NCBI GenBank assembly: GCA_934045905.1 | Contig: OW203768.1 | Span: forward strand, 11,188,316 to 11,252,315 | Reading direction: 5' to 3' | Length of the DNA: 64,000 bases | Source of the DNA: Leuctra nigra | Taxonomy: Eukaryota > Arthropoda > Insecta > Plecoptera > Leuctridae | Shown: one piece after another, positions 1-64,000 of the stretch | Position numbering within the stretch: the stretch's first letter is position 1 | Layout: every line of letters begins with the position of its first letter | Translations under genes and position numbers: made by a program | The notes under the pieces: generated by a model | What the model saw: only the letters and a program-made list of their open reading frames with translations | Told to the model about the DNA's origin: nothing | Databases searched by the model: none

Positions 1-412
1 AACCATCATGCGAAGTTATAAGTTGATCGTTCAATCGGTTATAGTTTAAATTTCTAAAAACACAGGAAATATGGTTTTAAATTTTAACCAATGGGAGGAT
101 TTGGCTGAAACTTTGTTTGATTGGGTACAATGTTGGGGGTAATGACTTGTCAAAATTTCAATTTGATCAAAACAACCAATCGAAAGTTAATTTTTTTTAA
201 ATTTGAACCAATCAATGGATTTCAAAAAAATTAGGGTCTGCAACAATCAGAAATGTTACGTACATGTGTGCAAAATTTCAGCTCGATCGAAGAAAAACTC
301 TGACCTGTATATCGTCAGTAACAGAAAAAAAAAAAACAAACAAAAAAAAAAACAGAGGTCCGTGCCAAAAGAGCCAAATGGAGACGCTCGCTTCGCTCGC
401 TCAATAATGACC
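1..412 (-). mobile_element. Helitron-like element, 5' part, cut by the window edge
   Basis: This stretch is nearly identical to 33188-33593, which is the 5' part of a complete minus-strand copy. The 5' terminus is at about 412, where the sequence reads cgcttcgctcgctcaata (reverse complement TTGAGCGAGCG...). The remainder would lie left of the window. It contains only short low-complexity ORFs and no Rep or helicase coding, so it is non-autonomous. Confidence 0.6.
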
Positions 413-1148
413 GTTCAACAGTCGATCTGATATTGTGTAGACACACTTATATCATATGAGTGGTCTCAGGTATATTTTTTGAAGGAGATCCTGTGATTTT
501 TGAAAATTAACACGGAACAGTTCAATCATAAAGGTTCAATTGATCAACTTAAAGCTTTGCATGGTTATTTGGACCAATATTTTAGGAATGTTTTGAGATT
601 TCTATACAAATCTGTGGCGAAATTTTAGAATTATTGGCTTTTAATGACATTTTCGATAGACAGAATTTCGGTTCGAGGTGTTGCGCGTATCCGTGCTCGC
701 TCATCAACGCGTTACTCAGATTCATTGGTTAAAATTTAAATAAATATCTCCTGATAGGCTGAAAAATGAAAACGGTCTTCGATAATTCTGATCAAACTCA
801 TATTTTGCATGATCATTAAGACCAATATTGTCTCTTATTTTACAAAATTTCATCCCAATCAGTTAAGAACGTATGAAGTTATTTACATTTTTAATATCTG
901 TCAGTAATGAAGTATCGAAATGAATGTTTTCCAGTGCCAATTGAAAATTGATTCTGATTTGCTTTATGAACCAGGTGCTTAGATGCTATTTTAAAGTTTC
1001 GATGAAAAGCATACACTTTTAAGTTGATATCATAATCAATTCCATATGGATGTATATGTTTTCTGTGCGTTGTGTACGCATTTCCGGTTCGAGAATTTGC
1101 ACGTACCCGTGCTCGCTCATCAACGCGTTACACTGAGCGTTTTCCTAG
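409..1148 (+). mobile_element. Helitron-like element, 3' part, 5'-truncated
   Basis: This is the reverse complement of 32268-33010. It ends in the family's 3' signature: a CGCTCA...TGAGCG stem enclosing AACGCGTT, then TTTTC and CTAG at 1145-1148. A second, internal copy of the hairpin lies near 690-715 without the CTAG end. It begins abruptly at the 5' end of the oppositely oriented copy to its left, with a few bases of shared sequence (ataa) at the junction. Confidence 0.6.
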
Positions 1149-1164
1149 TATTATCTGAAGAAAG

Positions 1165-1440
1165 CCGTCGAATTTCACGATATTCACGGTCCTCCCGCTC
1201 GCAAACGGAATAACCCATTGTTCCCAAATTTGGTACATGTGGTGGGGTGGGCCATAGCTCGAAATTAAGATATTTCGCAACAATGTGAGATTTCCCAATT
1301 TTAAGATCCAGTAGGCCGAAAATGCCACTTTGATGCTTACAGTAAAAGTGGGTTGCTCCAGCCTTTTTAAATGAGAGTGTGCGCGCGCCGTACGACTTGG
1401 CTGGCGTGGAGCGACCGCTTCACTAGATATCTTCCTACAT
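1165..1440 (-). repeat. Dispersed repeat, inverted copy of 56713-56985
   Basis: Both places carry the same landmarks in opposite orientation: the sequences around gagcgaccgc/gcggtcgctc, aggccgaaaatgcc, gggccatagctcgaaatt and the tcacggtcct end. Divergence is moderate (roughly one change in eight by eye). The open frames inside are not coding-like. The element class is not recognised. Confidence 0.6.
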
Positions 1441-2682
1441 ATAAAACACTCTTTCACCTCAAGAATAATCAAAATATTGAAAGTTTTTAAGTGCATACTA
1501 TTATAATATTTGGAACACTAATCAATAATCATGTACAAATTTACATTCAAACTACACAAAAGATGTCAGTTCACTAGAGCGTTTTAAGAGCGAAGCATTA
1601 AGCTTTGTTAATTTTTACTCCGCGCCATTAATATTAAGTCATCACTAACATTTTCACTGAATGTACGATATTATTATTTCGTTTATTAAACCTCTCTATA
1701 CTTGTTCTCAGTAGATCTCACATTTCGTTTGCCTCACAACAACGCCCGCCGGCTTGCCAAGCAAAGCAACTCATTTCTCTCGGTGTTCGTAATGTAATTG
1801 GTGTAATTCCACGGTACGCCGGTTCATATCCCGACAGCCTCTTCTTCCGTCGTCAAAACAATCCATCGATATCGCTAATTGGCATCGTTTGTCGCAGACA
1901 CGTGACTTTATCGATAATAACGAGCGTTCCGACAAGATGTAATTGCAATTTTACAACAGAATTAACTGTTATTGGTCCACTTTGAACATTTTGCTCTGCA
2001 AAATACACTTCAACAAAATGAGATAGGTAATGAAAAAATAATTAAGTCATAAAGTTTGTTTAGATGACTATCGTAATTGGAAAGTGATTAAGTATCTTGG
2101 CTTAATAAGGTAACTGAAGCTTGAGAAAGTTTTCAGGGTGTTATTGAATTTTTTACTTAATTGAATATTAAACTTCAACTTTGGGGTTCATAATAATTGT
2201 TTAAAAGTTCAAGAAGATATAAACAATTTATAATATTAATTTTGAAGATCACAATCGTAAGTACAAGAAACTACCTGCACAGCATTCAAGAGAAAAGTAG
2301 TTGTTTTTTAGTTTTATTCTAGAAACTACTAACAACGAAAGAGGAGATTATGATATACATCAATAGGCTCCTTTTCTGCAATGACAGCTTAATCCTGTCA
2401 TTAGTCCTCTTTGAGCCATTCATCTTTAGACGACTTTGAAGTTTACATTTTATGCTTTAAAAGCAAAAAAAAATAACTACAAAAACAATTTAAACTGACC
2501 TTTTTAAGTCTCATTGAAAATAAAATAAGCTTAACTAATCATTTCGAGGTGACTTTTAACAACTTTTAAACTTTTAAAACATATAATTACCCCCGAAAAG
2601 GAGACTTATAATCCTCTAAATTGAGCCTTCTATGTTGATCTCTTCCATGTGTCATCTCGATCTAAACAATTCGAACAAAAAA
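1441..2682. other. Non-coding stretch, no feature recognised
   Basis: AT-rich sequence without an ORF of coding character, splice-bounded exon or clear terminal repeats. It probably lies in the long upstream intron of the cyclase gene, but this cannot be shown from the window. Confidence 0.5.
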
Positions 2683-3137
2683 GCGATACGACGATGGAGC
2701 CAATTCTAACAGGAAACTTTTTAGATTCACTTTTTTATTTTGAAGTTCGTTTTTCCATAGGGCAGCGAAAAAAGAGAAACAATTGAAATTTCAATTTAGT
2801 TACAAGTTTACTTTTTTTAGCCATAACAAACAACTAAAGCGAATAGACCACATTTTAAATTATCTAGTTAGCTCTGCTTTTCAAAAAATTTCATATGCAG
2901 TACCGTGATCCTCATATCTATTCATGTTATGATCCATTGTTGAAAAACACTAATAGATATGACGATCACGGTACTGCATATGAAATTTTTTGAAAAGCAC
3001 AGCTAACTAGATAATTTAAAATGTGGTCTATTAATTATATAATTTATTTATACAATCCCGTGATATCCTCCATTATACACCCTATGTCTAGTACCAAAGA
3101 ATCCACCAGAGGTCAGTCGTGTTCCTTATTTTCTCGA
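2683..3137. repeat. Dispersed repeat, inverted relative of 42000-42246, with a nested palindrome
   Basis: Flanks 2683-2841 and 3033-3137 match 42000-42246 in reverse complement, including landmarks agcgatacg, aacaggaaactttttaga, gccataacaaacaac and gaatccaccagaggtcagtc. The 42-kb copy lacks the central 190 bp, so it serves as an approximate empty site. Confidence 0.65.
2842..3032. mobile_element. Palindromic MITE (terminal inverted repeats about 80 bp)
   Basis: The left arm starts aatagaccacattttaaatt and the right arm is its reverse complement, ending aatttaaaatgtggtctatt. A short loop of about 25 bp separates the arms, with only a few mismatches. It is absent from the related repeat at 42 kb, which supports insertion as a unit. 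No transposase is encoded. Confidence 0.7.
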
Positions 3138-4699
3138 ATTCTCTGCTCGTGAGTTTCGTTGATGACGTATTCGTGACGTAGAACGAAGCCAGCATCCCTT
3201 CTATGACGTCACACAGACCACGTGATAACTCGATTGCGAACAGCGCCGTGGCCCGATGAAGCGGAAGCAATTACCACGCGTTAACCGCCATTTATATCGC
3301 GCGGTGAGTAAACAACCAATCAAAGAGCTGCATTCATTGGAGAACTGTGAGGAGTGGGTTCGGAAATGTTAAAGGTCGTGGAGCTATTGAAACGGTTGCT
3401 ATATTCATTAGAGCTCTTTGTTTACTCGGTTTAGCGGTGGGTGGAATTACAGGGATCGTTTTTTGAATTTTGTAATTAGTGGTCAGTTTTGCAATGTCTG
3501 TTCAACAAGTAGATAAGTCGAACAGTTTATTACTGGCTATTGTAGGAATGCTATTTGTTGATGCCATGGCAATATAGTCCTGATCAATTGAATGTAGAAT
3601 TGAATTGAAAACTGGCCCGTGTTCCATAACAAGCTATGTTGCATTATGAGTGGGGTGTGAAACTAACTTATATATTATTTATATATCCAAAATAATTCGA
3701 TTTGGGATTATTTCTTTAAACGAGTACCATTTATGTCACCAATTGTAGTGAGATTATTTTCGCATTGAATTTGACATTTGACATTTTAAATATTAGTAAA
3801 TAAAAGCATACCAAATTATATAACAAGGTAAAATGGAAAACTTAGCTTGTGATTTTATACCTTTACGCACGACACGATTAGTTTCTTGCACAAATCATTA
3901 GTTATATTCTCTAATATATTGGGTTTCAAATTTATTATTGAAACTTTCCATTTCGTACGTAAAATATAGAATCATAATTACTGTCCCATCAACGCTCCTG
4001 TAGTAATAAACGAAATTATTCATTGAACCAAGTTGAACAAAACAATTTAATATACTATTCAACCAAAACAATTCGAATCATAAAAATCACATTTTTTTAA
4101 ATTGCATATCCCTCTATTGTCCAACACAGTCTATAGAAATAATACGATTTTTACCCTTTTAACAAGTAACCAAACTCATTTAAAAACATCACAATCCACT
4201 ACAAAAACACAGATAACAAAACGATACAAATTAACAAATCTGATTCCCAACTCCCATATCACGTACACGCCAATAACAACACAAATCCCACCATTCATTG
4301 TCCAAAAGGATTAATTACTTCCTCTCCCAGTTATTATCTGTAATCCCTGATCACGCCTCAACACAGCACATGGGATTACGATCCATAAGACCCGAGTTTG
4401 AGTCCGTGCAGACCCCGTCATGATTATCAAGCATTAACACCAGCCGTGTGGATGAAACAGTTTCCGTGCTCACAGTTGGCGTTATGTGATCGAGATTGTA
4501 TTGGATTGGTTTCATTTGAATAACTGTGTTTCATTTACAGATATTAAACTGGGATTATTTGAAATTAAACTGTGAATTGGAATAAGTATTAAGTAGATTA
4601 TATTAATCGGTATGTGAAATGTAGTTTGTGGGGATTTAAATTGAGATAGAAAGGTGAATGAAAATTAAGTTTATCTTCATTTTTTAGTTTTATATAGGA
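3138..4699. other. Non-coding stretch with one degenerate MITE and CRE-like sites
   Basis: Within 3140-3300 there is a locally GC-richer segment with a TGACGTCA-type palindrome near 3204, but no supported exon or promoter. 3496-3622 contains the core ttgatgccatggcaatatag of the same MITE family that is tandemly repeated at 11.9-12.3 kb. The rest is AT-rich and unremarkable; the 70-residue open frame at 4102-4314 is low complexity and not gene-like. Confidence 0.5.
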
Positions 4700-5304
4700 C
4701 ATACTCTTATGACACTTTCTCTGGGTGTTTTTTGGCCAGCATGTGCCCAGGTCAAACCGTTCAACCTATCGATCTGAAATTTTGCACACATACTAATGTC
4801 ATATGAGCGGTCTCGTGTACGTTTTGAATAAGAGTCTGTGATGTTTTGAAAATTAAACTGGAACCGTTTGACCGATCAACTTCAAATTTTGCATGGTCCT
4901 TGAGACCAACATTTTAATTATTTTTGTAAATTTTCAGACGCTGTTAATTTTCAATGTTATTACCATTTTACGAACATTTTATGTGTGTTTGGAAATATTT
5001 GACACATATCTTGAAGGAAATTCAGATAATCACCTTCTCTGATGAAAATCGTTTTGGCTCTCTCGAAGTTTTATCAATGCGTTATGCTGGCTTTCCATGC
5101 TCCGTTATCTTCCGTCAACGTCCGACACCGTCCGACGAAAACGACCACGTGACCCGTCTCGACCAATCAGAGCCATCCCCAAAAATCTCGGACGGCGAGG
5201 GATTGGTCGAGACGGGTCACGTGGTCGTTTTCGTCGGACGGTGTCGGACGTTGACGGAAGATGACGGATCATGGAAAGCCAGCTTTACACTGAGCGTTTT
5301 CCTA
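4700..5304 (+). mobile_element. Helitron-like element copy, interrupted by a foldback element
   Basis: It begins with the family's cactttctctgggtg block, carries the recurrent 'gatctgaaattttgcacaca' motif, and ends with tacactgagcgttttcctagt, CTAG near 5302-5305. A 198-bp palindrome splits its 3' hairpin region. Confidence 0.6.
5086..5283. mobile_element. GC-rich foldback element inside the Helitron-like copy
   Basis: Two arms of about 80 bp are near-perfect reverse complements (left gctggctttccatg..., right ...catggaaagccagc) around a loop of about 35 bp. Flanking bases read gTTA on the left and TTTA on the right, hinting at a TTA target duplication as in PIF/Harbinger MITEs; this is not clean. 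Its high GC differs from the AT-rich host sequence. An open frame across it is a by-product of the palindrome. Confidence 0.65.
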
Positions 5305-5338
5305 GTATAATTTTCATAATATCAATTCGGATCGTCAG

Positions 5339-5795
5339 CCGAGTTGGGTAGTAACTTAACGAAAGTAACTAGTTACTTTCTAGGTAACTTTTTAGGAAAC
5401 GAGTTACTTTTCATCCACAGTAACTTTGTGAGTAACTAAGCTACAATTTTAGAGTTACTTATAACTTAATTTGCGTTACTTTTAAAGCTACTTTTAGGTG
5501 AAATATTAATTTGAAAAATATAATATTTTGGTAGAATTTCACAGTCTTTATCTACCTCTTGAGAGAAAATCCAAACCAAATTTTATTTTATTTTACATTT
5601 TATCAGACCTATAATATTGAAAAGTTAAAAAATTGACTTTAAAGTAGATAACTTAAAAAAAGTAAATTTCAACTTTTTTTTAACTACTAAGTTACTTTTA
5701 AAATTAAGTAACTTATCAAGTAACTTAGTTCCTTTTGATATCAGGTCTCTTACCGAGTAACTCGTTCCCTTTTACAAGTAACTTACCCAACTCTG
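5339..5795. mobile_element. hAT-type MITE with AGTTACTT-rich interior
   Basis: Ends are c(c)gagttgggtagtaactt and aagtaacttacccaactctg, inverted to each other. Flanking 8-mers are atcgtcag (5331-5338) and gtcgtcag (5796-5803), matching at 7 of 8, the size expected for hAT superfamily insertions. The interior is packed with agttactt-like motifs, a pattern familiar from hAT-derived MITEs in many animals. No transposase ORF is present. Confidence 0.75.
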
Positions 5796-5803
5796 GTCGT
5801 CAG

Positions 5804-6266
5804 TAAGGATTGTCTGAAAGCTATGTACCGGCAGCAGAGAAAAAGCTAAGAAGTATACAGTCACAATTGTCCAAATAGCTGATTACTTGTCTATTCGAGC
5901 TCGACTGGTTCCATTCTCGTCCGTCTGTCTGTGTCACAGCACACTTGTACCACAGACTGCCGTGATATTTGCCAGCGCCAGTGAGATCGCCTAGAGCATG
6001 TCCGCTAAGAGCAGTGTCAACATGCGAATACACACCACTGTCGGGTGGCAAATGTCAGCCACTGCCTTTGACGCGTTTGTTGGGTTTGAAGCCCAGTTGT
6101 ACGGCGCTCAGTGAATACAGAGGATTTACAGGAATCCGTGGCAGTTGTTTCCAGAACACTAGAGGGAGTTGATTGTGTTTGATCTTTGTGGGGAATAGAT
6201 CTACAGAAATGGGAGCCATTTTTGGGAGCCATATGGATTCACGGCCATTTGGATTTCGATGTTTCG
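5804..6266. other. Non-coding, no feature recognised
   Basis: Several overlapping open frames occur on both strands near 5820-6350, but none has domain-like composition, splice context or family resemblance; they reflect mixed-composition sequence. Confidence 0.45.
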
Positions 6267-6412
6267 AGAGGCAAATGATGGGAAGGTTCCTTACTAATAT
6301 GCCACGCCCGCCTTCTTCCCACCGTCTAATACTATTCTTCATCATCAACTCCCAATCATCATAATAATCATTGATTCGTCTCCATTATAGCATAGTTGCA
6401 GAAAAGTGCGAC
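6267..6412 (+). mobile_element. SINE fragment (body and tail of the tRNA-headed family)
   Basis: Matches the body of the copies at 44586-44857 and 51625-51827: aggcaaatg(a/c)tgggaaggt, ccacgcccgccttcttccc, caatcatcat, ttgcagaa.agtgcgacgtt. The tRNA-like head is missing. It is more diverged than the other two copies. Confidence 0.6.
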
Positions 6413-6593
6413 GTTAAACGCTAAAATAATTCACAGTTATGAGGTAGAAACAACTTTGATATATTTACACGAATACAGTTAAAGCGGACTGCCATTCAAA
6501 TAGATTTCAAATGTTATTATGAAATTTCGGGGTCTCAATGTATACGTATACTCTCAATATGGCATTTTAATAATCATCAAAATCCCCACGTAT

Positions 6594-6650
6594 TTATTGA
6601 GCGAGCGTAGCGAGCGTCTCCATTCGGCTCTTTTGGACACTTTCTCTGTT

Positions 6651-6681
<31 letters not shown>

Positions 6682-8330
6682 TTCCCGACGATGCTGGCCA
6701 CATTTTATTTTCGATCGAGCTGAAATTTTGCACACATACTAATATCATTGTAACTCAGTCTGGGATTGTTTTTGAGATCTGTATTCTGATTGGTTCAATT
6801 AAAAACATATCTTCTGATTGGCCAAAAATCAAAATGGTCAGATCGAGCTCAAATTTTGCATGATCATTGAGAGTACCATTTTCAATTATTTAACAACTTT
6901 TCAGCCCAATCAGTATAGAACTTATGCACTTATTGGCAATTTTAAAGTTTTGAATCTGTCAGAAATGACATTTCAAAACAGAAATTCCACTGCATTCTGG
7001 GTTGCTCTATGTAGGCTATAGCAAAGCAAAGTTTATAGATGGCTATAGAGTATAGAGTGCCACGCCCACTAGGCACTTCCGGATTATTTCTGGATTTCTT
7101 CTTATGGAAAATAACATGGGGACTTACTTCGATTGCTGGTCATTTATAAACAAAACAGAGTTAAGATAATCGCAATGCACCACCATTAAATTCAATCTTT
7201 CATTTATAATATTATGTCAACACATCTCTTCAAATATATACCATAGGTAATCTGTTTAAGTTATTAAACAGCTCCAAAGTGCGACGTTGCAATCTACATC
7301 AATAATAAATTGTAACACGGCGCAGCGCGATGTCCTGGGTAGCGAGCTGGCAACTGCGACTTTACAAAAATGAAAAACAAATGAAACAATTTTCAACAAT
7401 GATGCCAGACCTTGCACGTCAATTTTTGATTGTTGACGAAAAGTAAATAAAACAAGTATTTCTGTGCTCCTCGAGTTTATACACTGAATCAAGTTCATTA
7501 TAATAGTTATTTTGATTTCAGGATACCATAAAATGAGATGTAATCATGTAATGAGCTGTTGAAATGTAGACTGACAGTTCATTGAATTTACATCTTGCAC
7601 CGGTGTACACTTTCGTGACGTCATACCCTGTGTAGTGTGTTGTTTAACTTGGAACAGTTTAAATTTGGTATATATTTGAAGAGATGTGTTGACATAATAT
7701 TATAAATGAAAGATTGAATTTAATGGTGGTGTATTGCGATTTTCTTAACTCTGTTTTGTTAATAAATGACCAGCAATCGAAGTAAGTCCCCATGTTATTT
7801 TCCATAAGAGGGTTTTGAAAAAGACTCCGGAAGTACCTAGTGGGCGTGGCACTCTAGTACTCTATTCTCAGTTTCAATGAAAAACAGATTCCTTTATGTT
7901 GATCGAGTGATCATATTGCAATACATAATGTTTGTTTGCAATATGTATAGTATGTAATATACATTGGTATTAGGTTGGTATTATCTGTATCTAAAATACT
8001 TGTTTTCTGGATATGGATCATGTTTCACTTAAAAAACAACGTTTCGACTAGATACATATAATATTTTACATATTCCAGCCCAATCGGTCAAGAATTTACA
8101 GACGTATTGCTATTTTAAGTGTTTTGAATATCTGTCCAAAGAGATTGATGGAAAAGTATCAAATTTATGGTATTGGTCTGTTTAATTGTTCCAGAGTGTT
8201 TATGGAAAGTTGTAAGGAAATTTGGTAATAATGTAGTAAGTTTTCTTTGATTAAATGGATCGGGCTCGATTGGCGATGTCGTGCGAATCGGTGCTCGCTC
8301 ATCAACGCGTTACACGGAGCGTTTTCCTAG
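6594..8330 (+). mobile_element. Helitron-like element copy split by an 800-bp MITE
   Basis: The 5' end is ttgagcgagcgtagcgagcg near 6596, followed by a (TG)n tract (about 6657-6681). The 3' end has the hairpin and CTAG at 8327-8330. Removing the nested MITE at 7055-7854 leaves about 935 bp, close to the 1.0-kb uninterrupted copy at 49944-50947. The two parts therefore look like one insertion. Non-autonomous. Confidence 0.6.
7055..7854. mobile_element. 800-bp MITE with about 200-bp terminal inverted repeats and TA target duplication
   Basis: Left end gagtgccacgcccactagg, right end cctagtgggcgtggcactc, with inverted similarity continuing about 200 bp inward (landmarks acatggggacttacttcgat and atcgaagtaagtccccatgt). 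TA at 7053-7054 and 7855-7856 is consistent with a Tc1/mariner-type insertion. The 400-bp interior encodes nothing recognisable. Confidence 0.75.
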
Positions 8331-8937
8331 TATTAAAAATATTATTAAAGTATACCGATACCTATAGTTATAGAAAGCTTACTGTGGTAACACGATTTTA
8401 CACACTGTTGTTTTCAATAAAACAAGTTATATTGATTTGTATTGGATTTGACAAGTTGGAAAAAGTCAGTTTTTGAAGATCGTTCCACATTTCAAAATTG
8501 CCGCTCTTAAACTGATGTATTCGGAAAGAGTAGTATTTCCGATCTTCCGATCGTCAATGATAAACTCTTCATAAGACGTCTTCGTCCGGGTGTTCACGGG
8601 TATGCCGACCGTCTCTTCCACTCATTGACGCTCGGCGGTCCGATTTCACTGCCTCCTACATGATTGGTCGCTGACTGCATGTACAGCTTGGTTCCGCGGA
8701 CTGACATCCACCAGGCCGATATCCAAGATGGCCGGTGTAAACAAACAAAGAACTGTCAGAAAGTGTTTTAAGTGATATTTCACGCGAATTTTCACTAAAA
8801 ACATGTGTTTATGAATTTGAAACATAATAACAGTAGTGTTAGTGTTTTATTCAATATAAATCAGTGTAAAAATGATATAACCGTGTTGATAACAACAAAG
8901 CAATTGAGAAAGTGAGAGAAGCTGTGGCCGTCCATGC
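8331..8937. other. Non-coding; GC-richer island 8570-8750
   Basis: The island contains ccaagatggccgg near 8728 and a 15-codon ATG ORF, but no supported gene. A 5' exon or promoter for an unseen gene cannot be excluded. Confidence 0.35.
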
Positions 8938-9388
8938 ATTTTCAAGGCTCGTTTTTGCCAGCAGTGTTCAGGACAAACCGTTCAACAAATCAGCCTGCAA
9001 CTTTGCACACGTACTGAGTTAGGTATTGTAAACCAAGTGGTCTCTTGATAAGTTGTTGAACATGATCCATGTGTTTTTGAAATTTAAACTGGACTCTCGA
9101 CCAATCAACGTACAATTTTGCATGGTCATGGACAAACCTTAGATTTTTTGTAAATTTTCAGAGTATAATCTGTCGTAAAAAGTCTGTGTCGTCTGTGTGT
9201 TTTACATTTTATGCGTTCTTAGATATTTGTCAAATTTCGTGATAGAAATGTCAGGATTTTATAACTTAGCTCATTTGTTGATGCGTTTCGTTTCGCCTCT
9301 TTCCAAGATTTGTAGAGAAGAATCTTTCGAATTCGCATGCAATACGAAGGCTCGCTTATCAACGCGTTACACCAGAGCGTTTTCCTAG
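8938..9388 (+). mobile_element. Helitron-like element copy, 5'-truncated
   Basis: Contains the recurrent blocks 'caaaccgttcaac', 'caactttgcacacgtact' and 'ttgcatggtcatgg', and ends with the 3' hairpin and gagcgttttcctag, CTAG at 9385-9388. Confidence 0.6.
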
Positions 9389-9552
9389 TATTCGTATGGC
9401 TGGGCATCTGCATTTTTAACGCATAGTGAACTTGAGAGAAGCACAATTAAATCTACATGGCATGCCAAATGTACCTATACTTCTGAAGGATGTAATGTTT
9501 GAATTTTAGTAAAAATTTACGTAATATGACATTGGCATGACAATATTCTCTA

Positions 9553-9813
9553 TCATGTAAATGTAAATAAATGTAAATATAAATAATATAAATATAATAT
9601 AATAAATAATAAATATATAATATATAATATATAATAAATATAATATAATATAAATGTAAATAAATATGTGATAATAAAAAAAAAAAAAAAAAAATTAAAT
9701 GAGAAAACAATCTCTCTTTGACAACAGACAGAGATTTAAAATCAAAAAAATATAATGTAAAGTAAGTTTAAAATATTGAATCTTACTTATAGTTACCCAG
9801 TTCTGTCTGTCTA

Positions 9814-9892
<79 letters not shown>
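9553..9892. repeat. Simple repeats: (TAA/TATAA)n, poly(A) and a long (TG)n microsatellite
   Basis: 9553-9660 is almost pure A/T with ataata-type units; about 9677-9694 is an A run; 9816-9892 is an essentially uninterrupted TG dinucleotide tract of about 75 bp. Open frames here are artefacts of composition. Confidence 0.9.
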
Positions 9893-9893
<1 letters not shown>

Positions 9894-10374
9894 TGTCTGT
9901 CAGGAACGGTTGCGCGCTTCGATTTGACATTGGTATTTATTGAAAACTATAACTAAGATGGAGGCGTTTGATTGCCATCATGTCTAAAATTACATCTTCT
10001 GCCTTTTGTGAATAAATTAATAACCGAAACTCACCTAAGACGAGCACCTTATCCTTTTGTAATTATAATAAATTCATAATAAGATACTAATACTGTCTAA
10101 ACCAGCACATGACATTAAAAACGTCATCTCGGCAAGAAACTTCAAATGTTATTTTTCTTATTTTCTCTTGCTCTGAATTTCGTAGGCCGTGAACATGATC
10201 AAACCAAAGTCGATGGAGTTATATTATACATTTTCTTGGGAAATAATTTTCCTTCGTTTCTTATTTACTAAGAGTGGTGTGTATTGAGTCATGTAAACGA
10301 CGTCAAGTTACTGTTGGTAATGTTTTAAACATCAATGCTTAAATTTTTACATTGCATACTGATAGGTACCTTAG
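9893..10374. other. Non-coding, no feature recognised
   Basis: AT-rich sequence without gene or repeat signals beyond background. Confidence 0.5.
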
Positions 10375-10633
10375 AGGCAGATGGGCGGAAGTCAATTTTA
10401 ATGATTCTTAAAGTGATCTCAATAACCAGTAATTCTGAGCTGAATTCTTCATCCAATCATATTTGTAATGGTGACATGGGCCTTCTGTAAGGGTACCTAT
10501 ACTTCAATATAACTGTATTTGTTAACATCAGTCCAATGGTAGGTACTTATAGAGCTTGATTACCATTCCAAAAGTGTGCACTGAGAAATCCAAAACATAT
10601 GACCTTCCGCTCTTATACCTACCTCTGACCTCA
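10375..10633. mobile_element. MITE of the 'GGCGGAAGT' family
   Basis: Imperfect inverted ends (agaggcagatgggcggaagt on the left; ccttccgctcttatacctac on the right). The interior has catcaaatcatatttgtaatgg-type and atataactgtatttgtt motifs that recur at 53208-53450. Related copies occur at 25556-25796 and 29026-29200. Confidence 0.55.
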
Positions 10634-11870
10634 GAGAAACGGATATAATGAAGCTCACCATGCATTCATAGTTTGCACGAGCTTCATTTGTTTTTCATCA
10701 ACAATGTAAAAAAGTAAATTTCAACCATTTTACAGATGTCAAGTCGATTAATGCTAATTATAAGCGGTTAATCAAAGATATTTGGTATATGAGGTGGTTT
10801 TATACCCATGAGAATTTCTTCTGCAGTTTATTGCACAGGTAACCATTATATCACCACAATACCGAAACACAGATTGACAGCCGTTCTGACACGTTACACC
10901 AATATGGCCTCTCAACAATGAGATGAGTCACGTGCAAACTATGAATTGGTATCACAAATAAAGAATGTGTTGTGTGTATCGGGTCACGATATCAACTTCA
11001 CCTATATTTTAACGGCGCATTATGACACTATACATTTTCTTAATTTTCTTACTAATACTCATGGTCATGGTTTACATTTGAAGACTTATGTAATTGATTT
11101 ACCATAATAGGTATGATTAAATTGCCTTCCTTCGTACCTCATTTACGTATTTTGTTGGGCATTTGGTCTGTTAATTACGTAACGTGTGTATTAACGACGC
11201 ACAATCTGCTGACAAATATTGCTGTCTTTTTATATTTAATATTTATGCATACCTCACTGGTGCGCATTGGTCATGTTATACATGACGGGACCCTCTAGTT
11301 TAATTAGATGAGATTTGTCTTAAAAGCGTATTATTTTTTCTGGCTCATATGAACCAAAATACTCTCCAATTACCATTCATTCTCTCATAATCTTTCTTTC
11401 CAGAAGAATTAATAACTCCAACCATTTTGTCTCCACCGTCGTAATCTCAATATCACAGAACGAAGCCAAGCCTCCGGTTTCATCGAAAACCTAATGAAAT
11501 TTCCTTGGAACATGATCCGCTTTGCGTTTGGGTTCGTGACAACAGAATTGATTGGAGAAAACTCGAGCGGCACTAATCTCTCTCCTCTCTCTTGATCCTA
11601 ACCTTTCATCGCAAGGAAACTCATAATGTGACACAGCCGCAACTAAACTGGAGTTTCAACAAGTTGAGCTGTGGAGGAGGATTCCATATTTGTTTTGCTT
11701 CGTTTTGGGAATTACCACGTTCATTAGGAATACTAAAGGACTTGCTTTATGAAGGTTTCAATCTAAAATCTGTTTGTGTAACTAATTATAATTATTTTGT
11801 TTGTTTTCATTTTATAATGAAAGTTTGTCATCACTTTATTAATTCAAAAACACATGTCTCTTTATAATAC
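10634..11870. other. Non-coding, no gene recognised
   Basis: AT-rich with scattered short ORFs (for example 11113-11298 and 11592-11867) that lack codon-usage bias or homology cues. No splice-bounded adenylyl cyclase exon was found here. Confidence 0.5.
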
Positions 11871-12360
11871 TTAGGGTAGGTCTTTCAATACGAGGCTAAA
11901 GACTTAATTAGCTGTTAACAGTTAGTACAAAACTCTGTATTTCAATTGGTTGTTGCCATGACAATACAGTCCTAATCAACAGTTTAAAAGTTAGCAGATC
12001 ATTGAAAGATTGGCCCTTAGGGTAGGGTTTTCAAACCTCTTTTAGACCAGTAGTTACGTTTTAATTGATCGTTTGTGGAATGTCATTGGTTGTTGCCATG
12101 GCAATATAGACCTAAACAACTGTTTAAAATTTAGCAGAGTATTGAAAAAACGGCTCTAAGGCTTGGTCTTTCAATACTCTGCTAAAGTCTCAATTAGCTC
12201 TTAACAGTTAGTTAGTGGTCATTCTAGGAATTTCATTGGTTGTTGCCGTGGCAATATAGTCTTTTGACTGTTTAAAAATTAGCAAAGAATTGAAAGACTG
12301 GCCCTAAGCAGGATTTTCAATGATCTGTTAGCTTAACAGTTGATTAGGACTATAACACAA
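11871..12360. mobile_element. Tandem trimer, plus a fourth partial copy, of a 140-146-bp MITE
   Basis: Units start at 11871, 12017 and 12157, with a truncated fourth from about 12305. Each reads ttaggg(t)...tttcaatac..ctgctaaa, a central ttggttgttgccatggcaat, then tttagcaga.tattgaaaga..ggccc. The ends are inverted to each other, so each unit is itself a small palindromic element. Copies drift by about 15-20%. Single relatives lie at 3496-3622, 47157-47298 and 60958-61045. Confidence 0.65.
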
Positions 12361-12657
12361 CGCCATAACCAAGGACTTATGTGGAAATGGCCACGCTAAC
12401 CGCCTGTTAGCATGTGCACAATGAATGACAAATTGTTTAAAACTTTTAATTAACAGATAATTTTTCTCAGTTCTAACTCATCTAGACGTCAACCCCACAT
12501 GCCAGTTAATAGTTGATTTATTTCATTGATTGTCGTCGGTTGTTACCTTTACGTATCTGTATGACAACATTATACCAGATAAGATTTTTTTATGTACTAC
12601 ACTACATGTCCAAACTGCAATAAATAAATAAATAAATACAATTATTTATGCGCAGCG
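12361..12657. other. Non-coding left flank of the 130-bp array
   Basis: AT-rich; ends with an (AAAT)n-like run, aataaataaataaata, immediately before the first partial repeat unit. Confidence 0.6.
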
Positions 12658-15600
12658 TTGGGACTGCGCAAGTGACAGCCCATGTCATGTAGTTCTGTCT
12701 CCATGCACTAGGTTCGTGCGCGAGGCCACGGGCTTCAACGTGGACATGCGCATTGGCATCCACACCGGCAACGTGCTCTGCGGCGTGCTGGGACTGCGCA
12801 AGTGACAGCCCATGTCATGTAGTTCTGTCTCCATGCACTAGGTTCGTGCGCGAGGCCACGGGCTTCAACGTGGACATGCGCATTGGCATCCACACCGGCA
12901 ACGTGCTCTGCGGCGTGCTGGGGCTGCGCCAGTGACAGCCCATGTCATGTAGTTCTGTCTCCATGCACTAGGTTCGTGCGCGAGGCCACGGGCTTCAACG
13001 TGGACATGCGCATTGGCATCCACACCGGCAACGTGCTCTGCGGCGTGCTGGGACTGCGCAAGTGACAGCCCATGTCATGTAGTTCTGTCTCCATGCACTA
13101 GGTTCGTGCGCGAGGCCACGGGCTTCAACGTGGACATGCGCATTGGCATCCACACCGGCAACGTGCTCTGCGGCGTGCTGGGACTGCGCAAGTGACAGCC
13201 CATGTCATGTAGTTCTGTCTCCATGCACTAGGTTCGTGCGCGAGGCCACGGGCTTCAACGTGGACATGCGCATTGGCATCCACACCGGCAACGTGCTCTG
13301 CGGCGTGCTGGGACTGCGCAAGTGACAGCCCATGTCATGTAGTTCTGTCTCCATGCACTAGGTTCGTGCGCGAGGCCACGGGCTTCAACGTGGACATGCG
13401 CATTGGCATCCACACCGGCAACGTGCTCTGCGGCGTGCTGGGGCTGCGCCAGTGACAGCCCATGTCATGTAGTTCTGTCTCCATGCACTAGGTTCGTGCG
13501 CGAGGCCACGGGCTTCAACGTGGACATGCGCATTGGCATCCACACCGGCAACGTGCTCTGCGGCGTGCTGGGACTGCGCAAGTGACAGCCCATGTCATGT
13601 AGTTCTGTCTCCATGCACTAGGTTCGTGCGCGAGGCCACGGGCTTCAACGTGGACATGCGCATTGGCATCCACACCGGCAACGTGCTCTGCGGCGTGCTG
13701 GGACTGCGCAAGTGACAGCCCATGTCATGTAGTTCTGTCTCCATGCACTAGGTTCGTGCGCGAGGCCACGGGCTTCAACGTGGACATGCGCATTGGCATC
13801 CACACCGGCAACGTGCTCTGCGGCGTGCTGGGACTGCGCAAGTGACAGCCCATGTCATGTAGTTCTGTCTCCATGCACTAGGTTCGTGCGCGAGGCCACG
13901 GGCTTCAACGTGGACATGCGCATTGGCATCCACACCGGCAACGTGCTCTGCGGCGTGCTGGGGCTGCGCAAGTGACAGCCCATGTCATGTAGTTCTGTCT
14001 CCATGCACTAGGTTCGTGCGCGAGGCCACGGGCTTCAACGTGGACATGCGCATTGGCATCCACACCGGCAACGTGCTCTGCGGCGTGCTGGGACTGCGCA
14101 AGTGACAGCCCATGTCATGTAGTTCTGTCTCCATGCACTAGGTTCGTGCGCGAGGCCACGGGCTTCAACGTGGACATGCGCATTGGCATCCACACCGGCA
14201 ACGTGCTCTGCGGCGTGCTGGGACTGCGCAAGTGACAGCCCATGTCATGTAGTTCTGTCTCCATGCACTAGGTTCGTGCGCGAGGCCACGGGCTTCAACG
14301 TGGACATGCGCATTGGCATCCACACCGGCAACGTGCTCTGCGGCGTGCTGGGACTGCGCAAGTGACAGCCCATGTCATGTAGTTCTGTCTCCATGCACTA
14401 GGTTCGTGCGCGAGGCCACGGGCTTCAACGTGGACATGCGCATTGGCATCCACACCGGCAACGTGCTCTGCGGCGTGCTGGGACTGCGCAAGTGACAGCC
14501 CATGTCATGTAGTTCTGTCTCCATGCACTAGGTTCGTGCGCGAGGCCACGGGCTTCAACGTGGACATGCGCATTGGCATCCACACCGGCAACGTGCTCTG
14601 CGGCGTGCTGGGACTGCGCAAGTGACAGCCCATGTCATGTAGTTCTGTCTCCATGCACTAGGTTCGTGCGCGAGGCCACGGGCTTCAACGTGGACATGCG
14701 CATTGGCATCCACACCGGCAACGTGCTCTGCGGCGTGCTGGGACTGCGCAAGTGACAGCCCATGTCATGTAGTTCCGTCTCCATGCACTAGGTTCGTGCG
14801 CGAGGCCACGGGCTTCAACGTGGACATGCGCATTGGCATCCACACCGGCAACGTGCTCTGCGGCGTGCTGGGACTGCGCAAGTGACAGCCCATGTCATGT
14901 AGTTCTGTCTCCATGCACTAGGTTCGTGCGCGAGGCCACGGGCTTCAACGTGGACATGCGCATTGGCATCCACACCGGCAACGTGCTCTGCGGCGTGCTG
15001 GGACTGCGCAAGTGACAGCCCATGTCATGTAGTTCTGTCTCCATGCACTAGGTTCGTGCGCGAGGCCACGGGCTTCAACGTGGACATGCGCATTGGCATC
15101 CACACCGGCAACGTGCTCTGCGGCGTGCTGGGGCTGCGCAAGTGACAGCCCATGTCATGTAGTTCTGTCTCCATGCACTAGGTTCGTGCGCGAGGCCACG
15201 GGCTTCAACGTGGACATGCGCATTGGCATCCACACCGGCAACGTGCTCTGCGGCGTGCTGGGACTGCGCAAGTGACAGCCCATGTCATGTAGTTCTGTCT
15301 CCATGCACTAGGTTCGTGCGCGAGGCCACGGGCTTCAACGTGGACATGCGCATTGGCATCCACACCGGCAACGTGCTCTGCGGCGTGCTGGGGCTGCGCA
15401 AGTGACAGCCCATGTCATGTAGTTCTGTCTCCATGCACTAGGTTCGTGCGCGAGGCCACGGGCTTCAACGTGGACATGCGCATTGGCATCCACACCGGCA
15501 ACGTGCTCTGCGGCGTGCTGGGGCTGCGCAAGTGACAGCCCATGTCATGTAGTTCTGTCTCCATGCACTAGGTTCGTGCGCGAGGCCACGGGCTTTAACG

Positions 15601-18600
15601 TGGACATGCGCATTGGCATCCACACCGGCAACGTGCTCTGCGGCGTGCTGGGGCTGCGCAAGTGACAGCCCATGTCATGTAGTTCTGTCTCCATGCACTA
15701 GGTTCGTGCGCGAGGCCACGGGCTTCAACGTGGACATGCGCATTGGCATCCACACCGGCAACGTGCTCTGCGGCGTGCTGGGACTGCGCAAGTGACAGCC
15801 CATGTCATGTAGTTCTGTCTCCATGCACTAGGTTCGTGCGCGAGGCCACGGGCTTCAACGTGGACATGCGCATTGGCATCCACACCGGCAACGTGCTCTG
15901 CGGCGTGCTGGGGCTGCGCAAGTGACAGCCCATGTCATGTAGTTCTGTCTCCATGCACTAGGTTCGTGCGCGAGGCCACGGGCTTCAACGTGGACATGCG
16001 CATTGGCATCCACACCGGCAACGTGCTCTGCGGCGTGCTGGGGCTGCGCAAGTGACAGCCCATGTCATGTAGTTCTGTCTCCATGCACTAGGTTCGTGCG
16101 CGAGGCCACGGGCTTTAACGTGGACATGCGCATTGGCATCCACACCGGCAACGTGCTCTGCGGCGTGCTGGGGCTGCGCAAGTGACAGCCCATGTCATGT
16201 AGTTCTGTCTCCATGCACTAGGTTCGTGCGCGAGGCCACGGGCTTCAACGTGGACATGCGCATTGGCATCCACACCGGCAACGTGCTCTGCGGCGTGCTG
16301 GGACTGCGCAAGTGACAGCCCATGTCATGTAGTTCTGTCTCCATGCACTAGGTTCGTGCGCGAGGCCACGGGCTTCAACGTGGACATGCGCATTGGCATC
16401 CACACCGGCAACGTGCTCTGCGGCGTGCTGGGACTGCGCAAGTGACAGCCCATGTCATGTAGTTCTGTCTCCATGCACTAGGTTCGTGCGCGAGGCCACG
16501 GGCTTCAACGTGGACATGCGCATTGGCATCCACACCGGCAACGTGCTCTGCGATGTGCTGGGACTGCGCAAGTGACAGCCCATGTCATGTAGTTCTGTCT
16601 CCATGCACTAGGTTCGTGCGCGAGGCCACGGGCTTCAACGTGGACATGCGCATTGGCATCCACACCGGCAACGTGCTCTGCGGCGTGCTGGGACTGCGCA
16701 AGTGACAGCCCATGTCATGTAGTTCTGTCTCCATGCACTAGGTTCGTGCGCGAGGCCACGGGCTTCAACGTGGACATGCGCATTGGCATCCACACCGGCA
16801 ACGTGCTCTGCGGCGTGCTGGGACTGCGCAAGTGACAGCCCATGTCATGTAGTTCTGTCTCCATGCACTAGGTTCGTGCGCGAGGCCACGGGCTTCAACG
16901 TGGACATGCGCATTGGCATCCACACCGGCAACGTGCTCTGCGATGTGCTGGGACTGCGCAAGTGACAGCCCATGTCATGTAGTTCTGTCTCCATGCACTA
17001 GGTTCGTGCGCGAGGCCACGGGCTTCAACGTGGACATGCGCATTGGCATCCACACCGGCAACGTGCTCTGCGGCGTGCTGGGACTGCGCAAGTGACAGCC
17101 CATGTCATGTAGTTCTGTCTCCATGCACTAGGTTCGTGCGCGAGGCCACGGGCTTCAACGTGGACATGCGCATTGGCATCCACACCGGCAACGTGCTCTG
17201 CGGCGTGCTGGGACTGCGCAAGTGACAGCCCATGTCATGTAGTTCTGTCTCCATGCACTAGGTTCGTGCGCGAGGCCACGGGCTTCAACGTGGACATGCG
17301 CATTGGCATCCACACCGGCAACGTGCTCTGCGGCGTGCTGGGACTGCGCAAGTGACAGCCCATGTCATGTAGTTCTGTCTCCATGCACTAGGTTCGTGCG
17401 CGAGGCCACGGGCTTCAACGTGGACATGCGCATTGGCATCCACACCGGCAACGTGCTCTGCGATGTGCTGGGACTGCGCCAGTGACAGCCCATGTCATGT
17501 AGTTCTGTCTCCATGCACTAGGTTCGTGCGCGAGGCCACGGGCTTCAACGTGGACATGCGCATTGGCATCCACACCGGCAACGTGCTCTGCGGCGTGCTG
17601 GGACTGCGCAAGTGACAGCCCATGTCATGTAGTTCTGTCTCCATGCACTAGGTTCGTGCGCGAGGCCACGGGCTTCAACGTGGACATGCGCATTGGCATC
17701 CACACCGGCAACGTGCTCTGCGGCGTGCTGGGACTGCGCAAGTGACAGCCCATGTCATGTAGTTCTGTCTCCATGCACTAGGTTCGTGCGCGAGGCCACG
17801 GGCTTCAACGTGGACATGCGCATTGGCATCCACACCGGCAACGTGCTCTGCGGCGTGCTGGGACTGCGCAAGTGACAGCCCATGTCATGTAGTTCTGTCT
17901 CCATGCACTAGGTTCGTGCGCGAGGCCACGGGCTTCAACGTGGACATGCGCATTGGCATCCACACCGGCAACGTGCTCTGCGGCGTGCTGGGGCTGCGCA
18001 AGTGACAGCCCATGTCATGTAGTTCTGTCTCCATGCACTAGGTTCGTGCGCGAGGCCACGGGCTTCAACGTGGACATGCGCATTGGCATCCACACCGGCA
18101 ACGTGCTCTGCGGCGTGCTGGGACTGCGCAAGTGACAGCCCATGTCATGTAGTTCTGTCTCCATGCACTAGGTTCGTGCGCGAGGCCACGGGCTTCAACG
18201 TGGACATGCGCATTGGCATCCACACCGGCAACGTGCTCTGCGGCGTGCTGGGGCTGCGCAAGTGACAGCCCATGTCATGTAGTTCTGTCTCCATGCACTA
18301 GGTTCGTGCGCGAGGCCACGGGCTTCAACGTGGACATGCGCATTGGCATCCACACCGGCAACGTGCTCTGCGGCGTGCTGGGGCTGCGCAAGTGACAGCC
18401 CATGTCATGTAGTTCTGTCTCCATGCACTAGGTTCGTGCGCGAGGCCACGGAATTCAACGTGGACATGCGCATTGGCATCCACACCGGCAACGTGCTCTG
18501 CGGCGTGCTGGGACTGCGCAAGTGACAGCCCATGTCATGTAGTTCTGTCTCCATGCACTAGGTTCGTGCGCGAGGCCACGGAATTCAACGTGGACATGCG

Positions 18601-21600
18601 CATTGGCATCCACACCGGCAACGTGCTCTGCGGCGTGCTGGGGCTGCGCAAGTGACAGCCCATGTCATGTAGTTCTGTCTCCATGCACTAGGTTCGTGCG
18701 CGAGGCCACGGGCTTTAACGTGGACATGCGCATTGGCATCCACACCGGCAACGTGCTCTGCGGCGTGTTGGGGCTGCGCAAGTGACAGCCCATGTCATGT
18801 AGTTCTGTCTCCATGCACTAGGTTCGTGCGCGAGGCCACGGGCTTCAACGTGGACATGCGCATTGGCATCCACACCGGCAACGTGCTCTGCGGCGAGCTG
18901 GGGCTGCGCAAGTGACAGCCCATGTCATGTAGTTCTGTCTCCATGCACTAGGTTCGTGCGCGAGGCCACGGGCTTCAACGTGGACATGCGCATTGGCATC
19001 CACACCGGCAACGTGCTCTGCGGCGTGCTGGGGCTGCGCAAGTGACAGCCCATGTCATGTAGTTCTGTCTCCATGCACTAGGTTCGTGCGCGAGGCCACG
19101 GGCTTCAACGTGGACATGCGCATTGGCATCCACACCGGCAACGTGCTCTGCGGCGTGCTGGGACTGCGCAAGTGACAGCCCATGTCATGTAGTTCTGTCT
19201 CCATGCACTAGGTTCGTGCGCGAGGCCACGGGCTTCAACGTGGACATGCGCATTGGCATCCACACCGGCAACGTGCTCTGCGGCGTGCTGGGACTGCGCA
19301 AGTGACAGCCCATGTCATGTAGTTCTGTCTCCATGCACTAGGTTCGTGCGCGAGGCCACGGGCTTCAACGTGGACATGCGCATTGGCATCCACACCGGCA
19401 ACGTGCTCTGCGGCGTGCTGGGGCTGCGCCAGTGACAGCCCATGTCATGTAGTTCTGTCTCCATGCACTAGGTTCGTGCGCGAGGCCACGGGGTTCAACG
19501 TGGACATGCGCATTGGCATCCACACCGGCAACGTGCTCTGCGGCGTGCTGGGACTGCGCAAGTGACAGCCCATGTCATGTAGTTCTGTCTCCATGCACTA
19601 GGTTCGTGCGCGAGGCCACGGAATTCAACGTGGACATGCGCATTGGCATCCACACCGGCAACGTGCTCTGCGGCGTGCTGGGACTGCGCAAGTGACAGCC
19701 CATGTCATGTAGTTCTGTCTCCATGCACTAGGTTCGTGCGCGAGGCCACGGGCTTCAACGTGGACATGCGCATTGGCATCCACACCGGCAACGTGCTCTG
19801 CGGCGTGCTGGGACTGCGCAAGTGACAGCCCATGTCATGTAGTTCTGTCTCCATGCACTAGGTTCGTGCGCGAGGCCACGGGCTTCAACGTGGACATGCG
19901 CATTGGCATCCACACCGGCAACGTGCTCTGCGGCGTGCTGGGACTGCGCAAGTGACAGCCCATGTCATGTAGTTCTGTCTCCATGCACTAGGTTCGTGCG
20001 CGAGGCCACGGGCTTCAACGTGGACATGCGCATTGGCATCCACACCGGCAACGTGCTCTGCGATGTGCTGGGACTGCGCAAGTGACAGCCCATGTCATGT
20101 AGTTCTGTCTCCATGCACTAGGTTCGTGCGCGAGGCCACGGGCTTCAACGTGGACATGCGCATTGGCATCCACACCGGCAACGTGCTCTGCGGCGTGCTG
20201 GGACTGCGCAAGTGACAGCCCATGTCATGTAGTTCTGTCTCCATGCACTAGGTTCGTGCGCGAGGCCACGGGCTTCAACGTGGACATGCGCATTGGCATC
20301 CACACCGGCAACGTGCTCTGCGGCGTGCTGGGGCTGCGCAAGTGACAGCCCATGTCATGTAGTTCTGTCTCCATGCACTAGGTTCGTGCGCGAGGCCACG
20401 GGCTTCAACGTGGACATGCGCATTGGCATCCACACCGGCAACGTGCTCTGCGGCGTGCTGGGACTGCGCAAGTGACAGCCCATGTCATGTAGTTCTGTCT
20501 CCATGCACTAGGTTCGTGCGCGAGGCCACGGGCTTCAACGTGGACATGCGCATTGGCATCCACACCGGCAACGTGCTCTGCGGCGTGCTGGGACTGCGCA
20601 AGTGACAGCCCATGTCATGTAGTTCTGTCTCCATGCACTAGGTTCGTGCGCGAGGCCACGGGCTTCAACGTGGACATGCGCATTGGCATCCACACCGGCA
20701 ACGTGCTCTGCGGCGTGCTGGGACTGCGCAAGTGACAGCCCATGTCATGTAGTTCTGTCTCCATGCACTAGGTTCGTGCGCGAGGCCACGGGCTTCAACG
20801 TGGACATGCGCATTGGCATCCACACCGGCAACGTGCTCTGCGGCGTGCTGGGACTGCGCAAGTGACAGCCCATGCCATGTAGTTCTGTCTCCATGCACTA
20901 GGTTCGTGCGCGAGGCCACGGGCTTCAACGTGGACATGCGCATTGGCATCCACACCGGCAACGTGCTCTGCGGCGTGCTGGGACTGCGCAAGTGACAGCC
21001 CATGTCATGTAGTTCTGTCTCCATGCACTAGGTTCGTGCGCGAGGCCACGGGCTTCAACGTGGACATGCGCATTGGCATCCACACCGGCAACGTGCTCTG
21101 CGGCGTGCTGGGGCTGCGCAAGTGACAGCCCATGTCATGTAGTTCTGTCTCCATGCACTAGGTTCGTGCGCGAGGCCACGGGGTTCAACGTGGACATGCG
21201 CATTGGCATCCACACCGGCAACGTGCTCTGCGATGTGCTGGGACTGCGCAAGTGACAGCCCATGTCATGTAGTTCTGTCTCCATGCACTAGGTTCGTGCG
21301 CGAGGCCACGGGGTTCAACGTGGACATGCGCATTGGCATCCACACCGGCAACGTGCTCTGCGGCGTGCTGGGACTGCGCAAGTGACAGCCCATGTCATGT
21401 AGTTCTGTCTCCATGCACTAGGTTCGTGCGCGAGGCCACGGGCTTCAACGTGGACATGCGCATTGGCATCCACACCGGCAACGTGCTCTGCGGCGTGCTG
21501 GGACTGCGCAAGTGACAGCCCATGTCATGTAGTTCTGTCTCCATGCACTAGGTTCGTGCGCGAGGCCACGGGCTTCAACGTGGACATGCGCATTGGCATC

Positions 21601-23592
21601 CACACCGGCAACTTGCTCTGCGGCGTGCTGGGGCTGCGCAAGTGACAGCCCATGTCATGTAGTTCTGTCTCCATGCACTAGGTTCGTGCGCGAGGCCACG
21701 GAATTCAACGTGGACATGCGCATTGGCATCCACACCGGCAACGTGTTCTGTGGCGTGCTGGGGCTGCGCAAGTGACAGCCCATGTCATGTAGTTCTGTCT
21801 CCATGCACTAGGTTCGTGCGCGAGGCCACGGGGTTCAACGTGGACATGCGCATTGGCATCCACACCGGCAACGTGCTCTGCGATGTGCTGGGACTGCGCA
21901 AGTGACAGCCCATGTCATGTAGTTCTGTCTCCATGCACTAGGTTCGTGCGCGAGGCCACGGGCTTCAACGTGGACATGCGCATTGGCATCCACACCGGCA
22001 ACGTGCTCTGCGGCGTGCTGGGACTGCGCAAGTGACAGCCCATGTCATGTAGTTCTGTCTCCATGCACTAGGTTCGTGCGCGAGGCCACGGGGTTCAACG
22101 TGGACATGCGCATTGGCATCCACACCGGCAACGTGCTCTGCGGCGTGCTGGGACTGCGCAAGTGACAGCCCATGTCATGTAGTTCTGTCTCCATGCACTA
22201 GGTTCGTGCGCGAGGCCACGGGCTTCAACGTGGACATGCGCATTGGCATCCACACCGGCAACGTGCTCTGCGGCGTGCTGGGACTGCGCAAGTGACAGCC
22301 CATGTCATGTAGTTCTGTCTTATGCACTAGGTTCGTGCGCGAGGCCACGGGCTTCAACGTGGACATGCGCATTGGCATCCACACCGGCAACGTGCTCTGC
22401 GGCGTGCTGGGACTGCGCAAGTGACAGCCCATGTCATGTAGTTCTGTCTCCATGCACTAGGTTCGTGCGCGAGGCCACGGGCTTCAACGTGGACATGCGC
22501 ATTGGCATCCACACCGGCAACGTGCTCTGCGGCGTGCTGGGACTGCGCAAGTGACAGCCCATGTCATGTAGTTCTGTCTCCATGCACTAGGTTCGTGCGC
22601 GAGGCCACGGGCTTCAACGTGGACATGCGCATTGGCATCCACACCGGCAACGTGCTCTGCGGCGTGCTGGGACTGCGCAAGTGACAGCCCATGTCATGTA
22701 GTTCTGTCTCCATGCACTAGGTTCGTGCGCGAGGCCACGGGCTTCAACGTGGACATGCGCATTGGCATCCACACCGGCAACGTGCTCTGCGGCGTGCTGG
22801 GACTGCGCAAGTGACAGCCCATGCCATGTAGTTCTGTCTCCATGCACTAGGTTCGTGCGCGAGGCCACGGGCTTCAACGTGGACATGCGCATTGGCATCC
22901 ACACCGGCAACGTGCTCTGCGGCGTGCTGGGACTGCGCAAGTGACAGCCCATGTCATGTAGTTCTGTCTCCATGCACTAGGTTCGTGCGCGAGGCCACGG
23001 GCTTCAACGTGGACATGCGCATTGGCATCCACACCGGCAACGTGCTCTGCGGCGTGCTGGGACTGCGCAAGTGACAGCCCATGTCATGTAGTTCTGTCTC
23101 CATGCACTAGGTTCGTGCGCGAGGCCACGGGCTTCAACGTGGACATGCGCATTGGCATCCACACCGGCAACGTGCTCTGCGGCGTGCTGGGGCTGCGCAA
23201 GTGACAGCCCATGTCATGTAGTTCTGTCTCCATGCACTAGGTTCGTGCGCGAGGCCACGGGCTTCAACGTGGACATGCGCATTGGCATCCACACCGGCAA
23301 CGTGCTCTGCGGCGTGCTGGGACTGCGCAAGTGACAGCCCATGTCATGTAGTTCTGTCTCCATGCACTAGGTTCGTGCGCGAGGCCACGGGCTTCAACGT
23401 GGACATGCGCATTGGCATCCACACCGGCAACGTGCTCTGCGGCGTGCTGGGACTGCGCTAGTGACAGCCCATGTCATGTAGTTCTGTCTCCATGCACTAG
23501 GTTCGTGCGCGAGGCCACGGGCTTCAACGTGGACATGCGCATTGGCATCCACACCGGCAACGTGCTCTGCGGCGTGCTGGGGCTGCGCAAGT
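12658..23592 (+). repeat. About 84-copy tandem array of a 130-bp exon-intron junction unit from the cyclase gene
   Basis: The unit length is 130 bp throughout, except for one unit with a 1-bp deletion near 22320. Each unit holds 40 bp of intron-like sequence (gtgacagccc...ccatgcactag) followed by 90 bp identical to the start of the genuine exon at 23501. That exonic part encodes [19 protein letters not shown]... to ...GVLGLRK of the C1a domain. Every unit but the last then reads aagTGA where the true exon reads aagTGG, so the cyclase frame stops unless spliced. Units differ at only a few recurrent sites (gga/gggctg, ggcttc/gaattc/gggttc, cggcgtg/cgatgtg, cgcaag/cgccag), indicating very recent amplification or strong homogenisation. 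The array begins with a partial unit at about 12658 and merges into the real exon. All 60-residue open frames in it use a non-ATG start in a shifted frame and are not genes. Confidence 0.95.
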
Positions 23593-23792
23593 GGCAGTTC
23601 GACGTGTGGAGTGATGACGTCACTCTCGCGAACCACATGGAGTCCGGCGGAGTTCCAGGAAGAGTTCACATCACCTTGGCGACGCTCGGACAGCTGGGGG
23701 ACAGGTTCCAGGTGGAGCCGGGGGAGGGAGGCTCCAGGGAGGGGTACCTCCAGGACCACAAGGTGGAGACGTATCTCATTATACCGCCGGCG
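23501..23792 (+). CDS. Ac76E: Cyclase exon a: C-terminal C1a
   Basis: Acceptor catgcactag before 23501 and donor ggcg|gtgagt after 23792. The first base completes a codon from the upstream exon; 97 codons follow and the exon ends in phase 0. It encodes [39 protein letters not shown] and ends [12 protein letters not shown]. This is the final, genuine copy of the 130-bp unit, recognised by aagTGGcag in place of aagTGAcag. The penultimate unit differs in having gcgcTAG at 23456-23460. Confidence 0.93.
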
Positions 23793-26700
23793 GTGAGTAC
23801 TGGAGCAGAAGTGGCGACACCTAGTGGGTAATAAACACAATGCATCTACATTTGAAATTACAACATGCTACAGAGACCTCATAGATTCCTAGACTTGATT
23901 TTGTGGTACATTATACATTTGATAAAAAAGACATGAGATAATGAAGTGATTTAAAAAAAATTAATTCAGGTGATTTTCCAGATCTATACTGTGTATATTT
24001 AAGGTGATATTTGACAGGTCACAAAGGAGACCCCACTGGGGTACTTTGGTACATTATCTGGTATAAGTAATTATAATTTTTGATCTGCGTTATCACTTAC
24101 CCAATACTTAAGTACCCAATTACTTGTATTTTGTTAAGAGCCAAGAGAAGTATCTGCAATATCTCTCCTAAATGGTCACTGAGCGATACGAAATGGTGAA
24201 AGTTTACCTTCCAGTAACAATCTCATTAGAAGTGAATGAGGTATAACATATTAGGCATATTTTCTTACAGCCCTAATTGGCATTTTATCATACCAGACAT
24301 AGATATCTGGTTCCCCTGACGCCCCCTCCCCTCCCCCCTCCCACACATATGACAAGAATGATAGGTTGTATAATTTCACAGTCAGAGTGTACCTACGTAA
24401 ATTGAACTAAGTTTCCAGTTTGTTCATAAAATCGTTCAAAATCAACTCAACAACCCTACTTTCTTATTACCATAAACATTTCAGTACTTCCAAAAGTCAC
24501 CGTATTTCAAACTTTCTTAATATAACAACCAATTAGTGTATATCATAAAATCAAGATCAATTTCTCTTCAGAATCTCCTTTAACTTAAGTTTTTGTTATT
24601 ACTAACGAAGGTATGGGGGGTCTGGTAAATGAGCATAAGTTTGGAGACTTTTTGAATTGATGCGAGAGTTTTCCAAAGTTTCGAACTTTGTTAATTTATT
24701 AGTTTGAAATTGCTAACCTCAGCTCTCTATACTCCAGTTATCCGCAACAAAGATGAAGTTGACAACGTGTCGTGATATTTTATTATAACTACACTCGGTT
24801 GTCTCTCTAAGCGATAACGATGCTTTTGTGATTTGTTTACATTGTTTTGTTAGCTTTGGGAATTTATAATTTTCAGCTTACTCATTTGTTAGGAATGAGT
24901 TTCTGTATTGATATAGTTATAATTTTTTTTAAATGTATAGCACTAATTATAGTATTGCTTGAAAGAAACATAATAATTAGTAATATCGAAAAACGTTGGT
25001 GTAATTGCATATATTGAGGTTTGTTCGATTGGTTTTCAATTTAGCGATTGTTTTACCTTAAATAAATGATTTCTTTGATATAGTAAACAAGTTTTCTTAT
25101 ATTACCTATAAGAGACCAAATTGAACATTATGTTTCACGTAAAACTTTCTATGCTCCGTTCCTAACTATACTGTGTAACCGCATAGCGTTGTCACTTATT
25201 TTAACTAATACGATTTGCGAGTACATGATCAGTCCAGATACAAAATAGTGTACAATATGGATATTGTCGGTACTTTTCTACCATTTGGAGATATAAGACT
25301 GTGATATATGATATGTTGCAGAAAGTGGAGGCTAAGGACGAGGAAAAGAACGGGGAGCCCGGGGGAGGGGGGTTGAAGACGGAGGAGTCCTTGGCCTTGA
25401 GGAACCGCTCCCCCAGCAAGATGACCAAGTACGTGGAGTGCTGGGGAGCCGACAAACCCTTCGCCAACATTGCGGAGACTACCCTGGCCAAGAACATCGG
25501 TCTCACGGTGAGAACAACCTCATACGTCATGGAATATACGTCATTGAGCTAGTACTGAAAGTAAAAGGCGGAAGTGAAAGTGGAAGTCAATTTTCGCGAT
25601 TTTGCGTTGCAAACTTTTGGAATTATGTTATCAAGCACAATCAATTGCCATTTGACTGATGTCAACAAATACTGTTACCTATATTGAAGTATTCTCTTAC
25701 ACAATTACTCATATGATTTGATCAAGTCATAATTACTGGTTTTCTGAACTTAAGAATCATTGAAATTTACTTCCGCCCTTCTACCTCTGAAATACTGAAT
25801 TGTATTTTGCATGGACTTTTCAAATGGAATGAAAAATATTTCAAAATCTACTCTTTGCTGAAAATTAAGCCACAAATATTAACACTCCAAATTAGTGATT
25901 AGATTTACAAATTAATTAATCATGTAAGGGAAAATTTGATGACAAAATAAGCTTTCAACAAAATACATTGAAATTAAACAATTATGTTTTACGATCATAG
26001 CAGCTATAGGCTATGATTATAATTATGATCATTTCTTGGAAATGAGTTCGTCGGTTCTACCTAAAGTTAGAGGCAAAGCCTCTATAAATAAGTAATGTTG
26101 TGATGGAAACTTGTTGTTTCAGAGCTACTCCATGATCGAGTCCAACCTGTTGCCCAGCGAGAACACGTGTCTGGAATGCAAGTGAGTTCGATCAAGTTGT
26201 TCAGTCTTAAAGTTCAGTTCAGTTGTTTAGTCTAGCGTTTCTGTAAATTCAACCGCGGGGTTTTAATTAAGATAAGTAATATTGTGGAAGCGGAGCCCGC
26301 ATAAAACTCAAGCTCTTTTGTGCGTGTGTTGTGAACATTTCTATTCACAACTGGAGCCCCCAATAAATTCACGGGGCTAAGAATCATCGTATAAAATATA
26401 AAGTAATTGAGCGGACGTACCTTTTGACTTGTTTGCTGGGTTTAGATTGTTGTTTACAATTTTTCGTTGTTGGTGAGATACAGGTCCGAACGTTTGCTCC
26501 GATCAAGCTGAAATTTTGCATACATGTAGGGTTCACTTGTCCGATTAGCTATATAGTTTTTAAACAAAATCTCCTGATTGGTTGCAAAACCAGAATATAT
26601 GTATAAGTTTTGAATTTAGCAGACTAAAAAGACCATAGATTCTATCGTGTTTTCAAAATTAAAGCAAAATTGGTTAAAGTTTTAGCAAATATTAAAGTTC

Positions 26701-29700
26701 AAGATCGCTTTATGTCGAATCTAAACATGTTCTGACATGTTGACAGGAAGGGGCTGAGCTCCGAGGACTTGAATCCTGTCCTGCTGTGGTTCAGGAAGTC
26801 TAAACATGAACAGGAATACCGCAACCAGCCCGACCCGCAGTTCAAGTACTACATCATCTCCGCGGTGGCCCTGTTCCTGTGCATGGCGATCATCCAGATC
26901 ATCTCCATTCCAAGGTCAGTTGATCCTTTGGGAGCAGAAATCATTCGTGATGTAGCTACATTTTACTTGACACCATGGAATGCAACACAACTTTTAAGCA
27001 AAATTTCAACCAAAGCGTCAAGATAGTTAGTTAGCTGTAGTTGATGTACGAGGTATATTAATGGGAATGTTGGTTACTCCGACATAATGAAAATGTTTAT
27101 AGAGAATGGAGGAAACATAAAATAAAAATATTCGTTCTTCAAAACGTTGCAAGAAATTATTTACTTTTAAAGAACAGACAGACGTTTGTGAATGGTAAAC
27201 GGAAGACACATAATATTTCTTCTTTATTTGAATAGAAACAAATGAGCGTCGTTGGAAGAAAAACTGTATTTTTTCTTCGTTCCACAGAGGTAATTCTTTT
27301 ACTTCGGATGTACAATGTCCCGATAATGTTAGCGGTAGGATTTATCAGTTGTAACCTAAGTTTGAAACCTTAGCAGTCTAGATGGCTGTGTTTCATTGGC
27401 TGTTGCCATGGTTTCAACTGATAAATCCTACCGCTAACTTTATCGGGACATTGTAAAATCGAAGTAAAAGAATTATACGTTTGTGGAATGAAGACAAATA
27501 AAAGTTTTACTATGAGAACATTTTCTGATGCAAGATGCCTATACAAATTAATAGATGCTGACAAAGTGATATGTGAAACAAATTGGCAATGTTCAAAAGT
27601 CTTAACACCGATCTGAACGGCCACTGTTCTTGCAGCGGCATCGTGCTGTGGGGGTCGTACGGCGCCACCCTCATCGCCCTCCTCGTGTTCGTCTACCTGT
27701 GCTGGCTGGAGGGTTGCCGCGACGCCGGCCGACGGGACTCGGAGACGCCCAGCGGCGTCAGCGACGGCGGCGGCGGCCAAGTGGTCAGCGGGAGTCGGTG
27801 GCTCAGGCTCATCGTCTTCGTCGTCGCCGTCACGCTCATTGCAGTCTGTCCAGTCATCACGCTGGCAAGTTCATGCGTTGCGGACGAGTGGCACACATAC
27901 TACTTACTTGTCTTGTCTTGCGGACGAGTGGCCCACATACCACTTGTCTTGCGGACGAGTAGCCTACCGACTACTTACTTTCCAAAGTTTTGGACGAGTG
28001 GCTTTAATTTATACATCTTTCTTCAAACTAAAATAAAGACTACATTTGTAAATAAATGTTGTAAAATACACAGAATAGCTATCAATAAAATAATACATTC
28101 ATTGATATAACATAAGTGAAAATGATTAATGATTGAACAGAATTGGAAAAGCTAACTAACAACTAATTACTATAACAATGGTTTCTAAATATTTGAATTG
28201 AACCCTTTAGGGGCAATAAAACTATATAAATGATCGTTGAACTTAACTTTGAATAGCTATTGCGAAGTGACTAAGGTAGTTGCAGCGATACCGTTGTGGA
28301 AAGCCGACTGGCACTTACAGTTTGACTTAATATTTCGATCATTAGAACGAGAAAAAAGAATATTATCTATCTATATAAAAGCAAAACTCTTAATTTCTTG
28401 TTATTTGTTTTCAGTTTCACAGGGACCAAAATTTTATTTAAATGCAAAATCGCGAAACCTAATTGGTTTATTAGAAACTTTAACATAATAAAGTGAAGTT
28501 TGGTCAACTGAAGTTGTAAAAAGGCATACTCTTCTCAATAAATGAAGCCATAGATTTGAAATAATTTTGAAGTAATTTCCATGAAATATTTCTGTAAGTT
28601 TCTCCACATCAATTGCTAAAGTAAAGTCATGATCTATTCCAAGAAGACGCTCAAAGTGTTTCTTCAGCTGTAACATTGTCCTTCTTCCACAGCTGGACGT
28701 GGAAGACTCGGTGACGCCGACGACCTCCCCCGAGGACGTCGTCAACGCGACGGCGGAGGACGTCGTCGGCACGACGCTGATGATCATCGACCCCGCCCCG
28801 ACGTTCGAGGTCGAGGTCATCAACTCCGTGCCGGTGAGTTCAAGGTCACAGGGTCAATGAGGGGAAACCAATTACTTTTGTATCCCACACCTGACACCAA
28901 ATGTAGTGGGATTATATTTTAGTTCTAGAGGCTTTTCTGTTATTTAATTAAGCAGAAGGCTTTGGATTGCATGGGTTAAATGCATAACGTTACAGAATCA
29001 TATTAATGAGAATGTCTGCCCCTCAATGGTAGAAAGGCGGAAGTCCATTTTCTCGATTTTGCTTTGCACACTTTTGGATCTAGTTAAGCTCTTTCGACTT
29101 ATTGAAATAAATATTCTGTTACACAATGACTGTCAAGAGTGGGTAATTATAATGTGAATTATAATGGGTTTTGCATGGTTGAGTTTATGGGCCTTCTGAG
29201 ATCTGGAGTGTCCTAGTTTATCCCGCCGGGCATTCTGGATATTTAACACTTTAAACATGAAACTACGGCGGTACAAACGTTGTCATAACTTATACTTTAT
29301 TTTGGTTAGTTGTTCTTCCGACTCCGAGGGGCGTTTCACACTTTGTGGATGGAGAGTGGCCGAAAGTGTAGTAATGTTTTTTGTTCTGTTCTCTTTAAAG
29401 TTCCCTTATTTCGAACATTTCAGTGCATGTTTCGTAATACTAATGAAATATTTTGGCAGACATTCGTAGTTTTTAAGTTTGTATTCAAGTTCAAAATCTG
29501 TGTCTCTTTGCATTGGGTTACACGCATTTTCATCTTCAATTTAAAAGCATTTAGGTCGTATATTGTGATTGTATTATTATACATTATAAACTTAACAATT
29601 GTGTCTTATAATTTCTAAAATAAACTCTCCTCTTTTCGAATCTTATTGTGAGGCGTGCGGTTCAACGCCAGCCACATAGGCAGTGCCTAGGCAGTGTCTC

Positions 29701-32700
29701 ACTAAACCCCGCCTATTCTCAGTCGTACCTGTACGGCTCCGTGCTGTCGCTGGCGGCCACCTCCATGTTCCTGCGCGTCGGCTTCCTGCTCAAGCTGTTC
29801 CTGATGCTGGCGACGGTGGCGGTGCACGTCAACCTCTTTGCCACGACGCCCAACGTCTTCGAGAAGTACTACGAGCTGCACGAGGACGGGTGAGTGCCGT
29901 CGTTGATTCCCAAAAGTATGAACAACAACTTTTTACTTGGAGAAGGACCCTCGTTTAATAAAAATAATGATTCTGGATCTCAATATTTTATATTTAACGA
30001 CGGTCCTTTCGCGACTAAAAGTTTCTGTAACGCCACCAAGTGTAAAAAATTAACATCTTGAGGTAATAGTGCAACTCTATTGCGCATGGGCACGGCACTC
30101 GAATGTCATGAAAACGTATTCAGTACGTAAAAGTCAAATTAAATCGTGAAATATCATACATTGATGCGTACCTCTGTACCAACCTATACAATTAAATATA
30201 ATAAACATATTTCATTACAACACACATTCATTCATATTCTTACAAAAACTAGATGTTTATTCACCAAAAGCAACATTTTGACCGATTGCTAATGTTTTGA
30301 TCACGGACTTCTGAACGAGGCGTGAAGAACACTGATGCTCGAATTCAATCTTCAGCCATCTTCTTTCACTAGCGCATTCTACTCTACTGGTACTTAGGGT
30401 CAAATTAGGAAAGTACTATAGTATAGTGACCCGCAGTCGATCTGTGGATTGGGATTTTCTTGAAAAACAGGTATTTTACGAACCCCTTAGCGAGCTCAAC
30501 CCAAGAGAAGGCTCGGCATAAACAATGGGGCATGGTGCGCACGCAGGTAAAGTAGGGGACGGGAAAGTAAAAAGACCCTTTTCCAATCCACAGATCGACT
30601 GCGGATGACTATAGTAGCATCACTCTATGACACCTTTCACTTCCTCCGACTGAATCGTGAAGTGAAAGATTCGAAGAGTGTCAAAGGTTGGTCAAGAGAG
30701 GGTTGAAATGTTTCCGAGATATCGGTCTTGTCAGTGGTGTGGGTCCGCGGCGTGAGAGAGTCGCAGCAAGTGAAGGTGTCTCAGCTCTGAGCGAGAGAGT
30801 CGCAGCAAGTGAAGTGAAACTCGTGTTCCAGCTTTGCCGCCCTCCCCGTGCTGCTCAAGGTCGCCGTGCTGCTGGTCGTGTTCGTCGTCCTCCTCCACGC
30901 ACTGGACAGACAGATCCCTGTGTCAGTCGCAGCAAGTGAAGGGAGACTATGTTCCAGCTTCGCCGCCCTCCCCGTGCTGCTCAAGGTCGCCGTGCTGCTG
31001 GTCGTGTTCGTCGTGCTCCTCCACGCCCTGGACAGACAGATCGAGTTCACGTCGCGCACCGACTACCTGTGGAAGGCGAAGCTGAAGGTGGAGCAGGAGG
31101 AGGTGGAGACGATGAGGGGAATCAACAAGATCCTCCTCGAGAACATTCTGCCCGCGCACGTGGCGGAGCACTTCCTGGAGAAGAGGAGCTCGCAGGTGAG
31201 TGACGTCATCACTGTCATTGACATTTTAACATTATCGTGCAGAATAGCACTTCAATCATTTGATCTCCTTGTATTCTCGAATAAATTTATTTCCCCCAGC
31301 TCTTATATAACAAAATTATGTTCGGACACTTTTTGATTATTATGATAGATAGAGTCTGGTCTATCGTGGATGATTTGGAACAATATGGATTTCTAACATG
31401 AACTAAATATAGTACATAAATTTGCTAATTTTTTAAGGTACCAATGTTCAAAGTACAACAGTATCTACTTTACAAACCACGAAAATGATTAACAGAATTA
31501 AGGCATATGCACTAATTTTACGGCTTAACTTACAATATCATGGGACATTTCAGTTAAAAGCTGTCAAAACGAATCAACATCCCAAGAAATCGAACCTTTT
31601 TATGTGGATTCTATACCCATTCTCACGTGTTAAAATTTATCAATTGGTTCTATTCCTTTAGCTATCAGACCAGATAGACACTGACTGTCTATTTATACCT
31701 TGCATCTAAATCCCAATCTTACTATTATTTTCCCAAGAGATGTCATCAGTGTTTTGTCTGTCTTGATTCTTGAGCGAGCTCTGATTGGTTGTACAGGAGC
31801 TGTACCACGAGAGATACAGCTGCATCGCCGTCATGTTCGCGTCGATCCCCAACTACAAGGAGTTCTACGACGAGAACGACGTCAACAAGCAGGGGCTGGA
31901 GTGTCTCAGACTCCTCAACGAGATTATCTGCGACTTCGACAAGGTGAGGGCAGGGCAGGGCAGGGCAGGGCAGGGCAAGGGTATTTATCTGATTGCATTT
32001 TTTTTTATCTTTTACACACATTTATTTTTTTGAAAAGTGCATGTGATTCTGTTGTACATGTCAGTGTTAACAAAACTTTTTTTTTAATGTTAACCCTTCC
32101 TGAAAAATATTATGAGGTATCAGAAAATAAAAAAGTAAATAAAAATAATTTGAGAAGAGAAGAAGAAGTTTTGAGAACTTCATGAAGAAGTTTGATGTTG
32201 GATGATTTTCTTGATATGCATGCGCATATAGGAACAAAATTTGCAAGGGGAGGATAATATTGTAAAACTAGGAAAACGCTCAGTGTAACGCGTTGATGAG
32301 CGAGCACGGGTACGTGCAAATTCTCGAACCGGAAATGCGTACACAACGCACAGAAAACATATACATCCATATGGAATTGATTATGATATCAACTTAAAAG
32401 TGTATGCTTTTCATCGAAACTTTAAAATAGCATCTAAGCACCTGGTTCATAAAGCAAATCAGAAACAATTTTCAATTGGCACTGGAAAACATTCATTTCG
32501 ATACTTCATTACTGACAGATATTAAAAATGTAAATAACTTCATACGTTCTTAACTGATTGGGATGAAATTTTGTAAAATAAGAGACAATATTGGTCTTAA
32601 TGATCATGCAAAATATGAGTTTGATCAGAATTATCGAAGACCGTTTTCATTTTTCAGCCTATCAGGAGATATTTATTTAAATTTTAACCAATGAATCTGA

Positions 32701-35700
32701 GTAACGCGTTGATGAGCGAGCACGGATACGCGCAACACCTCGAACCGAAATTCTGTCTATCGAAAATGTCATTAAAAGCCAATAATTCTAAAATTTCGCC
32801 ACAGATTTGTATAGAAATCTCAAAACATTCCTAAAATATTGGTCCAAATAACCATGCAAAGCTTTAAGTTGATCAATTGAACCTTTATGATTGAACTGTT
32901 CCGTGTTAATTTTCAAAAATCACAGGATCTCCTTCAATAAATATACCTGAGACCACTCATATGATATAAGTGTGTCTACACAATATCAGATCGACTGTTG
33001 AACGGTCATTATCAGTTTCATTTGCGTTTGAAAGTTTCTGCTCTAACTACCTTGCCTTGAACTGAAGAGTCGAAGTCGCCGTGAATTTGACAGCCAACAC
33101 GCTAATAGTCCGTAAAATGTCAATAACGTTTGGATTTAAACACAGATTAGTATGAAAATTGTCAAAAATGCAGATAATGTTGGACCCAACCATCATGCGA
33201 AGTTATAAGTTGATCGTTCAATCGGTTATAGTTTAAATTTCTAAAAACACAGGAAAGATGGTTTTAAATTTTAACCAATGGGAGGATTTGGCTGAAACTT
33301 TGTTTGATTGGGTACAATGTTGGGGGTAATGACTTGTCAAAATTTCAATTTGATCAAAACAACCAATCGAAAGTTAATTTTTTTTAAATTTGAACCAATC
33401 AATGGATTTCAAAAAAATTAGGGTCTGCAACAATCAGAAATGTTACGTACATGTGTGCAAAATTTCAGCTCGATCGAAGAAAAACTCTGACCTGTATATC
33501 GTCAGTAACAGAAAAAAAAAAAAACAAACAAAAAAAAAAACAGAGGTCCGTGCCAAAAGAGCCAAATGGAGACGCTCGCTTCGCTCGCTCAATAAATTGA
33601 GCTGGAGATACTAGTGTCTACGAAGACAATGGGGGGGTCTGGGGGGTGGGCCCCCCAGCGAAATGCGGTTCGGGGTGCACAGCCTGAGAAACATTTTGAA
33701 TTTCAGGCATGAATTTGTAGTATTAATACGCGATTTTAACACTTTTTAAGCATATTTTTATCTTGACATATAAATGTACTACCTATATGAACATAGTGTG
33801 GGGAATGGAATCAGGAGGGGGTCCCCCATCCCCCTCCCCCTCCTACGCACCTCTAGATATGTAAATGATGATCGATGTATGAGGCAACTGCCAACTGATG
33901 TGTGTTTTGTCTGCAGTTGCTGCTGAAACCCAAGTTCAGCGGCATCGAGAAGATCAAGACCATCGGCAGCACCTACATGTTAGCGTCGGGGCTGCGGCCG
34001 GGCAAGGAGGACGGCGGAGGGGTGAGACGTTTAGCTGTACACTTGCACTTGATAGGGATAATAGTTGATAAATAATAGAAGATCAAGACTATCGGCAGCA
34101 CCTACATGTTAGCGTCGGGGCTGCGCCCGGGCAAGGAGGACGGCGGAGGGGTGAGACGTTTAGCTGTACACTTGCACTTGATAGGGATAATAGTTGATAA
34201 ATAATAGAAGATCAAGACTATCGGCAGCACCTACATGTTAGCGTCGGGGCTGCGGCCGGGCAAGGAGGATGGCGGAGGGGTGAGACAATTAGCCGTACAC
34301 TGATAGTAATAATAGTTGTGATTTCAATGCAAATGTCTTACAGAGTTACTCTAGCTAGGCTCTCTAACTCTAGCCATTTAGAAGATCATTACAAAAGATT
34401 GATTGAAAGAAGCTGAAAATATAATATCTTCAAATCAATTTATACTAATCTAATGATGTACTATTTCTTTCTTATGTCTAACAGGATGAAGCGAAGGTTG
34501 GTTAAATTTGATTCAGTTAAAAGTAGAGATATGAACTACGAGAGAAAAGGAGAACCGCACAACCCCAGTCCACACAAAATGCCCTTATATTTACCTACTC
34601 GAAGATTCTATTCCTCTTCTCTCGGGTGTATCATAGCACAAAGTTCATTACAATTTATTTTTATTTCGTGGAAACCAAAAACATATGTTTTTAGGCAGTA
34701 TGTTTACAGATAATATGATAACACAATGCAGCAAAATGTTGTTTAAAATATTGATACAGATTATCTTCATAAAATCAAATTGTTATGTGCATGATGTAGT
34801 TTGACATAAGTTATTTACCTTTTTATTTATTAATTGATTTACAGCTTAAATAATAATTATTTGTTAGTATGATAATGACAATGTATAGCGTTGAACGTAC
34901 TGATGAATGTTGCAGGACGTATTGAAGCAGCAAGAGCACAACGTCCTCGCGCTCGTCGAGTTCGCCGTCGCTCTCATGACGATCCTGGACCAGATCAACC
35001 GCGAGTCGTTCCAGCGGTTCAAGCTGCGCGTGGGTCTGAACCACGGGCCGGTGATCGCCGGCGTGGTCGGCGCGCAGAAGCCGCAGTACGACATCTGGGG
35101 CAACACGGTCAACGTGGCCAGCCGCATGGACAGCTGCGGCATGATGGGCAGGATGCAGGTCAGAGAACCAAATACTTTCGAATATGTCCAAATTTGATCA
35201 TTTTATTTTTTCAAGTTGTTTTGTTTATTTCATTATTTACTGTCATCCTACTTTTCAACACAAAATTAAACACATTATCTATCTACATATAGAGAGAAAT
35301 AAAATATTCATAAATGGGCTTTATTTAATTTTGAACTGTTAAAACATTAAATTCGTGCCCATAAAATGTATACATTTTCTTAAATTGGTAATATTTAAAA
35401 AATAATACTCTTTTATATACATTTCAAAAATTATAATTTTTAAAAACATATGTACTACATGTAATTTTTTTATGTTTTCATGATTTTATATCACTTCTTT
35501 TGTTAAATGAAATAGTACATTTCATGCTTGTGAAATTGTAAAAATTGTGAAATTGTCTGTATATTCAAAAATCATTTTTTTTCTATTTATGACTGAGGAT
35601 AAGATTATTGACAAGATTCTCAATTATTCATAGTTCTGGAATTTTTGGAATCATACGCAGTTCTATTTGGTATTCTGTAAGATTTGCAATGTCAATTTGC

Positions 35701-35882
35701 TTCAAATAGGCAGTAAAGCATACAAATCTAATGGAGTTTTGCTTTTCCCGCAGGTAACGGAAGACACCGCCAAGATCCTGATGAACGCTGGCTACGAGTG
35801 CGAGTGCCGAGGACCGACGTACGTCAAGGGGAAGGGAACGCTCATCACGTACTTCGTCAAGACACAGTTCGACGAGAAGTAG
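23501..35882 (+). CDS. Ac76E: Adenylyl cyclase, AC2-like (insect Ac76E type), 3' part: 12 exons
   Basis: This is an integral membrane adenylyl cyclase that converts ATP to cAMP downstream of G proteins. Twelve exons join in frame (292, 186, 59, 168, 229, 141, 167, 238, 147, 105, 243 and 129 nt) to give about 700 residues ending at the TAG at 35880. Order in the partial protein: end of C1a (1-97; [31 protein letters not shown]), C1b linker (98-215), TM7 to TM12 (about 215-440) with an NAT glycosylation sequon in the loop before TM10, then C2 (about 455-700). C2 keeps the family's catalytic set: Lys in [10 protein letters not shown], Asp in QYDIWG, Asn and Arg in NTVNVASR, Lys in [15 protein letters not shown] and [17 protein letters not shown] match the AC2/4/7 subclass best. 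Family proteins are about 1,050-1,300 residues, so TM1-6 and the first part of C1a lie left of the window. Odd points are the 84-copy array at the first exon and two more partial exon duplications. Confidence 0.93.
23793..25321 (+). other. Intron, 1.5 kb
   Basis: GT-AG intron, phase 0. AT-rich with a C-rich run near 24313-24342 (cccccctcccctcccccctccc-like). No further repeat or exon recognised. Confidence 0.7.
25322..25507 (+). CDS. Ac76E: Cyclase exon b: C1b linker
   Basis: Acceptor gttgcag before 25322 and donor ctcacg|gtgaga after 25507; 62 codons, phase 0 at both ends. It encodes [11 protein letters not shown], a Gly-rich stretch, then [20 protein letters not shown] and [12 protein letters not shown]. 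Charged and low-complexity at its start, as expected for the poorly conserved cytoplasmic C1b region. Confidence 0.88.
25508..26122 (+). mobile_element. Intron containing a 'GGCGGAAGT' family MITE (about 25556-25796)
   Basis: The MITE runs from aaaaggcggaagtgaaagtg to acttccgcccttctacctct, with imperfect inverted ends and the same interior motifs as the copies at 10375 and 53208. The rest of the intron is AT-rich. Confidence 0.55.
26123..26181 (+). CDS. Ac76E: Cyclase exon c: short C1b exon
   Basis: Acceptor ttgtttcag, donor tgcaa|gtgagt; 59 nt encoding [19 protein letters not shown] plus two bases of the next Lys codon. Too short to appear as an open frame of its own, but its phase links exons b and d exactly. 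Confidence 0.85.
26182..26746 (+). other. Intron with a Helitron-like fragment
   Basis: 26470-26700 carries 'atcaagctgaaattttgcatac' and 'ctcctgattggttgc' type blocks seen in the Helitron-like family, without recognisable termini. Confidence 0.5.
26747..26914 (+). CDS. Ac76E: Cyclase exon d: end of C1b and TM7
   Basis: Acceptor tgacag, donor ttccaag|gtcagt; 168 nt (1 + 55 codons + 2). Encodes [19 protein letters not shown] and, near the end, the hydrophobic span [20 protein letters not shown], taken as TM7. Confidence 0.9.
26915..27635 (+). mobile_element. Intron containing a palindromic MITE (about 27268-27500)
   Basis: Arms of about 75-90 bp are inverted: taggatttatcagttg... on the left, caactgataaatcctaccgc on the right, extending out to cttcgttccacagagg and tttgtggaatgaag. 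The centre has ttggctgttgccatgg, shared with the tandem MITE at 11.9 kb. Confidence 0.6.
27636..27864 (+). CDS. Ac76E: Cyclase exon e: TM8 and TM9, with a GC donor
   Basis: Acceptor ttcttgcag; 229 nt (1 + 76 codons) ending at ATCACGCTG, directly followed by gcaagt. Only this GC donor keeps phase with the next exon; the nearest GT (4 nt on) would shift the frame. Encodes [20 protein letters not shown] (TM8), a Gly/Ser/Asp-rich loop, and [20 protein letters not shown] (TM9). Very GC-rich. Confidence 0.85.
27876..28004 (+). repeat. Short intronic tandem repeat, about 30-40 bp, 4 copies
   Basis: The core (c)ttgcggacgagtggc recurs at about 27877, 27918, 27947 and, diverged, 27988, separated by cacacatactacttac-like spacers. 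It lies just downstream of the GC donor of exon e. Confidence 0.7.
28005..28692 (+). other. Remainder of the intron between exons e and f
   Basis: AT-rich, with no repeat or exon recognised; ends at acceptor cttccacag. Confidence 0.6.
28693..28833 (+). CDS. Ac76E: Cyclase exon f: extracellular loop
   Basis: Acceptor cttccacag, donor gtgccg|gtgagt; 47 codons, phase 0. Encodes an acidic, Thr/Val-rich segment ([25 protein letters not shown], then [10 protein letters not shown]). Position between TM9 and TM10 and the NAT sequon fit the glycosylated extracellular loop of membrane cyclases. Sequence itself is poorly conserved in the family, so the call rests on phase and position. Confidence 0.8.
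28834..29722 (+). other. Intron with a MITE fragment (about 29026-29200)
   Basis: The aaaggcggaagtccattttc end of the GGCGGAAGT MITE family is clear and is followed by related interior sequence; the right end is degraded. Open frames at 29257-29618 look non-coding. Confidence 0.5.
29723..29889 (+). CDS. Ac76E: Cyclase exon g: TM10 and TM11
   Basis: Acceptor tattctcag, donor gacgg|gtgagt; 167 nt (55 codons + 2). Encodes [39 protein letters not shown] and [16 protein letters not shown]. Two hydrophobic spans separated by an Arg. Confidence 0.9.
29890..30831 (+). mobile_element. Intron with an inverted-repeat element (about 30413-30616) and repeated splice-proximal sequence
   Basis: Arms gcagtcgatctgtggattgg and ccaatccacagatcgactgc bound a 200-bp element (outer bases actatag...ctatagt). 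Further right, gagagtcgcagcaagtgaag occurs at about 30747 and 30795 and again, as cagtcgcagcaagtgaaggg, at about 30923, so the 3' end of this intron was itself repeated. Confidence 0.65.
30832..30957 (+). repeat. Partial tandem duplicate (126 bp) of the TM12 exon and its acceptor
   Basis: 30832-30915 repeats the start of the exon at 30958 with three changes (ctttgcc for cttcgcc; two third-position changes further in), preceded by the same gttccag acceptor. After cagatc it departs into intronic sequence. If the GT of gtcagt at 30922 were used as donor, the copy would be a 90-nt, in-frame cassette encoding a second [20 protein letters not shown] hydrophobic span. Inclusion would add a membrane span and flip C2, so it is probably skipped. 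Confidence 0.85.
30958..31195 (+). CDS. Ac76E: Cyclase exon h: TM12, signalling helix, start of C2
   Basis: Acceptor tgttccag, donor ctcgcag|gtgagt; 238 nt (1 + 79 codons). Encodes TM12 ([20 protein letters not shown]), a charged helix ([20 protein letters not shown]) and [20 protein letters not shown], the conserved entry into C2. Confidence 0.93.
31196..31796 (+). other. Intron, 0.6 kb
   Basis: AT-rich GT-AG intron, phase 0; no repeat recognised. Confidence 0.7.
31797..31943 (+). CDS. Ac76E: Cyclase exon i: C2 core
   Basis: Acceptor ttgtacag, donor gacaag|gtgagg; 49 codons, phase 0. Encodes [20 protein letters not shown] and [29 protein letters not shown], closely matching AC2-type C2 domains. 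The donor is followed directly by five to six copies of gggca. Confidence 0.95.
32268..33593 (-). mobile_element. Complete Helitron-like element (1.3 kb), minus strand, in a cyclase intron
   Basis: 3' end at 32268 (ctag, then gaaaacgctcagtgtaacgc, the hairpin in reverse complement). 5' end at about 33593 (cgcttcgctcgctcaata). It contains a second internal 3'-hairpin-like sequence near 32701-32730. It explains, in one coherent element, both fragments found in opposed orientation at 1-1148. The 74-residue ORF at 33390 is lysine-rich, driven by A runs, and is not a gene. Confidence 0.65.
33594..33916 (+). other. Intron remainder upstream of exon j
   Basis: Contains a G-run/C-run pair (ggggggtctggggggtgggc near 33630; cccccatccccctccccctcc near 33824), perhaps the remnant of another element. 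Ends at acceptor gtctgcag. Confidence 0.6.
33917..34021 (+). CDS. Ac76E: Cyclase exon j: C2 with [10 protein letters not shown]
   Basis: Acceptor tctgcag, donor ggaggg|gtgaga; 35 codons, phase 0. Encodes [20 protein letters not shown] and [15 protein letters not shown]. The Lys of EKIKT corresponds to the adenine-contacting Lys of mammalian C2. Confidence 0.93.
34022..34290 (+). repeat. Two extra tandem copies (129 bp) of the exon j 3' part plus donor
   Basis: agatcaagac occurs at 33951, 34080 and 34209, exactly 129 bp apart. Each extra copy has 72 nt identical or nearly identical to the exon j end (24 codons, [20 protein letters not shown] then DGGG), the gtgaga donor, and 57 bp of intron ending ataatag, which creates an AG directly before the copied exon piece. 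The third copy diverges after its donor. Each copy is phase-neutral if spliced. Confidence 0.92.
34291..34915 (+). other. Intron remainder
   Basis: AT-rich, no element recognised; the 86-residue open frame at 34453-34713 shows no family resemblance. Ends at acceptor ttgcag. Confidence 0.6.
34916..35158 (+). CDS. Ac76E: Cyclase exon k: C2 catalytic residues
   Basis: Acceptor gttgcag, donor atgcag|gtcaga; 81 codons, phase 0. Encodes [59 protein letters not shown]. Contains the conserved Asp, Asn and Arg used in ATP binding and catalysis. Long open frames on the opposite strand here are shadows of this GC-rich exon. Confidence 0.96.
35159..35753 (+). other. Last intron, 0.6 kb
   Basis: Very AT-rich; no element recognised; ends with ttttcccgcag. 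Confidence 0.75.
35754..35882 (+). CDS. Ac76E: Cyclase exon l: C-terminal end and stop
   Basis: Acceptor cccgcag; 42 codons and TAG at 35880-35882. Encodes [41 protein letters not shown]. The KGKG lysine contacts phosphates in mammalian C2. Confidence 0.95.
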   Translation, partial: VTEDTAKILMNAGYECECRGPTYVKGKGTLITYFVKTQFDEK

Positions 35883-37392
35883 TCTCGTCGCTCGTCGCTA
35901 GATAGATATATTGTCATCTGGCAGTCTTCTTCATTGCTTCGTCCGATTCACACGTTACGCTTCAAAACAAGTAAACGAGCATCGTGGCTTGATGAGAGCT
36001 CATTTCTACTTGTACAGAACTAGATGTTCAACAACTAAATGATGAAATAGACAAAAGTTTATTCTCTTACCATCATGTCTCAAATTACCATAGTGTAAAG
36101 ACATCATAATGTTTTAATAAATGTACAAAATATTGCAAATAGTGACAAAATATTAATGTAAAATGAATTTACATGTTTCTGATCTTGGATGAGCACAATT
36201 CTTGTGTGATAAATAATTGCCAATGAATATTTCATCAAAATCTGATTAAAATGTGTCAATTACCTACTGAAAGCCTAAGGATGGCCCTACAGTTGGCTGA
36301 CGGCAAAACTCAGTAAAACACGTAAAACCTATGTAAGTATATTCATGATGTAATTGCTTTCTTTTACATTGTCTACGTCATTCCACACGTTGTCGTTAAA
36401 CCCGGTTTTTCAAGCCTGATGGTTTCATAGCTTCAATATTTTCATAGTTTCAGATTTACCATTGAATGAAAGACTTTGGAAAAAAATAAGTCTAACTTAA
36501 GTGGGTATTAACTATTAATTATAAAAATCGCCAGTAACGCAGAATCGGATTTTAAGAAAAGCACCGTAAATTAAACCACACACTAATATTGAATCCGTGC
36601 TAAAGTTTCAATGGAACGAAGCAATGAAGAATGGCTTTATTCACTAGTTTTCAAATTTTCTCTCTGTCCTTTCATCTCTTTGTCTTCATCATCGTGGTGT
36701 CTCCATGTCTGTCTGTCTGCTCCTACGCAATAATTGTGATGTTACATATCAATCAGAGTAAATAATAAACTAGATATTATTTCCCATTATCAACTTTTGA
36801 GCCATGAATCAAAAATGTAAATAGATTGTATATTTTATTTATTTGCTGTGGTAACTGCAGCTCTGCAGTATTTTGATTATACCTGACATTTCTTTGTTTT
36901 TGTATTATATTATGATGTGGATGAGTGTGATTTTTTTTAAAAGTGTAATTGTGATTCAGTTTTAGAAAATAAACAAGAGTACATTTTAATTGGTATCTAT
37001 CTATAGACAGAAATAATTTGTTACACACACAACCCAAATTTTCCTCAACTTCCTCCATCCTTCCTTGCCTACTTACTTATTCAATGATTTAAAATATTGC
37101 CGCCTTTTCTTCAATTTCTTATTTGGTTTGTTGGTAACTTGGTTTTGTTGGCAAGACTGATTTGTGAGAGAAGAGCAACAAGTTTTTCCCGCGTGATTTT
37201 TTCTTTTTAGCAATAATAATCAATAATATATATAAAAAGAGATATAAAAGCAACTCGAAATTGTATTAGGTGTATGTTGTGTAATACGAGAAGTTATTTT
37301 AATTTATTGACCTCTTTTGAAGAGATAGTTGACGTAAACAGACTTCTGCGCGTACATAACCTCGAACTGTCAAAACGACACTTGTTTCTCAA
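35883..37392 (+). other. Cyclase 3' UTR and intergenic space to the Ctf8 gene
   Basis: Candidate poly(A) signals AATAAA on the + strand occur at 36116-36121 and again near 36764 and 36969; which is used is unknown. No other gene seen. The Ctf8 start lies 1.5 kb from the cyclase stop, same strand. Confidence 0.6.
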
Positions 37393-37412
37393 ATGCCGAT
37401 TCTGGTGAAAAT
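37393..37412 (+). CDS. Chtf8: Ctf8 exon 1
   Basis: Twenty bases: ATG at 37393 and MPILVK plus two bases of an Ile codon. This start is chosen because the family begins with a similarly short hydrophobic strand and the phase fits exon 2. Confidence 0.8.
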
Positions 37413-37958
37413 GTAAGAATAATTATTACAAATAACAGTTTGTTACCTTCCAAATTACTTTAGAACTGTTTTTTGAATAGCTACATTGTATTTCACAGAC
37501 CTCAGGACGATGCTCCCGGCGATTGGGCGATTATTGAGCTACAAGGCGATTTGCAATCGCGTACACTCACCGATATGGCGGGACAGTTTATTGGAGACCT
37601 GCTGTACACCAAAGAGGTTTGTAAACATACTATTATCCTCAGTGAAGCACCAGTTTATCCATGAATCATCAGGTAATGTCTACTATTTTTCTCACAGGGT
37701 GCTCCTATCCTAATAATTGGTCACCATATTCTACACGGCAAAGAAATGAAGCTAACCAAACCTTACGCAATACTTGAGAAGCATCGTAATAATAAGCCGT
37801 GCGTGTCTTGGGAATCTGGCAACAATTCCTCACAACCCGAAAGCACAGCAGCGGAAGTCGAATACCTCGTCAAAGCGATTGTCACCAAGAAACTAATATT
37901 CAAGATGCGACCGAAGCCTATTATTCTTGATACGAGTGACACAGTAGGGAAGGTATGA
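37393..37958 (+). CDS. Chtf8: Ctf8 homologue (CHTF8), three exons
   Basis: Exons 37393-37412, 37499-37616 and 37698-37958 join in frame to 132 residues. Ctf8 is the small subunit that, with Dcc1, binds the C-terminal part of Ctf18 in the alternative clamp loader Ctf18-RFC, which loads PCNA at forks and supports sister-chromatid cohesion. Seen here: start MPILVKIPQ, then [50 protein letters not shown] and near the end [20 protein letters not shown]. These match the family's [20 protein letters not shown] and F+.RPKPI signatures in order; vertebrate homologues are about 120 residues. Splice sites: AAAAT|gtaaga, tttcacag|ACC, AAAGAG|gtttgt, ctcacag|GGT. Codon use is AT-rich, unlike the neighbouring cyclase exons. 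A possible poly(A) signal is AATAAA at 38256. Confidence 0.9.
37499..37616 (+). CDS. Chtf8: Ctf8 exon 2
   Basis: Acceptor tttcacag, donor aaagag|gtttgt; encodes [20 protein letters not shown] then [15 protein letters not shown]. Ends in phase 0. Confidence 0.9.
37698..37958 (+). CDS. Chtf8: Ctf8 exon 3 and stop
   Basis: Acceptor ctcacag; encodes [20 protein letters not shown], an insert ([20 protein letters not shown]) and the C-terminal [20 protein letters not shown] motif; TGA at 37956-37958. Confidence 0.9.
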
Positions 37959-39605
37959 GATCTTTTGGAAACTTACATATAAATATTCCAGTCTTGTGAT
38001 ATACTAGAATGTAACTTAATTAATAATCAATATTTAAATAGATCGCTTAATTTCTACATTTTTAATTTGATAATCGATTTGATTTGTACTACTCCTGCCA
38101 TTGATGTTATAAAATAATATTTTACATACAATCTTTATACTACTCTCTATCTCTCTCTCCTTCATGGTCAATTAAAAGCCTTTCTTCCACCTATCATTAC
38201 ATTTAATCATTAACAGTCTGTCTGTTATGATCATCATTAATGAGAGGATATGAACAATAAATAACAAAGACAGACCAAGGTGCATATTCTCGAATCGAAA
38301 CTGCATGCAAAAATGTTCGACTATGAATCGACTATTGATACGAAATCAAGTAAAATCTTGTTAACTGAATCTATTGTGAAGTGGCCCAATTTTGCAGGTG
38401 AACATTTTATACAAACTCAAGAATAGGGACCCAGGGTAAAGTCATTATTTTCCAGTAAAATATCTTTTGACAGTAGCCTACAAGGAAAATGAGCATTACG
38501 ATAGGGGAGAAGAGACCAAAGAATGATATTTTGAAATGAATGGATGTAGGAAAAGGTGTAATTTTTAACTCCTCTCTCATTTTTTAACTTCCAGGGTGGA
38601 TAAGAAAATAGGAACTGTCAGATATGACAGTCCATTACAGTCATAGGGTTGGCGAAATCTGTCCATTTTAGTAAACATACGATATCAAAAGTTAATTTGA
38701 AACTTGTAAGGACCTTCGAATTGCTGGTCAGTGATATTACTAATTATTGCCTAGCCCCTTTATCACCACTTTGAAGAGAATTGCGATATATTTGAGAGCT
38801 CATCAACACTCAAACTGCTGAAATTGTCCACTGTCCAGGATATCTTCCAGATTCCACACTTCATTACTAGCAAAGTAACAATATTTGTTACAAAATAGGC
38901 ATATCAACTATTTTCAGCAAGATTAAAACAATATTTTGAGTATTACTATGTAAAAAAAACACGCTTTTTACGATTAGACGACAAATAAATCATAAATTGT
39001 AACAACAAGAAAGTGAAATACCTACAAGAATTTGCATTGCAAATTACATTGGAAAGCTGTCATTTATATATCGTATTTCATAATGTAGGCTGTTAGATTA
39101 TGTAATTTCTGTGACTGATCATCAGGGTGTGATCCCCGATACCCTGTCTGAGGTGCAGTTTGATTTCCTCACTACAACAAACCACTTCTTCCTTCCTACC
39201 TAGGAATTGTTTCTTTCCTTGTTTAGGTGTGACCCATAAACAAGGTGTGCTTCTAGGACACAACGCTTGCACAACACCGCACCGAGATAGATTATCTATG
39301 AGCTTTACTGTTGCATGTCCATCCAATGTTATGTTGGTTAATTTGGATAGCAAATAAGTACGACATGGCCTGAATATGCATCAAGATGCAGTGGGAAGTT
39401 AAACCTTTGTTTGTTTATTTGCTATTTTTTACTTTTTTTATGATTGTCTGACTTTTTGGTATTCTGCATTACATGAAGGTATGAAATGAATCAATTGGAA
39501 AATAAACAATAAATCTTTCTTGATGGAACAGCTTGACACATATTTCAGAAACAAGCATAAATTGTCAAACTCATTCAGTTCTTGACCAATTTTGATAAAA
39601 ATTTG
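37959..39605. other. Ctf8 3' region and intergenic, no further gene
   Basis: A block at 39120-39400 has overlapping open frames on both strands and gaattgtttctttccttg-like stretches but no recognisable protein. Confidence 0.5.
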
Positions 39606-39608
39606 TTA

Positions 39609-39769
39609 AGCCCCATTTACACGGTGCAATTTCTTGAACAACTTCTATGTCACAGAAGTTCTGCACATGTGCAGATTCCCTTTATCATCTCAAAAGTGAT
39701 ACTATACGCACGAGCAGAAAATCTGTGGCACAAAGGTTGTTCAAGAAATTGCACCGTGTAAATGGGGCT
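39609..39769. mobile_element. 161-bp MITE with TTA target duplication
   Basis: Left end agccccatttacacggtgca, right end tgcaccgtgtaaatggggct, inverted over about 35 bp (including tttcttgaacaac/gttgttcaagaaa). TTA at 39606-39608 and 39770-39772 fits PIF/Harbinger-type insertion. Confidence 0.8.
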
Positions 39770-39772
39770 TTA

Positions 39773-40046
39773 AACATTATAAAATGTTGGTCTTTGCAAA
39801 TTTCCAATTTTGATTCGGAGATTTTTAATTTTTTTTTTAGCCAATCCAAGTATTTTGCTAAAAAAAACTTTAGGGGTGGAACCAGACAAGTGATCATTTA
39901 AATGGGCTCAAAATTTCAGCACGATCAGTGAAACAGTCTGACCTTTCACCATCAACAGGAAGATAAGAACAGACCCCAAAGAAGATTGGAATCTTGAGTT
40001 TGTAGATTTTGTTCCGAGATATGATTGAGTGGGCATCGTGTATTTA
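39773..40046. other. Intergenic, no feature recognised
   Basis: AT-rich; contains a degraded 'aaatttcagcacgatcagtg' block reminiscent of the Helitron-like family. Confidence 0.4.
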
Positions 40047-40201
40047 GGGTCGGTATTACCAAAGTTAATCTGAGCCGGATTAACTAAATATTGGACTAAA
40101 TTGGCGGCACAGCCAATCAGATAGCTCAAAATGAGTAAAACAGTTGAATTTAATCCAAAAGTTAGTTAATCCAGCAATTTTAACTTTGGTAATACTGGGC
40201 C
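40047..40201. mobile_element. 155-bp MITE with TTA target duplication
   Basis: Left end gggtcggtattaccaaagtt, right end aactttggtaatactgggcc; TTA at 40044-40046 and 40202-40204. Inner motifs ggattaact and gttaatcc are also inverted. PIF/Harbinger-type by target length and end sequence. Confidence 0.8.
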
Positions 40202-40204
40202 TTA

Positions 40205-41999
40205 AGTGAACTGTTGGACTGTCATGTGGGCAGATGACAGTTACTCCGTGTCGGAAGCGTGAGGATTTATCTGTTAAATGTTCGAATTTCATTGCTACTT
40301 TGCTCTTATTTTAGAATCAGGTTAACAGCTTTTGGCAACCCGCCTAGGAAAATGCACAAGCAGACACTGGAACGAACCCCACGGTGAAAAATACCGGGTG
40401 CATTTCATTTTTATCAATGAATGAGTGAGAGCTGAGTGAAAAAATAGCATTTATCTAAAATAATGTATTTTTCTCTTCATCACATTTCCCGAAATTACGA
40501 ACTAAGGTAAGGTCTTTTGCTTAAAAATGACGTGTAAATCTTGTCCTTAGTAAAAAGCAAACGATTTATATTTATTATTGAGAAATGTATGTTTAATTGA
40601 AGCATAGTAAATAAATATGTATGGTCTACGCATATGGCATATATCAAATAAAATTCATAAACATTTTTGTAGTAGCCATAAAATTAGTATAAAATTTGTA
40701 AGTATAACTTGAAACTGATTTTAAATATCAAGATAGTTTATTCATTATCCATTCCGACATAAGAAAAAGTTCTGATTACTTTTCTGCTGAATTTCAATGT
40801 GCGAAAAAACTAATCTTTGACATAGTTATTGGTGTTTTTATACCCTTTTTACTGAGTTTTTTTAGGAAATCATAATATTCCTATAATGAAAATCACAGAA
40901 TTGCCATGTTGCGAAATTAGTAGTACTTTCCTAAGTAGATACATACTTTCATACAATAATAATTAATAATAGCATCCATTTGAAATCATTATGAAAGCGT
41001 GGAACGTAACAAAATCTACATGTATCTACCAGTTGTCATTCTTAATAACAACAAGAATTTGCCTCGCTCTTAAATTATTCTGAGTTTGACATCTGCTCCT
41101 ATAGCATATAAATATAAATCCCCCTCTGATTTGCTTTGTTAACGACCTCAAAATCAATCTGCTTACATTGCAAAATCTAATTCCGTAGCATCTACACTAT
41201 TTTTTCTGGCACATCTTCTAATTTTAAGTGTGCAACTTTTCGACCACGCCCGATCCACATATCTATTTCCGACCTTTAACTCTTGAGTCTGGCTACGTTC
41301 TAGCCGCTAGCTATAAATTATATTCACACTTTTTCTAGATTCATAAACAAATGACAGCGGAGCTGGTGCAGGCAGTGCTGAGATGGTTGTGGTGAAAATA
41401 GCAATGGACGGTCGGATTTAGAATTCATGTGGTGGGGGTGGATTGGACGGAGCGTGCCCCACGGTTTTATCATTCATTGGTGATTCCAAGTGGAAATGTG
41501 TGGATGCGACATGGTTTAATTGGGGAAGGATGAGAAATGGAAACTGACAAATTTTAAGGACGTCTTCAGGATTTTTTAAAATTAATCATTCGAAACGATT
41601 TTCTTATACAAACAATTTGATTTATTTAATTAGAAACGTAATATTTCAACACAAAGACAAGAAGATAATTATTAAAACTACTATACCCTAGATTACCTAC
41701 ATAAACACAGGTACAATTAGTCCCAATTAGGACTTCGAAGAAGCTTATATAGCGCAATTGCAGCCTCTGTAAATGAATGTAAATTTGCATCAGAAGATAT
41801 AGGTACTGAAGTGAATTTATTGATACTTACTTTGCTATATTATACACGTTTTACTTTTAATTGTATAAGAACTCTTCATAAAATCAACTACGTATTGTGT
41901 AGCACAGTAATTTTAAATACCGGAAATTCGCGTTTTTATTATTACGCAACATTATACAACAATATGCACTGAGAAGATTGTGAAAATCTCGAAACTATT
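40205..41999. other. Intergenic, no feature recognised
   Basis: AT-rich, no coding-like ORF, no clear repeats. Confidence 0.5.
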
Positions 42000-42246
42000 C
42001 GAGAAAATAAGGAACACGACTGACCTCTGGTGGATTCTTTGGTATCCATAATGGAGGATATAAAGGGTTTATTTATGTAAATAAATTATATAAAATTTGC
42101 TTTGGTTGTTTGTTATGGCTGAAAAAGTAAACTTGTAACTAAATTTAAATTTAAATTGTTTCTCCTTTTTTCACGAACATCAAAATAAAAAAGTGCATCT
42201 AAAAAGTTTCCTGCCAGAAGTGGCTCCATCACGTATCGCTTATTTG
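42000..42246. repeat. Dispersed repeat, inverted relative of 2683-3137
   Basis: Shares ggaacacgactgacctctgg, tgtttgttatggctgaaaaa and aaagtttcctgccagaa with the 2.7-3.1 kb copy in opposite orientation; it lacks the palindromic insert found there. Confidence 0.65.
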
Positions 42247-44100
42247 TTCGAATTGTCCTTAGGGTGTCATAATAGTAATTACTTATAGTTATGAAACAAA
42301 ATGTATTATGGTTTGCTATTCAATTTGCATTTGGTACAATCAACAAAAAACATAAATTAAATTGAGAAACTGTCAATTCATTTTGCGTGGTATTGTTTTT
42401 CACGTCTCTTCTTCATTTGTTGTGATGACTGTTCTCTTGTTCTTCATTCATCCACGACTACAAATGAAGTAATTCTTCCTCGCGAGTCACGCTCACGCAT
42501 CTGGACCTGTGTTCCCTCTCGAATCAACTAGATCTGTGGCTCCAGTGGCAGGGAATCCCCTGATTTAATGGTTCCGGACCAATTCTTCGGAGGTTCTTCC
42601 CAATCTTGTGGCCGATGAACCGTATTGTCGTGACTAGACACTTTCTTGACTTGGCCCTCTTGTAATCTCTACCTTTAGGTCCATTGTGAAGTTTCAGGAC
42701 ATTTTATTGTTGTAAATTTGTCAAGGACTCATAAATATAATGAAGGACACAGTTATTATCCAAATAATTTAACATATTGATTAACAAAAATCAAATTTAA
42801 ATGTCAATGAACATTTTGTCTGAAAAAATTTCAAATTTCTGTACCCGACTATGGCGAAGATGTTTTTGCCAGTGCCAATATATCACACGTTTTTTCCGAT
42901 TCTATACATTTTTGTAAATAGATTCCTTAAATATACAATTCCTTGAATATGGTTTCTACAGAGAAATAATACCATTTCTATTCTTTAAAAAATAAAATAA
43001 TTATATAAGTGTTTGAAACTTCTTCACTTTAGTAAAAATTAATGTAAAACCTTGTTTTATGACGTCATACTATAGTTTCATTTATAGGGTAAATTTACAG
43101 TGTAATTAAAATGTACAAATAAATTTAAATAAATAAATTTAAAATTTTAAATGTATTTTATATCTAGGGAGGAAAACCAGGCGACTGAACACTAATCACT
43201 ACATTACATTAAAAATGTCGGTTTTGATTTTAGAGTGCAGTCCTAGGGAATAGGCCCCTGATTCTATGTCTCCTGAAGTATATCTATATATATTTTTAAT
43301 GAAAATGTAAAATCCGATAGTAAATTATTTTTTATGGTTTCCTTCGGTTGAGGCAAAATTACTTGAAAGGTTCCATACTATTAATTCTGTGCCAGTAAAT
43401 TAGGCCACTAGGCTGGACTTCTTTCCAACCCACATTCTGCTCTCTTCATTTTCTCCCAGCATCCTCATATTCATTCAAAGACGAGAAGTAGGTACCTAGC
43501 TGTCGAGCCGTCAATAAATATCACTAAACACCTGATGCCCCAACAGAAGATATCTTAGAGAAAATGTAGCTTAATTATAAAATATTATTACAAACTCGTG
43601 GACTTCTTAAATCTCTCTATTTTTCAGATTTTACGCTAGTTTGGGTTTGCGAATAATATCGACTAAAAATTAGCTATGCTTATTACTTTTCACATTTGAT
43701 AATTTAAATGGATCAAAAGTTACAACTCTATTTAGAAAATTAATCTTCAATATTTACGTTTTAGAATACAACCGACTGTAAAGAATGTATATAATTTCAC
43801 TTTGAGCTCTATTTTCTTTCCCAGTGTGACTGTAAACCAATACCTTCAAAGAGCAGAAAAGTGTGTGCCAGCTGAGGTGACGATAGTTTTACGTTGTGTA
43901 AGTTACTTGTATCTCAATATTGCTGGTCGCTCTTGGCTTTGCAGCTATTTGTTGCCTGTCAACTCTTTAGCTAATGCCCCTTTGATCTCTTCACGCCCGA
44001 TTGTGTCAATTATCAGCTTTTGACAGTTGAAAATACCCGACGATGCTTTTTATAAATAACCTATAATGAGCTCTGTGGGGCGTAGAGGTGGCGTGAATAA
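42247..44100. other. Intergenic, no gene recognised
   Basis: AT-rich with scattered short frames. The 73-residue frame at 43802-44023 begins with a non-ATG codon and has no family resemblance. Confidence 0.5.
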
Positions 44101-44500
44101 TCTTGCGTTTAACGCGTTGATGAGCGAGCAAGCGGCACGAAACACAAAGGAGAAGGAAAGAAACACGGGTTTTTGTTTTCGCACATTGTTGATTGTAATT
44201 TGAGAATTTGTTTACAATCTGTTGAGAATCTTTTTTGTTGTAGGCTATGCCCAGGTCACACCGTTCAACCAATCAATCTGAAATTTTGCACTCACTGTCA
44301 AAAAGCGGTCACGGTATAGTTTTTGAATGTAGGCTGGAAATTAAAAACAAGTCCGTTTGACCGATCAACATAAATTTTTGCATGGTCATTGAGACCAATT
44401 TTTGAAATGTTTTTGAAAATTTTGAGACAAATCTGTCAAGACCTTCAAGAGATTGACATTTTACGGACATTTGATGCTTGTTTCGAAATATATGTTAATA
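44101..44500. mobile_element. Helitron-like fragments, mixed orientation
   Basis: 44108-44133 is the 3' hairpin in reverse complement (aacgcgttgatgagcgagca) without its CTAG end. 44248-44470 carries forward-oriented family blocks (gcccaggtcacaccgttcaa, ctgaaattttgcactc, tttgcatggtcattgag). The two pieces are not collinear. Confidence 0.5.
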
Positions 44501-44585
44501 TTATTCAAAATAAATTATCATTATTCCTTTGACCCTTCAGTAAACATTTGACAATAGGTTAATTTCGTGATTTCAAATGTGTGTA

Positions 44586-44857
44586 TTTTTTTTGTCTGGG
44601 GCTTGACGTCGCACTGTTCTGCAGCGAGGCTAATGGCGACGGATGAATGATTATGATGATGATTGGGAGATGATGGTGAAGAGTAGGTAAGGTGGGAAGG
44701 AGGCGGTCGTGGCCTATTAGTAGGGTACCTTCCCAGCATTTGCCTGTCGACTGAAGGAAAACCACGAAAAAACCCCAGTCAGGAAGGACGGCCGCGGGAA
44801 TCGAACCCGGGCTTCCGGAATACAAGTTCAGAGCATTAACCACTCACCCAACCTGTT
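44586..44857 (-). mobile_element. tRNA-headed SINE, full length
   Basis: Read on the minus strand: the head gggtgagtggttaatgctct (A-box like) and cccgggttcgattcccgcgg (B-box, ggttcgattcc) starts at about 44857. A body follows with actggggttttttcgtggtt, caaatgctgggaaggtaccc and repeated cat/atc trinucleotides. It ends aacagtgcgacgtcaagccc and an A-rich tail (T run on + at 44586-44593). RNA polymerase III internal promoter plus A-tail identify a SINE. Confidence 0.8.
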
Positions 44858-45712
44858 CCGTAAATAAATCCGTAAGCAAATAAATCAAGGAATTCACTTA
44901 TTCGGACATTCGTCCAAGGTACAGCATTACTACATTAAAACATCATTCATTTTTTTTAAATTCCTAAAAACGACCCGAGGGTCATGTCGGATGCTTAGAC
45001 TTATACTCCCCTAAAAAACAAGCACTCGTAATATCTGGACACTTTATTCTCGTTACAGCTTTGTATCTAAAATGGCATATCTTGGTGATTGCCTCCCCCT
45101 TGCCTCCCCCTGTCAGAGATCCTTGGCGCCAATGAGTTAATGGTTTGTTTTATTGTCAGTGGTTTTATGTACTGACCTGTTTCGATTTAGACATCCCCAG
45201 AAACTTACATGAGTTGAACTGTTATCCGCAGAACAGCTCACATTTAGTAAAATACAAATTATTGAACAAAAACACTGGTATTGTCAAGTAAAAAAATAAA
45301 AAATAAAAAAAAATGCTAGTGTTTCTGTTCAATAATTTGTATTTTACTAGTTGGTTCCTGGTATATTATCTTCTTCTTTCTTTTATTAATCTCACATTTG
45401 TTGTGTGCATGTATTATGATTGAAGAAGAGTTACAGTCTACACATGTAATTCAGTTATTTTTTAGTATCTCTATCAATGTAGATTGTAGAAATCAATAGA
45501 TCAATCTGCAAAGGTGTGACTTTTACAAATTTAATAAGATTTTATGTAGTACATACTATAGTTTTTACCTCACCTCAAGAATAATTAATATGAACTTCCG
45601 CCTTTCTGCTTCTAGGATACGGAACAAAAAAGAAATACCAGTATGATGAGCTGCCATGTTTTAGCAGAAAGAGCACAAACTTTTTTTTAAAATGGGACAA
45701 ATACTCCCCCAT
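44858..45712. repeat. Intergenic with a small inverted repeat (45246-45349)
   Basis: tagtaaaatacaaattattg...aacaaaaacact on the left pairs with agtgtttctgttcaataatt and tgtattttacta on the right (about 32-bp arms, A-rich loop). The rest shows no gene. Confidence 0.65.
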
Positions 45713-45737
45713 GCCCCCCCCCCCCCCCCCCCCCCCT
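45713..45737. repeat. Poly(C) tract
   Basis: About 23 consecutive C bases on the + strand, flanked by atg and tcgg. Confidence 0.9.
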
Positions 45738-46950
45738 CGGACCATCACCTAAGCATAAAATCCATGTTTATTTTGTCATCACTATTTTGTTACCCTATTT
45801 TCTGCATGTGTAAAGTTGGCGCGGCTAATACGGTGACGTCATCCAGCTAGTAGATGTGACACAAGGAGTCTGTCATGAATGGGGCATATAAATAGTCCCT
45901 GTGGTTGCTGCTTTTACGCGCGTTTATGTGCAGCTCTAATTATTTATATAACCACCCCACCTCGCCAGCCATATCGCGGTCTCTCAATCAACTTCCGTTT
46001 TAGGTTAGACTTGAACAGGAAGTGAGACGATCAACTTTCATAAATAATCGTCAAAATCGGGGAGTTTTGGTTTTAAAAGTGATTTATAGTAGAGATTGGT
46101 TTAGTTGAATCATCGGTGGATTTTATGTGGGGGCGTGGGAGTTGAATTATTATGCGAATTAATCGTAATTTTAATTCAAAGTGAAGATGTATTTTATTGA
46201 TTTAATCTTACTTTCATTCATATTTATCATTCAAAACTGTTAAAAAGAAAGATGTGATTGCTAAAAAATAACCAATTAAAATGTGAACAATTATTTGGGC
46301 ACACATTATAATGTGAGCATAGCATATATCTCTAAATCTCACTAAGTATATCATATTTTGTAATAATTATGTTGTAAATTAAAGTCTTATTAAATAACAA
46401 GAAAGTTATATCCTCAATCGAAATAAATTTCACGAGTCGATGAAGAATGAATCCCTAATTGTGTATTTGATTTTAGATAAAAAAAAAAACACTAGAAATG
46501 CAACCACAATTGAAACAAAACAAACCAATTATAATTAGTGTGAGGTATTCCGCAATGAATTCACAGTTCCACGAACCATTTCTTTATTTCGGCTTGGTTG
46601 CCTCCGCACATGGGTTTCCCCCGCCCAAGTAGGACCACTCGAGTTCAGAGCTGGTGCAATTCGGACAAAAAGTGGTCCATTGTTGATACATTGGCAAGTG
46701 CACTGAACTCGTTCTGGATTTCCCATAACACGGGATCTAATTGGCACATCAGTTCATAGTTTAACAATTAAATCATCTTTTACTTCATCAACAAAGACTT
46801 AAATGTTGAAACAAATCTCTCATGTTTATGATTTATAAATTTTGAAGTATTTCGTGCAGAAAATTGCGGCAATTAATGATTCTTATTAGGAATTAAAACT
46901 TGAAAAAAAAAAAAAAAAAATTAACAAAATTACTTGTATGTTAGTTTGTT
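45738..46950. other. Intergenic, no gene recognised
   Basis: 45830-46020 is locally GC-richer and contains gtgacgtca. 46540-46745 has a minus-strand 70-residue frame with clean composition (MGNPERVQCTCQC) that I cannot assign; it could be a decayed element. An A run lies at about 46903-46920. Confidence 0.4.
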
Positions 46951-47095
46951 CAACGTCGCACTGTTCTGCAGACAGTCTTATGGTGACTAATGAATGATTA
47001 TGATGATGATTGATGAAAGTATTTGCTACTCGACGAAGAATGCGGCTGGAATCAAACCAGAGACCTTGCCTGAGCCAACTTGTCCTGTCAAAAGT
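46951..47095 (-). mobile_element. Diverged SINE copy
   Basis: On the minus strand: a B-box-like ggtttgattcc near 47055, the catcatcataatcattcatt block, then cagaacagtgcgacgttg at the 3' end (46951). The middle is shortened relative to 44586-44857. Confidence 0.5.
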
Positions 47096-47156
47096 AATCT
47101 AGGTGCAGGCAAAAGACAATAGGTGTCCTCGTTTCTAATATTCGTCTTATTTATAT

Positions 47157-47298
47157 CCAGTTTTTCAATACTCTGCAAAAACAAGTACCTTATTAACTTA
47201 ACAGGGTCATTCAAGGAATGTCATTGGATGTTGCCATGACAATACAGTACCAAACAATCGTTTAAAAGTTAACAGAGTATTAAAAGACTTGCCCTTAT
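47157..47298. mobile_element. Single copy of the 140-bp 'TTGCCATGG' MITE
   Basis: tttttcaatactctgc...ttggatgttgccatgacaat...aacagagtattaaaagactt gives the same inverted ends and centre as the tandem units at 11871-12360. Confidence 0.6.
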
Positions 47299-49943
47299 TG
47301 CGATATCTTGTGTCAATAGATTTGTTTATACATGAACATGTAATTTCAAACATGTGATAATGTGGGGTAATAGCTTATTTGTAGAACATTTTAGAACATT
47401 CGTTTCTCGACTGTCAAAGAACGAAAAAAACCAAGTCGTGACCGAGTGACTGTAAATTACGTATCTAGTAAAGGCCTGTTTTTTAATGCTCTGCTAAATT
47501 TAAACAGAGGGTTATGTCTAATTGAAATGTGTAACTTGTCAACTCGTGTACTAACAATGCCACTATAGAGAAGGAGAATAATTATAATCTATCTACATAA
47601 ATGGGATCCATCTTTATGAATACTCTACTCCTGAATGGTTGGTCCAAATGAAATGAAAACTATCATAATATCTTTGGTGTACATATCCCTTATAAATGGA
47701 GCTTATTCATGTAGATTCCATGCATTTCTCCTGTGGTACAGAGAGTAATATTCGGGCTCTGTGACTGCATTTTACTTTCAACACAATATGCTGGTTGCTC
47801 ATCAACTTTGCATTTTACTTGTGTAAAACAATGCGATGAAGAATGCAATAATTGCATAGAATGTACGTCGTATAAGTTGTAACCCAACTCTGTCCCTATA
47901 TTGATTAACTTGTGGTTTGTCCGAACCGAAGCAAAAGCACACCCATACACACTTTTATCAAACAGGAACTGAAGTTCATCAAACTGAGAAGGGTTTGCCT
48001 ATCAATAGGCATGACAAAGATGGTATGTTAAAGTGCGTTTTGTGTATAGGCTGTGTTCTATACGCTGATAACAGCAACTTTTTATTTTTAATTCATATTT
48101 GCTCAATCATCAGTCATCTTACTTTTTCTTTACACCTTTTGAAATATTTGGTCGTATTCACTGCCTTACTGGTACAAAATCATCTGTACTCACACTTTTT
48201 CCGAAAATGTATTTGACTATATAACTTCATTAATTGATAGAAATATTCAAGTTAATTTATCATTTTTATGACTGGAAGTTAAAGAGCTTTTTTTTCTATG
48301 TATTCCTTTATTTACAAACATTATTATTTATTATTAACTATGAATTAGACATTGTGAATAAAACATTTTATTTAAAAAATGTACTCACAGGACATCTCGA
48401 CTGAATAAAGATCACTTTAGTGCCAGAACTTTTGTGCAACTTTTATTGTAGTGAGTAGACAGGGGTTTATTTAATACAGGACAATCTTCATGTCGTAAGT
48501 AGATAAATAAGTTCGGAAAAGCAATGTTTTCGATACAAAAGTGAAATTATATCTCTGGACACTGAAGGATTGGAACAGGCGGAGAATAAGTTATTTGCGT
48601 ACTTTTAACTACGTCTAGACTACCCTTAGCACTAAAATTACAGTTTTTATCGCGTATGTTCGAGCACAAACTGCATAGGTATTGTGTAGCCAAACAATAC
48701 GACAATCTCACTTGTTCATGAAAACGAAGATCCATATCTGACGTCACATCTGAACGAAGAGGAGGAGCATTGTTTACAAATGCAATATCAATCGAGAACA
48801 CTTCTGTTAGAGATGGAAACATATGAATACGCAACTTTGTTATTGTTTATCCAACTTGATAATCAAACTGGTAAAAATCATTATACGCCACTTTAATTAA
48901 TTATGTAAACACAGATTTATGTATCTCTTATTCTTAATATTTAGAGAAATTGCTTTTATCTTGGTTGGATGTTTATTGACATTGTGATTTCAAAATATGC
49001 TCCTCAGGTGTTTCAGGGTTAGGTATAGGTAAATCATTTTCCTCGTAACATATTAGATCTTATTATTATTATCATCTCATGTCTATTTAAATATCTTGAT
49101 TTTCTTGTACAACTAATTATTCGAGAGTAAAAGTTTCAGTCAACAGAAATGCCACCAAGCTGCGAAAATTCAAAACTTATTTTTGAGGAATGAGGACAAA
49201 TTCGTGGGCGAAGCAACGTTAACTGTCAACAAGCTATAAACAAATGTCCATTTAAAAATGTTCTACTTCAATTAAATTACGTGACCCTATAATGTACATC
49301 TAAATGTCCGCATATTAATATTTCCATCTACATCACATATAAATTCGTATTATTGCTAAAACTAGAACTTTTTTTCAACATTAAGTGAATTAACAGCATG
49401 TTTGACAGATGACAACACTTTGTTTTGATTTGGACCTCAAACAGTCAGCCATCTTGTTTCTTACTAGCGCATTCTATATTTGTTTTTGCATACAGCAGTT
49501 CACACATCTTTGCCCAAGACAAAGTATCTTACATGTGGTTGCATTCGTCACAAAATGGTGACAGCGGTATGTCTGTAGAAGTGCTAATTTAGAACGAACA
49601 TAATATGTGTACTTTAGAGTTTCTGTGTTTGCATTCAAGTGGACAAACTAAATAAAAAATAAACAATCGGGGTTAATTAGACTTTTGAGAACTAAAAGCC
49701 GTAAAAATGCACATTTCGCTGGAATCGATTTTTTTTTGAAATTATAGGTAGGTACTATTCCGTTTCTCTGGTGGTACAGAACTTTATATAAAGTATTACA
49801 CTTTAATGATACTGAAATTGAGTTTTCTTAACGATTTTGGCTGCAGTACAAAATCAAAGGTTAGGTTATAAGTAAACGTTCAGTAATAAAATAATCAACG
49901 AAATGTTACAAACCTACGTCATGCAGTTACAAGTTCAAAACAT
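47299..49943. other. Intergenic, no gene recognised
   Basis: Short frames at 47690-47950, 47917-48216 and 48547-48834 have no recognised domain, no splice context and no conserved motif. The sequence is AT-rich with no strong repeat signal. Confidence 0.45.
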
Positions 49944-50947
49944 AATTGAGCGGGCGTAGCGAGCGTCACCACGGTACTCTTATGGCACTTTCTCTGTGTG
50001 TTTTTTTTTTGTGTGGTCACAGCCCAGGTCAAACCTCTCAAGCAATCGATCTGAAATTTTGTACACATACTAACGTAATCTATGAGGTCCCTGGGATCGT
50101 TTTTGAACGGGCTCCTGTGATTGGTTCAAATTTTAAAAAAATTATCTTTCGATTGGTTGTTCCGATCAATTTGAAATTTAGCAAAGTCATTTCAACCAAC
50201 AATTTACCCAATCATAATAAATTTCAGCCAAATCCTCCCATTGGTTCAAATTTGAAACCATTTTTACGGTGATTTTTGTAATTTAAACTAGAACAGATTG
50301 ACCGATCAACTTGAAACTTCGCGTGGTCATTGGTACCAACAGTTTAGATATTTTTGCCAATTTTCAGTCTAATCTGTCGTTATTTTCAAAAGTTTTGTCA
50401 TTTTAAGGTCATTTTATTCCATAATCTTGAAAAATGTATACTAAATTGTCATCCCTGCCTTCTTTAAGCTTCTGTTCCAAGGCAAGGCCTGTAGAGCAGC
50501 CAAGCTATCCACAATGTACAGTAAAATGAAAGCATTTTTGAGCTAGCGCATAAAATCGGATGCAGTACGAAGGCCAAATCCTCTAATTGGTTTAAGTTTA
50601 AATAATGTCTTCTGATTGGTCGACAATAAAAATGTTCACATTAAGTTCAAATTTTGCATGGTGATCAAGACCAACTTAATATTAAATTTTACATATTGTA
50701 AGCCCAATCAGTCAAGTATGTATTAATTGTAATTTTACGAGTTTAGAATGGGATGTTACAAGAGATTTCTGGAGAAGGTATGTAGGTTAGACTTCACGAC
50801 ACAATGGATCTGTTATTCATCCAGAGTATTATGGAGATTGAAAAATTGCAGAGAAAATCGTCTTGTGCCGTGTCGTGCATCGTTACTATGGGGATGTTGC
50901 ATGTTCTGTGCTCGCTCATCAACGCGATACACTGAGCGTTTTCCTAG
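49944..50947 (+). mobile_element. Helitron-like element, uninterrupted, 1.0 kb
   Basis: 5' end attgagcgggcgtagcgagc; recurrent blocks gatctgaaattttgtacaca and gttcaaattttgcatggtga; 3' end ctcgctcatcaacgcgatac actgagcg ttttc CTAG (50944-50947). After CTAG the flank starts with T, as in all other copies. Non-autonomous; the 108- and 90-residue frames inside are not Rep or helicase. Confidence 0.65.
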
Positions 50948-51624
50948 TATTTCAAACAACGCACTGAAAATAACTGTCAACAATACCATCACGGAAACTA
51001 CATCTTTAAAATCGTTGTAGACGCTACTTTAGATTATCATTAATCTAACCTGTTTCTAAGGGGAATACAATCTATACATAAAATGTTTATATTCCTCGAG
51101 AATACGTTTAAGACAAAACTCCGCTTGTAAACAAAAACAGTTGATGCATAAACACATTCAAAAATCAAAATCCAAGTAATGGAGCTCATTTATGTATATT
51201 CTATTTCCCGTCTACCGTGGCTAAGCACTAAGCACACTGACAACGCATTGCTTATCTCTGGAAGCCATTATTCTTCTCAGAAAGTGTAATTAAATCTAGA
51301 TAAGGAAATGTAGTTCAGCATGAGATCATCGTAAATGTGCAGTAAGTGTGTTATAAACGTTCTTATTGTCTAATGTTTATAATTCACACTTTATTCTTGG
51401 GCTGCACTTTAGAATGTACCTATTTTTAACCGAAATATACAAAATCTACTAATAATTAGGAAAAAGTTACATGTTTAGTAAAAAACTTCCTAATATCATT
51501 ATAAAAATTCGTATTCCTCGTATAATATACTAGAGGGTTTATAGACGATCCGACAGCTAGCTCAATTAGTTTGTAGATTGGGTATTAGGGCCACTTTTAA
51601 CAATCTCTGTTTAATTAATTGTTA
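50948..51624. other. Intergenic, no feature recognised
   Basis: AT-rich, no ORF of note. Confidence 0.5.
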
Positions 51625-51827
51625 GGATTCCCGCGGCCCTTCCTGACTGGGGTTTTTTCGTGGTATTCCCTCAGTCGACAGGCAAATGCTGGGAAGGTAC
51701 CCTACTAATAGGCCACGACCGCCTCCTTCCCACCTTCCATCATTACCTACTCCTCACCATCATCTCCCAATCATCATCATTATCATTCATCCGTCGCCAT
51801 TAGCCTCGCTGCAGAACAGTGCGACAA
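51625..51827 (+). mobile_element. SINE copy, 5'-truncated
   Basis: Begins inside the B box (ggattcccgcggcccttcct) and follows the body of the 44.6-kb copy closely, ending aacagtgcgac at about 51827. Confidence 0.75.
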
Positions 51828-53207
51828 TGGAAATGAAGTCGTTGTTCGTCCTATCGGTGTCTCTTGACTGGAAAACCACGACAAAACTCAATCGCTCTGT
51901 CGCTGGACCAAAACATCTGAAGCTGGCTCCTCTCGAAAGATCGGATCTGTAACTTGTCAAGCTATTGGCAACCTCCTGATGATATCGTACCGGAGATGCA
52001 ATGGCGTATATTTTATAATTAAATGCTCGTGTGCTCTGCGCAAGCGTACAAGACTGTAACGGCGTAAAGTTTGACGTCAGAACTTCCTCGATGATGTCTG
52101 TGATATATTTCATAGCAGTCGGTTTCTTCGGTTCGGAGTTGGTGTAGCGGTCGGAGCGAGTACGGAAGATTCACGTGCGAAACCCGGGGTTTTAGTTTCA
52201 TTTGCGTGTGATTGCGTATTCTGCGTGCACTCGTTTGACTGATAATTTGGTTCAACCGTGATTAATTACGAAGTGATTTTTATTAAAGAGAATCTATATT
52301 AAGATCCTTTCATTATTATCTTTTTCTGTGTCATGAACACGGGGGTTCATATTTAAATACCTAATAGAATGTGCAAGTTTTCATGCGATTGCCTCAAATT
52401 AGCAAAATAGAAGTATTTGATTTTTTGGAGGAACTTTTAGCTGTCAATGTCAAAAATATTTAAAACAAAATAATACCTATTATATTTTCCAAAGTACTTT
52501 TTAAAAAATGTATTTTTTAATTTGTCGATGACATCTGAAAGTCTAAAAAGCTCAACCGCCATTGGAATTGCTTTACTTCAAAGTGGACTTTTACAACTTA
52601 AAAGTTGTTGAAAAGCATACCAAGAATACTCTTCTGGTTTCTATTTTCTTCGTCAGTAAAACTTCAAAATCTCATCATACTATATTACCTACGCATTTAT
52701 ATAATGGAAATGCTGACAAAACTTGTCTCCATTTTAATGAAATAATTCATAATGTTTGTCAAAGAACGTATACAGCCAGTAGCTATCATATCCGTTCAAA
52801 AGAATTCTGCACATTTCAATTGCGAGGTTTTACTGACAAAATACGTCTTGCATGGAGCTTTATATTCTTATTCTCATACTCTAAGATCTAAATTCTAAAT
52901 AATCTATTTTATCATAGTAAAACTTTATTACTTAATTGGCATAGACGTCGGCATGCCAGGTTATCAATGCGTTATGCTTAGCATTTTTCTAGTGAATTAT
53001 TTATAGCTCGGTTCTGGTTTGAATCTCTCAGTGTTTAGGATAAATGAAACTTCTCAGACGAATGTTTTAGAACGTTTTAGTCATGCGCGCGGTTCTACAT
53101 TTCAAAGTTCCACAGTTCCACGGGAACGAAATGAAATTGAATAACCAGTCTACTTATAATTTGTATAGAATTTGTGTAGAAGTATTATTTGACTATCACT
53201 TCAGGTA
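51828..53207. other. Intergenic; minor repeat traces
   Basis: 52140-52200 (ggtgtagcggtcggagcgag...cgaaacccggggtttt) resembles a degraded tRNA-like head. 52960-52993 (atcaatgcgttatgct...tttttctagt) resembles a decayed Helitron-like 3' end. The 109-residue frame at 52562-52891 starts with ATG but has no recognised motif. Confidence 0.4.
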
Positions 53208-53450
53208 GAGAGAAGGATAACATCTGTAGAAGCAAAGATTATTAAGGCAATTTCAATAATACTTGATGAGGTGCTAAAACCAGTATTTCTGGGTTCATCA
53301 AATCATATTTGTAATGGTGAAATGAGTCATTGCGTAAGAGAATACTTAAATATAACTGTATTTGTTGACATAAGTCAAAGGCACTTTAGGGCTTGATTAC
53401 ATAATTTCAATCGAGAAAATAATACTTCCGCCCTTCTACCTCTAATGTAC
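53208..53450. mobile_element. MITE of the 'GGCGGAAGT' family
   Basis: Interior matches the 10375 copy (catcaaatcatatttgtaat, atataactgtatttgttgac); right end acttccgcccttctacctct is intact, left end degraded. Confidence 0.6.
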
Positions 53451-53492
53451 AGATATAACTTACATAAATCTGCTTAATGTTTTGGGGTTATT

Positions 53493-53887
53493 GAGGCAAA
53501 CGGAAGCGAGCGGGAATCGCACGGTTCGTCAGAGCGTTTTTTTGAAATTTTGTCTTCCCACTAAATAATTTAAAAAAATCAGATAGTAACGACCCATTAC
53601 AGCCTAATAGACTAAATAATGCCGCACACTGGAGTACTTTATGACCTCTGGTGCGACCTCAAAGTGTTAAATACGATTATTTTTTATTATTTTACTGAAA
53701 ATATCGTATTTAACACTTTGAGGTCGTACCAGAAGTCATAATGAACTTCAGTTTGCGGCATTATTTAGTCTATTAGGCTGTAATGGGTCGTTACTATCTG
53801 ATTTTTAAAAATTATTTAGTGGGAAGACAAAATTTCAAAAAAACGCTCTGACGAACCGTGCGATTTTCGCTCGCTTCCGTTTGCCTC
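53493..53887. mobile_element. 395-bp near-perfect palindrome (foldback MITE)
   Basis: Left arm gaggcaaacggaagcgagcg, right arm cgctcgcttccgtttgcctc; the arms match for about 180 bp each with a small A/T loop near 53680-53700. Flanks are ttatt (left) and ttatc (right), so a TTAT-like target duplication is possible. No coding capacity. Confidence 0.85.
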
Positions 53888-55261
53888 TTATCAACTCTTT
53901 GTTTCGAAAACTCTATTTAGAAGCTAAAAGTTCAACAGGTTTAACAGCTTTCAAAATGGACTTCTGACAACTTTTGATGATGTTAAAAAGAAACTACATA
54001 CATAATCGAGAAATGGAACCTATTGATGTAGATTCTATTCCCCTTCTCCCTGGATGCAGATACCAACTTGCTAGCGTTCGATTTGAGTATGATGTCACTT
54101 CATACTGTCTGAAATTAAATGCCACCCACCGGCAATGGAAGCGGCTCCATTTTAAGTGACAGAAAAATCACGACACGAAGTAATTTTAGCTTCAAATGCT
54201 TTTAGTGTGTAGCATTTGAATTTCATCGCGCTATTCTGACATATGCAGTAAACATAGTAGGAACTATCGTTGGTTGTCAGACTTAAATATCATATTTGTT
54301 GGGACTCAAACTCGCAATTGTGTTTTACAGCGTCAAACTTTGAAATTTTTGATGTTCTTAATTCAATAGGTCATAAACTGTCTTTCTAAAAACTTTCATG
54401 AATGCAGTTTGATTTTTCATATTTATGTGATATTTGTTGAATCTAGAAGATTCCAAAGAATTTCTTAATTTGTTTCTTTATTGACCAAAGAATTTTATTG
54501 ACAGTTTAATCATATTTAGGAATTTCTAAATATATCACGTCCGATATATTTTTTTTTCAAAATATAGACCTAACAGTTGAAAACAGGTAGAAATTATATT
54601 CGGGAACTAATGCAATTACATTATTTCCAATCCTAATCAATCATTCTAAAAAACACACCTAATTTCTTAAACCTTCTACAAAACAGAGTTTCAAAACTAT
54701 AACAAAAACCATTCGATTTCGTCCTAATCAGACAAAGTTGTCTCATCATCTGCATAATCATGACACCTTGACTCAAATGTGAGTCCTGACCTCTGCGTTT
54801 CTTCTGGAATAAAATCAACGGAGTCGTTAGGTTCTATTGTTCCTTGATAGCAGACAATTCATCAGATGATCATTATGCAGGTACTACAATACCTTTGACC
54901 TCTGTTCTGTTAGATGAGAATAACTTACAATACATTACACCGTCCGAATATCTTTCAATCTAATTGAGATTAATTATTAATGCTCTGGAGATGTCTATGC
55001 TAGTCTACATGCCATAAAGTATTATAAAGATCACATTGGATGGATAATTCTTCGATAAGTGGAGAAAAATGTTATTATTTTGGTTTGTTTTCATTTTTAA
55101 TTAAATTATCAACATTAATTAAATTTACCTAAATATATGCAGACGAATGTATTGTTAGATATTTTCATCTATTTGAGCAAAGGTCAAAGGTGATTATGAT
55201 TATCATCTGATGATAATCATCATAATGATTATAATCTGATGAATAGTGCGTTGACATTGTC
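53888..55261. other. Intergenic, no gene recognised
   Basis: The 61-residue ATG frame at 53974-54159 and the minus-strand frame at 54633-54818 have no recognisable motif. AT-rich. Confidence 0.45.
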
Positions 55262-55340
55262 CCAACTTGTAGCTCAGTTGGTAGAGCTCTCGCCCGGCAA
55301 GCGAGAGGTCTTGGGTTTCGTTCGATTTGCTTCGCAAAAG
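55262..55340 (+). pseudogene. tRNA-like sequence (Ala-type GGC loop), probably a tRNA pseudogene or SINE head
   Basis: tagctcagttggtagagc gives a good D arm and A box. ctcgc-ccggcaa-gcgag forms a 5-bp anticodon stem, extended by two more pairs, with GGC at the anticodon positions. aggtcttgggtttcg starts a T arm, but the B box is disrupted and no matching acceptor stem is found. The base before the anticodon is C, not the near-universal T. Confidence 0.55.
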
Positions 55341-56712
55341 CCTTCATATAAATTTTATTTTATAACTACTAATCTAAAAATATAGGTAATTAAAATGTTC
55401 AGCGTTCATCGAATTTTTAATACAGATAATCAGACGTAACATTTGTCATCAGAATGTGCATACGTTGATTTAGGTTACGAATTCGATCTAAAAGACAAAA
55501 ATTGTCGGCTAGTCTGACAGTTCGTATAGTGACCTTCATTCAATTTTTCTCTGAGATCTTATTCATGATCTGGGCTTTATGGAAAGCTTCCGGAAAAAGT
55601 GTAGTAAGAGTGTGATAAAAGTTTATTCTCGTCTAAAATCTTTCTTGTGTTTTTTTTTTTTTACTTGTGATCGTGTGTTTTGACTTGGCAACATTGTGAT
55701 TACGAACAGTACAGAACTTTGTTCAGAAGTAACTAATCTCTCTTTGGATTTGTCTTTTTCCGCTTTGCTGCCGTGTAATGTTGAGAAGCCGGCATCAAAG
55801 TGAAAGAGATACCTGCACGGAGAGGTGGCAACATTGTCCGTGTGAGATCTGGCAACGTTGTTGACGTGCGCGAGGCCTACTTGCAAGCAAAATGTGCAAC
55901 AGTGTTCGAGTAAAAGTTGGCAACGTGGCAACATTTCTGTGTGACATGGCAACATTGTAGGCGTGTGAAAGACGACGCACCTCACCTGTGATATATGGCA
56001 ACGCTGTTGACTTGTCAGAGGCGCACTCCCGCAGATTTTGCAACGGTGTTCGCGTATGAAAGAAGCATCTTTATGAGAGATTTAAACGGTGAGTATTCAT
56101 TACTTGCATGTAACTTCATTTGATTTATAGCAATGTAAAAACATAAGTTTCTCCCGAGGACATTGTCATTTGGCATGATAGTCGGGTTACGTATCGGTGC
56201 TCGCTCATCCAGGCGCGTAAGAATAGGGGAAAGAGGAAAAAACTGACCCCCCTGCCAGAGATCCTGACCCCCCCCCCCCCCCTCCCTGCGAGAGATCCTG
56301 AACACATCCAGATATTCACAAAATGTTGATTAAGTGTTGCACAGAATGCATAGATTTGCTCCATTATGAGGTTGAATTCTCAAAATTTTCTCAAGTTTTG
56401 CAAAACTAATTGAACAGAGGTATTATCCAATGAGACAACTCATTTACTCATTTGTCCAACATGATCATCCTCATGAATCAAATTAAATAATTACACGTTA
56501 AACTATTAAATTCAAAAACACATACCAGATTTTTCTTATTGGTTGCTTATTGCTGTTGCTCTTGCAACCTTTTTCAAAGGTCGATTTAAAAATCAATTCA
56601 TGATCGATTCTCATTCACTAGAATTCAAGTATTTCCCTGCGGGGCTATTTGGGATTTTGTCAAATAACAAACTCAAATAATAACTTGTTTACCCAAGAAT
56701 ATTGCATTACAC
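55341..56712. other. Intergenic; ggcaac-rich block and Helitron-like trace
   Basis: 55820-56040 repeats (t)ggcaac(a/g)ttg about eight times at irregular spacing. 56195-56225 has tgctcgctcatccaggcgcg, a decayed Helitron-like 3' hairpin, next to a C run at 56267-56282. No gene recognised. Confidence 0.5.
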
Positions 56713-56985
56713 ACATCTAGTGGAGCGGTCGCTCCACCCAGCCAAGTCGTACCGTACACTCACACTCACTCAACATACCGTATATGCATAATAAACTGAG
56801 GAGCAGACCAACCACTTTTACTGTAAGCAACAACACGGCATTTTCGGCCTACTGGATCTTAAAATTAGAAAATCTCACATTGTTGCGATATATCTTAATT
56901 TCGAGCTATGGCCCACCCCACTACATATACCAAATTAGGGAACAATATGTTATGCCGTTTGCGAGCTAGAGGGCCGTGAAAAACG
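56713..56985 (+). repeat. Dispersed repeat, inverted relative of 1165-1440
   Basis: Carries gtggagcggtcgctccaccc, ggcctactggatcttaaaat and gagctatggcccaccccact, each matching the 1.2-1.4 kb copy in the other orientation. Confidence 0.6.
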
Positions 56986-57660
56986 TGAAATTACACCCCT
57001 TTTAAAACCTATCTTGATCTGATGATGATGATGATATCAGGAAACACCGCAATCACCGCCACAGCCTAAACGGCTGAGCCGATCGATCTGAAATTTTCAC
57101 CACATGTGCACTTTTGGCGTCTGAGGTGCCTTTTTATAAAACCAACAGGAAGCCGCCATTTTGAAACCGGAAGTGACGTATTATCTCGAAAACAGCTAGA
57201 CCGTTAGGAATTAAACCAGCGCCAAATGATTCAGACGGTCATCTATATGGAATATCAATAGTTAAAGTAGAGATGTACTATTACCGAAACCGGAAATGAC
57301 GTCATGAAAATGAAGAACTAGATTTAAATGACCTCTTACTACAATAACTACATATTCAGAAGGCTTATAATGATACATAACATTTATAGAAATAAATTCT
57401 ATGTGGCAGTAATTTTAGTCGCCATTTTGAAAACCGGAAGTGATACCATATCTCGAAAACGGCTGGACTGATTGTAACGAAGCTTGCGCAATTCTTCATG
57501 GAATATCACTTTAAGCTTAGGTATATTGAGCACCAAACACAATTTTTCGTATTAACCAATTCGGAAATGGCGTATTTTTTAAAAGTAATTGGTCATTGTT
57601 GCTCCGATGTGTGTTACAAGTTGTGTAAATAAACTAAAAAAATAAGTGATATCCCCATAA
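56986..57660. repeat. Probable unclassified repeat
   Basis: 'gccattttgaaa(a)ccggaagtga' with 'tatctcgaaaac(a/g)gct' occurs at about 57157-57195 and 57421-57465, and a related 'accggaaatgacg' lies near 57290, so a segment of about 265 bp is internally duplicated. gatgatgatgat at 57018. No coding frame. Confidence 0.45.
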
Positions 57661-58040
57661 AAAACACTCCGTGTAAAAATACCAGCCAAGTCTCTTCAAC
57701 TATAAAAAAATATAAGAAATCTAAAAATTCAACACTGAAAAGAAGTGATATCAAAAAATGAGCCAAGTCAAAACTTAATTTTAAAAACCAAAATATACTT
57801 GGCGCATCGTTTTTAAGGGCATTATAGGTATATTATATATATTTAGGTACATTTAATTTTTGGCATATGCTTCTATACTATTTATATACACGATGCGCCA
57901 AGTATATTTTGGTTTTTAAAATTAAGTTTTGACTTGGCTCATTTTTTGATATCACTTCTTTTCAGTGTTGAATTTTTAGATTTCTTATATTTTTTTATAG
58001 TTGAAGAGACTTGGCTGGTATTTTTACACGGAGCGTTTTT
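57661..58040. mobile_element. 380-bp near-perfect palindrome (foldback MITE)
   Basis: Left arm aacactccgtgtaaaaatac, right arm gtatttttacacggagcgtt; arms match for about 165 bp each (aagtgatatcaaaaaatgag, acttggcgcatcg among landmarks) around a 60-bp AT-rich loop. No coding capacity. Confidence 0.85.
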
Positions 58041-58326
58041 TTATTTTAAATTACTTTAAAAAAGATGCCAAAAAGCGTCAAATCCGATATTTTTTTTATC
58101 AAGATGTAATAATAATATAATAATGTAATTTGTTGAGCACATAAAATGCCCATAAAAAATGCACAAAATGCACAAAATACATAATTTTGCATAATATTTT
58201 TTTTATTTTGCATAATTTTGTGCACAAAATGCATAAAATGCATAAAATGCCAAAAAAATGCGCTGCGGGGCCATTAGGGATTCTATAAAAACCATTTTCC
58301 TTAAGTTCCCACAGAATATTGCATAT
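58041..58326. repeat. Low-complexity 'caaaatgca' repeats
   Basis: caaaatgcataaaatgc-type units in both orientations between 58138 and 58255, partly self-complementary. The minus-strand frames with repeated FCAFCAF/ILCILC residues are products of this repeat. Confidence 0.7.
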
Positions 58327-58334
58327 CACACATT

Positions 58335-59315
58335 CAGTGGCGGCGCCAGGAAATAATCGTTGGGGGGGCAGAGCAGGGGCAAGGCAATTACTTGAGGGGG
58401 CAAAGCGAAAAGTCGGTATATTTACCAAAATCATGACCCCCCCCCTCACCACAGGGTTCAGCAAAACCACAAAATACATTTTCACTCAAGGGCGTATCCA
58501 AGATGAAATTTCGGGGGAGGGGACATTACTAATATTTTGAAAACCACAGTGGAAGAAAGGGGTTCGGGGGCGCAGCCCCTGAAAAAATTTTGGATCAAGG
58601 TCATTCGTTTAGGTGCAATTTTGAATCGAAGTGTATAGCTATTTTGGGGAATTATAAATTACAAATTATTCAAAAATTGGTCTAAGAGGTTTAAGAATAG
58701 TCAAATATCTTCAATGAAAACATGTAAGTCCGGGGTGATTAGCCCCGGAAAATTTTTGGAATTTTAATTCAATTCTAGCCATTTTGGAACGTTTTTGACA
58801 TGATCTGTCTATTTTATAAAGTTATTTTTTCACACATTATTTTAAATGTGCATATTTTTTTAGATAACCCCTGATTTCGGGGTGGGGGGGGGGGGGGGGG
58901 CTGCGCCGCCCCTCTGAATACGCCCTTGGGTTCACTAGTATATAAAAATTATCGTTGTGCAAGTTTTATCACGATATAAGAAAGAATCATAGAATGCTTC
59001 CTCAGGAAAAAAGTATAGAAAGGCGAGGGGCATGAAATGCCACACGTGCAAAAAATTCACGTTTCTATTTTAAAACAAAAGGTGTTGGGAAAAGTAAAAG
59101 TGTCGTCCATGGTATAACCATTGGTATAACTTTATGCTTTTTAGGTTTAATCTGGATAATTATTGTAGTTGCAATTTAATTATGATTTTATATTATTTTT
59201 GCCAGGTATAGTGTGCATATATGGGAGTCGTCAAGTGGGGGGGCAACCGGGGGGGCAAGCCAAGTTTTTGGGGGGGCAGTTGCCCCCCCGTGCCCCCCCC
59301 GTAGCGCCGCCACTG
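58335..59315. mobile_element. 981-bp hAT-type element with perfect 8-bp target duplication
   Basis: Ends cagtggcggcgccagg and gtagcgccgccactg are inverted. cacacatt occurs at 58327-58334 and again at 59316-59323, a perfect 8-bp duplication as made by hAT transposases. The interior has G-rich and C-rich runs near the ends and no transposase frame. A second element is nested at 58487-58928. Confidence 0.85.
58487..58928. mobile_element. 442-bp MITE nested in the hAT-type element
   Basis: Ends caagggcgtatccaagatg and ctgaatacgcccttg. Flanks ttttcact (58479-58486) and ggttcact (58929-58936) share ttcact, suggesting an 8-bp duplication with two later changes. A long G run lies at about 58882-58900. 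Confidence 0.7.
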
Positions 59316-59323
59316 CACACATT

Positions 59324-59430
59324 TTAAAACTTCTTTGAGAAGAATGATAAAATAGCTTAAAATTCGATTCTTTTGTATCAAAAATTAAAAAAGGCCCTGC
59401 GGGGCTAACTGGGGGCCGAGTCCCCCAGAC
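59324..59430. other. Intergenic spacer, AT-rich
   Basis: Short stretch between the hAT element and the inverted-motif field; ggccctgcggggctaactgg and gggccgagtcccccagaccc lie near 59391-59430. Confidence 0.4.
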
Positions 59431-59444
59431 CCTTGTAGCAGCAA

Positions 59445-60240
59445 ACTACCTGGCAGCACATCTGTGCTCAAAATATTTAATTTGTTTTATCTTGACATTA
59501 AAAAAAATCATTTTCTATATTGTTTTTTATATTTTTTTATGATTTTTTTAAAATAATTATTTTTTAAATGCGTACTAGAACTAGCAACTAATATCTGTGT
59601 TCAAAATATTTTATATGTCTTATCTTGACCTTGAAAAAATCATTTAAAAAATATTATATAGAAAATGATTTTTTTCAAGGTCAAGATAAGACATAAAAAA
59701 TATTTTGAGCACAGATATTAGTAGCTAGTTCTAGTACGCATTTAAAAAAAATCATAAAAAAAAACTTTTTTTAAAATAATATAGAAAATTATTTTTTTCA
59801 ATGTCAAGATAAAACAAATAAAATATTTTGAGCACAGATATAATTAGCTAGTACTAGTACGCATTAAAAATAAAAAAATGAAAAATAAATAAAAATAAAA
59901 CCGAAATCGGAAATAGTGAAAAAAACGGCAAGCCCTTTGTCTTTTTTTTGGCACTTTTAAGGTTTTATTTTTATTTATTTTTTATTTTAAATGCGTACTA
60001 GTACTAGCTACTTATATCTGTGCTCAAAATATTTTATTTGTCTTATCTTGACATTGAAGTAAATCATTTTCTATAATAATTGAATAAATAAAAAAAATAT
60101 GATTTTTTTTTAAAATAATTATTTTTTAAATGCGTACTGGTACTAGCTACTAATATCTGTGCTCAAAATATTTTATGTCTTTTCTTGACCTTGAAAAAAA
60201 TCATTTAATTAAATTTTTATAAAAAATGATTTTTTTCAAT
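59445..60240. repeat. Field of inverted copies of a 60-bp AT-rich motif
   Basis: 'atatctgtgctcaaaatatt', then tta(t)tgtcttatcttgacattgaaaaaaatcatttt, appears in forward orientation near 59458, 59593, 60014 and 60150 and in reverse near 59640-59725, 59780-59850 and 60225. The words ctagtactagctac and atgcgtact accompany it. Long runs of A or T separate copies. The field can fold on itself in several ways. Confidence 0.75.
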
Positions 60241-60561
60241 GTTAGAACTCGGGACAGCTAAAGCCCCCCTCCCCCCCGTGAATCAAATTCGGGCCGAATC
60301 CGTATTTTTAAAGATATAGAATAACTGCCCAGCGGGTATCATTCCTGTATGTTTTTGGTCTCTTGAGTTAGCTTTACTCGTTATACATAATGATGTTATC
60401 GCCCATAACAACATCCCCATGTCGCCCATGTTTAAATTTTAACATAAGAGAGTCAAAATGCTAGAACTAGCATTTTAGAATTTTAGTGGATTAAAATTAA
60501 AATGCTTTACTATTTCAGTAAAAAATAGTGATTTTAGTTCTTATTTTCTTAAAAAGCTTAT
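60241..60561. other. Intergenic, no feature recognised
   Basis: Contains a C run (cccccctcccccccc near 60265); otherwise AT-rich. Confidence 0.4.
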
Positions 60562-60957
60562 GACTTAAGACGGCTGGGTAGTGAGTTTGACCTTGAAGAG
60601 TTTTTAAATCGATTTTTATCAATATCTTTTTCCAGTGTAATTGTTAACAAAATAGGGCTATGGACGTGAATTCAGAACAGTTCAATGAAAATAATTCCAT
60701 AGCTTGGAATGGTTTATTTGATTTACTTTGTCCTACAGGTGTTTAGAGCCCGAAAATTTAGTAATTTTCGGGTTCTAAACACCTGTTGGACACAATAAAA
60801 CTAATAGATTATTCCAAACTATGAAATTATTTTCATTGAACTGTTCTGAATTCACGTCCATAGCCCTATTTTGTTAACAATTTCACTGGAAAAAGATATT
60901 GATAAAAATCGATTAAAAAACTCGTCAAGGCCACGCTCACTACCAAGCCCTCTTAAG
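60562..60957. mobile_element. 396-bp near-perfect palindrome (foldback MITE)
   Basis: Left outer sequence cttaaga.ggctgggtagtgag, right outer ctcactaccaagccctcttaag; inner landmarks ggacgtgaattcagaacagt and actgttctgaattcacgtcc, with a centre near 60760 (cccgaaaatttag/taattttcggg). Arms about 190 bp with few mismatches; no coding. Confidence 0.85.
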
Positions 60958-61045
60958 GCCAGTTTTTAAATACTCTGTTAAAACATTCGAGGAATGTTGT
61001 TTGATGCAATGGCAATCCTACTCAACTGTTTAAATAAATCTGTTT
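60958..61045. mobile_element. Truncated copy of the 'TTGCCATGG' MITE
   Basis: ggccagtttttaaatactctgttaaaac, aggaatgttgtttgatgcaatggcaatcc and caactgtttaaat match the family at 11871-12360. Confidence 0.5.
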
Positions 61046-61184
61046 TATGCATTCTGTATTAAAAAAGTCCATGATCTTGAACTTGATTTATGTATAAATA
61101 TTCTACAAGCTGCATAATCCCCAAACAGTGCATTGGGAAGCGTAACAACAAATAAATCAAATAACATAATGACTGGTGAAATTA

Positions 61185-62490
61185 TTTATTAATTAGGCAA
61201 CTAGTATAAAATCTTGCTGTACAAATCTTGGCAAAACAGCCACGTATTAGGTACGCCACTCTTAGTGCTTACAGCACGCAGAAGTAAATAGGTTACATCT
61301 TAGTAATAGAACATAATTGATTTAAATTAATGTACAAATCTAATACTTAATAATAAACACTAAAATAATGGATTCAAGGCACTAAATACTTTCACAGCTA
61401 GCGACAACTACCTACATTAACTTAGCATAAAGACACACAGGAAATAATGTGGAATGATGAGATATAATTGCATTATAATTACAGCATTACAGTTCCAATA
61501 GCAAATAACAACTGATCACCTTTAAAATATTAAATTAACGGAACTCTAGTATGTAGTGCATTACTTATATTACAACTCTGGTTCCTAAATTATCATTGAT
61601 AAAATTTGAGTGACTCCTGATCATGCTCAGTAACAATCAATGCTTGTTATTTTATAATCAATGAAATGAGCTCACCTACTAGAGTTAGACGAGGAGATCA
61701 CACAAACTGACTTCTGATGGTGCAATCTAATATATTTCAGCCAACAGATATATAATGATAATTTTTTATTTTGCCGAGTGTACATTGAATTTATTTCCGT
61801 ATTGGTATGTGTTCACAGGTTCAATGAAGTACCGTATTAACTCGTGTATAAGACGCACTCGTGTATAAGACGCACCCTTGTTTTGAGAAGTCTATTTTAA
61901 GAAAACACTTAACATGCGTGTATAAGACGCAGTAAAATGATGAAAAACATTGTGTGTTTGTATGCATGATATCCATCTAAATGTTGGTTTTCCAGCTAAC
62001 TGAGCTATTTGAATGAAAAGCACTGCCAACTTGTTGTAAACAAACAGTAATTTCCTGCTTCTGAGAAAGGGGGGAGGGGACTCTCTTCCCAGCAGCTGTT
62101 GCTTGCTCTAAGAGGCATGCAACAAGAGGCATGCAACAGTGTTTAGACTATTTTATGTCTGTCAGAGAATGTTTTTCAGACGTAAACATATATTTTGTCT
62201 CCTGATCTAAATGCAAGGGAAAACATTTTGTTGCAAAAATGTAATATGTTAATAGTGTTGTGTCTAGACTCAGTATGAGTAGTCCAGACAGAGTGAGAGG
62301 GAAAGGCAGAGATAGACAACATGTGGCAGTCTACCACAGCTCTATTTACAAACATCCACCTTGGATTTACTGGGAAAAAAGCTTGGTATGCGTGTATAAG
62401 ACGCAGGGCTGTTTTCAGAATCAAAATATTGACATATAATTGCGTCTTATACACGAGTTAATACGGTAAATCTGCTAATGGCGTCGGGTC
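61185..62490 (-). other. E(z) 3' UTR (inferred)
   Basis: From the stop codon at 62491-62493 the first strong minus-strand poly(A) signal candidate inspected at the far end is AATAAA at 61190-61185 (tttatt on +). The true cleavage site is unknown, and closer signals may be used. Half of this stretch is a transposon insertion. Confidence 0.4.
61832..62466. mobile_element. 635-bp MITE with TA target duplication, next to the E(z) stop codon
   Basis: Left end ccgtattaactcgtgtataa, right end ttatacacgagttaatacgg, perfect over about 26 bp (gacgca/tgcgtc inside). TA at 61830-61831 and 62467-62468 fits Tc1/mariner-type transposition. Further inner copies of gtgtataagacgca lie at 61862-61872, 61919-61931 and 62392-62404. 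No transposase frame. It ends 24 bp from the E(z) stop. Confidence 0.85.
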
Positions 62491-63368
<878 letters not shown>

Positions 63369-63377
63369 TTAATATTA

Positions 63378-63862
63378 GGGGTGTGCGAATATTCGAAAAT
63401 TCGAATATTCGAAAATTTTTGAATAGTTCATGTCTTTTAATTCAAAATTATCCCGCCATTTCTCATATGGGAGTGTTTTTCAATGCTGCCAACTGCTGCA
63501 AAGTCTAAAACTCCAACCGAAAATAGTCATGGCCGCCATTTTGATTTCGAGGGAATATTATTTATATGTTATTGTTCCTCCAGGTGGACCTTCCTCATAC
63601 TCCTTTTGTTCCTGTTAATTTCATTTTTTGTGATGATAAGTGACAACAATATTATCCTTGCATATTACATCATAATCAGTACATTTCAATGTGGCCATCT
63701 TTCATTCTGGTCATATGAAAAGGGTTTGGTGTCCAATTATTTTTTTAAATTGATATTATGTCTTTTAATTTAGATTCCAATTATTCGATATTCGATTCGA
63801 TATATTTTTGTCAATTATTCGATATTCGTATTCGAAGTCAAAAATCACTATTCGCACACCCC
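63378..63862. mobile_element. 485-bp MITE with GGGGTGTGCGAATA ends, in an E(z) intron
   Basis: Left end ggggtgtgcgaatattcg, right end ctattcgcacacccc, with many further attcgaatattcg-type palindromes inside. End sequence is typical of hAT-derived MITEs; flanks taatatta and tagtaaat do not give a clean 8-bp duplication. Frames inside (for example 63430-63618) are not gene-like. Confidence 0.7.
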
Positions 63863-64000
63863 TAGTAAATATCAACGATTATTACAAATTATAATGACAA
63901 ACACACTTATCACCAGCGAAATTTAAAATTTTCATTCATAATAATCAAATTCAAATGTCATTTGGATATTTTGGCGGGAAAAACGGCATGTAACAAGAAT
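63863..64000 (-). other. E(z) intron continuing out of the window
   Basis: AT-rich, no feature. Confidence 0.5.

Follow-up and report, generated by a model that had tools for sequence, protein, structure and literature searches.

Tandem amplification of an intron–exon border to about 84 copies in an adenylyl cyclase gene of the stonefly Leuctra nigra

An intron–exon border of an adenylyl cyclase gene in the stonefly Leuctra nigra has been amplified in tandem over 10.9 kb, and 83 decoy acceptors precede the single real one. The earlier note on this DNA had counted about 84 acceptors before one functional exon; 84 intact acceptors are indeed present, and the count is refined here to 83 decoys and one real site. 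In the window (the whole 64,000-nt stretch analysed), TRF reports a single array at 12659–23597 with a period of 130 bp, 84.2 copies and 99% matches, which confirms the ∼84-fold array of 130-bp units previously placed at 12658–23592. Each unit combines ∼35–40 nt of the intron end, acceptor included, with the first 90–97 bases of the exon. The array is probably a very large ‘mirage’, i.e. a minisatellite of the gene's own intron–exon border that arose by slippage or unequal exchange and persists since it is spliced out. The features of the gene are the following, those of the window being given in window coordinates.

12659..23597, + strand: E1 acceptor-type junction array, 130 bp ×84.2 (TRF, 84 anchors, unit types)
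23501..23792, + strand: exon E1, encoding the latter half of cyclase domain C1a; the last array copy makes up its initial 97 bases (spliced frame)
25322–25507, + strand: exon E2 (spliced frame; tblastn with relatives)
26123–26181, + strand: exon E3 (spliced frame; tblastn with relatives)
26747–26914, + strand: exon E4 (spliced frame; tblastn with relatives)
27636–27864, + strand: exon E5, ending at a GC donor (spliced frame; tblastn with relatives)
28693–28833, + strand: exon E6 (spliced frame; tblastn with relatives)
29723–29889, + strand: exon E7 (spliced frame; tblastn with relatives)
30798..31042, + strand: E8 acceptor-type duplication, two copies 126–127 bp apart (self-BLAST 94%, alignment)
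30958..31195, + strand: exon E8, real copy (spliced frame)
31797..31943, + strand: exon E9 (spliced frame)
33917..34021, + strand: exon E10 (C2a) (spliced frame)
33948..34301, + strand: E10 donor-type junction array, 129 bp ×2.7 (TRF, alignment)
34916–35158, + strand: exon E11 (spliced frame)
35754–35882, + strand: exon E12, with the stop (spliced frame)
C7:11163454–11163557, upstream of the window: exon E-3 (extends the same frame)
C7:11178441–11178552, upstream of the window: exon E-2 (extends the same frame)
C7:11183372–11183499, upstream of the window: exon E-1 (extends the same frame)

The gene encodes an insect adenylyl cyclase of the AC76E/ADCY2 type, as judged from matches of the spliced protein. 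Within the window, exons E1–E12 (23501–35882) join in phase into a 700-residue frame that ends in a stop, and the fifteen exons (three upstream and E1–E12), provided that splicing takes the real copies, yield a single open frame closed by one stop at its end. Among 3134 protein hits, with 7994 candidates scored, adenylate cyclase type 2 from Periplaneta americana ranks first, at 74% identity across the full length of the query. In a tree of 29 proteins, the window protein groups with sequences from crickets, locusts, cockroaches and termites (support 100/98), all members of Polyneoptera, and is weakly nearest to those of cockroach and termite (80/72). The region of E1 matches adenylate cyclase chains in the PDB, and the previous assignment of this exon to the C1a domain of an adenylyl cyclase is borne out. 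The E-1/E1 join falls in an arginine codon (AG|G), as in the relatives compared. The intron before E1 covers C7:11183500–11211815 (28.3 kb), 10.9 kb of which is the array. For residues 1–225 of a relative, a search of 324 kb gave no match at E 1e-4. An AGGGC ×6 repeat (31947–31977) begins 4 bases past the E9 donor.

The anatomy of the array before E1 is highly regular. The anchor GTTCGTGCGCGAG occurs 84 times in it, at intervals of 130 bp in 82 of 83 cases and of 129 bp in one. CACTAG is intact before the anchor in 84/84 copies, as is the acceptor TAG|GTTCGT; the acceptor and the first exon bases are thus found in every unit, as had been claimed. The first copy is partial. The last, at 23501, is the sole copy that runs into the exon (to 23792), and this point of the earlier reading is upheld. 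Over the 97 nt that match the real exon, the majority unit shows two differences, a synonymous GGA for GGG and a change of TGG to TGA. A decoy acceptor read in the cyclase frame leads to a stop 30 codons on, and that TGA is invariant across all units of the array. Eighteen sequence types account for the 83 full units; 44/83 are identical, and mismatches to the consensus average 0.78 (82 units of 130 bp); near-identity therefore holds, and only the wording ‘identical’ for the acceptor units was slightly too strong. Sixteen substitution variants occur, among them glycine to aspartate, valine to glutamate and a stop, and one unit is a base shorter.

Such a run of 10.9 kb of >99% identical units is far beyond chance. 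Homogenisation within the cluster is visible in the small number of unit types, in recombinant combinations (all four occur at seven pairs of variant sites) and in the greater likeness of closer units at some lags; units at lag 4 are more alike than shuffles (P 0.013; one of 15 lags) and units at lags 10 and 12 less alike (among the same 15 lags). This pattern of unit types fits local exchange within a real array. The predicted RNA structure of the unit is no better than that of shuffles (z 0.03), and coding constraint on the units did not emerge from 5 synonymous changes in 12 events (P 0.17–0.28) or, by sites, from 7/14 (P 0.04–0.09).

The border of E1 is not the only one affected. Four further border duplications occur in the cyclase gene, on both acceptor and donor sides (E8, E10, E-1 and E-3), which brings the proportion to 5/15 mapped exons, E1 included. 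At E8, the first copy has its acceptor before 30832; its reading frame stays open and in phase, so that 42 residues would be gained. At E10, three GGAGGG|GTGAGA donors lie at 34022, 34151 and 34280, the first copy being the end of the exon itself. The acceptor array of E-1 consists of 124 bp ×4.0 at 100%. The donor array of E-3, with units of ∼98–102 bp, comprises 9.3 copies and 8.6 more 4.4 kb on, about 18 copies overall, with 9 donor motifs per block. The two blocks are separated by an element whose ends are inverted (ACTCGGCC...GGCCGAGT) and which GTAC flanks. As this element splits the blocks, the E-3 array predates the insertion and is not brand new. The seam of the E-3 array shows shared sequence, CAAACAGACACGC of the exon being found also after the AAAC run of the intron. 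In the exon parts of E8 and E10, 6/6 differences between copies are synonymous (P 0.0004–0.001, post hoc), for which allelic origin, conversion from the real exon or occasional translation are candidate explanations. This excess counts against the preferred explanation, since silent decoys would not predict it.

Arrays of the same construction are present in other genes. In the neighbouring minus-strand gene, an array of 138 bp ×114 extends over 15.7 kb (C7:11076430–11092166), and an exon-like frame opens out of its last copy; exons in this gene were read by eye. The same gene holds a 47 bp ×10 array containing GTAAGT donors, and in two similar genes beside it the matching exon-like frame is present once. 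On C3, a gene with a cyclase domain, which from its motifs we take to be a soluble guanylate cyclase, carries an acceptor array of 120 bp ×19.0 whose last copy runs into the exon. A common rule of polarity applies: in the acceptor arrays (E1, E-1 and the C3 cyclase) the last copy is the real one, and in the donor arrays (E10 and E-3) the first. Units of 98–138 bp make up 7/8 of the arrays or duplications described.

The link with exon borders can be expressed in numbers, with the reservation that the criteria of the border tests were fixed after the data had been seen. In 324 kb, 6/11 arrays (period of at least 24, at least 4 copies, the second E-3 block entered as 102 ×8.6) lie on exon borders of the cyclase or its neighbour. 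In the 60.7-kb span of the cyclase, 4/5 arrays lie on borders (P 5e-6 for random placement), the E-3 blocks being merged in this test, E10 admitted with its 2.7 copies and E8, which TRF does not list, omitted. Under less strict criteria, which admitted every period, 2/5 arrays in 23590–35900 lay near a border (P 0.31). Tolerance alone cannot explain placement on borders, because arrays lying wholly within introns ought to be tolerated as well, yet the large arrays favour borders. In E1–E12, exons have 62% GC and introns 35%, and composition therefore changes abruptly at each border. The excess of arrays at borders points to a mutational bias at exon edges.

Coordinate surveys of protein families extended the comparison; in these surveys rows are matches, only the best candidates were scored and short copies may be missed. 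For PF00211, 82 rows correspond to 63 distinct matches and 19 further array copies. Arrays accompany 3/63 matches (E1, known from the window, E-1 and C3), or 1/58 outside the cyclase gene. The surveys of PF00209, PF00069 and PF00856 gave arrays at 0/95, 0/132 and 0/25 matches, respectively, and that of PF00063 gave short-period arrays at 0/93; in this last family, seven copies of one exon are spaced 0.4–0.6 kb apart. All family surveys together show arrays at 1/403 matches outside the cyclase gene, and border arrays therefore appear clustered in the cyclase neighbourhood. Two further stretches with seven cyclase matches had no array on a matched exon (in one of them, a 65-bp ×2 duplication lies ∼0.3 kb beyond a cyclase match), and the stretch around a cyclase exon on C8 held nothing but an 8-bp repeat. 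Collectively, border arrays occur on two chromosomes, yet the cyclase neighbourhood looks like a hot spot.

Duplications of this kind have a precedent in lancelets, and the statement that the array is unusual stands with that addition, and with more such arrays in the same gene and its neighbour. Lancelet ‘mirages’ are minisatellite-like duplications of intron–exon borders; in the globin gene BflGb6, two haplotypes carry 6 and 3 units of 150–160 bp, either kind of border may be involved, and splicing appeared undisturbed by RT-PCR (PMC3087553, in the part of the text available). A paper on PGBD5, in its accessible part, adds cases of 60 and 108 bp and cites Adh and TnC (PMC3902484). As in these descriptions, the stonefly unit straddles a splice border, duplications occur on acceptor as well as donor sides, and evolution within the cluster is concerted (PMC3087553, PMC3902484); tandem border-spanning units were found at E1, E8, E10, E-1, E-3 and the C3 cyclase exon. 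Judged by their anatomy, the stonefly arrays are of the mirage kind. They differ from the published cases, as far as the available text of these goes, in belonging to an insect and not a cephalochordate, in reaching 84 and 114 copies as against 6 and 3 in the BflGb6 haplotypes, and in affecting five mapped borders of one gene. Splicing and length variation were reported for lancelet mirages, whereas the stonefly arrays are known from the genome sequence of one haplotype. No insect mirage surfaced in the open-access literature searched, which does not exclude that one exists.

The preferred explanation, a mirage of exceptional size, can be broken down into three steps. A tandem duplication across the intron–exon border would have come first, followed by growth and homogenisation through slippage or unequal exchange; surplus copies would then be removed with the intron, the real copy being the last on the acceptor side and the first on the donor side. 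The array would persist because the surplus copies, with the upstream donor before them and the last acceptor after them, are spliced out as part of the intron. The decoys would be passed over by exon definition, because the last acceptor alone precedes a full exon with a strong donor. In a matrix built from 11 donors and 12 acceptors, the best donor within the E1 unit scores 4.8, the ten GT donors of the gene 7.8–12.6 and its GC donor 1.3, and the GT following the unit acceptor (a regenerated donor GTTCGT) scores 0.9. As the unit donors score below these GT donors, the terminal copy is the one that exon definition would prefer. These scores are crude, because the matrix is small and the real E1 acceptor, itself weak (−2.6, second lowest of 12), is outscored by another AG in the unit (3.0).

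Alternative readings assign the units a role in splicing. The units of the E1 array might serve as 90-nt in-frame exons (AG|GTTC...CAA|GTGACA) separated by 40-nt spacers, an intron gain in progress with 30 additional residues per unit possible. The distance from acceptor to CAA|GTGACA is indeed 90 nt with equal phase at both ends, this donor outscores the GC donor that the gene itself uses, and the extra copy of E8 is open and in frame. Still, its score lies under those of all ten GT donors, the variants in the units include the two amino acid replacements and the stop mentioned above, and no such repeat is present in the homologues compared, all of which makes this reading improbable. Intron gain by tandem duplication is documented, in the source available, for a potato RdRp gene and for 24-bp AGGT repeats in fission yeast (PMC4974935); the potato gene gained its intron from a duplicated intron–exon segment, a site within the exon having been taken on as donor (PMC4974935). 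The stonefly array resembles these cases in its duplicated segment with AG|GT (84/84 units) and, like potato RdRp, in the intron–exon nature of the piece (PMC4974935), but differs in its far higher copy number and in being known from genome sequence alone; nor is its unit purely exonic, unlike that of Rogers' original model as outlined there. Even less probable is a chain of recursive splice sites by which the 28-kb intron would be removed stepwise. Recursive splicing of long fly introns is described in the literature, in the part available, and the long intron and the TAG|GT of 84/84 units recall fly ratchet points, where an acceptor is directly followed by GT. The regenerated donor, at 0.9 vs 7.8–12.6 for GT donors with this small matrix, nevertheless falls short of a usable one; the sites are many, near-identical and in tandem, coding sequence follows each, unlike at ratchet points, and the GT is simply the start of the exon.

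Other explanations question the array or its origin. A collapsed or inflated assembly at the E1 array is unlikely, and an assembler multiplying a few copies is about as improbable as recursive splicing. The array, at 10.9 kb, is of the order of what we take to be a HiFi read length, and 44/83 full units are identical, both of which speak for such an artefact. Against this, exact repeats within the array reach 836 bp at most, a single unit type never occurs more than five times in succession, the types are interspersed and not looped, blocks of unit types that recur are of a length also seen in shuffles (6 vs a mean of 5.4 and a 95th percentile of 7), and several separate arrays of other units exist in the same assembly. 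According to the genome description in its accessible part, ipLeuNigr2.1 (Leuctra nigra) is based on HiFi reads (536.3 Mb, 32-fold, QV 57.2), chromosomes 7 and 3 measuring 37.12 and 45.7 Mb (PMC10280035). An alternate haplotype is deposited as GCA_934046545.1, and the HiFi reads carry the accession ERR8705875. The least credible reading is a dispersed satellite or mobile element that carries an exon edge and was inserted here. Long homogeneous arrays are typical of satellites, but every array is a border of its host gene with the real exon as its terminal copy. The single match listed for the E1 unit elsewhere (49 nt at 90%) is on C8, where the cyclase domain also matches, in a search that skips common words and does not list the array itself, and which therefore counts for little.

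The 83 near-identical decoys before a real exon of a conserved signalling gene constitute a natural experiment on how the spliceosome chooses its sites. At the E1 junction, the sequence of the site itself cannot decide which acceptor is picked. As a stretch coding for part of a catalytic domain is embedded in a satellite that undergoes homogenisation, variants from the array could be transferred by conversion to the coding exon. With borders of one gene caught at copy numbers from 2 to 84, the gain of introns through tandem duplication becomes directly testable. The array may, as the earlier note proposed, affect the choice of acceptor, slow the polymerase, vary in copy number between individuals or give rise to aberrant or circular RNA. 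More tentatively, it is tempting to propose that this stonefly has a mutational process which prefers borders at some loci and may turn junctions into satellites, up to 114 copies per working exon; the decoys would be passed over by robust exon definition, and the process might continually supply new introns, splice variants and exons duplicated in frame.

In Leuctra nigra, further arrays, exons and elements lie inside and outside the window; those outside are on the sequence that carries the adenylyl cyclase gene (C7) or on another one (C1):

C7:11076430-11093923, outside the window, neighbouring gene with two arrays (138 bp x114 and 47 bp x10)
C7:11137715-11140437, outside the window, 68 bp x40.5 array
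C7:11162828-11163426, outside the window, 27 bp x22 array
C7:11164420-11168824, outside the window, element of ~4.4 kb bounded by inverted termini ACTCGGCC...GGCCGAGT
C7:11321168-11321596, outside the window, 45 bp x9.5 repeat
63129-63416, minus strand, SET-domain exon (PF00856 match)
C1:19366964-19370357, outside the window, one myosin-head exon in seven copies, 0.4-0.6 kb apart

The inverted-end element, with GTAC on both sides, interrupts the array of ~98-102 bp units on the donor border of the upstream cyclase exon E-3. The 27 bp array ends 27 bases upstream of the acceptor of this exon. Within the window part of the cyclase gene, one of 11 donors is non-GT, namely the GC donor (CTG|GCAAGT) that closes exon E5 at junction 27864/27865.

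In genes similar to the array-bearing neighbour and adjoining it, the exon-like frame is single-copy. The SET-domain exon, adjoining the cyclase, presumably belongs to an EZH2-like gene, judging by its sequence, and no array of period at least 24 is among those listed there. An open minus-strand frame lies at the left edge of the 68 bp array. The 45 bp repeat, enclosed by a long open minus-strand frame, is a coding repeat, and the protein holding it is possibly transposon-related. The seven myosin-head copies are probably alternative exons of the kind found in insect muscle myosin.
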